A DNA stretch of 34,878 nucleotides from a virus. The position numbers and the translations under genes are program-made. Of this stretch, positions 1-34,878 are shown piece by piece. The DNA lies in the IMG/VR virus record IMGVR_UViG_3300021367_000005, positions 1 to 34,878 of that record, one strand, 5' to 3'. Position 1 is the stretch's first letter; the number at the start of each line of letters is the position of its first letter. The notes beneath the pieces were generated by a model, which worked only from the letters and a program-made list of their open reading frames with translations, was not told where the DNA came from and did no database searches.

Positions 1-22
1 AAAAGTTTGACTTTTTAGCATT

Positions 23-351
23 ATGACATATTTAGTTTAAGAGCAAGATCAGACAACAACCAGGTTGAAATCGTAGAGGTATTTCGCTCCCTTGGGTGTA
101 GCGTCCAACACTTACATATGGTCGGAAGGGGATGCCCTGACATCTTGGTCGGTTGCAGTTGAGCTAACTTGTTGGTAGAGATAAAGGATGGGGCTCTGCC
201 TCTCAGTGCAAGACAGCTAACAAAAGATGAGCATCGCTGGCATGATGCCTGGTTAGGGCATGCATGCGTGATCAAAGATACTAAGGAAGTTATCGAGCTC
301 GTGGCCAAGACAAGGGACAGTTTGTTTAGTTTCTCTGAGCGAGAGCGCTAG
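23..351 (+). pseudogene. broken VRR-NUC (phage nuclease) gene
   Basis: Codons from position 40 read as a VRR-NUC-type nuclease core: GRGCPDILVG, then LLVEIKDG, then an LTKDEHRWHDAW segment typical of phage Holliday-junction or nin-region nucleases. Two lesions break it. The natural start, ATG at 23, overlaps the TGA that ends the preceding gene if the window is circular. It runs into TAA at 38-40 and would need a -1 shift to enter the conserved frame. In that frame TGA at 163-165 falls between the PDILVG and VEIKDG motifs. Only a 60-codon TTG fragment (169-351) is open after it, and it lacks the N-terminal half of the active site. I read this as an inactivated gene. Two local sequencing errors are the alternative. 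Confidence 0.7.
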
Positions 352-401
352 TTTGTTATTTTATTTAAAAGTTAATAATCAATGATCAATAAGGTGACAA
401 C

Positions 402-740
402 TTGACATACTGCCCTAATGAGATATACCAAGCTCTTTTAAAGACAGGTGAGGATTATGCCGACAAGAAGGCGGCCTACCTATTATTAGATAGCATGACA
501 AAACCGTGTCTTTCTGAAGCCTTTCGGCGAACCCGTGGCGCTAGCGCAACAGAAAAGAAAGAGCTGGTGTTTTGCGATGAATCTTATCTAAAACATTTAC
601 GTCTAGTTGCTGATGCTCGAAGCGCTTACTTACTAGCAGAAGTGCGCTATAAGTCAATGCAGTCACTAGCTGACGCCAGGCGAACAGAAGCAAGCACTCG
701 CCGAGCTGAGGCGAAATACGTTAGTATGCAACCGTCTTAA
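402..740 (+). CDS. small helical nin-region phage protein, unknown function
   Basis: This 112-residue protein is mostly helical and rich in Ala, Arg and Glu, with a C-terminal segment (about 75-108) of likely long helix. I chose the TTG at 402 because AAGGTG at 392-397 precedes it closely and no in-frame ATG occurs until about 495. The arrangement (Tyr-rich N-terminus, a central charged stretch, then a 'Y-x-x-HL' segment near residue 65) resembles small conserved proteins of early phage operons, but I cannot name the family. It lies between the broken nuclease and the HNH gene, so it is probably cotranscribed with nin-type recombination genes. Its last four bases overlap a leftward gene. Confidence 0.6.
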   Translation: MTYCPNEIYQALLKTGEDYADKKAAYLLLDSMTKPCLSEAFRRTRGASATEKKELVFCDESYLKHLRLVADARSAYLLAEVRYKSMQSLADARRTEASTRRAEAKYVSMQPS

Positions 741-922
741 GGTTTTTTACTTTTCTTATTTTTTATATAAGCGTTAAGATCTTCCTCACTGTAGCGAATC
801 ATCCTTTTTCCAACTCTCGTATAAGGGATATCTCCTTTGTTCATCCTGTCCTTTGCTAGCATCGAGATAGAGACATTTAGATGTAAAGCTGCCTCTTTAG
901 TTGTAAGTAATTTTTTGATCAT
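737..922 (-). CDS. excisionase/MerR-type helix-turn-helix DNA-binding protein
   Basis: This 61-residue protein has the layout of single-domain HTH_17/excisionase-like proteins. LLTTKEAALHLNVS forms the helix-turn-helix (about residues 5-25), IPYTRVGKRMIRY the basic wing (33-45), and SEEDLNAYI the closing helix. Such proteins bind DNA as recombination directionality factors or small regulators. It is encoded against the surrounding rightward genes. The start ATG (920-922) has no clear Shine-Dalgarno sequence but overlaps the stop of a short interrupted upstream reading frame (919-1017), which suggests translational coupling in an older leftward operon. A second excisionase-like gene next to the integrase (31090-31401) is the more likely true Xis, so this one may be a regulator. 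Confidence 0.65.
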   Translation of the reverse strand: MIKKLLTTKEAALHLNVSISMLAKDRMNKGDIPYTRVGKRMIRYSEEDLNAYIKNKKSKKP

Positions 923-1017
923 TGTTGTTCGCGTTTGCCCGCCTCCGCCATCACTGAGATAGCGTGTTTATCATTTCTTTAACTGTTTTTATCGTTGTCT
1001 TCTAAGTCCTTTTCCAT
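919..1017 (-). pseudogene. remnant of a small leftward ORF upstream of the HTH gene
   Basis: On the minus strand a 33-codon frame starts at ATG 1015-1017, encodes a charged peptide, meets TAA at codon 13 (979-981), and then stays open to a TGA at 919-921 that overlaps the ATG of the HTH gene. Stop-start overlap of this kind usually marks a translated operon, so the internal stop looks like decay. The frame just upstream on the same strand (about 1014-1095) encodes a hydrophobic stretch, LWLALIPVMVINAL, but lacks a normal start codon. Evidence is limited to frame geometry. Confidence 0.3.
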
Positions 1018-1281
1018 CGCCAATTAAGGGCGTTAATTACCATAACTGGAATCAGTGCCAGCCACAGGCTCGCTATTTCCTTTATTTTTGTGTGCTTATT
1101 TTTAGGTAGGGATTATATTCGGAAACCTTAAGTAAAGCTATAGACAATTTAACTCAGCCTTTGTTATTCTATTTTTCTTCTTAACGCTTGCAAGCTACAG
1201 CCGACGGGGATTCTGGTTGATATTCTCAGATAACACGGGCTTAGAGAGTTAAGCGCTGCTTTTAAATTATTGAGGGGGTTT
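1018..1281. other. intergenic region without a supported gene
   Basis: No convincing complete gene is present. The stretch contains one CTTAAG palindrome (1127-1132) like those in the control region, and an AT-rich segment around 1080-1125. On the minus strand part of it encodes a short hydrophobic frame with no usable start. It separates the leftward HTH gene from the rightward HNH gene. Confidence 0.5.
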
Positions 1282-1581
1282 ATGCTTAAAACTACAGTGT
1301 TTCGATCAAGAAGGTACCGCTTATATGTGTCCAGTCTACCTTGTTGCGTGAGCCATCGAAGCGGGATCGCTAACGATCCGCATCACATTAAAGGTGAAGG
1401 GTTTGGCGGCAGTACCAAGTGCTCAGACCTCTTCTGTATACCATTGACTCATGAACTGCATCAGGAGTTCCATCAAACAGGATGGAAGAGTTTTGAGGCT
1501 AAGCATAACATGTCTCAAGTGCAGGCTGTGCTAAAAACAATTGACCAGGCTTTTTCAGATGGTGTTTTTTATGAATCCTGA
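1282..1581 (+). CDS. HNH-type nuclease-like protein (NinG/DUF968-like)
   Basis: The start is ATG 1282, preceded by GAGGGGG; the upstream TTG at 1270 is too close to that site. The 99-residue protein has the layout of small phage HNH/DUF968/NinG-type proteins: SSLPCCVSH near residues 17-25, DPHHIKGEGFGG with the HH pair at 34-35, then PLTHELHQEFH (54-64) and a closing GWKSFEAKH. In related phages such proteins lie in the nin region and act on recombination intermediates or as HNH nucleases. The second cysteine pair of lambda Rap is not obvious, so zinc binding is uncertain. The gene overlaps the antiterminator gene by 11 bases, which fits early-operon cotranscription. Confidence 0.7.
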   Translation: MLKTTVFRSRRYRLYVSSLPCCVSHRSGIANDPHHIKGEGFGGSTKCSDLFCIPLTHELHQEFHQTGWKSFEAKHNMSQVQAVLKTIDQAFSDGVFYES

Positions 1582-2116
1582 AATGCTCAAGCTACTGAAT
1601 CCAAAAACTACGCGAATGGATGGCATGGGCGGCGCTCGTCCAATGGTGACGGTCGATGACATTAATGCCGCCTGTGCTGGTTCGAATCAGGCGGGACTGG
1701 ATATCTTGCTCGCAAAAATATGCGCTGATAGATCAGCTCAGAACAGGGCTTTTTATAGTCTTTATCAGAATATTGTTCAGCTAGCTGTTGATAATAGGTG
1801 GAAGATAAGAGAGAAGGGACAAGAAAAAATAAGAGGGCTAACCCAGTTGGTTTTATTTGAACTAACCACAAATCCGAGATGTCCGAAATGTAATGGTACT
1901 AAATACAACAAACAATTGAAGCCTTGCAAGGCCTGCAATGGAACAGGATTTTACAAGATAAAAGAAACACAAAGAGCAAGAGCGCTGGGCATCAACGCGA
2001 GTACCTGGAAGCGAGTCTGGGCTTTTCGTTATGCTGAAGTTTTATCATTGGTCGCAACATATGAGGCTGAGGCATTAAGAAGCATAGGCAAAAAACTTAA
2101 GCATGATTTGAGTTAA
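1571..2116 (+). CDS. Q: late antitermination protein Q
   Basis: This 181-residue protein has the features of phage Q antiterminators. An N-terminal region precedes a zinc-finger-like CPKCNGT...CKACNGTG module with cysteines at about 104, 107, 119 and 122. After it comes the HTH-like segment RARALGINASTWKRVW (about 136-151), and then a terminal helix. Q proteins load onto RNA polymerase paused just downstream of the late promoter and let it read through terminators into the late genes. ATG 1571 overlaps the end of the HNH gene; an upstream in-frame TTG at 1541 lies inside that gene and is unlikely. A promoter and an early terminator follow at once (2108-2221), the classic Q-pR'-tR' layout. Confidence 0.85.
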   Translation: MNPEMLKLLNPKTTRMDGMGGARPMVTVDDINAACAGSNQAGLDILLAKICADRSAQNRAFYSLYQNIVQLAVDNRWKIREKGQEKIRGLTQLVLFELTTNPRCPKCNGTKYNKQLKPCKACNGTGFYKIKETQRARALGINASTWKRVWAFRYAEVLSLVATYEAEALRSIGKKLKHDLS

Positions 2117-2143
2117 TGCATAGAAAAGCGTATATTCGTTCTA
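2108..2143 (+). promoter_or_regulatory. candidate late promoter pR' with promoter-proximal pause signal
   Basis: TTGAGT (2108-2113) and TATATT (2131-2136) are separated by exactly 17 bases. Transcription would start near 2143, and the first transcribed bases, AACAAT, resemble the sigma-dependent pause AACGAT of lambda pR'. The -35 box overlaps the last codons of Q. A short leader (about 75 nt) with small hairpins, one of them GGGGAA/TTCCCC at 2149-2163, leads to the terminator at 2193-2221. Position and spacing match the Q-dependent late promoters of lambdoid phages. Confidence 0.7.
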
Positions 2144-2192
2144 ACAATGGGGAACCCTTCCCCTTGCGTGATTGACAAGAAACTCTTGATTC

Positions 2193-2221
2193 GGCCTGTA
2201 CTTATTTACAGGTCTTTTTTT
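2193..2221 (+). terminator. intrinsic terminator, tR'-like
   Basis: An eight-pair stem (one G-U pair), GGCCTGTA with TACAGGTC around a six-base loop, is followed by seven T residues. It lies about 50-75 bases after the candidate late start, where a Q-dependent tR' is expected. It also overlaps the 3' end of the convergent HTH gene. Confidence 0.75.
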
Positions 2222-2405
2222 GATGGTGAAGCAGGCATCTTAAAAATGAAATTTCTCTGTCGGGCATTGGGCGATGACTTTTGTTACCTCCAGGTTTAAG
2301 CCAACTGTCTAACGTGTTCTCTGGCAACTCCATCAGCTTGGCTGTTGCCTTACGAGTAAAAGCATAATCTTTCATTAACTGCCTGAGTATACTGGAGTTG
2401 CTCAT
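2202..2405 (-). CDS. small helix-turn-helix DNA-binding protein
   Basis: This 67-residue protein has the compact layout of small phage/plasmid HTH proteins that choose targets through one domain: MKDYAFTRKATAKLMELPENTL (about 11-32) as helix-turn-helix, DSWLKPGG, then the RPMPDREISFLRCLL signature helix. It starts at ATG 2403-2405 behind GAGGG (minus strand). Its 3' end lies inside the tR'-like terminator, so late transcription runs antisense through it once Q acts. Two direct AGCTTATC repeats just upstream (2424-2446) could be its own operator. Role unknown; a regulator is inferred. Confidence 0.65.
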   Translation of the reverse strand: MSNSSILRQLMKDYAFTRKATAKLMELPENTLDSWLKPGGNKSHRPMPDREISFLRCLLHHQKKTCK

Positions 2406-2423
2406 AGTTTGCCCTCGGCTGAT

Positions 2424-2446
2424 AGCTTATCGATCGACAGCTTATC
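2424..2446. promoter_or_regulatory. paired direct repeat, candidate operator
   Basis: AGCTTATC occurs at 2424-2431 and again at 2439-2446, a 15-bp period, 19-41 bp upstream of the leftward HTH gene. Direct octamers at this spacing upstream of a small DNA-binding gene suggest autoregulation. The matching protein is not known. Confidence 0.4.
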
Positions 2447-2528
2447 ATGGATTATTTGAGTATATTATCTCGAATAAGACTGTGTCATAATATTGAAATC
2501 TTGCAAGATGCCCGTCTTCCTGAGCTTG

Positions 2529-2550
2529 CCCTCGCTAGGCGGGTTTTTTT
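2529..2550 (+). terminator. probable intrinsic terminator
   Basis: CC-C-T-CGC, loop TAG, GCG-GG gives a short GC-rich stem with one bulge, followed by seven T residues (2544-2550). It would stop rightward transcription between the late promoter and the terminase genes unless Q modifies the polymerase. Confidence 0.55.
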
Positions 2551-2624
2551 CGCAAGCACTTATCTTGTGTAGCAATTTAAAGGTCCGACAAAACAATCCA
2601 GCGACCAATAAATAAAATACAGAA

Positions 2625-2882
2625 TTAATACGCTTCACGAATAAGCAGATGAGACGAGCATTTAAAGTTGTCTGATTCAATTGACTTGGACGACATAGTC
2701 CCATTAGGTCCAATGGGCTCAACTGTTTTGAAGTAAGCCACACACATTGACATATCAATCGGGATCTCCTGGTCGTCACTAACAAGAATTATCTCATTGC
2801 CATAAATATTTTGCGCCACTTCTGTTCCGGTTACTTGTGAGCCATCAGCTAAAATAGCAGTCATCAATTTAAGTTGTTGCAT
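2625..2882 (-). CDS. hypothetical protein
   Basis: This 85-residue protein has a beta-rich, soluble N-terminal part (MTAILADGSQVTGTEVAQ, then a region ending in PIDMSMCVAYFKTVEP) and a less ordered tail. I do not recognise a family. The ATG at 2880-2882 has no good Shine-Dalgarno sequence; an internal ATG seven codons later is possible. The overlapping minus-strand frame at 2465-2785 looks like a shadow. The gene sits between the late promoter and the small terminase, on the opposite strand, which is typical of accessory insertions. Confidence 0.45.
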   Translation of the reverse strand: MQQLKLMTAILADGSQVTGTEVAQNIYGNEIILVSDDQEIPIDMSMCVAYFKTVEPIGPNGTMSSKSIESDNFKCSSHLLIREAY

Positions 2883-2986
2883 AGTTTTTCGCTGCTGAAA
2901 ATTAAAAAAAGAAAGAAACGATGTATAGAGACTATTCAGTAACCTTAAACAGGCAGCAGATAAATCTCGTCATCCTTGCTTCTGTC

Positions 2987-3018
2987 GATAACAAGTTATC
3001 GTAGGTACTGAGTACCTA
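2987..3018. promoter_or_regulatory. two adjacent palindromes upstream of the small terminase gene
   Basis: GATAACAAGTTATC (2987-3000) is a palindrome with 6-bp arms. TAGGTACTGAGTACCTA (3002-3018) is a perfect palindrome with 8-bp arms about a central G. They are one base apart and end 27 bp before the terS start. They could be an operator, an RNA hairpin or a packaging recognition site; the sequence does not decide. Confidence 0.55.
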
Positions 3019-3044
3019 TCAATATAAGCCATAAAGCAGAGCAA

Positions 3045-3539
3045 ATGATGAGTGAGCACAGCGATACAATATTCATGGATAACACAATATCATCCATAGA
3101 TCTTAACCTTGATGAGACAGTGCGAAGACTAGATCCGCAGGAAATTGACGAGCGATACATCACGGCTTATCTCGATAATCCTCTTCAGAGTAAAACAGAT
3201 ACACTGAGAGAAGCTGGACACCCGAATCCAACCCGGCAACGGGCCTGGCAAATTCACGATCGGCTAAGCGCTGAGATTGATAAGCGGCTTGATAAATTAA
3301 TAGTACAAGATGCAGCACTGGGGCGAAGTGTTTTGATTGAGCTTGCAAAAGACAGTAGCAGCGATTCAGTGAGAGCTGCGAGCGCGGCTCGCTTGATGGA
3401 GTATGCTGGAAAGCAAAAACCGGATCGGGTTGTGGTTGAGAGTCGTGCTCCTGAAGACATCGGCGCCGAGATTGCTGTATTGCAAAAAAGAATATTGCGC
3501 GCAAAAGGTGAAGATGTCTCAGAGGATGAACTGCATTAA
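3045..3539 (+). CDS. putative terminase small subunit
   Basis: This 164-residue protein is helical throughout. Its N-terminal half has an HTH-like region in which ITAYLDNPLQSKTDTLREAG resembles the 'number of residues, then gap, then helix' DNA-binding layout of phage small terminases. NPTRQRAWQIHDRLSAEIDK is followed by a long oligomerisation helix and a charged C-terminus ending in EDVSEDELH. Small terminases recognise phage DNA and hand it to the large subunit. It is the best candidate because it precedes the large terminase, though 2.2 kb of accessory genes separate them. ATG 3045 and ATG 3048 are both possible starts. Assignment rests on layout and position, not on a catalytic motif. Confidence 0.6.
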   Translation: MMSEHSDTIFMDNTISSIDLNLDETVRRLDPQEIDERYITAYLDNPLQSKTDTLREAGHPNPTRQRAWQIHDRLSAEIDKRLDKLIVQDAALGRSVLIELAKDSSSDSVRAASAARLMEYAGKQKPDRVVVESRAPEDIGAEIAVLQKRILRAKGEDVSEDELH

Positions 3540-3582
3540 TTTCTGATTAAGTAAACGCATTCATTTTGATTATTTGTTGTAG

Positions 3583-4089
3583 TTATTCAAGGACTATGCT
3601 TTTGCCCCCATTTGCACCCCAGAGAATTAGTTTCCCATCATTAAGAGCGAAATGAGTATAAGAACTATGACCGTGACAGATCTCAACCTCTTCACTCAAG
3701 GCACTTAGTGCCTGAGGTGTTCTATCGTTAGCCACTAGGGCGGCAGAACTGTTGATATAATAATAAGAGAAACCCTTCTGCTCGGTCAAACGACCTGGTT
3801 TGAGCTTACCCTCAAGAACACCCATGGGCATCACAAAAGAAGCAAGGCAGACGGAGTCCTCTAATCGATGAACAAACAACCCATAGAGAAACGGCCCTGC
3901 GGCACTCCTTATCGTGTTGATGTCAAAGTGGGCACCGGCGGTTGCACTGAGCCAATAATTACCTGCCAACGTCTTCTCGCCTGTGACTTCATCATAGTTG
4001 GTTCTAGTGCTGGCATTAGCTTCACCCTCATTATATCCAGGCAAGAATACTAGGGAAAAGAAGACAGCTATCATACATCGGTTCATCAT
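3583..4089 (-). CDS. exported protein of unknown function (candidate moron)
   Basis: The 168-residue product begins with a typical Sec signal peptide: MMNRCM, a hydrophobic core IAVFFSLVFLPGY, and an Ala-x-Ala site near residue 26 (EANA). The mature part is predicted to be mostly beta and soluble, with two Cys (near 81 and 138). It is transcribed against the late operon and carries its own intergenic space on both sides, the usual arrangement of a moron expressed from the prophage. TATAAA lies upstream on the minus strand (around 4114-4119). No family recognised; a periplasmic or surface role is inferred from the signal peptide only. Confidence 0.6.
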   Translation of the reverse strand: MMNRCMIAVFFSLVFLPGYNEGEANASTRTNYDEVTGEKTLAGNYWLSATAGAHFDINTIRSAAGPFLYGLFVHRLEDSVCLASFVMPMGVLEGKLKPGRLTEQKGFSYYYINSSAALVANDRTPQALSALSEEVEICHGHSSYTHFALNDGKLILWGANGGKSIVLE

Positions 4090-4726
4090 ATTGTTTCTAA
4101 GCTCCTATGAGTAGTAGATACTTTATACGTGGAACAGCTAAGGCAGAAAAGACACTCTGTCGGATATGTGTCCTTTTCGTCACAGACAGCGAAACATTGC
4201 TATGTCTTGCACTCACTCTCACGACAAAATCAGAAGGTCCATCTTGACAAAAAACCTGGCAATGTTATTTTTTCAGTTGGCTTTTTTGTTGCTAAAAAGA
4301 CCTTCATTTGCACACAGAACTCCACACTTTATGCTGACAGACTGATAGTTCGGCGTCTCAAGCGGATATTGAGTCCGTTTTGTCCTCAGCAGCGATAAAA
4401 AAGACGACCTGGAAAAAAGGGAGGCCTATTGGGTTTTTGTCTTAGCAAATGGACATCGACATAGCTTGTTCTATCATTTCGGGGAAAAACCTTACTGATT
4501 TTTAATCTGACTCCATCTTTGGTAAATTACCGCAACAATAATGCTTAGTACTGCTTTTTTTTGCGCGCCTTAGACTGTTGTTGTTTTGGATAAATTCCCA
4601 GGAAAAAAAAAGAAAAAATAAACCACAAAAAACACAAGGGAATAAGGAACAAACTGTAATTCAGCTGGTCTCTCTTATGTGGTGAATAATCGCCGCAACT
4701 TAATGCAAAGTGAGAGGTTTAATTAA
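4090..4726. other. intergenic region, no supported gene
   Basis: An 89-codon plus-strand frame at 4129-4398 is open, but its composition (His/Lys/Thr rich, no hydrophobic pattern) and lack of a good ribosome site argue against it. TTGACA at 4244-4249 with TATTTT at 4266-4271 (16-bp spacer) is a possible rightward promoter. The rest is AT-rich with no clear repeat. Confidence 0.45.
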
Positions 4727-4984
4727 GTGAAAAAACAAGTCGTGTCAGTAATTTTGTTAGGTGCAACCATAGTCATATCGTCAGTGGCGGTTACGACATC
4801 TGCTCTGGCCTCAGAGCGAAAAGGGCAATCGAGGCATCAAGGCAGTCAGCAGGATAGTGATAGAAGAACAACGGCTAGGGATGAGGCAATAAAAATCAGG
4901 GAGCAAAACAGAGACGCCAAAGAGAGAGAGTCCAAAAATCAGATGCCAAGCAAAAGACGGGTCTGGAATCCTAGATTCAAATAA
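4727..4984 (+). CDS. small exported, highly charged protein
   Basis: GTG 4727 lies nine bases after GAGAGG. The 85-residue product has a signal peptide (MKKQVV, then a hydrophobic core ILLGATIVISSVAVTTS, then ALASERK, with cleavage probably after ALA). The mature peptide of about 55 residues is Lys/Arg/Gln/Asp rich and probably disordered. The next small exported gene follows 17 bases later, so the two likely form one transcript. Function unknown; a periplasmic location is inferred. Confidence 0.6.
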   Translation: MKKQVVSVILLGATIVISSVAVTTSALASERKGQSRHQGSQQDSDRRTTARDEAIKIREQNRDAKERESKNQMPSKRRVWNPRFK

Positions 4985-5001
4985 ACAAGGGGGGCACTTA
5001 A

Positions 5002-5283
5002 ATGCGAAAACATGCCACAGTACTAGCGATTCTTTTGCTGCTGATTTCAGCGCGGAGTCAGGGTTGGACGGCGGAATGGACCCCATCAAGGGACTGGATC
5101 AGAATTGGCGCTCCGCTTTTTGTCGGACTAGCAAGCTGGACGAGAGATTGCTCCACACCTTGCTATGTCGTTTATTTTACTCAGTACAAAGAAGAGATAG
5201 GATACTATATAAATAAAAAAACAAAGGATGTGGTCAGTGTTGAGATTGACGACAAGCCTGCGATCCGATTTCTGTCCAGGTAA
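5002..5283 (+). CDS. small exported protein of unknown function
   Basis: The 93-residue product begins at ATG 5002 behind AAGGGGGG. The first 24 residues form a signal peptide (MRKHAT, core VLAILLLLISA, then a TAEW-like cleavage region). The mature region contains a Cys pair, CSTPC (about 50-54), and a beta-rich C-terminus. It follows the other small exported gene and is followed by a terminator, which defines a two-gene unit 4727-5283. No lysis-protein signature is visible, but the location upstream of the virion operon keeps a lysis-related role possible. Confidence 0.6.
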   Translation: MRKHATVLAILLLLISARSQGWTAEWTPSRDWIRIGAPLFVGLASWTRDCSTPCYVVYFTQYKEEIGYYINKKTKDVVSVEIDDKPAIRFLSR

Positions 5284-5291
5284 AACGGGAT

Positions 5292-5327
5292 TATTATCAA
5301 AGCACGATAAACGATAATAGTTTTTTT
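5292..5327 (+). terminator. probable intrinsic terminator
   Basis: TATTATC (5292-5298) pairs with GATAATA (5313-5319) across a 14-base loop and is followed by G and seven T residues. The stem is AT-rich, so it may be weak. It ends the two-gene exported-protein unit. Confidence 0.5.
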
Positions 5328-5332
5328 AAAAA

Positions 5333-5518
5333 TCAACCGGCATCTATAGCGATATAGGTGTCGTTTTTTTTGGATAGAAAATAAATATTTATTGTGTCGA
5401 AATCTTTTCGGCACTGATCTTTTTGGTCAACGTTGACTGTAGTTTTATTTATCACTCTTAAGTAATCAGCCGGTAAATTGTAATGGTTATCTATAACGTC
5501 TTGCCCATAGGCATACAC
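5333..5518 (-). CDS. doubtful small hypothetical protein
   Basis: A 61-codon frame begins at GTG 5516-5518 and ends with a plausible beta-rich tail (NIYFLSKKNDTYIAIDAG). A stop codon lies directly upstream of the GTG, and there is no strong ribosome site. It may be a remnant or a chance frame. No family recognised. Confidence 0.25.
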   Translation of the reverse strand: MYAYGQDVIDNHYNLPADYLRVINKTTVNVDQKDQCRKDFDTINIYFLSKKNDTYIAIDAG

Positions 5519-5738
5519 TTACTTCTAACGCTCTTCGCATCTATTTATGGCGGCCTTCCATGGTTCCCATAACAGTTATGTGTAGTTGAAAAAGTAGTTT
5601 TTAATCCTCTTTTATGCTGGCGCTAAGCGAGCCATTTTATGATGCTTTATTTCGTTCTTCTTTATTACGGGCCATGGATCATTTACAGCTTTTCCTAGTT
5701 ATTATTTTTCCAGGAAATGAAATGCAACAGGTTTAAGT
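5519..5738. other. short intergenic region before the virion operon
   Basis: I see no gene. The last bases, ACAGG before the ATG at 5739, give the large terminase a ribosome site. No near-consensus promoter stands out, which fits transcription from the distant late promoter. Confidence 0.4.
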
Positions 5739-7226
5739 ATGGATGATGAGGTTCGTGTTGTTGAACTAATGCAACAGCAAATACAATCGATACTCGAACG
5801 TCAGATCGATTACTACGATCCCTATCCATATCAACTCTCATTTCATAATGATCCTGAAAAATTTCGCTGCCTACGTGCCGCCAATCGAATAGGTAAAACA
5901 CACTCTGGGGGTGCTGAGCTCTCTTATCATGCGACAGGACTTTATCCCGAATGGTGGCAAGGGCGTCGATTTAATAAACCTGTCAAGGCAGTTTGCGGCG
6001 GTAAAAATAATGAAAAAACACGCGACATTATCCAGGCCGCGCTGTTTGGTGATCCAACAGATATTAATGCCTGGGGAACGGGGTGGATACCCAAAAGACT
6101 GATCGGGAGGGCCATGAGAAAACCTGGCGTTCCCGATGCTAAATACCATGTTCTTGTTAAACACATATCAGGTGGTTACTCCAAGATTTCCATGTTGGCC
6201 TATGACATGGGTAAGGAAACCTGGATGGCACACAAAGCTGATGTCAACTGGCTGGATGAAGAGCCGCCCGAAGACATTCTATCGCAAGCGATTCGCTCCA
6301 TCATTGATACGGGCGGCGTTATTTATATGACGTTCACTCCAGAGAATGGAACAACCGGCGTGGTGAAGATGGTGCAGGACCAATGGTCAATGCATGAGGC
6401 GGGCTGGAAAGATGTGACAGGAGATGACTTCGTTGTCGATGTTGCAAACCTGCATTATGAATTTAAAACACAACGCACTCAAAAAGGTAGGCGTGGTCAT
6501 TTGACGAAAGAAAAAATCACAGACGCCATAAAAGCCATGATGCCGCATGAGATAAAAATGCGCGCAGAAGGAATTCCATTACTGGGTACAGGTTTAGTGT
6601 TCCCTTACGCTGAAGCAGACATCACCTATGACGCTTTTGATCTTCCTGCCCACTGGCCTCGGATTGCTGGAATCGATTTCGGATATACCCACTATACCGC
6701 CGTCGTTTGGCTCTCTCATGACCCTGACACAAATACTCTTTATCTCTATGACGCAGTAAAAATAAACAAACGTGAAATAAATGAAATTGCTCCTTTTTTA
6801 ATTAGCCGCCCTTCGATCTGGGTGCCAGTCGCCTGGCCCCATGATGGCAATAAAAATTTCGGAATGGGTGGCTCGATACAAAAACAATATCGCGATTATG
6901 GAATTAATTTACTTGAAGACCATTTTACCAATCCCCCAAAAGACAATGACATCGAGGGCAGCGGTGGCATTCAAATAATGCCTGGAATTGTTGAGATGGC
7001 AAACCGTTTTAATGATGGGCGATTAAAAGTTGCTAGCCACTTGTTCGAATGGTTGGAAGAGTTTCGAAATTATCATCACAAGGACAATAAAATCGTTGAC
7101 CGCGATGATGATTTGATGGCGGCGACTCGTTACGCCGTCCAATCAGTGCGCTTTGCTGAAACAGAAAATGCAGCTCCCGTTTATGAGTCGCGCAGTGGCG
7201 AGAACGAAGGCTGGATGAGTTCATGA
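5739..7226 (+). CDS. terL: terminase large subunit
   Basis: This 495-residue protein is the packaging motor and headful nuclease. The ATPase domain shows a Walker A variant, RAANRIGKT, at about 46-54. The Walker B stretch VNWLDEEP follows at about 169-176, with the acidic pair at 173-174. A coupling-type motif, MTFTPENG, lies at about 197-204. The RNase H-like nuclease domain shows GIDFGYTH (Asp near 313), WPHDG (Asp near 369) and DRDDDLMAATRYA (Asp near 458), a credible metal-binding triad. Length is normal for the family. Its TGA overlaps the portal ATG (ATGA), so the two are translationally coupled. It starts the long virion operon. Confidence 0.95.
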   Translation: MDDEVRVVELMQQQIQSILERQIDYYDPYPYQLSFHNDPEKFRCLRAANRIGKTHSGGAELSYHATGLYPEWWQGRRFNKPVKAVCGGKNNEKTRDIIQAALFGDPTDINAWGTGWIPKRLIGRAMRKPGVPDAKYHVLVKHISGGYSKISMLAYDMGKETWMAHKADVNWLDEEPPEDILSQAIRSIIDTGGVIYMTFTPENGTTGVVKMVQDQWSMHEAGWKDVTGDDFVVDVANLHYEFKTQRTQKGRRGHLTKEKITDAIKAMMPHEIKMRAEGIPLLGTGLVFPYAEADITYDAFDLPAHWPRIAGIDFGYTHYTAVVWLSHDPDTNTLYLYDAVKINKREINEIAPFLISRPSIWVPVAWPHDGNKNFGMGGSIQKQYRDYGINLLEDHFTNPPKDNDIEGSGGIQIMPGIVEMANRFNDGRLKVASHLFEWLEEFRNYHHKDNKIVDRDDDLMAATRYAVQSVRFAETENAAPVYESRSGENEGWMSS

Positions 7227-9274
7227 AACCACTAAAAGGAAAGAAGTACGAGAAGATAGTTAAGGAGGCAATAAAGCGTTTTAAGGTTGCCTGCGACGCC
7301 GAGGCGGACAACAGATCACAAGCGCTCGATGATATTAATTTTAGAAATGGAGATCAATGGGAAGATGGCGTCAAGCGAATACGCGAGCATGAAGGCCGAC
7401 CTTGCCTGACGATTAATAAATTAGAGCAACGAGTTGACCAAGTCACGGGTGATCAAAGAATGAACCGAATGGGCGCAGTTATTCGCCCCCTGGATTCAAC
7501 CAATTCCTACACCGAACGAACACCTGGGCGTAACTTTTCGCTCGCTGAAGTCTATTCGGGCATCATTAAAAATATAGAGTCCACATCGAATGCAAGAAGC
7601 GCTTATGACATCGCATTTGATCAGGCAGTCGGTCATGGCTTTGGCTATTGGTCGATAAAAACACAATACAACGATGATGACTCTTTTGACCAGGACATAA
7701 AAATTCGCCGCATTAATAATTCGATGCGTGTTTATCTTGATCCCGCAGCGCAAGAGGTAACGAAAAAAGATGCGATGTGGGGGTTCATTACCACGATGGT
7801 CGACAAGGATGAGTACCCGGATGCCAGCTGGGAAATAGGCATCGGAGAGGAGCAATCTTTGTGGTTTGATAGCGACAAAGTGCGAATCGCTGAATATTTT
7901 CGGCGCGTTGAAATAGAAATAGAGATATGGAAAACAAAAGCAGGTGTGCTTCGCGTAAAAGATGATGAGATGGACGTTCGTGACGAACTAATAGCGCGCG
8001 GAATTGAGCCTGGGCAAAAGCGAATTGCAAAAAGCTACAAAGTTGAGTGGTTTAAACTAAGTGCGAATGAAGTTTTTGAGGAAACACTTTTTCCTTCGAA
8101 ATTTATTCCTATTATTCCCTGTTATGGGAAAGAGCTAAACGTTAACGGCGAGACAATTTATCGCGGCGTTATTCGTTACGCAAAAGATCCGCAGCGCATT
8201 TATAACTACACGCGCACAGCTAGTGTTGAGCAGGTTGCCCTGGCGCCAAAAGCGCCATGGGTTATCGAGGAATCTCAGATCGGCGCGCATAAAGGTGTCT
8301 GGGAAAATGCCAATGTAAAAAACTATTCCATTTTACCTTACAAAAATAAACCGGGCGTCCCTCCGCCGATTCGCCAGGCACCCCCACAACCCTCGACCGG
8401 CTGGATGAGTGAATCGCAAATAGCAGATCAGGATATTGATGCTGCAAGTGGCATGTATAAAGCATCATTGGGTGCGCCCAGTAACGAGCGATCAGGTAAG
8501 GCAATTAATGCGCGAAAAGTTGAAGGTGATGTCGGCACGTATCATTATCACGACAATAAAGCGTTAAGCCTTCAACATACTTACGAAATTCTAGTCGATA
8601 TGATCCCGCGTGTTTACGATACGGCAAGAGCTGTTCGTATACAAACGCCCGATGATAAAAATGAAATCATTCATATTAATCAGGAGATATTTGATACCGA
8701 TTCCCAGCAATGGATAAAAGTCTATGACCTGTCTTTAGGTAAATATGATGTCGCTGTTGATGTTGGCGCGTCTTATACCACGCAGCGTCAAATGGCCTCA
8801 GAAAGCATGATGGAGCTCATTCAGTATGCGCCACAACTGGCCGGAAAAATTATTGACTTAATCGCAAAAAATCTCGACTGGCCTGGCGCGGATGAAATCG
8901 CTGAGCGCCTTCAAGATAATCGTCCCACACTCGAACAAGTTCAACAACAAATTCAGATGGAAACGCAAAGAGCTGTCCAGTCAGCGCTTAATGGCGAGAG
9001 GTATCAACTAGATGTGTTTAAGGCTCAGACAGATCGCATGTCAAAAATGAAAAAAGCCGAGAACGATGACGACTCACTGGAAGTGGAGCTGCTTAAACTG
9101 CTGGAGGAATCCAACGCGGACATAAGAGGCAGGGTGGTGCAGTTAATTAATGAGCTAAACGAAGAGCAGCAAATAAGCGCGCCCGTAGCTCGCACCCCAC
9201 AGTTACCCACTATTCCCATGAACACCCCACCACAACAAGGGAGCATACCAACAGGTGCTCCAGGGCAGCAGTAA
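7223..9274 (+). CDS. portal protein, P22 type
   Basis: At 683 residues it is close to P22 portal gp1 (725). The start, FRNGDQWEDGVKRIREHEGRPCLTINKL (read in two halves around residues 40-67), is the conserved opening of the P22-type portal family, followed by the QVTGDQRMN segment. The C-terminal part (about 570-650) is a Gln/Glu-rich helix that fits the barrel or crown, with a Pro/Gln tail. The portal forms the dodecameric ring through which DNA enters and leaves the head. It overlaps the large terminase by four bases and its TAA shares bases with the scaffold ATG (TAATG). Family assignment is firm; fine domain limits are inferred. Confidence 0.9.
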   Translation: MKPLKGKKYEKIVKEAIKRFKVACDAEADNRSQALDDINFRNGDQWEDGVKRIREHEGRPCLTINKLEQRVDQVTGDQRMNRMGAVIRPLDSTNSYTERTPGRNFSLAEVYSGIIKNIESTSNARSAYDIAFDQAVGHGFGYWSIKTQYNDDDSFDQDIKIRRINNSMRVYLDPAAQEVTKKDAMWGFITTMVDKDEYPDASWEIGIGEEQSLWFDSDKVRIAEYFRRVEIEIEIWKTKAGVLRVKDDEMDVRDELIARGIEPGQKRIAKSYKVEWFKLSANEVFEETLFPSKFIPIIPCYGKELNVNGETIYRGVIRYAKDPQRIYNYTRTASVEQVALAPKAPWVIEESQIGAHKGVWENANVKNYSILPYKNKPGVPPPIRQAPPQPSTGWMSESQIADQDIDAASGMYKASLGAPSNERSGKAINARKVEGDVGTYHYHDNKALSLQHTYEILVDMIPRVYDTARAVRIQTPDDKNEIIHINQEIFDTDSQQWIKVYDLSLGKYDVAVDVGASYTTQRQMASESMMELIQYAPQLAGKIIDLIAKNLDWPGADEIAERLQDNRPTLEQVQQQIQMETQRAVQSALNGERYQLDVFKAQTDRMSKMKKAENDDDSLEVELLKLLEESNADIRGRVVQLINELNEEQQISAPVARTPQLPTIPMNTPPQQGSIPTGAPGQQ

Positions 9275-10083
9275 TGAACGATGAAAACCAAACAGGAACC
9301 GAAGAGTTAGTCGAGCCTACAGAAGAAGACCAGACTCTCGCGACTGAGGATGCCAGCACAAACGACGAAGTCAATACTGACGACGCCGACACTGCGCAGG
9401 AACCTAAACCAAAATCACGCAACCAGAATTCAAAAGCCAGGCTTAGGCGAAAGCTAAATGAATCTGGACAGCGTAACCAACAAATCGCAGATCAACTCGC
9501 GAAACAATCAGCACAATTTACTGCACTTGAAACGAAACTGGACAGTGTGATTAATCCACCCGCCACGCGGCCCGATAGGATTGATTTTGATACCGAAGAA
9601 GATTACGAAGACGCGCTATACGACTGGCGTCAACCTGTTAAAAAAGGAACAGCGCCAAGCCAGCCGACTCAAGATTCCCCTGTTCCGCCAAAATATATGC
9701 CGGAGGAGACGAGGGAGAATTGGTTAGATCAAATTGATCTTGCGAAAGAGAAATATGGCGACTTCGATGAGAAATTAAAATCAATACCCGCAGTGAATAT
9801 GACCGACGCGATGACGATGGCGATTATGGAGTCAGATGATGCAGGTGAGATTGCTTACTTCTTGGGTACTAACCTACCCGAAGCGGAACGAATTTCTCGA
9901 TTGAGTTTTTCCGCACAGGTTAGGGAAATCGACAAGCTTGGAAACAAGCTTCAATCCACAACCTCAAAAGCTCCCACTCCAATTGTTCCCACTACTGGCT
10001 CAGATACACCGCCGGGTGATATCTCAAAAATGTCGATGAAAGACTATGCAGCTTACATGAATAAAAAAGAGTACGGGGGTTAG
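9274..10083 (+). CDS. scaffolding protein
   Basis: This 269-residue protein lies between portal and coat, where P22-like phages encode the scaffold (gp8, 303 residues). The composition fits: an acidic, low-complexity N-terminus rich in Glu, Thr and Asp (1-50), a central helical region of Gln/Lys/Leu (about 50-90), a Pro-containing linker, and a C-terminal end with MSMKDYAAYMNKKEYGG. The basic end would bind coat subunits. Scaffolds guide capsid assembly and leave before maturation. No enzymatic motif is seen. The call rests on position and composition. Confidence 0.85.
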   Translation: MNDENQTGTEELVEPTEEDQTLATEDASTNDEVNTDDADTAQEPKPKSRNQNSKARLRRKLNESGQRNQQIADQLAKQSAQFTALETKLDSVINPPATRPDRIDFDTEEDYEDALYDWRQPVKKGTAPSQPTQDSPVPPKYMPEETRENWLDQIDLAKEKYGDFDEKLKSIPAVNMTDAMTMAIMESDDAGEIAYFLGTNLPEAERISRLSFSAQVREIDKLGNKLQSTTSKAPTPIVPTTGSDTPPGDISKMSMKDYAAYMNKKEYGG

Positions 10084-10100
10084 CACTTTAGGAGCCAATA

Positions 10101-11312
10101 ATGGCGAATACTAACCTTACGATCGACCAAATTACGCGAGAAGCCTTGCGCATTCTGGTCAACAATCTGGGCTTTGCCCGAAACACCAACAAAGAATACG
10201 ACGCATCATTTGCAAACGACGGCGCAAAAATTGGCGACACTCTTCGCATTAGAAAACCCGCACGTTACACCATTCGCACAGGCGCGGCATTAAGTGTTCA
10301 AGATCACACCGAAACCAATGTTGACTTACAACTCGACACCCAGGCGGGCGTCGATGTTAATTTCACCTCAAAAGAATTAACACTGGATATCAGTGACTTT
10401 TCTTCGCGTGTCTTAAAACCAGCAATGGCGACTATCGCGAACAAAATAGATCTCGATGGTTTAGCGCTTTACTCCGGTGTTTATAGCTCGGTTGGCGTCC
10501 CCGGCACAACTCCCGCAACTGCTGCCGTTTTACTTGACGCCAATCAGAAGATGGATGAAATGGCAACGCCACGAGATGGTCAGCGCTGCCTTGCGGTTGA
10601 TCCTGCCGCTAACTCTAAAGTAGTTGACGCCCTTAAAGGTCTTTTCCAGTCCAGCGGGAAACTCGATGAGCAATATCGAAAAGGCATGATGGGCATGGAC
10701 ACGTTGGGATATAAAGAAATTTATATGGACCAGAATGTCAACGTTCATACGACAGGCGTTCTAGGTGACTCAACTTGTGCTGTGAATCAAGCCTCTTTCA
10801 GTCAAGGTGATAACACCATCGATCTAGATACGTTCACTGTGACGCCAACTGTGAATATAGGCGACATATTCAGTATCGTCGACGTGTATGCAGTCAACCC
10901 TCAGAACCGAGAAACAACTGGCGCGTTGCAACAGTTCGTCGTCACTGCAACCAAGACAGGTAGTGGCACTGCCATTACGGATGTTGAGTTTGCTCCGGCG
11001 CTCAGAACAACGGGCGCTTTTCAGACAATCAACGCCTTTCCGGCGGATGATGCTGTAGTCACTTTTCTTGGTGCTGCATCAAGCCAATACTCACAAAACC
11101 TGGCCTATCACCCCGACGCATTCACATTAGGTACAGCTGATTTGTTAATGCCTAAAGGCGTTGATTTTGCTTCGCGTCAAGTTCACGAGGGCATATCAAT
11201 GCGCATCGTTCGCGATTATGACATCAACAACGATGCCATGCCTTGCCGGATTGATGTGCTCTACGGTTGGAAAACACTTTACCCAGAACTGGCTTGCCGC
11301 GTTTGGGGTTAG
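10101..11312 (+). CDS. major capsid protein, P22 coat type
   Basis: The 403-residue product matches the P22 coat (gp5, 430) family layout. It opens with the segment DQITREALRILVNNLGFARN, followed by RIRKPARYT and the FTSKELTLDISDFSSRVLKPA backbone segment (read as FTSKELTLDI then SDFSSRVLKPA). A central insert (about 205-305) corresponds in position to the P22 I-domain. The C-terminus carries the IDVLYGWKTLYPELACRV strand region. It forms the HK97-fold icosahedral shell. TAGGAG precedes the ATG, giving strong initiation, and a very good terminator follows, so the gene is probably expressed at high level. Confidence 0.9.
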   Translation: MANTNLTIDQITREALRILVNNLGFARNTNKEYDASFANDGAKIGDTLRIRKPARYTIRTGAALSVQDHTETNVDLQLDTQAGVDVNFTSKELTLDISDFSSRVLKPAMATIANKIDLDGLALYSGVYSSVGVPGTTPATAAVLLDANQKMDEMATPRDGQRCLAVDPAANSKVVDALKGLFQSSGKLDEQYRKGMMGMDTLGYKEIYMDQNVNVHTTGVLGDSTCAVNQASFSQGDNTIDLDTFTVTPTVNIGDIFSIVDVYAVNPQNRETTGALQQFVVTATKTGSGTAITDVEFAPALRTTGAFQTINAFPADDAVVTFLGAASSQYSQNLAYHPDAFTLGTADLLMPKGVDFASRQVHEGISMRIVRDYDINNDAMPCRIDVLYGWKTLYPELACRVWG

Positions 11313-11319
11313 TTCGAAC

Positions 11320-11346
11320 GGGAGGATTTATTCCTCCCTTTTTTTT
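11320..11346 (+). terminator. strong intrinsic terminator after the coat gene
   Basis: GGGAGGA (11320-11326) pairs perfectly with TCCTCCC (11332-11338) around a five-base loop, then eight T residues follow. In an antiterminated late operon it may act as a partial terminator or RNA-stabilising end that lowers expression of downstream genes relative to the coat gene. Confidence 0.9.
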
Positions 11347-11359
11347 AGAGGAATACAGA

Positions 11360-11839
11360 ATGGCAATAGAACAACTAGGAAAAAATTCACCAGACGGAAC
11401 TATTGCACGTGGGCTACATAAAAATGTAATTCAGGGCGTAGGCGCAGCGCGAACACTGCTACCAGTGGAATCAGGATCTGTTTGTCTCTTGGACTCGGCG
11501 GCTGGCGTTATTTACACACTACCGGCACCCGATGTCGGCGCTCAGTTCGAGTTTTTAGTTTCAACTGCGGTTGCTTCAAACGCACATAAAGTTATCACTA
11601 ACTCGGGTTCCGTTTTCTTACTCGGCGGCGTCATTATGGGCGACGTTACTGTCGCGCAATCAGGTGATTATTTTGAGGCCGATGGCTCTACACATGTAGC
11701 GCTTTCAGCCAACGGGACAACAACTGGCGGCCTATTAGGCGAGCGTTATCAAGTGACTTGTATCTCTGCAACCCAGTGGGTTATTGAGGGCGTTTGTCAT
11801 GGAGCTGGAACACTGGCTACACCTTTCGCAACATCCTGA
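11360..11839 (+). CDS. putative head decoration or minor capsid protein
   Basis: ATG 11360 follows AGAGGA at good spacing; upstream codons lie inside the terminator. The 159-residue product is beta-rich with many Gly, Val and Thr residues, and it has repeated short strands (for example FEFLVSTAVASNAHKVIT and GSVFLLGGVIMGDVTV). Proteins of this kind next to a P22-type coat gene often decorate the capsid. No family can be fixed from the sequence alone. Position right after the coat gene supports a virion role. Confidence 0.6.
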   Translation: MAIEQLGKNSPDGTIARGLHKNVIQGVGAARTLLPVESGSVCLLDSAAGVIYTLPAPDVGAQFEFLVSTAVASNAHKVITNSGSVFLLGGVIMGDVTVAQSGDYFEADGSTHVALSANGTTTGGLLGERYQVTCISATQWVIEGVCHGAGTLATPFATS

Positions 11840-11878
11840 CCCTTCTTTGCACAAGGAAGTGCTTGACCTGGTATCAAT

Positions 11879-12124
11879 ATGAAGTGGTTTTATAACAAAG
11901 ACAAGCAAGGTGTTATCGCCGAGCAACAACCCGAAGGTTATCACTATGATTTTAGAGGCAAGGATTTGTCACGCACCGCTGTTCGAGATAAAGAAGAGCC
12001 CGAAACCGAGGAGAAAAAAGAACTTGCAGAAATCAAAGAGCAATACAAAAAGAAATTCGGCAGAAAACCGCACGGGCTATTAAAAAAAGAAAATATATTG
12101 AAGGCAATTGCGAATGCTTGCTAA
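11879..12124 (+). CDS. small charged protein with HeH-like C-terminal motif
   Basis: The 81-residue product is highly charged. Its C-terminal half reads EIKEQYKKKFGRKPHGLLKK then ENILKAIA, which resembles the short helix-extended-helix (HeH/SAP-like) motifs seen in phage proteins. The central Glu/Lys stretch (40-55) is likely helical. It has no clear Shine-Dalgarno sequence, and it overlaps the gp4-like gene by 11 bases. It may contribute to head completion or be a small virion component. Function not established. Confidence 0.6.
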   Translation: MKWFYNKDKQGVIAEQQPEGYHYDFRGKDLSRTAVRDKEEPETEEKKELAEIKEQYKKKFGRKPHGLLKKENILKAIANAC

Positions 12125-12806
12125 CACGATCATTACATCGGCGCTTCGTAAGCTATTAGTCATCCCCAGCGGGGGTTCGCCGACAGCAAGTCAATTCGCT
12201 GAAGGTCTTGAAGTTTTAAACGACATGATTAACAGCTGGTCTGCTCAGCGAGATCTGATTTATGAGGACACAAAAGAAGACCTCACCATTCCGGCGGGAA
12301 CACAAAGTATAACGATTGGCGCAACAGGCGATCTGGTTACAGCCAGGCCTCTTAAAATTAATGTCGCTACGCTTCGAGATGGCGTTATTGATTACACAAT
12401 GACGTTAATAAACGAGAAGGAATATCAAAGCTTTTCGCAAAAAACAAATGTAAGTAGACCTTATCGGCTTTATTACCGAAACACATGGCCGAACGGAACG
12501 ATTTATTTTGAATACACAACCGACCAGCAGTATGTTTTAGTTTTAACCTCGATGAAGCAACTGCCAACATTTCCAGATGGCACAACCGATGTTTCATTGC
12601 CTGATCATTACGAACGCGCATTAAAAACAAATTTAGTTGTTGAATTGGCCGATGAAATGGGCGCAGGCAATAGGGTGACGCCGACCATGTTCACGATTGC
12701 TGAGGAGGCAAGAACGGCCATCATTTCTCAGGGCATCGACATCGTTCCCGCAGTAACAGAGTTCAATCCTATCGGTGTGTACAACATAGAAGCAGACGAC
12801 TATTAA
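12114..12806 (+). CDS. P22 gp4-like head-completion / tail accessory factor
   Basis: The 230-residue product (ATG 12114; the upstream TTG is unlikely) has the layout of P22 gp4-like proteins: ITSALRKLLVIPSGGSPTAS at the N-terminus, ALEVLND-like helix GLEVLNDMINSWSAQRDLIY, beta segments in the middle, and a C-terminal helix pair. P22 gp4 is 166 residues; many relatives are over 200. gp4 binds under the portal and starts tail assembly. AAGG lies nine bases before the ATG. The stop TAA (12804-12806) overlaps the proposed beginning of the gp10-like gene. Confidence 0.8.
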   Translation: MLANTIITSALRKLLVIPSGGSPTASQFAEGLEVLNDMINSWSAQRDLIYEDTKEDLTIPAGTQSITIGATGDLVTARPLKINVATLRDGVIDYTMTLINEKEYQSFSQKTNVSRPYRLYYRNTWPNGTIYFEYTTDQQYVLVLTSMKQLPTFPDGTTDVSLPDHYERALKTNLVVELADEMGAGNRVTPTMFTIAEEARTAIISQGIDIVPAVTEFNPIGVYNIEADDY

Positions 12807-14340
12807 AGTAAATCCAGCGGTCAACTTAGACATACAGGGATTTAGTGGATCGGCTGTTACTGATTACAACACAGGACTAACAAATACGATCATCGGCGTA
12901 AATGCAAAAGCTACTCAACGCCCCTCAATAAATATAACAGAAGACAGCACCACTATTGTTGGCTTGCTAGCCAGAGCTCGCGGCATTTATTACTGGGAGA
13001 CAAATGCCAAGCTCTACATTGTTAATGACAATGATTTGTTCGAGTCGTCCCAGGGTAATCCGCGGATCGCAGAGGCTTCTGGTATTTTTTCAGGCGGCAC
13101 CGAGCGCTGCACGATGTTGGAGACAGTTGGGACAAGTCGGCTAGTTATTCTTGATGCGGAAAACAACAAAGGCTGGCAGATGGACGCGGCCAAAAACTTA
13201 AACCAAATTGCATCAAACTTTCCATCAACATTAACCCATGGCGGCGCCATTTTAGATGGCTATCTATTCGTTATGGGTGAGGATGGTGTTATTTATAACT
13301 CAGCCGTTAATGACCCAACCGTTTTCCCCGCAACCGGATTTATCACGGCTGAGCGCGAAAATGACAAAGGGATTTATCTTGCAAAGCATCATGATCATAT
13401 TGTGGCTTTTGGCACACAAACGATTGAGTTTTTTTATGACGCATCCAATACATCCGGCAGCCCTCTTAACAGACGTCAGGATGTTGCGTACACCTATGGC
13501 TGCGCGTCAGGATTAAGTGTCTGGGAAGACAACGATATTATTTATTTTTTAGGCACCGATTCATCGGGCCAACTGGGTGTCTGGAAATTAGAAAATTTTC
13601 AAATAGCGCCTGTTTCAACGGATGCTATTAACTCTTATCTATCAAAAGGCTTAACACAGACGGGACTATTTGTTCGCTTTGAAGGATTGTCAGCAATGGG
13701 CCATAGAACCTTGCTCGTGACAACTTATACATTGACAGGTGAAGCGCCCGGCGAGATCTATCCAAAGATTACACTTTCCTTTGATTCACTGACGGGGTTG
13801 TGGGGATTTTGGTCAACACTCTTAAACTCAAATACAACATTCCCTCTATTTGGCTGGACAAAGAGAACCGGCGGTCATAATCCCACCACTGCTGCGAGAA
13901 CGGGCGAGGGAATCATGTTCAGTGGTGACATCATCGAGCTGAATGATGATTTTATACCTATCGACACAGTTCTCGGCGTCGCGATTTATGAGGCCGGCAT
14001 TTATGAGCTGGACATCTACTCTACCTCTTCCGATGTAGGAACGAATATTGCCTCAGCCATTCGGTTCGGATTAATTGATGGCGAGACCTCCGCTTATAAA
14101 TTTCAAAATCGAGAGACAGTCGAAATGGAAAACACTGCTTTCTCACAAACGCTCACCATTAAACACTCAGATGAATTTACAGATGACTTTGATACGGGAA
14201 GCACAATCGATACCGCACTGGATCGAAAAGAAATATATCAGGGCGGTCGATTCATGAAACGAAATTTTCAGATTGAATATGCAGGTGATGAACAGTTTTT
14301 TATTGAATCACTTGATCTCGATCTGAGTGTTGGGCAATGA
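12802..14340 (+). CDS. P22 gp10-like DNA-stabilisation / tail hub protein
   Basis: The recognisable body (from 12964) has the beta-propeller-like WD/kelch spacing of P22 gp10 relatives, with repeated strands such as LDGYLFVMGEDGVIYNSA and GLWGFWSTLL. The frame stays open upstream to 12790 and encodes a good protein (VNPAVNLDIQGFSGSAV then IIGVNAKATQRPSI) of the expected type, so 12964 (TTG) is too late a start. No ATG, GTG or TTG exists in that extension. ATT at 12802 overlapping the gp4 stop is the best candidate, giving 512 residues (P22 gp10 is 472). A +1 frameshift out of the gp4 gene is the alternative. The start is therefore tentative, the gene is not. Confidence 0.75.
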   Translation: MKVNPAVNLDIQGFSGSAVTDYNTGLTNTIIGVNAKATQRPSINITEDSTTIVGLLARARGIYYWETNAKLYIVNDNDLFESSQGNPRIAEASGIFSGGTERCTMLETVGTSRLVILDAENNKGWQMDAAKNLNQIASNFPSTLTHGGAILDGYLFVMGEDGVIYNSAVNDPTVFPATGFITAERENDKGIYLAKHHDHIVAFGTQTIEFFYDASNTSGSPLNRRQDVAYTYGCASGLSVWEDNDIIYFLGTDSSGQLGVWKLENFQIAPVSTDAINSYLSKGLTQTGLFVRFEGLSAMGHRTLLVTTYTLTGEAPGEIYPKITLSFDSLTGLWGFWSTLLNSNTTFPLFGWTKRTGGHNPTTAARTGEGIMFSGDIIELNDDFIPIDTVLGVAIYEAGIYELDIYSTSSDVGTNIASAIRFGLIDGETSAYKFQNRETVEMENTAFSQTLTIKHSDEFTDDFDTGSTIDTALDRKEIYQGGRFMKRNFQIEYAGDEQFFIESLDLDLSVGQ

Positions 14341-15194
14341 GTTTCAAATTAGATCCTCCCCCTTCAACACTTAAAGAATTCACCTTCCAGTGGAAGAACT
14401 GGCTTAACAATTTATATGTTTGGTTGAAAATAAACATGGGTACTGACTTTTACACAGAAGTCGCAAAAGGTAATGTCGCAGGACATTCGCTGCTGCATAA
14501 ATTTGGATCATCTTTATTGACGACGGATCAGCGAGTTGTCTCCCAAACAGGAACATATGAGACTCCACTATCCGTCACAGAGCTTGAAATTGTTAGCTCA
14601 GACGCGGGAGATACTGCGGCAGGTCTGGGAGCGCAGGAAGTTTTTCTTATGGGCCTAGATGCTAGCTTTAAAGAGATTACAACAACCGTTGTAATGAATG
14701 GACTTACGCCAGTTATTATCGACACTGAATTTATTCGACTCTATCGATGGTACGTCTCTCGCTCGGGAACTTACGCCAGCTCAACCGCTTCATCTCATAT
14801 CGGTAGCCTGACTATTCAGGAATCTGGTGGTGGAACTGTCTGGGATATCATGCCGTCAACCCCTCTGCCTTATGGCCAATCATCGATTGGTGCATACACC
14901 ATTCCGATAGGAAAGACAGGTTATCTTTTATCAAAACAAATCTTTGTCGATTCAACCAAGTCAGCCGACATTTTCTTTTTTAAACGAGAAAATGCTAACG
15001 ATGTTGTAGCCCCTTATACAGGCATCCGGCGCTTACTCGAAAATGAGATCGGAGTCGCTGGAACATTAACGATGAATTTTCGATCACCTAAAGGGCCTTT
15101 TGTTGGTCCTTGTGATGTTGGCTTTTTCGGCAGCGTGGAAGTGAACACTGCTTTTACATCCGTCGAATTCGAATTACTTTTAGTGGACGATTAA
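14337..15194 (+). CDS. virion structural protein, tail-associated
   Basis: The 285-residue product is beta-rich and has a conserved-looking 'SSDAGDTAAGLGAQEVFLMG' segment (about 82-101) of the kind found in tail proteins of podoviruses, where variable beta-strand proteins follow head-completion genes. No enzymatic motif is visible. It overlaps the gp10-like gene by four bases (ATGA) and directly abuts the fibre-like gene. It occupies the position of the P22 tail needle, but it lacks an obvious long coiled coil, so a needle role is not supported. Confidence 0.6.
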   Translation: MSFKLDPPPSTLKEFTFQWKNWLNNLYVWLKINMGTDFYTEVAKGNVAGHSLLHKFGSSLLTTDQRVVSQTGTYETPLSVTELEIVSSDAGDTAAGLGAQEVFLMGLDASFKEITTTVVMNGLTPVIIDTEFIRLYRWYVSRSGTYASSTASSHIGSLTIQESGGGTVWDIMPSTPLPYGQSSIGAYTIPIGKTGYLLSKQIFVDSTKSADIFFFKRENANDVVAPYTGIRRLLENEIGVAGTLTMNFRSPKGPFVGPCDVGFFGSVEVNTAFTSVEFELLLVDD

Positions 15195-16382
15195 ATGGCG
15201 GCAATAATAACTAGAACGGGGAAAGGCGCAGCCATAACGCAGGCTGAAAATGATGCCAATCTTGATTCGCTCTGTGGTGTGAATGAGTCACAAACTGGTA
15301 CGACTTACACTGTCGATGCGGCGGATCAAAATGGAACAATTGAATTCTCTAACGCGTCACCTGTTGCAGTAACGCTCACCTTAATCGCAACCATTATCGC
15401 TGCTAATGATACCTCTGATTTCCAGGTGACTTTAAAAAATATCGGCGCAGGCACGGTGACGATCACCCCGACGACTGATACTTTCGACGATGGCTCATTA
15501 ACGAAAGTGCTGTCCCAATATGAATGGATCACAATTCAATCGGATAGCACTCAGACACTATGGAATATTGTTGTTTCATCGAATGCAAGCAAAGTTGATG
15601 GATTGGATGCTGGCCAGTTCCTGCGCTCTGATATTGATGATGTGACTACTGGTAATTTAACAATTAATAAGGCCAGTCCTTATTTGGTGATAAACGATAG
15701 TGGGGCCACTAATGGGCATATTCTTTTTAGAGATAATTTTGTTAGTCGAGCCCTGACTTATTGGGACAGATCATCGGATGCATATATTGTAAGGCAGTAT
15801 GATGTCGATGGCGTAACTATTGCCTCTCAGATGAACTTTGATCAAGACGGAACGACAAGCGTCACGGTAGGCTCTTTTGATTTTGCAACGGCCAGTTGGC
15901 AGATAGGAAGTGTCGCTGTTACATCGGACGCCGCAGAGCTAAATCTGCTGGAAAATGCCACATCAACTGACATTACCACCTCTGATTTACTGGCTGGTGT
16001 TATCAATGCTGTCTATCCCATTGGTTCAATCTATATCTCTACAGTAGCAACGAATCCAGGCACTCTACTGGGTGTTGGTACCTGGGTCGCATCAGGCGTT
16101 GGCAGCGTCCTGGTCGGTGTTGGGACATCTGATGAGACTTATACGCTTGATGATACGGGGGGCGCTAGCACCGAGACGGCACATCTTCATGGTGTGTCAA
16201 TAACATCCGCGGGAACAGGCAATATTGGCGCCAATCAAGATGGCGCGCCCGCAATCCCATGGCCTTCCGCGATAGCGCCACACACCCATAATGTCGTTGG
16301 AAATACCGCCAACAATTCCCCAAGTACTGGTGACAACATGCCACCTTATCTAACTGTTCAAATATGGGAACGAACAGCCTAG
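15195..16382 (+). CDS. tail fibre-like protein with tail-collar-type C-terminus
   Basis: This 395-residue protein starts directly after the stop of the previous gene. Residues 134-150 contain KVDGLDAGQFLRSDIDD, a motif frequent in phage fibres. The C-terminal third has YPIGSIYISTVATNPGTLLG, then TWVASGVGSVLVGVG, then His-rich turns (TAHLHG, PHTHNVVG) and the NMPPYLTVQIWERTA terminus. This is the collar or fibre-tip layout of many tail fibres, where His residues can bind metal. The protein probably trimerises and contacts the cell surface or another fibre. Confident on family, not on partner. Confidence 0.8.
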   Translation: MAAIITRTGKGAAITQAENDANLDSLCGVNESQTGTTYTVDAADQNGTIEFSNASPVAVTLTLIATIIAANDTSDFQVTLKNIGAGTVTITPTTDTFDDGSLTKVLSQYEWITIQSDSTQTLWNIVVSSNASKVDGLDAGQFLRSDIDDVTTGNLTINKASPYLVINDSGATNGHILFRDNFVSRALTYWDRSSDAYIVRQYDVDGVTIASQMNFDQDGTTSVTVGSFDFATASWQIGSVAVTSDAAELNLLENATSTDITTSDLLAGVINAVYPIGSIYISTVATNPGTLLGVGTWVASGVGSVLVGVGTSDETYTLDDTGGASTETAHLHGVSITSAGTGNIGANQDGAPAIPWPSAIAPHTHNVVGNTANNSPSTGDNMPPYLTVQIWERTA

Positions 16383-16414
16383 TGAATCAAAATATTTAAC
16401 CTGGTTTTTTCTTG

Positions 16415-16909
16415 ATGGCTCAAATACTAGTCTACAAAGGTCACCGAACCGTTAAAGGCTTCTCTGATAACCGAGTTATTAAACAGAGTAAAAAAAACCG
16501 AAATAATATTCTTGATTTACAAAAAGCCATGGAGTCGATGGAACAAACCATGGATCAGTTTCCATTAACTCACCACTTTGCGCCCGGTGTCTACGCAAGA
16601 GAAATGTTTCTACCTGCCGGACATACCATTGTTGGAAAAATTCACAAACACGCGCACCTTAATTTTTTAATGAAGGGTGTTGTCGTTGTCTCAACTGAAG
16701 AAGGCTCAAAAGAATTAAACGGTCCTTGCATTTTCACTTCTTACGCCGGAACAAAACGAGCCGTATACATCAAGGAGGATGCTATCTGGGCAACAGTTCA
16801 TGTGACAGAAGAAACCGATTTAACTGAAATAGAGAACGAAATCATTGCAAAAGATTTTAAAGAGATAGAAAGAGATAAACGAATGACTGAATTAGAGAAG
16901 ATCGTATGA
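16415..16909 (+). CDS. cupin-domain protein in the virion operon
   Basis: The 164-residue product has an N-terminal basic segment (VIKQSKKNRNNILDLQKA), then a single cupin barrel (about 55-140). LPAGHTIVGKIHKHAHLNFLMKG shows His residues at likely metal positions, followed by VVVVSTEEGSKELNGPCIF and IWATVHVTEETD. Cupins bind metal or sugar. In phage operons such proteins are rare and may be virion components. The ATG at 16415 is taken; a TTG three bases earlier is possible. The ribosome site is weak. It overlaps the first ejection-protein gene by four bases. Function is unknown. Confidence 0.75.
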   Translation: MAQILVYKGHRTVKGFSDNRVIKQSKKNRNNILDLQKAMESMEQTMDQFPLTHHFAPGVYAREMFLPAGHTIVGKIHKHAHLNFLMKGVVVVSTEEGSKELNGPCIFTSYAGTKRAVYIKEDAIWATVHVTEETDLTEIENEIIAKDFKEIERDKRMTELEKIV

Positions 16910-18072
16910 CCTGGGGAGCCACTGCTGTTGTTGGGTCAATCGCCGCGCCGGTTATTGGCGGTTATATGGGCGCAGAAGCTACGCGTGAGGCCGCTGACAT
17001 TTCCTCTGCTTCAGATGAAAGGGCCGCGCAAATACAGCAGGATATGTATTTGCAAGGGCGACGTGATTTGCAGCCCTGGATGGATGTTGCTACAGGCGCG
17101 CCAACTTACAACCAGGTTTATGACCCCACCGCGCCCAGACAGACACCTGAAGATATTGTTGATTTTTCTAACTTCGTCCTTGCACAGGCGAGAGGTGAGG
17201 TCGATGCCCAGGGCTACGCGCTAAATGCGACGGGAGCGAGAGAGGTTACAGGTTATGGTGAAGGCGGAGCGCTCAGTCAATTGGCCGGTTATGGTCGGAG
17301 CCAGGTCTCGCCCGAGGATTATATTCCTGGGTCGGCTATTCCCGAGTTTGCCCCCCAATCCGACGTTCGCGATTTTGATGTTAGAGGTGATCAGCCTGAA
17401 TATAATCGGCTAGCCGACATCACCCAAGACCCCTCCTATCAGTTTAGAAAAGCAGAACAAGATAGAGCCATTAACAGGAATATGGCAGGCATGGGAAAGC
17501 TCATGTCGGGCAATCGCCTTGAGGAATTAATGGCCCGCAGTGGTGATTTAGCGTCACAGGAGTATAGCGCGGGCTACGGCCGAAACATTCAAGACTACGA
17601 ACTTGAACGCGCTCGCGAGGCAGCGGGTTACGGTCGAGATTTAACTGGGTTTGAACAAAACCGATTAGCTGAATCTTCTCGTTATGGTCGCGATGTTGAC
17701 GCTTACAATGCGGCTGCCTCACGAGAGGCTCTTGGCTATGGCCGAGGCGTTGACGCTTATGGTCGCGCCTACGGGCAAGAGGCAGATTATCTAAACAGGC
17801 TTACTGGTCTTGCAAACGTAGGCCAGAGCTCAGCCAGCAATATTGCCGGAATGGGCGCAAATACCGCCGGGATTATGGGCGCGAATATTGCTGCCAGTGG
17901 TAGCGCACAAGCGGCCGGGCGTCTGGGTGAGACAGCAGCCTGGACGGGCGCATTAGGGGATCTCGCTTCGCTCGGAACGCAATATGCTATGAGCCCGTCT
18001 CCTCAGAATTACACAACACCACCCGGCTACGGAGGCACATCGATGTCAGGCTGGGATTACTACGGGGCTTGA
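16906..18072 (+). CDS. probable DNA-ejection (internal virion) protein, gp7-like position
   Basis: This 388-residue protein starts with a Gly/Ala membrane-active-looking segment (WGATAVVGSIAAPVIGGYMG). It contains DPSYQFRKAEQDRAINR followed by MSGNRLEELMA (about 175-210), a layout known from podovirus ejection proteins. Residues 223-294 are four exact-length 18-residue repeats opening with GYGR or RYGR. The C-terminus is Gly/Ala/Ser rich. It is the first of three such genes, as in P22 gp7-gp20-gp16. Ejection proteins leave the virion with the DNA and form a channel across the envelope. The role is inferred from position and composition. Confidence 0.75.
   Translation: MTWGATAVVGSIAAPVIGGYMGAEATREAADISSASDERAAQIQQDMYLQGRRDLQPWMDVATGAPTYNQVYDPTAPRQTPEDIVDFSNFVLAQARGEVDAQGYALNATGAREVTGYGEGGALSQLAGYGRSQVSPEDYIPGSAIPEFAPQSDVRDFDVRGDQPEYNRLADITQDPSYQFRKAEQDRAINRNMAGMGKLMSGNRLEELMARSGDLASQEYSAGYGRNIQDYELERAREAAGYGRDLTGFEQNRLAESSRYGRDVDAYNAAASREALGYGRGVDAYGRAYGQEADYLNRLTGLANVGQSSASNIAGMGANTAGIMGANIAASGSAQAAGRLGETAAWTGALGDLASLGTQYAMSPSPQNYTTPPGYGGTSMSGWDYYGA
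17572..17787 (+). repeat. four tandem 18-residue (54-bp) coding repeats
   Basis: Residues 223, 241, 259 and 277 each start an 18-residue unit beginning G/R-Y-G-R, then a small or acidic residue, a branched aliphatic residue, two or three residues, Tyr/Phe, and an Ala/Arg-rich helix. The DNA copies differ at many bases, so this is an old expansion kept by protein-level selection rather than a fresh duplication. Confidence 0.85.
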
Positions 18073-18073
18073 T

Positions 18074-19222
18074 ATGGCTTTGAATCAGTTAATAGCCCAG
18101 GGCGGGCGCAATATCAAATCACCTGTTCAGCGCTACATGGAGACGCGAGCACAGATGAATCAGGAGCAACAGAACAGGCTCTCACAAGAGGCGACGCGCC
18201 AGAATATGCTTGCACAGCGCCAACAGATGACCATGGGTCAACAGCGACAACGAGTAGAAATGGGGGAAGCTTATGCGAAGGCTGTTATGCCCATTGTTGA
18301 ATCGGTTAACAGAGAGAAGGACAAGCAAGCGGCGTGGTCGCAAGTCTATCCCGAGATAGAGCGAGTCGCTTCTCAGTACAATGTCCCACTAACGGACCAG
18401 TCAAAAACCTGGAGTCAAAACAATGCTGACTCATTGATAAACCGGTTTGGTCGCGAACAAATAACAACGAATTACGTTGACGGTATGCCAGTGCAGAGAT
18501 CCTCTTTGACGGGAAGAGAAACAACAAGCCCTCGCGCAAGTCAGAGAATCACTCAGGGCCTTTACTCGAAAATCGATCCATCTAAATACACACCGGCGTC
18601 GCTGGATTTATTCGCTGAAACAAAAAAATATTCTGATCTTGTCTCAAAACCAAGCACATTAACCGAAGGGCTAACCGTTGGAGAGGAAGCCGTTGACAAG
18701 GCCATCGCCAAAGACTATGTCGCATGGACGACAGGCGGATTTTCTGATATTGAAAAAAGCCTCACTCAATTAAAGTCAGCACAGCAAAGACTAGAGAGCG
18801 GAGAGGAGAATCTAACAGGGCCTGTAATTGGCCGGATATCCGATGTGATTAAATCAACAACAAACCCTGGCGCTGTAGATGTTAAGGAGCAGGTGGCGGA
18901 GGTTGTCCAGCGAAATCTTCGACTAGTGCTTGGTGCGCAGTTCACAGAAAAAGAAGGGAATCAATTAATAGCGAGAGCCTACAACGAGAACCTGGACGAA
19001 GCAATTAATGCAGAAAGAGTCGGGCGATTAATAAAAGCAATACAAGGCGCCGCTAAAGAAAAACAAAAATCGATGGACTACTACAGTAAGAATGGAACGC
19101 TGAAGGGGTTCAAGGGGAAACAGCTGACCATAAATGATATAGAAGATGAGATGGATGGCAGGACAAAAAATAGTGAAGAGGAAAGCAGTGGCGGCTGGTC
19201 AATAAGGAAGGTAAATGACTAA
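18074..19222 (+). CDS. probable DNA-ejection (internal virion) protein, gp20-like position
   Basis: This 382-residue protein is strongly helical. The first 75 residues are a Gln/Arg/Met-rich coiled-coil-like helix (RYMETRAQMNQEQQNRLSQE and more), followed by a globular Gln-poor middle and a helical C-terminal half (about 200-345) with AKDYVAWTTGG and LVLGAQFTEKEGNQL. The tail is Gly/Ser/Glu rich. It follows the first ejection gene by one base and overlaps the next by eight. This is the layout of P22 gp20 and relatives; the specific function within the ejection apparatus cannot be read. Confidence 0.7.
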   Translation: MALNQLIAQGGRNIKSPVQRYMETRAQMNQEQQNRLSQEATRQNMLAQRQQMTMGQQRQRVEMGEAYAKAVMPIVESVNREKDKQAAWSQVYPEIERVASQYNVPLTDQSKTWSQNNADSLINRFGREQITTNYVDGMPVQRSSLTGRETTSPRASQRITQGLYSKIDPSKYTPASLDLFAETKKYSDLVSKPSTLTEGLTVGEEAVDKAIAKDYVAWTTGGFSDIEKSLTQLKSAQQRLESGEENLTGPVIGRISDVIKSTTNPGAVDVKEQVAEVVQRNLRLVLGAQFTEKEGNQLIARAYNENLDEAINAERVGRLIKAIQGAAKEKQKSMDYYSKNGTLKGFKGKQLTINDIEDEMDGRTKNSEEESSGGWSIRKVND

Positions 19223-20912
19223 GTATCAGATAACGTCACCCGATGGCCAGCTCTTCGAGATAGAGGCACCCACCTCTGCAACAAACGAAGATGTGATCAA
19301 ATATGCAAAGGCGCAATGGGCTGCTGAGACGCCAGCGCCAGCGCAGGTTCCAATGCCGACCTCAGAGCAGACCCCAGAGCAAACTCCGGCTGTCCCACCA
19401 ACTGCCCCTCCTACTGCAATCCCAGAGCCCGATGATTTTTTGGAGCGAGTGGGTCAGCGACATTCAGGGCGAGTTCAGTCTACAACGGAAACACTAAAAG
19501 ATTTAGCGGGGCGCAGAGTTGAGCCAAAAGAAGCCCTCTTGCAGGTAGCCGGGAGCGGGGCGGGAATGGCTCTGGATATTGTCGGTGAGGGTTTGACCAG
19601 TACCGGTAGAGGGATCGCTGAGATAACACCCGAGCCTGTAAAAAAAGCCATTAGCGCTGGAGTTGAATCCTTCGCGAATGCGATGCCATTCAGAGATGAG
19701 GTCATGTCGGCGTTAAGCGGCGGCATAGGTTCCTGGTCTGACTTTTCAGGAAATAATCCACGCGCTGCAAAAAATATTGAGTCTATTTTTAATATCGGAA
19801 TGCTGCTGGCTCCAGTAAAGGTAAAAGCAAGAGCAGATCCTTCGCCTTTAGGACGTGTCGCCAAATCGCTCGACCTGGCGACAGACAGACAATTGCTGAA
19901 AAGAAGATCTGACTTTGTTGGAAAATTAATTTCACCAGAGCGAAGTAAAAAAGTGTTGATTGAAGAGACAGCAAGGACTGCTGAGAAGGGCCGAGGGTTA
20001 CTCAAGAGAAGCGTTGTCGATTTATCAGGGCACGAAAAGAGTGTGGCAGCAGAGGTGGCAAAGATTAGAAGTGTGACGCCGAAAAATAGTTATCAAGGCA
20101 ATCTTAATGCTATCGCTCAAGAAAACAAAGTCATGGGCGATCAGCTCAAAAAAAGAATTGGCGATAGATTAATGCTTAACCTGCCAGGCGAGGCCACAAG
20201 AAAAATAGATGACGCTATTGAGAACTTGATTTTAGAAAATCCTGTTATTACTGGGAACGCTGCTACTGTTGCGAATAAAATTGCTGTAAAGGCAAAACAG
20301 ATAATAGAAAAAAATAGGTCATCTCCTCGTGGCCTTTTAACTGCCAGACAAGAATTGGATTCATGGATTAAAGCTCAAAAAGGATCAAAGGTTTTTGACC
20401 CGGAACTAGAGGGATCCTTATCGGTTTCAGTTCGCGCTGTTAGAACAGCAATGAACGACATTCTCGACAAGAATGCGAGCGTTGCTGTTAAAGATAGTTT
20501 GAAACGACAGAGTCTTTTGTATAACGCCATGGATAATCTGGCGCCCAAGGCCGCAGCACAATCAAATTATGCTGTCGGCAGGCTCGTGCAAGATGTTGCA
20601 ACGGTGCTGCCTTTTAGTTCTAAATTCATTAATGAGTTTAGCACTGTCCTCGGTTTAGGACTTGTCGGCGGCTCAGCGCTTCTTTCACCTGGCGCTGTCG
20701 GCAGTTTAGCTTCAGCTGCGATTGTAGGTCGCGCCGGATATAAAACAGTGATTAGCCCCACAGCAAAAAAGGCTTTGTCATCCCTGATAAAGGCCACTGA
20801 TAAAGCGATCTATACATCAAAAAATCCATCAATGATAAAACAGCTAAGGGCTGACAGAGCTCTTGTTGTTGAGCTGCTGAAAAAAGCTGAGGTTCGTGAG
20901 GACGACACATAA
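19215..20912 (+). CDS. probable DNA-ejection (internal virion) protein, gp16-like position
   Basis: This 565-residue protein opens with YQITSPDGQLFEIEAPTSAT, a domain common at the start of phage internal or ejection proteins. A Pro/Gln/Thr linker (about 37-72) follows. The middle has hydrophobic helices such as LQVAGSGAGMALDIVGEG and IFNIGMLLAPV, and the C-terminus has Gly/Ala segments (LGLGLVGGSALLSPGAVGSL) able to insert into membranes. In P22, gp16 makes a membrane channel after ejection. It overlaps the preceding gene by eight bases and ends before a terminator at 21000-21022. Confidence 0.7.
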   Translation: MTKYQITSPDGQLFEIEAPTSATNEDVIKYAKAQWAAETPAPAQVPMPTSEQTPEQTPAVPPTAPPTAIPEPDDFLERVGQRHSGRVQSTTETLKDLAGRRVEPKEALLQVAGSGAGMALDIVGEGLTSTGRGIAEITPEPVKKAISAGVESFANAMPFRDEVMSALSGGIGSWSDFSGNNPRAAKNIESIFNIGMLLAPVKVKARADPSPLGRVAKSLDLATDRQLLKRRSDFVGKLISPERSKKVLIEETARTAEKGRGLLKRSVVDLSGHEKSVAAEVAKIRSVTPKNSYQGNLNAIAQENKVMGDQLKKRIGDRLMLNLPGEATRKIDDAIENLILENPVITGNAATVANKIAVKAKQIIEKNRSSPRGLLTARQELDSWIKAQKGSKVFDPELEGSLSVSVRAVRTAMNDILDKNASVAVKDSLKRQSLLYNAMDNLAPKAAAQSNYAVGRLVQDVATVLPFSSKFINEFSTVLGLGLVGGSALLSPGAVGSLASAAIVGRAGYKTVISPTAKKALSSLIKATDKAIYTSKNPSMIKQLRADRALVVELLKKAEVREDDT

Positions 20913-20999
20913 AAATACTGTTGTCTCCAACCAAGCCGCGAATGTATTCGCGAGCTCGCTAAAGAAAAAATTAATTCGAATTAAAACTAAGTAAGAAAG

Positions 21000-21022
21000 C
21001 CCGCATAAAGCGGGTTTTTTTT
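21000..21022 (+). terminator. strong intrinsic terminator
   Basis: CCCGC (21000-21004), loop ATAAA, GCGGG (21010-21014), then eight T residues. It closes the ejection-protein group and leaves the next gene with a 17-base gap from stem to ATG. Confidence 0.85.
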
Positions 21023-21031
21023 GGAGAAAAA

Positions 21032-21550
21032 ATGACTTTAGGTTCTGTTTCAATATCCAATCAGTCGTTAATCATTACAGGTTTATCGACTGACACAAAA
21101 CCAACTACAACGGCGTCGGCAACGAATAAATTCCTGGAGACCGACACAGGTGATATTTATGAATACAGTGGCAGCGCATGGATAAAACTGGTTGAGTCGG
21201 GTGCGATTATTTCGGAGCCTAACCAGTTGGCGCAAGAGAGAAACATTGGCACAGCCAACCAGTATGGTGTCGGTGTTTCGGAGTGCAATGCGATGATACT
21301 AAACGGGTCACTAGCTGTTGCTGTTAGCGGTGGGGCCCCTGCCCTGGTCTTCGGTGTATTGATTGGCACCTCTGGTGCAACAGCGACAATTGTTGGCTTG
21401 AGCGATCAGACGCCAACAGCAAGGTCTGTGATACTGACGTCATCATCTGTGAGCCAGTTCTTTGACTTGAGAGGCATGAAAGTCGATGCAACTTTCACGG
21501 TAAACCCATCGATCAGCAATGATGTTGTTGTCTTTTGGCGGCCACAGTAA
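21032..21550 (+). CDS. small beta-rich virion protein preceding the receptor-binding proteins
   Basis: The 172-residue product starts at ATG 21032 with GGAG nearby. Residues 33-52 read NKFLETDTGDIYEYSGSAWI, a short strand-turn unit widespread in phage tail or head-fibre proteins. The C-terminal half is beta-rich (QTPTARSVILTSSSVSQFFD). It may be an adaptor or head-fibre subunit for the two beta-helix proteins after it. Its stop overlaps the start of an 18-codon reading frame (21550). Function is inferred from position and beta content. Confidence 0.6.
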   Translation: MTLGSVSISNQSLIITGLSTDTKPTTTASATNKFLETDTGDIYEYSGSAWIKLVESGAIISEPNQLAQERNIGTANQYGVGVSECNAMILNGSLAVAVSGGAPALVFGVLIGTSGATATIVGLSDQTPTARSVILTSSSVSQFFDLRGMKVDATFTVNPSISNDVVVFWRPQ

Positions 21551-21606
21551 TGAGCACCTCTCCGATTGGCTCTCTCCCCCTCAGGAGAGGAACCTGTGGC
21601 AACTGA
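21550..21606 (+). promoter_or_regulatory. 18-codon leader ORF crossing a hairpin that contains a Shine-Dalgarno sequence
   Basis: A short ORF starts at ATG 21550, overlapping the stop of the preceding gene (TAATG), and ends with TGA at 21604-21606, just past the GTG start (21596) of the first beta-helix gene. CTCTCC (21572-21577) can pair with GGAGAG (21584-21589), six pairs and a six-base loop, hiding the ribosome site AGGAGAGG (21583-21590). A ribosome on the leader ORF would open this hairpin. The seen facts are the ORF, the pairing and the positions; the regulation is inferred. Confidence 0.6.
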
Positions 21607-23299
21607 AACTGTTTACATCGATCCTGTGCTCGGTAACGACGGAACAGGGGCCGTTGACGATCCTAATTTACCCTTTAAGCACATCCAGGAAGGTGTCAAC
21701 GCATTGACTGTTGGTTCTGACGGGATCGCTATGCTTGCTCCCGGCACTTATGTTGAGGACTCGGGCGGCACAAATTACTGCCTCCTTGACCGGGACTTAA
21801 CTTCATTGACAATCGCTCCAAGCATCGACTATAGCTCGGTGATAAAAGCAGCGGCTGTCGGCTCTCAGGTCGCCGTCATCTCAGCGCAATCACCTTTATC
21901 TGTTTTTAGCTTGGGCAAGGTGATTATTGACGCTGAATCAACTCAAACTTTTCATGTTATTTTTGACGCTACCCTTGAGATGTCTGCTGTAATTGATGGA
22001 AGTCGATTTGTTAATTGCTTTTTTTCTGTTTTTGGCCAGGTGGATTATCTAACATCTCTTTTGTTGAAAAACGAATGGCGAACAGTCGATGCTCTCCGTG
22101 TTCTGGAGTCATCGCCCGCCGTGGTCGGCGCGCAAGTAACTGTCTCGGACGGCTACATTATAAATAGCGGGGTCGATCTAGCAAGAGCGCCTATATTTAT
22201 AGTCGCGAACGCCGTTGGTGTTGATGTCGTTGTTGACAATATCCTGTTTGACTATACGCCTTCGCCAATAGGCGCAGCGCACCGATCCATGATTGTTCTT
22301 GATGGCGCAGCGACTATGACTGTAAAAAACAATCATTTTAAATTTTATAACAATGGCTCAACAGCGACCGCATCCGGTGTTCGAATCAAGCCTAATGCTG
22401 TTTACCGGCCCTCCTCTGTAATTATTGAAGATAATTATGTGGGGGACAATACCCTTTCCCCGCTTGCTACTTGCATTACTGTGGGCTTTACGACTCCGAC
22501 AAATAGCAACAGAATCGATGGCGTCGTTGTTCGAAGAAACCAGCTTGCCAGTGCTGACAATGGCTTAATCTTTGGCTTCATAACGGATGCCGAAAGTTAT
22601 TCAAATAAAATAAACGATGTCATTGTTGGTTGCCTTGCTCTAGGAACGACAACCTGTCGATTTTCTGGGAACCTAATAATTGATGCATCTGGGCAGACGT
22701 TATATGGGAAGAACGACACGGATAGTATTTTTGCAAACAATACCTGCGTCGCAAACACAGTGACACCTGCCGGGCATTTTTATACCGGATTTAACTTAAT
22801 ACAAGGCGTAGACGATACGCATGGCACTTTGTTTGCAAACAATATTGTTTATGATCATATCGGGGATAATTATATTATTTACAATGCTGTCTTTTCTGAT
22901 GCAAAGTACAAAAACAATAACATGTTTCAGCCAAATGGGAATTCCTTCCCTCGCTTTTTTTATGATGGTGTAGCAACCGATTTCCTATTCTTTTTAACTC
23001 TCATCGTCAACGCTGGGTCGCTGGGAAGTATGGCTGATAATCTTGAAGTCGATCCTGAATTCGAATCCAGGTTCAGTTACGAGTTGGCTTCATTCAGTCG
23101 GCTAATTGGGGCCGGCCTAAAGTGGTGGTCGTTAACCGAAGATTCACCGCTGGACATGGATGGGAGTCCTTTCTGGGGTGCTTATGTTGACATCGGCGCA
23201 TACTCAACATGGGATGGCAATCCTCGACGTATTCCTTCACCCAAGCGGCTCGCCTCTCCAGGTCGATCAACTTCTTATCGAACATCTTACGTCCCATAG
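21596..23299 (+). CDS. beta-helix tail spike / receptor-binding protein 1
   Basis: GTG 21596 is chosen because AGGAGAGG lies five bases upstream; an earlier in-frame ATG (21566) lies in the hairpin region. The 567-residue product opens with ETVYIDPVLGNDGTG, typical of right-handed beta-helix (pectin-lyase-like) proteins, and has many turns with Asn-Asn pairs (NNTCVANT, NNIVYDH, NNNMF). Beta-helix tail proteins bind or cut surface polysaccharide. No catalytic pair is evident. Its C-terminus (about 515-560) shares a module with the next protein: GLKWW, then FWGAYVDIGAYSTWDG, then RRIPSP. Unique among them is the Ser/Arg-rich tail. Confidence 0.8.
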   Translation: MATETVYIDPVLGNDGTGAVDDPNLPFKHIQEGVNALTVGSDGIAMLAPGTYVEDSGGTNYCLLDRDLTSLTIAPSIDYSSVIKAAAVGSQVAVISAQSPLSVFSLGKVIIDAESTQTFHVIFDATLEMSAVIDGSRFVNCFFSVFGQVDYLTSLLLKNEWRTVDALRVLESSPAVVGAQVTVSDGYIINSGVDLARAPIFIVANAVGVDVVVDNILFDYTPSPIGAAHRSMIVLDGAATMTVKNNHFKFYNNGSTATASGVRIKPNAVYRPSSVIIEDNYVGDNTLSPLATCITVGFTTPTNSNRIDGVVVRRNQLASADNGLIFGFITDAESYSNKINDVIVGCLALGTTTCRFSGNLIIDASGQTLYGKNDTDSIFANNTCVANTVTPAGHFYTGFNLIQGVDDTHGTLFANNIVYDHIGDNYIIYNAVFSDAKYKNNNMFQPNGNSFPRFFYDGVATDFLFFLTLIVNAGSLGSMADNLEVDPEFESRFSYELASFSRLIGAGLKWWSLTEDSPLDMDGSPFWGAYVDIGAYSTWDGNPRRIPSPKRLASPGRSTSYRTSYVP

Positions 23300-23307
23300 G
23301 TCTATTA

Positions 23308-25017
23308 ATGGCAACACTTCTAGTTTCTTCAGCCGGTGATAATTCAGACGGGCTAACCTGGGCAACTGCATTTAATGAGATAAGCACTGCCTTCGATAAT
23401 TTAACTGGCGTTCAGGATGATACCGTCATCCTTGATGATGAGGACCATAACCAGACGGGCAATCTATATACAGACGGAGGGACAAAAACAGGTGGAACGC
23501 TTATTCTTGAGTCAAGAAGTGGCGATCATCGTATCTGCTCAATCTCGGGAGACCCTACAGGAACAGGTAATTTTTACTTACTGAGAAACAATGAGATAAC
23601 AACAGGTAATCCAAACTTGAAGGTGAAAAACATTACCTTCAAGGATCACTCAAGAACTGACTCGGTTCCCTTGATAGCTAATACGAATACGAGTATTTTT
23701 ACATTGGAGAATTGCGCCTGTCATAACCTCAATCTGACAGCCGCAGCCGCGGCAACGAACGGACTTATTCGCCAAACCGGCACAACATCAAAAGACTTCA
23801 CTATCGCTGGGTTGAGCGTTACGAACTGTTCAGTTATTCATATTAATTCCACGAGCAGCAATGAAGGGCTGCTTTTTTCATCTTCAGTTATTGGCGCTTC
23901 TGTGGGCACTTTTTCAGATATTGTAGTCGATGACTTTTACTATGAGTCAGGCACGAACGCTCAAATGAATGGCATGTGCTTTTATAAAGGAGCACAGACC
24001 TGGAGCGGTACAAATACCTTTAAAAATATAACAATCATCATAGGTGAGAATAGTTACGGTCTAATTAAGATTGATACAACCACTGGTTACAATCACTCAA
24101 TAACAGGCACGATGACGATAGATAATGTGAACACCAGTATCTTTACATCCAATACAAGCCTGGGCTTAGTTAATGTGGCATCAAGCGATTCATTAACGAT
24201 TGATGCTAATTTTGAAGCCAAAAATTGCACAAGTGATATCGTGAATGCTGACTATGGGATTATCTCAAATAACAACTCCGCATCGACATTGGTTATAGGG
24301 GGAAGCATATCGATTCACGATAATGAGTCTAATGTCGGCACTGGTTTCATATCAAACTTTGGTGGGGATTTTACTTTATCCAATGCCGAGATATATGATA
24401 ACTCGTGTGAGTTCGGTGGCGCAATCGCACTGCTACCACAGATCGCGACACAGCTAGTTTACAACTGCTCATTTCATGACAATATCGCGACAACCAGTGG
24501 GGGAGCTGTGTTCGCAATGACGCTGTCGACGCCAAATTCATTGGCTATGCATAACTGCACTTTTTTCAATAATTCATGTATCGTCCCAGGTGAAAGTGAC
24601 GGGCTCTATATCCTGGCCTTTGTCGCTGCTAACGATTTTGATATTGATAATTGCATTTTTTGGAACCAGGACGATGATGATGAGATCCGTGTTAGTGGCG
24701 CAGCAAGTATCACACTCAACATAGCCAACTCTGATGTTCGTGGTGGTGCCGCCGCCGTCACTGGCGCCGACACTTACGTTAACAATATCGAGGCTGACCC
24801 GCAATTTAACGGTGATTTAACTCTCTCAAAATATAGTCCCTGTGTTGGCATTGGGTTAAAATGGTGGCCCGATAATATAACCAATCCTGTCGACCTAAAT
24901 GGTCATTACTTTTGGGATGCTTATGTCGATGTTGGCGCTTATTCAACCTGGGATGGAAGTTATAGACGCGTCCCGGCTCCTGCCCGTTTTTCGGCGAAAA
25001 GAAATCCTACTAGCTAG
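23308..25017 (+). CDS. beta-helix tail spike / receptor-binding protein 2
   Basis: ATG 23308 follows TAGG; the upstream in-frame region (from 23209) lies in the previous gene and is not needed. This 569-residue protein has the same N-terminal style (LLVSSAGDNSDGLTWATAFN), many Cys-Asn and Asn-Asn turns (ENCACHN, YNCSFHDN, HNCTFFNNSC) of a beta-helix, and ends with the shared module (GLKWW, FWDAYVDVGAYSTWDG, RRVPAPARF). The cysteines fall at regular intervals on the helix turns. It stands eight bases after its paralogue, so they are one transcript. Receptor or capsule binding is inferred. Confidence 0.8.
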   Translation: MATLLVSSAGDNSDGLTWATAFNEISTAFDNLTGVQDDTVILDDEDHNQTGNLYTDGGTKTGGTLILESRSGDHRICSISGDPTGTGNFYLLRNNEITTGNPNLKVKNITFKDHSRTDSVPLIANTNTSIFTLENCACHNLNLTAAAAATNGLIRQTGTTSKDFTIAGLSVTNCSVIHINSTSSNEGLLFSSSVIGASVGTFSDIVVDDFYYESGTNAQMNGMCFYKGAQTWSGTNTFKNITIIIGENSYGLIKIDTTTGYNHSITGTMTIDNVNTSIFTSNTSLGLVNVASSDSLTIDANFEAKNCTSDIVNADYGIISNNNSASTLVIGGSISIHDNESNVGTGFISNFGGDFTLSNAEIYDNSCEFGGAIALLPQIATQLVYNCSFHDNIATTSGGAVFAMTLSTPNSLAMHNCTFFNNSCIVPGESDGLYILAFVAANDFDIDNCIFWNQDDDDEIRVSGAASITLNIANSDVRGGAAAVTGADTYVNNIEADPQFNGDLTLSKYSPCVGIGLKWWPDNITNPVDLNGHYFWDAYVDVGAYSTWDGSYRRVPAPARFSAKRNPTS

Positions 25018-25286
25018 CATATTAAAAGCTAAATGCTTTTTCCGCTCATCCCTCTTTCTCTGTTTTCAAATATCAACAACACATCATCTACCGTCTGTCA
25101 GATTTATAAAAAAAGTTCTCCGCATCGTAAGGAACGCTTGTGAAAGCAAAGGAACAATGAGGAATCTCGGTAAATTTCAATTTTAGAAAAATGCTTTCCT
25201 TTTCTTAAAATTCAAAACGGACCGCTTTGATTTACCTCTTTATTTTTGTTCGAATGAGTGATCTTAAACAGACAGGTAAAACCAAG
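25018..25286. other. intergenic region, weak terminator
   Basis: AAAGC-TAAAT-GCTTT followed by a few T residues near 25026-25043 is a weak terminator candidate after the spike genes. The remainder is AT-rich with no supported gene; the start of the next gene is set at 25287 since the upstream ATG 25254 lies in a poor context. Confidence 0.4.
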
Positions 25287-25715
25287 ATGAAATATAAAAA
25301 AACAAAATTTCTTTTTTCTTTTTTCTTCCTTTTAGTTTTTTCTCTTTCACTAAAGGCTAGCCCCATTTTTCCGTCTAGTTTACTTGATGGACTGGGATCG
25401 TTGGGGGATAGAAATACGAATGCCGAAATGAGCACGGGGAGTCACTTATTCGATAAGCCTGAACCTAAAAAGACGATTAAAGGTCGCTGCCCCAGAGATC
25501 AAATGCCTGGCTCTAATGGTCGTGATGGTTCCAGTGGCGGCTCTAAACCAGCGACCCGAGACAGGGGTGAGAATTGCGATATCCTCAAAGAGCAATGTTT
25601 AGCAAGATGCTTCAATCAAATACCAGGAAACCTGTCCCCTGGCAGTGAGAGAAAAAGACAAAGGGATTGCTACCAGGAATGTGAGGGATATTACAGAGCT
25701 TGCCTGAGAGGATGA
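25287..25715 (+). CDS. exported cysteine-rich protein, predicted disulfide helical hairpin
   Basis: ATG 25287 gives 142 residues beginning with a signal peptide (MKYKKTKF, core LFSFFFLLVFSLSL, then KASPI). The mature N-terminus is low complexity, rich in Gly, Ser and Lys. The C-terminus has a mirror-symmetric Cys pattern, C-x6-C-x3-C ... 19 residues ... C-x3-C-x6-C (CDILKEQCLARC and CYQECEGYYRAC), which suggests two antiparallel helices joined by three disulfides. Signal peptide plus disulfides imply a periplasmic or outer location. It is the first of a cluster of small genes and overlaps the next (ATGA). Function unknown; a lysis or exclusion role is possible but unsupported. Confidence 0.65.
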   Translation: MKYKKTKFLFSFFFLLVFSLSLKASPIFPSSLLDGLGSLGDRNTNAEMSTGSHLFDKPEPKKTIKGRCPRDQMPGSNGRDGSSGGSKPATRDRGENCDILKEQCLARCFNQIPGNLSPGSERKRQRDCYQECEGYYRACLRG

Positions 25716-26095
25716 CCGATATGGAACGATCTAAACGCGAAAGAGTGGAAGATTATATCAGGGAAACCTCCCTGGTTATCGCTACACGAAAGTTATTTTA
25801 CTCGTTGAAGAAGGATGGTAAAAAACATGAACTGATTGTCAGTTTATATGCACCTGTTATTGTTGATCGGTATGTCCACAACTTCGACTCACCACATGAC
25901 ACTTATGTCTGTTATGTTGATTTTAGTCAGTTAAGTGATGGACATCTTTTTTATGGCTACGATGAGTTTCAGGCGCTTAATTTTGCCTCTGATCTTGATT
26001 GCATTCTGAGGACACTGGATGATATATGCAATCTATATTTCTCTGATGCCGATGAGGACATCTTTTACTTTGATGATGCATGCAATAGCGGTTAA
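25712..26095 (+). CDS. hypothetical protein, DUF6968-like
   Basis: ATG 25712 overlaps the previous stop. The 127-residue product has an N-terminal charged helix and a beta-sheet domain with HELIVSLYAPVIVD, CYVDFSQLSDG and the helix FQALNFASDLDCILRTL. This arrangement (beta strand of 'IxLxxxxP', a glycine turn, then a long helix with 'AL...I') resembles the DUF6968-type proteins, and the same arrangement is seen in the next gene, so they are probably diverged duplicates. Acidic C-terminal tail. Cytoplasmic. Function is not known for this type of protein. Confidence 0.5.
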   Translation: MTDMERSKRERVEDYIRETSLVIATRKLFYSLKKDGKKHELIVSLYAPVIVDRYVHNFDSPHDTYVCYVDFSQLSDGHLFYGYDEFQALNFASDLDCILRTLDDICNLYFSDADEDIFYFDDACNSG

Positions 26096-26157
26096 ATATG
26101 GCGACGCTAAGCTGATCGACCTCAAGTCGACATCATTAATTTACAGGATATAGAAGC

Positions 26158-26673
26158 ATGAATTTTGATTCCATAATTGAGTATGAGTTTTCGACCGAGA
26201 GACCTCCTGGCAACGAGCCCATAAAGCTGACGATAAAAATAGGACGACCGGTTTTTATTCCGATGAAAAACATTTATGAAAGCAGGATCGATTTCGGCTG
26301 GTTGGTTGAGAGTTTTCCCGAAGATCTTACCCGTGTCCAGGGATTTACTCCAGCTCACACACTGTCCCTTGCTATCGACATAGTCGCTTGCCTGAAGTTT
26401 GCCTGTGATCAGTCTAATGACCAATCGTCAGCCTCGAAGTTTTTCTCGGGAGACAGTCATAGGGATGTGACTTTTTTCTCAGGAAGTAATCACAAACTCG
26501 ACCGTTACCATAAGCAGATGTTCGACGAATATGTACGAAAAAGGAAGAAGGAGTTCTTATCTGTTAAACAGTTTCAGTCTTCCCGTGGTTCTTTGTTGCG
26601 AGAGAGAGCAATAGATGACATAAAAAGAATAAAGGAGAAATGTAAGGGATCTCAAAAGCAGGGACATCACTAA
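26158..26673 (+). CDS. hypothetical protein, DUF6968-like paralogue
   Basis: The 171-residue product has EPIKLTIKIGRPVFIP at 24-39 and, after a turn, GFTPAHTLSLAIDIVACLKF near 62-81, the same strand-turn-helix layout as the preceding protein's single domain. The C-terminal 80 residues are Lys/Arg/Ser-rich and helical and have no match in the preceding gene. AGGA precedes the ATG. The pair lies in the rightward cluster after the tail spikes, where moron and lysis genes often lie. Function unknown. Confidence 0.5.
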   Translation: MNFDSIIEYEFSTERPPGNEPIKLTIKIGRPVFIPMKNIYESRIDFGWLVESFPEDLTRVQGFTPAHTLSLAIDIVACLKFACDQSNDQSSASKFFSGDSHRDVTFFSGSNHKLDRYHKQMFDEYVRKRKKEFLSVKQFQSSRGSLLRERAIDDIKRIKEKCKGSQKQGHH

Positions 26674-26699
26674 ATTGACTACTAATAGGAGACACACCT

Positions 26700-26831
26700 G
26701 TGCCTATAAAAAAAGTAAAAGGAAGCTATCAATATAGAACAAAAGGGAAGATCTACAAGAGAAGAAAAGATGCCGTGAAACAGGGGCAGGCTATTGCTGT
26801 CTCTCAGAAAAAGAGAGGCAAAAAGCCATGA
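26700..26831 (+). CDS. small basic phage protein
   Basis: GTG 26700 follows AGGAG. The 43-residue product is very basic, KKVKGSYQYRTKGKIYKRRK then DAVKQGQAIAVSQKKRG, a layout seen in small phage proteins whose role is unknown. It is too short for most gene finders. Its TGA overlaps the next ATG (ATGA), which supports real translation. Confidence 0.65.
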   Translation: MPIKKVKGSYQYRTKGKIYKRRKDAVKQGQAIAVSQKKRGKKP

Positions 26832-27145
26832 GCACCGCCTATGATTATCGTCGGACAGCGCTAAAAGCTAAAGGTTATTTTGGTCAGGAGAGTGACATGC
26901 TCTTATCCTGGGCGAGGGCCGGAGGAGCAAGGAGCAAAAATGTGTCGGATGCTTTAATAGAGTACTTTCATATTAACGGCGCAAAATCACGTGATCTTGA
27001 GGAGGCCTGGACTGAGATCTATCATTTATCAGGGCTAACAGGGTCAAAGCAAGAGATGACGCTTTCTTTTTGGCGTGACCTGGAGGGCAATATCCCTCTT
27101 AACGCGATAATGGGATGGACGGGCAAGGAGCTTTGTAGTGAGTGA
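26828..27145 (+). CDS. hypothetical small phage protein
   Basis: The 105-residue product is helical and contains three similar segments of about 25-30 residues: LLSWARAGGARSKNVSDALIEYF, then INGAKSRDLEEAWTEIY, then SGLTGSKQEMTLSFWRDL. Each is a short aromatic helix with a 'G-x-[ST]' turn, so it may be built from an internal repeat. Such segments recur in phage virion or accessory proteins. Coupled to its neighbours on both sides (ATGA; an eight-base overlap). Not assigned a function. Confidence 0.6.
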   Translation: MSTAYDYRRTALKAKGYFGQESDMLLSWARAGGARSKNVSDALIEYFHINGAKSRDLEEAWTEIYHLSGLTGSKQEMTLSFWRDLEGNIPLNAIMGWTGKELCSE

Positions 27146-27461
27146 GATGACACACATTATTTTGTTTAACGCTCTGGTTAATTGTACTAATCAGAAAGGT
27201 GTTGCTTTTTATAATCACTCATCAGCGCAGCTGGCAAGTAAATTCAGATTGCATACGGTGTTGCCCTCGAAACTTTTAGTCTTCTCTGTCGAATGGATAA
27301 CTGACCCTTTACCAGGGGAGCGAATCCTATGGCTGTATGACGGGGGCGGATCTTATCATGATATAGATGACATCCCGCTGCAACAACAAGAGCTAAACAT
27401 GATTAACTGCGCAGATATTAACGCTGGCAATAAATGCAAATGTAGGAGGGCTAAACAATGA
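27138..27461 (+). CDS. hypothetical phage protein
   Basis: GTG 27138 follows AAGGAG by seven bases; ATG 27147 is the alternative. The 107-residue product has a beta/alpha mixed layout (HIILFNALVNCTNQKGVAFY, LLVFSVEWITDPLPGERILW) and ends with a Cys-rich tail, INCADINAGNKCKCRRAK, that could bind a metal or form disulfides. It lacks a signal peptide. No family recognised. It overlaps the previous gene by eight bases. Confidence 0.55.
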   Translation: MSEMTHIILFNALVNCTNQKGVAFYNHSSAQLASKFRLHTVLPSKLLVFSVEWITDPLPGERILWLYDGGGSYHDIDDIPLQQQELNMINCADINAGNKCKCRRAKQ

Positions 27462-27546
27462 ACTACTTCTGATTGAGCCGAGTCGATTTGCTCCAAGTAG
27501 GAGCGACACAGATCTTATTAATTTAACTTTACAACTGGAATTGCCA

Positions 27547-27792
27547 ATGGAAGAAAACACGAACAAAATAGAGATAATCGCAATAATTAGCTTATGCTTT
27601 TTATTACCTCTTGCAGTAGGGGCCGGATCTTATAAATTCGAGCATCTTAGTCCCACTTTCAAAACCCAATCGGCAATGATGGAAAGTCTTGGAGGAAATG
27701 GGCACCTGAATGTAGGGCCTATTGGGGGCGGTCGGCTACCTCATATCACAATGGACAGACACCTGGGTAATTTATTGTGCTCGGGTCTTTAG
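27547..27792 (+). CDS. small membrane or exported protein
   Basis: ATG 27547 gives 81 residues with one hydrophobic segment, IEIIAIISLCFLLPLAVGAG (about 8-27), that is either a signal anchor or signal peptide. The rest is soluble with Gly/His-rich turns. One membrane segment is too few for a classical holin but could fit a spanin-like or pinholin-like role; nothing in the sequence proves it. It ends the rightward cluster before a strong double terminator. Confidence 0.5.
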   Translation: MEENTNKIEIIAIISLCFLLPLAVGAGSYKFEHLSPTFKTQSAMMESLGGNGHLNVGPIGGGRLPHITMDRHLGNLLCSGL

Positions 27793-27854
27793 CAACGATG
27801 ACAATGCTGTTACCTGGCGATCCTTCGATGGGCCTTGGTGTCAGCTAACTCTTT

Positions 27855-27904
27855 AGCCCCTTACCAACTGGGGCTTATATCAAAAAGATATAAGTCCTTT
27901 TTTT
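27855..27904 (+). terminator. overlapping hairpins with T-run, terminator
   Basis: AGCCCC/GGGGCT (27855-27875) is followed by CTTATATC, loop AAAAA, GATATAAG (27874-27894) and a T-rich stretch to 27904. The two stems share bases 27874-27875 and can form as alternatives. The second gives the canonical terminator. Confidence 0.8.
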
Positions 27905-28035
27905 ATTTTTCCCTCAATTAGATCTTCGCATTTTCGGCTATTGCCCAGCCAACTTCTCTCCGACAGGTGGTAGTCCTCCTCGCCTATGCGTAGGCGTAAA
28001 ATAATATGAGTCAGTATATAAGGAAGGAGAGCAGT

Positions 28036-28314
28036 ATGACTTTCAGTCAATGGTTAGTCGAATTCGATCCCGTCTTAAATGAAACAAAAAGCAAGAACAC
28101 CGGGAACAGACAATATGATAATTATGTCTTTGAACCCAGTGGTGATGACTTGTCTTTTATCTTGCATAGCCATAGATTCGGTCCTCGGTTTCTTTGGACC
28201 TTAGTTTCTCATAATGGTGTTCGCCGAATCGTTAGCGACTATCGGTTCGTCAGTCGGCAAGGTTATTTTTTAACAAAAAACAAGCCGGATAAAGAATATT
28301 CTGTAAAACTGTAA
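28036..28314 (+). CDS. hypothetical phage protein
   Basis: ATG 28036 follows AAGGAAGGAG and is preferred over ATG 28006. The 92-residue product is soluble, without signal peptide, and Tyr/Ser/Arg-rich: SQWLVEFDPVLNETKSK, then the FGPRFLWTLVSHNGVRRIV strand pair, then a Tyr-rich tail. A hairpin CGCCTA/TAGGCG (27981-27996) lies before it. It is isolated between the terminator and a region without genes. No family recognised. Confidence 0.55.
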   Translation: MTFSQWLVEFDPVLNETKSKNTGNRQYDNYVFEPSGDDLSFILHSHRFGPRFLWTLVSHNGVRRIVSDYRFVSRQGYFLTKNKPDKEYSVKL

Positions 28315-28504
28315 TACGTTAGATTCCCCCGAAGGCGTCAATATATCTCTTTGGCCTAGTTAGATTAAAACCACACGTCAGAAACCCTAGTTAGGGGTCT
28401 TGACCTTGACGCAAAGCACCAGCCTACGTCTTGTAAGCTAGTGAGTCTTAACATAATAATAATCCTTCAATCCCTGTGCTTATCCTGTTGGGTTGCGTGC
28501 CTGG
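28315..28504. other. intergenic region between convergent units
   Basis: It contains the short inverted repeat CCCT-AGTT-AGGG (about 28384-28395) with no T-run, so it is not a clear terminator. No gene is seen. Confidence 0.4.
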
Positions 28505-28735
28505 TTATAATCCCTGCCCCTTTTCTATCTTAGCAACGAGCGCCTTAATATCTTCTGCGCGCCAAACAGTTACCCGATCCGACATCTTTATGGGCTTGGG
28601 GAAGCGCCCCGTCCGAACTCCGGCCCACCATGCAGACTTAGATATTGGGATGATGGAGGGGATGGGTGGTACGGCTTCTGGGTTGCCGACAATCTGTGCG
28701 AGTCGCAGAAAGCCAATTTCTGGTAGTTGATTCAT
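28505..28735 (-). CDS. AlpA-like phage regulator (helix-turn-helix)
   Basis: The 76-residue product has the AlpA/excisionase signature: FLRLAQIVGN, a Pro-rich turn, PISKSAWWAGVRTGRFPKPI (helix-turn-helix and wing, about 30-49), then WRAEDIKALV. AlpA proteins activate integrase expression or other prophage genes; here the target is unknown. It lies 30 bases after the ParB-like gene and is likely in the same leftward transcript, whose promoter carries the CTTAAG element. The start ATG is 28733-28735. Confidence 0.8.
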   Translation of the reverse strand: MNQLPEIGFLRLAQIVGNPEAVPPIPSIIPISKSAWWAGVRTGRFPKPIKMSDRVTVWRAEDIKALVAKIEKGQGL

Positions 28736-28765
28736 GATCGTTATTCTCAGTTAGTTAGGCGTGAA

Positions 28766-29668
28766 TTAGATTGAGTTTTTATGGAAAAGCGAATCTCTTT
28801 TTGCGCCCACAATCTCAGGGAACGACTGGCCTGATCTCCACCTTATGGAACCAACTGCGACATCGTCATAGTAAGCATTCCATGTATTGATTAGATATGC
28901 GAGTGCATACCGCTTATCCAATAGCACTTGCTGTGATCTAAACTTTATCATAATTGTCCTGTATTCTATTATGGGCGATTTCTTCTCCAGCCCTTCACCA
29001 TGCTCTATCTTATTGAAGAAATCAAAAGATCTGTCTGGATCAATGTGCTGAGTAACATATATAAAGAAAAGTGCAAGGCTGGGTTGAACTACAAAGCGCA
29101 ATCGCTCGGCATCGGTTGTCATTTTCCCAAATTTCGGCCAGCGCTTTAATCCCTCAAGGATATCCTCGGGACACAGCTCCGAGGTCCAGTGAAGCTTCTC
29201 GTCTCGCTCATAAGTTAACATCCAGCGAACCGCTGCTGACAGGATATGTACATTCTTGAATCCTGCCATTTTCAATATATCACCAGCTGATCTGGACCGA
29301 CCTGTGTCAATAGTCTTAAAGAACGTGGGGCTCAGTCCCATAGCTAAGGAAACAGCAACAGGCTTGTCTGCTTTCGCGATCGCGTTCAATCGATGTTGCC
29401 CATCCAGCAAGACAAATTCGCCGTTTTTCTGCCCTAGCTTTATCGTCTCGCCATTGAGCACCCATCGCCCCATGTTCATTAACCTAAGATATTTGTTAAT
29501 GAGATTTGTGTTCAAGTGTCGATTATTTCCGTTGCCTTGAAGTAATTCTTTGGCATCTTCCTGCGAGAGTTTAACGTTCATAAATTCCACGACAGGATTC
29601 TTCGTCACCGCTAAGCGCTCGATAGTCATTATCCAGTCGGGAATGATTTTGTTTGATGCTACAACCAT
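28766..29668 (-). CDS. ParB/Srx-fold DGQHR-type protein
   Basis: The 300-residue product has the ParB-like signature VLLDGQHRLNAIA at about 86-98, with DGQHR at 89-93, followed by the FKTIDTGRSRSAGDIL region. The N-terminus (NVKLSQEDAKELL) and a 150-residue helical C-terminal part follow the layout of phage and mobile-element ParB-like proteins of unknown target. Partition ParB usually works with ParA, which is absent, so plasmid partitioning is unlikely. A regulatory or exclusion role is possible. TTAGGAG precedes ATG 29666-29668. Its promoter has CTTAAG in the spacer. Confidence 0.8.
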   Translation of the reverse strand: MVVASNKIIPDWIMTIERLAVTKNPVVEFMNVKLSQEDAKELLQGNGNNRHLNTNLINKYLRLMNMGRWVLNGETIKLGQKNGEFVLLDGQHRLNAIAKADKPVAVSLAMGLSPTFFKTIDTGRSRSAGDILKMAGFKNVHILSAAVRWMLTYERDEKLHWTSELCPEDILEGLKRWPKFGKMTTDAERLRFVVQPSLALFFIYVTQHIDPDRSFDFFNKIEHGEGLEKKSPIIEYRTIMIKFRSQQVLLDKRYALAYLINTWNAYYDDVAVGSIRWRSGQSFPEIVGAKRDSLFHKNSI

Positions 29669-29706
29669 TTTAACTCCTAAGGTATTATTTTTAGTAAGGA
29701 GATTAA

Positions 29707-29755
29707 ATAGTAAGCTATGCTTAAGTCTGTTTCAAGAACTTTAGCAATACTTAAG
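29707..29755 (-). promoter_or_regulatory. leftward promoter with CTTAAG operators
   Basis: On the minus strand TTGAAA (29730-29735) and TACTAT (29707-29712) are 17 bases apart. CTTAAG (29720-29725) lies between them, and a second copy (29750-29755) is 30 bp upstream. The promoter would drive the ParB-like and AlpA-like genes. The pair suggests cooperative repression by a dimeric factor. Confidence 0.65.
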
Positions 29756-29830
29756 TTATCGATAAAATAAAAATTATTCCATTGAGAGCTTTTCTTCCCT
29801 TGTGACGAACGGTGGACTCAGTGAAAAAGA

Positions 29831-29868
29831 TGTGTAGAAAAGTGTGTAGTTGTGTAGGTTTTGTGTAG
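29831..29868. repeat. four TGTGTAG repeats, candidate integrase arm sites
   Basis: TGTGTAG occurs at 29831, 29843, 29851 and 29862, with spacing 12, 8 and 11. Direct heptamers to one side of an attachment core are typical arm-type sites bound by the N-terminal domain of a tyrosine integrase. The related TGTGTTG pair lies on the integrase side. Confidence 0.65.
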
Positions 29869-29940
29869 GTTTTGGGAGGTTTTCGCGAAACCCGTAGAAA
29901 CCTCTCTTTCCTCCAAGAGGTCGCTACGGCGCGGTTTGTT

Positions 29941-29985
29941 TGGCTCCCCGACCTGGACTCGAACCAGGGACAAACGGATTAACAG
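29941..29985 (-). other. attP: attP core: 3' end of a tRNA-Asn gene
   Basis: On the minus strand the 45 bases read CTGTTAATCCG (anticodon GTT and loop), then a T-arm with CCTGGTTCGAGTCCAGG, then TCGGGGAGCCA with encoded CCA. This matches the 3' part of gammaproteobacterial tRNA-Asn. The 5' half is absent: nothing upstream forms a D-arm or a TCCCCGA acceptor strand, so this is not a functional tRNA gene. It is the phage-borne identity segment that would restore the host tRNA on integration. Confidence 0.85.
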
Positions 29986-30026
29986 ATCGACCTCAAGTCC
30001 CAGTATGGCGGCCTCTCAGTTGGTCT

Positions 30027-30045
30027 TGTGTTGTTAAGTGTGTTG
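30027..30045. repeat. two TGTGTTG repeats, candidate arm sites on the integrase side
   Basis: TGTGTTG at 30027-30033 and 30039-30045 is spaced by 12, as are the first two TGTGTAG copies at 29831 and 29843. One base differs between the two heptamer types. Together they flank the core, as P and P' arms do. Confidence 0.5.
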
Positions 30046-30118
30046 CTGGCTTCCTTTTTTGTCGCTTTCTATGACTTCGGGGTGTCGCGGGGGTAGCCTA
30101 AAAACAATAGCAAGTCGC

Positions 30119-30143
30119 AAAAAAAACGGGGCGAGAGCCCCGT
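30119..30143 (-). terminator. intrinsic terminator after the integrase gene
   Basis: On the minus strand AACGGGGC, loop TCTC, GCCCCGTT is followed by a run of T residues (plus-strand A residues 30119-30125). It ends leftward integrase transcription and shields attP. Confidence 0.85.
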
Positions 30144-30166
30144 TCTAAATTAAAGTACAGCTTAAG

Positions 30167-31213
30167 TCAGCCGACTGCTTTTAGCCTGGGTTTTTGAGGT
30201 GGGGAGATAGGCCTTGTTGGCATGTCGTCACGAAGATCCTCAACACTAAAGTTCATGTAACGGCGAGCCATCTTATCAGTTGAGTGTCCCATCAATCTCA
30301 TGATTTTGTATTGTGGCTTTCCTGCCTTCGCCATTAGTGTTCCAAATGTGTGCCTCAGATCATGAAAAAGATAATGCAGCATATCGCATTCTTTTCTCGC
30401 ATGTAAAAAGTCTGCTTTAATGCGGTTTTCACTGTACTTGATTGGTATATGTTTCTTTACGAACTCAACCTGGGAATCGTTTAATGGAATGACGCGAAGC
30501 TTTTTTCCTTTTCCATCGACATGTAAGTCATGACCACGCAAAGACTTTTCGCTTAGTCTCCATATCTCGGCAGTACGCAATCCAGTGTAAGCGGTAAAAA
30601 TAACCAGCTCGCGTGTGACGTCCAACTTGCATGCCGCAGCAAGTGCTTCAACTTCTGCTGGCTCAATATATATTTCCCGTTCACTGGAAGCTTCATTCAG
30701 TCGGGTGATTTTCTTGTAAGGTGGTTCAGTCAACCAATGCCATCGCGAATAAGCTAAGGTAGCTATACCACTTAAAATAGCAGACTTTTTGTTGATGCTT
30801 GAATTTTTATATCGTAAGACCATCTCGCCGATTTTTTTATCTAGCTTCAGCGCCTTCTGCATGTCCAATACCATTTCGTTTGTAACCTGATATATTTCGG
30901 ACAATGGTCTCGTTTCATCAACGAATTCACGGATTATTTTAAGGTGGGTGTTGTACTTCTCAGGTGATACTAGTGTGGGTTGTTTTTCTTCTATCCAGCG
31001 GATTAGTCCATCCTGAATATTTCGATGATAGAAGATGCCATTTGCCTCGTCCTCTACTTCCTTTCTTTTTTGCAAGTAGGCAGCAAGAGCTAACTCTTCT
31101 TGCCCGACTTTGTAGCCAGTAGTTGATCTAATTGCTCTGCCTTTGTGATGAAAGTTAAAGTAGAGTGTGTTGCCCCTTGTTGTAATTGGGTTTTTTGTTC
31201 GTTGTTTTGACAT
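30167..31213 (-). CDS. int: tyrosine-family site-specific integrase
   Basis: The 348-residue product has an N-terminal arm-binding domain (TTRGNTLYFNFHHKGRAIRS), a core-binding helical middle (about 65-170) and a C-terminal catalytic domain. It shows Arg213 (AYTGLRTAEIW), a Lys near 237-238 in the beta hairpin, HDLRHTFGTLMAK (His284, Arg287), LMGHST (His310) and Tyr319 (ARRYMNFS). All catalytic residues are present. It integrates the phage at tRNA-Asn. The start at 31213 lies inside the excisionase-like gene, a 124-base overlap in another frame. It is followed by a terminator and attP. Confidence 0.95.
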   Translation of the reverse strand: MSKQRTKNPITTRGNTLYFNFHHKGRAIRSTTGYKVGQEELALAAYLQKRKEVEDEANGIFYHRNIQDGLIRWIEEKQPTLVSPEKYNTHLKIIREFVDETRPLSEIYQVTNEMVLDMQKALKLDKKIGEMVLRYKNSSINKKSAILSGIATLAYSRWHWLTEPPYKKITRLNEASSEREIYIEPAEVEALAAACKLDVTRELVIFTAYTGLRTAEIWRLSEKSLRGHDLHVDGKGKKLRVIPLNDSQVEFVKKHIPIKYSENRIKADFLHARKECDMLHYLFHDLRHTFGTLMAKAGKPQYKIMRLMGHSTDKMARRYMNFSVEDLRDDMPTRPISPPQKPRLKAVG

Positions 31214-31401
31214 ACTGCTTGCCCTCGCTCTCTTAGTTTTTCTATGTAGTCTTTTACATCATCTGGATGCAGCCGATCTGATCGCGATGATTTGGTAAAT
31301 CTAACGACGCTCAGCTCTCCCGCTAATACTGCCCTTCGCAGTGTTCTTTTCGTGCAGAGGCACAGCTCAGCCGCCTCAGAAAAGGTTAGTAAGTCTTTCA
31401 T
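31090..31401 (-). CDS. excisionase-like HTH protein
   Basis: The start MKDLLTF (ATG 31399-31401) lies seven bases after GGA; the upstream frame to 31446 lies across the promoter and is not used. The 103-residue product has an HTH_17/excisionase-type domain: LTFSEAAELCLCTKRTLRRA at 5-24, then a basic wing with VVRFTKSSRS, then HPDDVKDYIEKL. The C-terminal half is Gln/Thr/Lys-rich. It shares 124 bases with the integrase gene, as lambda xis and int overlap, though the overlap here is longer. It likely bends the DNA at attP during excision. Confidence 0.75.
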   Translation of the reverse strand: MKDLLTFSEAAELCLCTKRTLRRAVLAGELSVVRFTKSSRSDRLHPDDVKDYIEKLRERGQAVCQNNEQKTQLQQGATHSTLTFITKAEQLDQLLATKSGKKS

Positions 31402-31418
31402 TGTCATTCCTTTTATTA

Positions 31419-31446
31419 AGTATATCTTAAGTGTTATAGATAGCAA
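31419..31446 (-). promoter_or_regulatory. promoter of the excisionase-integrase genes with CTTAAG in the spacer
   Basis: On the minus strand TTGCTA (31441-31446) and TATACT (31419-31424) are 16 bases apart and CTTAAG (31426-31431) lies in the spacer. It begins 80 bases after the end of the annealing-protein gene, so int and xis can be controlled separately from it. Confidence 0.65.
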
Positions 31447-31527
31447 ACGGACTGCAACCTGGTTTTTGTGTTAAACCGATGGGCGGTACAGTCTATTTCT
31501 GCATATGGTAAGCAGCGGATGAGTAAT

Positions 31528-32280
31528 TCAGGCTAGTAACCGCCTTGCTGCGGCCTGATGCTCATTGCTAAGCCTTTGCCATACGATCGCTTTACCCGCT
31601 TCCCCTAGCTCTTCAGCAGCCTCAATTAAAGCCATGCCGTCATCTGTTTCTATGTATGCGATAAACAGGCTCTCATACTCGTCGATAACCTCTGCGCCTC
31701 TACTTTCCAGGGTTTTGACTAGCTCTTTCATTTTTCCCTTTTGGCCTTTAGGGAAAGAGCCATTGAGGGCAACCATCGCATTAACTGGAATACGTTGGAA
31801 AAAAATATAAAGGCCCATTGCATCATCATCCTCGATTAATTGCATGAATTGATCATGCTGCTCGTCGGTGTAGTCGGGCGCATTGAGGGGAAGGTCCTCT
31901 CCCTGGTAGATAAATAAGCCCAACCCATGTAGTGCAATAGCCTTGACCATGGCTCGCTGAATACTTGTGTTTATCTCAAAAGTGGAAGGTGATGCGACAG
32001 ACTCATTTTTGTAATTCAGGACGGGATGCAATTGAGACCTAATTACTCCATCTATAATGACAGACACTTCGACAAAAAAGCCTAGAGGAGTTTCAAGATA
32101 TGGAACCTCCAGCTCGGGTGCTGACGGCAACGGGAATCGCTTCACCTGGATAACTGCTTCTGGGTGATATTGACCTAGTGCCTCTATCGCAAACGGCCAG
32201 GACAGGTAACTAAACTGACCCTTTTGTTTAACGTGAGGGCTTACGTCGATAGAAGATAGTGACTGGAAATAGTTGGTCAT
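31528..32280 (-). CDS. single-strand annealing protein, Sak3/DUF1071 type
   Basis: The 250-residue product starts with YFQSLSSIDVSPHVKQKGQF then SYLSWPFAIEALGQYHPEA, the DUF1071 (Sak3-type) signature. The core ends with EINTSIQRAMVKAIALHGLG and LFIYQGEDLP, followed by a variable helical C-terminus. Such proteins anneal complementary single strands in phage recombination, usually with an exonuclease; no exonuclease is recognised here. ATG 32278-32280 overlaps the TGA of the upstream small gene. The two form an operon headed by CTTAAG at 32610. Confidence 0.9.
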   Translation of the reverse strand: MTNYFQSLSSIDVSPHVKQKGQFSYLSWPFAIEALGQYHPEAVIQVKRFPLPSAPELEVPYLETPLGFFVEVSVIIDGVIRSQLHPVLNYKNESVASPSTFEINTSIQRAMVKAIALHGLGLFIYQGEDLPLNAPDYTDEQHDQFMQLIEDDDAMGLYIFFQRIPVNAMVALNGSFPKGQKGKMKELVKTLESRGAEVIDEYESLFIAYIETDDGMALIEAAEELGEAGKAIVWQRLSNEHQAAARRLLA

Positions 32281-32567
32281 GTTAATTCATTCTCGGCAAG
32301 CTCATCGGCGAGCTGTGAGATATGAATATCAATGAACTCTAGAGTTATGACGCCAAGCAATTGTGTACTGTCATTCTCTCGACAGTATCTAACGATTGCC
32401 GCGTAATCCATGGACTCAGCCAGGGAATCGGAAAGGGCTTCCATAATAGAGGAACAGCTAGACCACATGTCTTCATGGATCTCTAAGGACATCTGATCTA
32501 GTCTTTTATTAAACTCGTCTTTCTGGTCTTCATAACTGTGAAGGTGTTTGTATTCGTTTTTATTCAT
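32277..32567 (-). CDS. small helical acidic protein preceding the annealing protein
   Basis: The 96-residue product (ATG 32565-32567) is acidic and helical, with a charged N-terminus (MNKNEYKHLHSYEDQKDEFN), then MSLEIHEDMWSSCSSIMEAL, then VITLEFIDIHISQLADEL. It shares four bases (ATGA) with the annealing-protein gene. Its place in a recombination operon recalls small partner or inhibitor proteins, but no family is recognised and no nuclease motif is present. The ribosome site is weak. Confidence 0.6.
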   Translation of the reverse strand: MNKNEYKHLHSYEDQKDEFNKRLDQMSLEIHEDMWSSCSSIMEALSDSLAESMDYAAIVRYCRENDSTQLLGVITLEFIDIHISQLADELAENELT

Positions 32568-32609
32568 GGTGAATACGATAAGCTTGTCTTGATACAAACT
32601 CAAGCACAA

Positions 32610-32615
32610 CTTAAG
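32610..32615. promoter_or_regulatory. CTTAAG element upstream of the recombination operon
   Basis: CTTAAG lies 43 bases upstream of the ATG at 32567 on the minus strand. No near-consensus promoter is clear here: TTGAGT and TATCGT with 17-base spacing is the best and lies downstream of the element. The site would fall about 20 bases upstream of that -35 box. Confidence 0.45.
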
Positions 32616-32804
32616 TTTTATTTTGAGGTGGTAATCCGGGCTACTTGATTACCGTGGCATGAAAACCTATGGCGTTGCTTAACTTAGTGGTAAGGGATTT
32701 AAGGTGAGCTTTAGTTGTTCGCTACTGTTGTAAGGTCATGCACTGCAGCTATGGCACCTGGCGAGCTGTTTGCGCAAGGTGCCTAGAGTGCTTATTTCTT
32801 ATCT
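32616..32804. other. intergenic region with a 7-bp inverted repeat
   Basis: GGCACCT (32753-32759) pairs with AGGTGCC (32777-32783) across 17 bases; no T-run follows in the leftward direction. It could be an RNA structure at the end of the repressor transcript. T-rich sequence at 32808-32816 lies inside the repressor's 3' end. No gene is supported. Confidence 0.45.
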
Positions 32805-33272
32805 CTATTTTTTTTTCGGTGGGTCATCCGGGTCATCCTGTTTATCCGTTAAGGAAATCAGAGCCATTAGTCCATCGTCGTCCAATATTTCATCCGCCTC
32901 TATATCATGAAGTAGGGTGTAGAAGAGCTTGAAATACCGGCTTTTCCTGACTTCGTCTCCTTCATAGAATATTTTCTCAATCGTCTTATTTTGCGAGAGG
33001 GCCGCGAAGACTTTCTCAAGTACGCGGTCACTGACTTCTGCGTTTCTGGCTGAGCAAACTAAAACATTCTCAGCGCACATCATTTGTTCAACTGTCACAT
33101 TAAATAGACGAGACAGTTTCAATAATTTATGGATGTCTGGGCTAGTGGAGAGTGCCTGTGACTCCCACTGGGAGACAGCGGCGGAACTTACCCCGCAGCG
33201 ATTGGCTAATTGATCTTGCGTTATTTTTTTCTTTTTTCTAAGGGCTTTTATATTGGTAGATAGGAGTGTCAC
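32805..33272 (-). CDS. prophage repressor-like protein without a protease domain
   Basis: GTG 33270-33272 follows AAGGA. The 155-residue product has an N-terminal HTH_3 domain (LRKKKKITQDQLANRCGVSS, then AAVSQWES, residues about 10-60) and a helical C-terminal part with LEKVFAALSQNKTIEKIFYE, an acidic region, and a Lys tail. It lacks the Ser-Lys catalytic S24 domain of lambda CI, so RecA-stimulated self-cleavage is not expected; another inducer or an antirepressor is required. It faces the Cro-like gene, with CTTAAG elements between. Residues 2-62 are close to other repressor HTH domains. Confidence 0.85.
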   Translation of the reverse strand: MTLLSTNIKALRKKKKITQDQLANRCGVSSAAVSQWESQALSTSPDIHKLLKLSRLFNVTVEQMMCAENVLVCSARNAEVSDRVLEKVFAALSQNKTIEKIFYEGDEVRKSRYFKLFYTLLHDIEADEILDDDGLMALISLTDKQDDPDDPPKKK

Positions 33273-33289
33273 TTCGTTCCTTGCGATAG

Positions 33290-33341
33290 CTTAAGAAACA
33301 CAATCTTAAGCGTCCCTTTAGATTATTGCAAGAAATTTAAG
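33290..33341 (-). promoter_or_regulatory. repressor promoter with operator cluster
   Basis: On the minus strand TTGCAA (33326-33331) and TAAGAT (33303-33308) are 17 bases apart. CTTAAG at 33305-33310 overlaps the -10 box, and CTTAAG at 33290-33295 covers the predicted start, 15 bp away centre to centre. A half-matching TTTAAG lies at 33336-33341 upstream of the -35 box. The two perfect copies suggest autoregulation of the repressor. The factor that binds is inferred. Confidence 0.65.
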
Positions 33342-33373
33342 GGGGTTATTCGGGGTAAGAGTCTGGAAGATGA

Positions 33374-33410
33374 TTGCCATAAATATTAGTATTGCTTATG
33401 ATAATCACCA
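33374..33410 (+). promoter_or_regulatory. rightward early promoter, possibly leaderless
   Basis: TTGCCA (33374-33379) and TATGAT (33397-33402) are exactly 17 bases apart. The predicted start is at or next to A33410, the first base of the Cro-like ATG, so the mRNA may have no leader, as lambda cI mRNA from PRM does. No CTTAAG lies within it. Confidence 0.65.
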
Positions 33411-33610
33411 TGACTAAAGTTACACTTAATAATATTCTAAGCTATACGACTGAGGCAGACATCGCGCGATATTTCAATATTAGTCCTGCTGCTGTAAATC
33501 AGTGGCACCTGAATGGCATTCCAGCGAACAGAATCATAGGACTTGAGCAGCTGACAAAGAAACAAGTGTTGCGCCATGAGATTAATCCAGATTTGTATCC
33601 TCTTGACTGA
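33410..33610 (+). CDS. Cro/YdaS-like DNA-binding protein
   Basis: ATG 33410 is preferred over ATG 33398 because the start of transcription is predicted there. The 66-residue product has a HTH, EADIARYFNISPAAVNQWHL, then GIPANRIIGLEQLTKKQVLR, the Cro/YdaS type (residues about 15-56), and the ending INPDLYPLD. It is the first gene of the right operon and divergent from the repressor, the classical position of Cro. Its TGA overlaps the start of the replication gene (TGATG). It probably opposes the repressor, though the sequence does not say which sites it binds. Confidence 0.85.
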   Translation: MTKVTLNNILSYTTEADIARYFNISPAAVNQWHLNGIPANRIIGLEQLTKKQVLRHEINPDLYPLD

Positions 33611-34317
33611 TGGCTAATCCCTGGTTTCGCTTTTACCATGAATTTGCAACTAACCCGAAGGTGCAGATGCTCAGTGAAGTAGATCAACGGCGCTACGTTA
33701 TGACGTTGTGTTTACGTTGCTGCAACGGAGATGCAACGTTGCATGATGACGTTGTTACTTTTCAGCTGCGTATAAGCAAGAAGGAGTGGATAAAGACAAA
33801 GGCAGCATTAATAGAGGTTAACTTGATTGACGACCTGAACAGGCCTGTCGGATGGGACAAGCGTCAATATGTTTCGGACACAAGCACTGAGCGATCCAGA
33901 AAATATAGGAAAAAGAAGAAACAACAATGCAACGTTGCAGTGACGCCCCCAGAGACAGAGGCAGAAACAGAGACAGATACAGAAATAAAAACAATAGAAA
34001 AAGAAACTTTGTCTATATCGAAGAATGGTCAAGTTCCATACAAGAAAATTGTTGATCTTTATCATAAATGTTTGCCTGAACTACCCGCTGTTGTGAAGTT
34101 AACACCAAAAAGGAAGGCACAAATACGTCAGCGCTTTAAGGAAGATCTTGGCGCGTTAAGGAACTGGGAACATTATTTTAACCACGTAAGAGGATCGGAT
34201 TTTTTGATGGGTAGAGTTCAGCCAGCTAATGGACGCGGCCCCTTTCTTGCTGATCTTGAATGGCTGACTAGCGCAGGGAATTTTACGAAAGTATCTGAAG
34301 ACAAATATCATGTATGA
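33610..34317 (+). CDS. phage replication initiation protein, O-like replisome organiser
   Basis: The 235-residue product has an N-terminal winged-helix-like domain (PWFRFYHEFATNPKVQMLSE, about 4-23, then helices to 90), a basic linker (STERSRKYRKKKKQQ), a Glu/Thr linker (100-130) and a C-terminal domain (YKKIVDLYHKCLPELPAVVK, then LGALRNWEHYFNHVRGSDFL) as in lambda-O or other replisome-organiser proteins. O proteins bind origin repeats in their own gene and recruit host DnaB through a loader. No loader (P or DnaC) follows. The gene carries the repeated elements listed separately. It overlaps the next gene by eight bases. Confidence 0.8.
   Translation: MANPWFRFYHEFATNPKVQMLSEVDQRRYVMTLCLRCCNGDATLHDDVVTFQLRISKKEWIKTKAALIEVNLIDDLNRPVGWDKRQYVSDTSTERSRKYRKKKKQQCNVAVTPPETEAETETDTEIKTIEKETLSISKNGQVPYKKIVDLYHKCLPELPAVVKLTPKRKAQIRQRFKEDLGALRNWEHYFNHVRGSDFLMGRVQPANGRGPFLADLEWLTSAGNFTKVSEDKYHV
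33685..33987. repeat. ori: candidate replication origin inside the replication gene
   Basis: ACGTTG/CAACG half-sites cluster at 33685, 33703, 33714, 33723, 33734-33741 and 33749, often 9-11 bases apart. ATGCAACGTTGCAT at 33731-33744 is a perfect 14-bp palindrome, and 13 of these bases recur at 33927-33939. Six 6-bp units of GA-x-x-CA type follow at 33952-33987, then an A-rich stretch. The layout of repeats then A-rich DNA is like lambda ori inside O. Confidence 0.65.
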
Positions 34318-34531
34318 AAAAGCTAGACGAGCTAATCGTAATCAATATACGGGAGAGAGAAAAGCCACACAAAAATGCAATGTCTTAGGGTGCAATCGAG
34401 CGGCAATTATTTTTATAAAAGAACACAACATTCTACGCTGCGCCACTTGTTATCAGCGAGATATCGACAAGGCAGGATTGTCTGCCAACCAGGCGAGTGC
34501 AGAAGCAGTAGCGGATGCCATGAAGCGCTAG
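34310..34531 (+). CDS. small zinc-finger-like nin-region protein
   Basis: The 73-residue product has two Cys pairs, CNVLGC (23, 28) and CATC (44, 47), in KCNVLGCNRAAIIFI and ILRCATCYQRDIDK. The spacing suggests a zinc ribbon. A basic N-terminus and an Ala-rich helix complete it. It resembles small zinc-binding proteins of lambdoid nin regions. It overlaps the replication gene by eight bases and is followed by 157 bases with a promoter candidate. DNA or RNA binding is inferred. Confidence 0.65.
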   Translation: MYEKARRANRNQYTGERKATQKCNVLGCNRAAIIFIKEHNILRCATCYQRDIDKAGLSANQASAEAVADAMKR

Positions 34532-34556
34532 CTTTTGCTTTTAATTGCTAGTTATC

Positions 34557-34588
34557 TTGACAGCTGAATTATTGCTGCTTTGTATAAT
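34557..34588 (+). promoter_or_regulatory. candidate promoter with a 20-bp spacer
   Basis: TTGACA (34557-34562) and TATAAT (34583-34588) are both perfect hexamers, but 20 bases separate them. That is too far for normal activity and is the spacing used by MerR-type promoters that need an activator to twist the DNA. CAGC and GCTG form a small dyad inside the spacer. TTGTAT (34580-34585) at 17 bases is an alternative -10 box. Confidence 0.5.
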
Positions 34589-34688
34589 TTTTTTCTGTGT
34601 CGAGCAAGGTGTTGGAAGAATTCTGACTAACTAGCTATGTTTTTATGGACTTTAGGTAATAACTGATTTGTTAATTGTGAGGGCAAGC

Positions 34689-34878
34689 ATGAGAGAAATG
34701 AAAGTGTTAACAGCGAAGTATAGAGGAAAGATGAGAGTACTTACAATTCCACAATGGGCGGCCATTTTGAAACTACCAACAAAGAAAATATACAACCGAA
34801 AAACAATGGGCTTATCGGATCAGGAAGCGATTGATGGACGACATGTAAGGAAAAAAATAAAAGCAGAAACAAAGAAAG
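34689..34878 (+). CDS. phage helix-turn-helix protein, cut by the window edge
   Basis: ATG 34689 follows GAGGG. The 63 visible codons read as a small NUMOD-like HTH: a beta turn (VLTAKYRGKMRVLTIPQWA) then helices (AILKLPTKKIYNRKTMGLSD, QEAIDGRHVRKK). Such domains bind DNA in phage nucleases or regulators. The frame is open at the right edge. If the molecule is circular it continues GAA AAG TTT GAC TTT TTA GCA TTA TGA through positions 1-26, adding eight residues, and its TGA overlaps the ATG at 23 of the broken nuclease gene. Confidence 0.6.
   Translation, partial: MREMKVLTAKYRGKMRVLTIPQWAAILKLPTKKIYNRKTMGLSDQEAIDGRHVRKKIKAETKK

Follow-up and report, generated by a model that had tools for sequence, protein, structure and literature searches.

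Predicted 17-bp operators for a short P22 c2-like repressor in the control region of an uncultured temperate phage

The operators of phage P22 form two clusters, OL and OR, of three operators each, and its repressor c2 (216 aa) carries a C-terminal peptidase-type domain. The half-sites, such as TTTAAG, GTTAAG and CTAAAG, follow the pattern NTNAAG and stand 4 bp apart at 5/5 sites; in the control region of P22, NTNAAG-N4-CTTNA occurs five times and never at another spacing. Comparisons with P22 rest here on its sequence and its annotated operators. Shorter lambdoid repressors, with Cro or YdaS partners, are DicA (Qin), GfoR/GfhR (Gifsy), RacR and PaaR2 (PMC10448788, PMC5700373, PMC8630535). Antirepressors release the Gifsy repressors, and the operon controlled by DicA is likewise derepressed by one (PMC10448788). 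In CP-933P the footprints of the repressor (PaaR2) and YdaS overlap (PMC8630535). Repressors of the mycobacteriophage L5 type are described as monomeric and bound to an asymmetric site (PMC9283540). A search of the open-access literature for a phage repressor operator of sequence CTTAAG returned no paper.

The window (the whole stretch of DNA analysed, 34,878 nucleotides of the virus record IMGVR_UViG_3300021367_000005) contains a control region in which, as in P22, the repressor and cro genes are divergent. The genes of this region are as follows.

28766-29668, minus strand: ParB-like gene, under the predicted operators at 29709 and 29739 (phrog_5931, E 8e-48, a family of unknown function)
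30167-31213, minus strand: tyrosine integrase gene, int (PF00589, E 8e-18)
31090-31401, minus strand: excisionase-like gene, xis (phrog_66 and phrog_2907, weak matches)
31528-32280, minus strand: gene for a Sak-type single-strand annealing protein (PF06378, E 2e-40)
32277-32567, minus strand: orf110 (short form 96 aa)
32805-33272, minus strand: repressor gene, 155 aa, with an HTH_3 N-terminal domain (PF01381, E 1e-13)
33410-33610, plus strand: Cro-like gene of the YdaS family (PF15943, YdaS_toxin, E 5.9e-12, above the cutoff; P22_Cro below the cutoff)

The N-terminal domain of the repressor has P22 c2 as its best PDB match by sequence (phmmer E 5e-6; 38% identity over 63 residues) and as its best fold match (VIA-align Z 11.4, 65 residues, rmsd 1.6, 37% identity), and the recognition helices are alike (VSNVAISQWE in c2, VSSAAVSQWE in the window). 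An S24 peptidase domain gave no Pfam match in the repressor, only the HTH being reported; the C-terminal region is helical in the model, at low confidence, and structure searches gave no identity for the C-terminal half. Family searches returned no match for orf110, and there was no Rfam match or tRNA gene. A tRNA-Asn-like attP core lies at ∼29942-29987.

Three partial contigs of uncultured phages (L005, L010 and L011), with repressors 40-49% identical to that of the window, were the only relatives found. L005 was found via its replication protein, and L010 and L011 via an alignment of the window and L005 repressors. L005 encodes homologues of the repressor (49% identity), Cro (67%) and orf110, the last with homologues in L010 and L011 also, while L011 is syntenic with the window from int to the replication gene and has an integrase 71% identical. 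All four phages have the repressor recognition helix VSxAAVSQWES, which varies at a single residue. On L005 and L010 the two ends of the window are 0.3-0.45 kb from each other, and from this adjacency the record is read as a circularly permuted, nearly complete genome, in which position 1127 lies ∼3 kb to the right of cro. No match came from scanning viral contigs with the repressor, the ParB-like protein or the annealing protein singly, and a genome scan found only an unrelated Nocardia HTH. A further contig, L006, has only the replication protein in common and contains no CTTAAG.

The hexamer CTTAAG is present 11 times in the window (736, 1127, 2096, 5457, 29720, 29750, 30161, 31426, 32610, 33290 and 33305) and is missing from 5463 to 29719. 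Such a total is ordinary (9.4 ± 3.0 expected for the full 34.9 kb), so the point is the clustering rather than an overall excess. Seven copies lie within 29707-33341, against 1.0-1.6 expected from base and dinucleotide composition, and 300 dinucleotide shuffles of 29690-33440 gave a mean of 1.54 and a maximum of 6, none reaching seven. All seven are intergenic in a stretch that is ∼75% coding (simple product 5e-5). An initial annotation, made from the sequence alone, had reported this enrichment, and the count and shuffles agree with it. The four outlying copies that it listed were all found, its CTTAAG-free stretch (5739-25017) lies inside the wider gap given above, and only one of its coordinates needed correction (30160 should read 30161). 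The count by itself carries little weight, since other palindromic hexamers of the window also cluster (ATTAAT up to 9 and AATATT up to 7 copies per 3.6-kb stretch).

When every spacing was tested, six of the seven clustered copies proved to have a CTTAAG-like partner hexamer at a distance of exactly 5 bp; the summed match at this spacing is 30, compared with 15 ± 2.6 at random positions and 21 at the second-best spacing. CTTAAG makes up half of a 17-bp dyad, CTTAAG-N5-CTTAAG, whose consensus, (C/A)TTAAG-N5-CTTAA(G/T), is roughly two-fold symmetric. The idea that the core is only 6 bp, much shorter than usual for lambdoid operators, was therefore an error of the initial annotation, which had missed the second half-site; the complete site has the length of ordinary lambdoid operators. 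With a criterion of at least 10/12 half-site matches there are nine dyads in 29690-33440 (shuffle mean 0.26, maximum 3, 300 shuffles), two of which (32698 and 33414) contain no exact CTTAAG and so were overlooked by the hexamer count. Over 48 half-sites (24 dyads) the pattern is NTNAAG, with T at position 2 in 85%, A at positions 4 and 5 in 88% and 98%, and G at position 6 in 94%. Both halves are conserved, i.e. the site is not asymmetric. The predicted sites are given below, with their ranks in a scan of the whole window with a held-out matrix, built from the dyads of the relatives only.

33305-33321: dyad CTTAAG-cgtcc-CTTTAG, repressor promoter (minus strand, -35 TTGCAA 33331-33326, -10 TAAGAT 33308-33303); same-register orthologues in L005, L010 and L011; rank 2
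33290-33295: single CTTAAG half-site by the repressor transcript start, with a weak partner CTTGCG at N4; counterpart CTCAAG in L005, no clear one in L010 or L011
33384-33400: weak dyad TATTAG-tattg-CTTATG (8/12), cro promoter (-35 TTGCCA 33374-33379, -10 TATGAT 33397-33402); orthologous dyads stronger in L005, L010 and L011
33414-33430: dyad CTAAAG-ttaca-CTTAAT over the first cro codons (coding); left half identical in 4/4 phages, right half close; rank 5
32698-32714: dyad TTTAAG-gtgag-CTTTAG between orf110 and the repressor gene; uncertain, having no counterpart in L005; rank 9
32599-32615: dyad CTCAAG-cacaa-CTTAAG upstream of the operon of orf110 and the annealing protein; half-sites identical in 4/4 phages, spacers differing; rank 3
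32577-32593: weaker dyad GATAAG-cttgt-CTTGAT, adjoining the last, over the orf110 promoter spacer (minus strand, -35 TTGAGT 32603-32598, -10 TATCGT 32580-32575)
31415-31431: dyad ATTAAG-tatat-CTTAAG, xis-int promoter (minus strand, TTGCTA 31446-31441, TATACT 31424-31419); rank 1
30150-30166: dyad TTAAAG-tacag-CTTAAG between the int stop codon and the int terminator; no promoter seen here; rank 8
29739-29755: dyad CTTTAG-caata-CTTAAG upstream of the ParB-like gene; no relative spans this place; rank 4
29709-29725: dyad AGTAAG-ctatg-CTTAAG, ParB-like promoter (minus strand, -35 TTGAAA 29735-29730, -10 TACTAT 29712-29707), register as at the repressor and cro promoters; no relative spans this place; rank 10
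1127-1143: dyad CTTAAG-taaag-CTATAG, upstream (minus strand) of a small HTH gene at 737-922, TATAAT 1117-1112; rank 6

Nine of the ten top-ranked positions are thus control-region sites or 1127, the remaining one (rank 7, at 20092) being coding. In the three relatives N5 dyads number 7, 7 and 5, and those with N3, N4, N6 or N7 spacing 0-1 each; counted as NTNAAG-Nd-CTTNA in the window and the three relatives, the figures are 6, 5, 5 and 5 for d=5, against 0, 0, 0 and 1 for d=4. Dyads at the repressor, cro and orf110-recombination promoters are orthologous in all three relatives, that at the xis promoter in L010 and L011, and that after the int stop codon in L011. The last of these (L011 position 320, CTTAAG-taata-CTTTAT, again away from any promoter) corresponds to 30150, and its perfect half is on the opposite side from that of the window, which indicates that the dyad is kept while the sequence drifts. 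Between orthologues the half-sites are 84% identical, the spacers 50% and the flanks 55%. The 1127 dyad recurs in L005 (4002) and L010 (5051) as CTTAAG-N5-CTATAG (CTATAC in L010), with a minus-strand TATAAT nearby in the window and in L005, and is a conserved predicted operator. The other three outlying copies are probably incidental: 736, on the overlap of two convergent stop codons, and 2096, on coding KLK, were set aside as apparent chance products of coding sequence, and 5457 is without a partner half. Alignment of related phages, a check proposed in the initial annotation, supports in silico its idea of an operator network linked to the phage's own regulators: the relatives have these regulators too and carry the sites at corresponding positions. 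The network takes in the promoters of the repressor gene, cro, the recombination operon, xis-int and the ParB-like gene.

The placements of the initial annotation relative to the promoters also hold: 29720 and 31426 are in promoter-like spacers, 33305 is on the repressor -10 box, 33290 is at the presumed start of the repressor transcript, and 32610 lies ahead of the recombination operon. All -35 and -10 boxes given here are consensus matches, which are no commoner in the control region than in shuffles. In all four phages the promoters of the repressor gene, cro and orf110 share one order: a -35 box (TTGnnn), N4, a half-site, N5, and a half-site whose CTTA enters the -10 box. The ParB-like promoter of the window shows the identical register; that at xis, where the dyad likewise overlaps the -10 box, deviates slightly. 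Dyads at the repressor and cro promoters are ∼79-111 bp apart. At the orf110 promoter two adjoin (32577 and 32599), giving four half-sites in 11-bp steps, one per helical turn, and room for two neighbouring dimers.

The CTTAAG copies are very probably half-sites of 17-bp operators that serve the short P22 c2-like repressor and probably the YdaS-type Cro as well. The sites, their spacing and conservation, the promoter-box register and the resemblance to P22 c2 in half-site and recognition helix were all computed directly. It is unlikely that the dyads are mainly operators of Cro, with the repressor acting elsewhere or at some of them only. Cro is conserved as well (L005 has the same helix core, AVNQWH), the beginning of cro is covered by a dyad in 4/4 phages, and the overlapping repressor and YdaS footprints of CP-933P (PMC8630535) fit such a reading; however, P22 c2 has the very same half-site, and it is the repressor whose recognition helix resembles that of c2. 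Long repressors with the AAVSQWE helix (L012-L014) also have the identical half-site. Among some 50 other HTH loci, the motif is found near the gene in number only at the long-repressor prophages L012-L014, L033 and L034 (helix VKGAAVSQWE), where the same half-site has N4 spacing, and where other loci have K, R, P or Q before AAVSQWE, no such motif set is seen. Helix type and half-site thus go together, and it is the spacing that splits the two groups.

The overlap of half-sites with -35 (CTTGAG/TTGAGT) and -10 (CTTAnnAT) boxes in a fixed register might suggest a promoter element, either part of these boxes or a site for a phage sigma factor or activator, rather than an operator. This is very unlikely given the dyads outside the register (xis) and off promoters (30150, and 320 in L011), a spacer half-site that belongs to no sigma-70 consensus, and the match to P22 c2. 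The copies at 29720, 29750 and 30161 flank the attP core and could be read as arm-type sites of the integrase or excisionase, but the same dyad occurs 1.3-3.4 kb off at promoters unrelated to attP, and the TGTGTAG repeats at 29828-29890 are better candidates, making this reading highly improbable. That a palindromic hexamer clusters by chance, or that CTTAAG is avoided elsewhere because it is a restriction site, would agree with the ordinary window-wide count, the clustering of other such hexamers and the four copies in the other 31 kb (below the ∼8 expected), but it is contradicted by the fixed 5-bp partner spacing, the held-out prediction and conservation at orthologous places, and its probability is close to negligible.

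For the repressor-operator reading, we infer that the repressor binds, that its dimers cooperate, that the promoters are active and that Cro shares the sites; one repressor probably controls most early genes of this phage. The most likely mechanism, judged from the position of the dyads, is steric exclusion of RNA polymerase: in the lysogen, a repressor dimer on a dyad over the -35/-10 spacer and -10 box would shut the promoters of cro, the recombination operon, xis-int, the ParB-like gene and the small HTH gene. At the recombination operon a second dyad 22 bp away would make cooperative binding possible, and the dyad on the repressor's own promoter could serve negative autoregulation or shut-off by Cro. 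Upon loss of the repressor all dyad-bearing promoters would be released together, and because all carry a dyad, xis-int, recombination, cro and the ParB-like gene would start jointly. The initial annotation had proposed such a joint switch by one factor, probably the repressor or the Cro-like protein; the dyads are present at all these promoters, and either protein may bind them. By analogy with YdaS and PaaR2, the YdaS-family Cro may use the repressor's sites. Since the repressor has no self-cleaving peptidase domain, induction must go by another route, e.g. a hypothetical antirepressor, and a route like that of Gifsy and DicA would be possible. It is predicted that the repressor directly controls excision and recombination, besides the repressor and cro promoters.

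Like this repressor, the short lambdoid repressors are divergent from a small Cro and have a CI-like role, and DicA and the Gifsy repressors are likewise stated to be too short for RecA-stimulated self-cleavage. Their operators are of other kinds: the repeats of RacR (GCCTAA/TTAGGC) and PaaR2 (GTTTAGTAA) are unlike the window dyads, and the NTNAAG-N5-CTTNAN dyad set is absent from the Rac, Qin and Gifsy-2 stretches. As in the L5-type stoperator systems, one repressor would have many sites over the genome; at least one site here (30150, conserved as 320 in L011) lies outside a promoter, where stoperators stop elongation, and might act likewise. The window site is a dyad, in contrast to the asymmetric site of the monomeric L5-type repressors (PMC9283540). 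Phage repressor operators with a P22-type half-site are already known as a kind. The window and its three relatives share NTNAAG with P22, yet their half-sites are 5 bp rather than 4 bp apart, the dyads occupy at least six separate places, xis-int among them, rather than the two clusters OL and OR, and the repressor, at 155 aa, is without the C-terminal domain of c2. As far as our tools and the open-access literature show, the combination of a 5-bp spacer, P22-type half-site, short repressor and dispersed layout is new. We tentatively propose, as a possibility, a decentralised lambdoid switch in this uncultured phage family, with P22-type half-sites plus one central bp, a short non-self-cleaving repressor, one-dimer operators in fixed register inside each early promoter, and a conserved post-int operator acting as roadblock or looping anchor. 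What began as a hexamer count now yields an operator code, open to testing, for this family of uncultured phages, and the occurrence of one helix type and half-site with spacers of either 4 or 5 bp offers a natural comparison of how dimer geometry sets spacing and immunity specificity.

The two ends of the record (positions 1-40 and 34878) fall about 0.3-0.45 kb apart when placed on the related phages, which indicates that it represents an almost complete, circularly permuted phage genome. On the minus strand, the roughly 45-bp segment at 29942-29987 looks like the end (3') of a gene for tRNA-Asn, and the copy in the related phage L011 is identical. This segment is likely to be the attP core, for integration into tRNA-Asn. 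Adjoining the putative core, at 29828-29890, are repeated units of TGTGTAG / TGTGTAGGTTTT, possibly arm-type sites of the integrase. The attP region also has a neighbouring gene, under the control of predicted repressor operators:

28766-29668, minus strand, ParB/Srx-like protein (phrog_5931)

Preceding the gene for the single-strand annealing protein is orf110 (32277-32567; 96-110 aa), which is kept in all four phages and for which a comparison with protein families returned no family match. In L005, another of the relatives, roughly 41 bp are duplicated in tandem at the beginning of the repressor gene (L005:1001-1080), which disrupts its normal start; this is either an assembly artefact or a mutant. 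The early region of the same contig encodes a product (L005:7127-8053) with a zincin-type HELSH motif, which we take to be an ArdC-like antirestriction protein.

The terminase large subunit (5739-7226) is closest to that of Pelagibacter phage Baldr (43%) and to its counterparts in a wide range of phages of Vibrio, Pseudomonas and enterobacteria.
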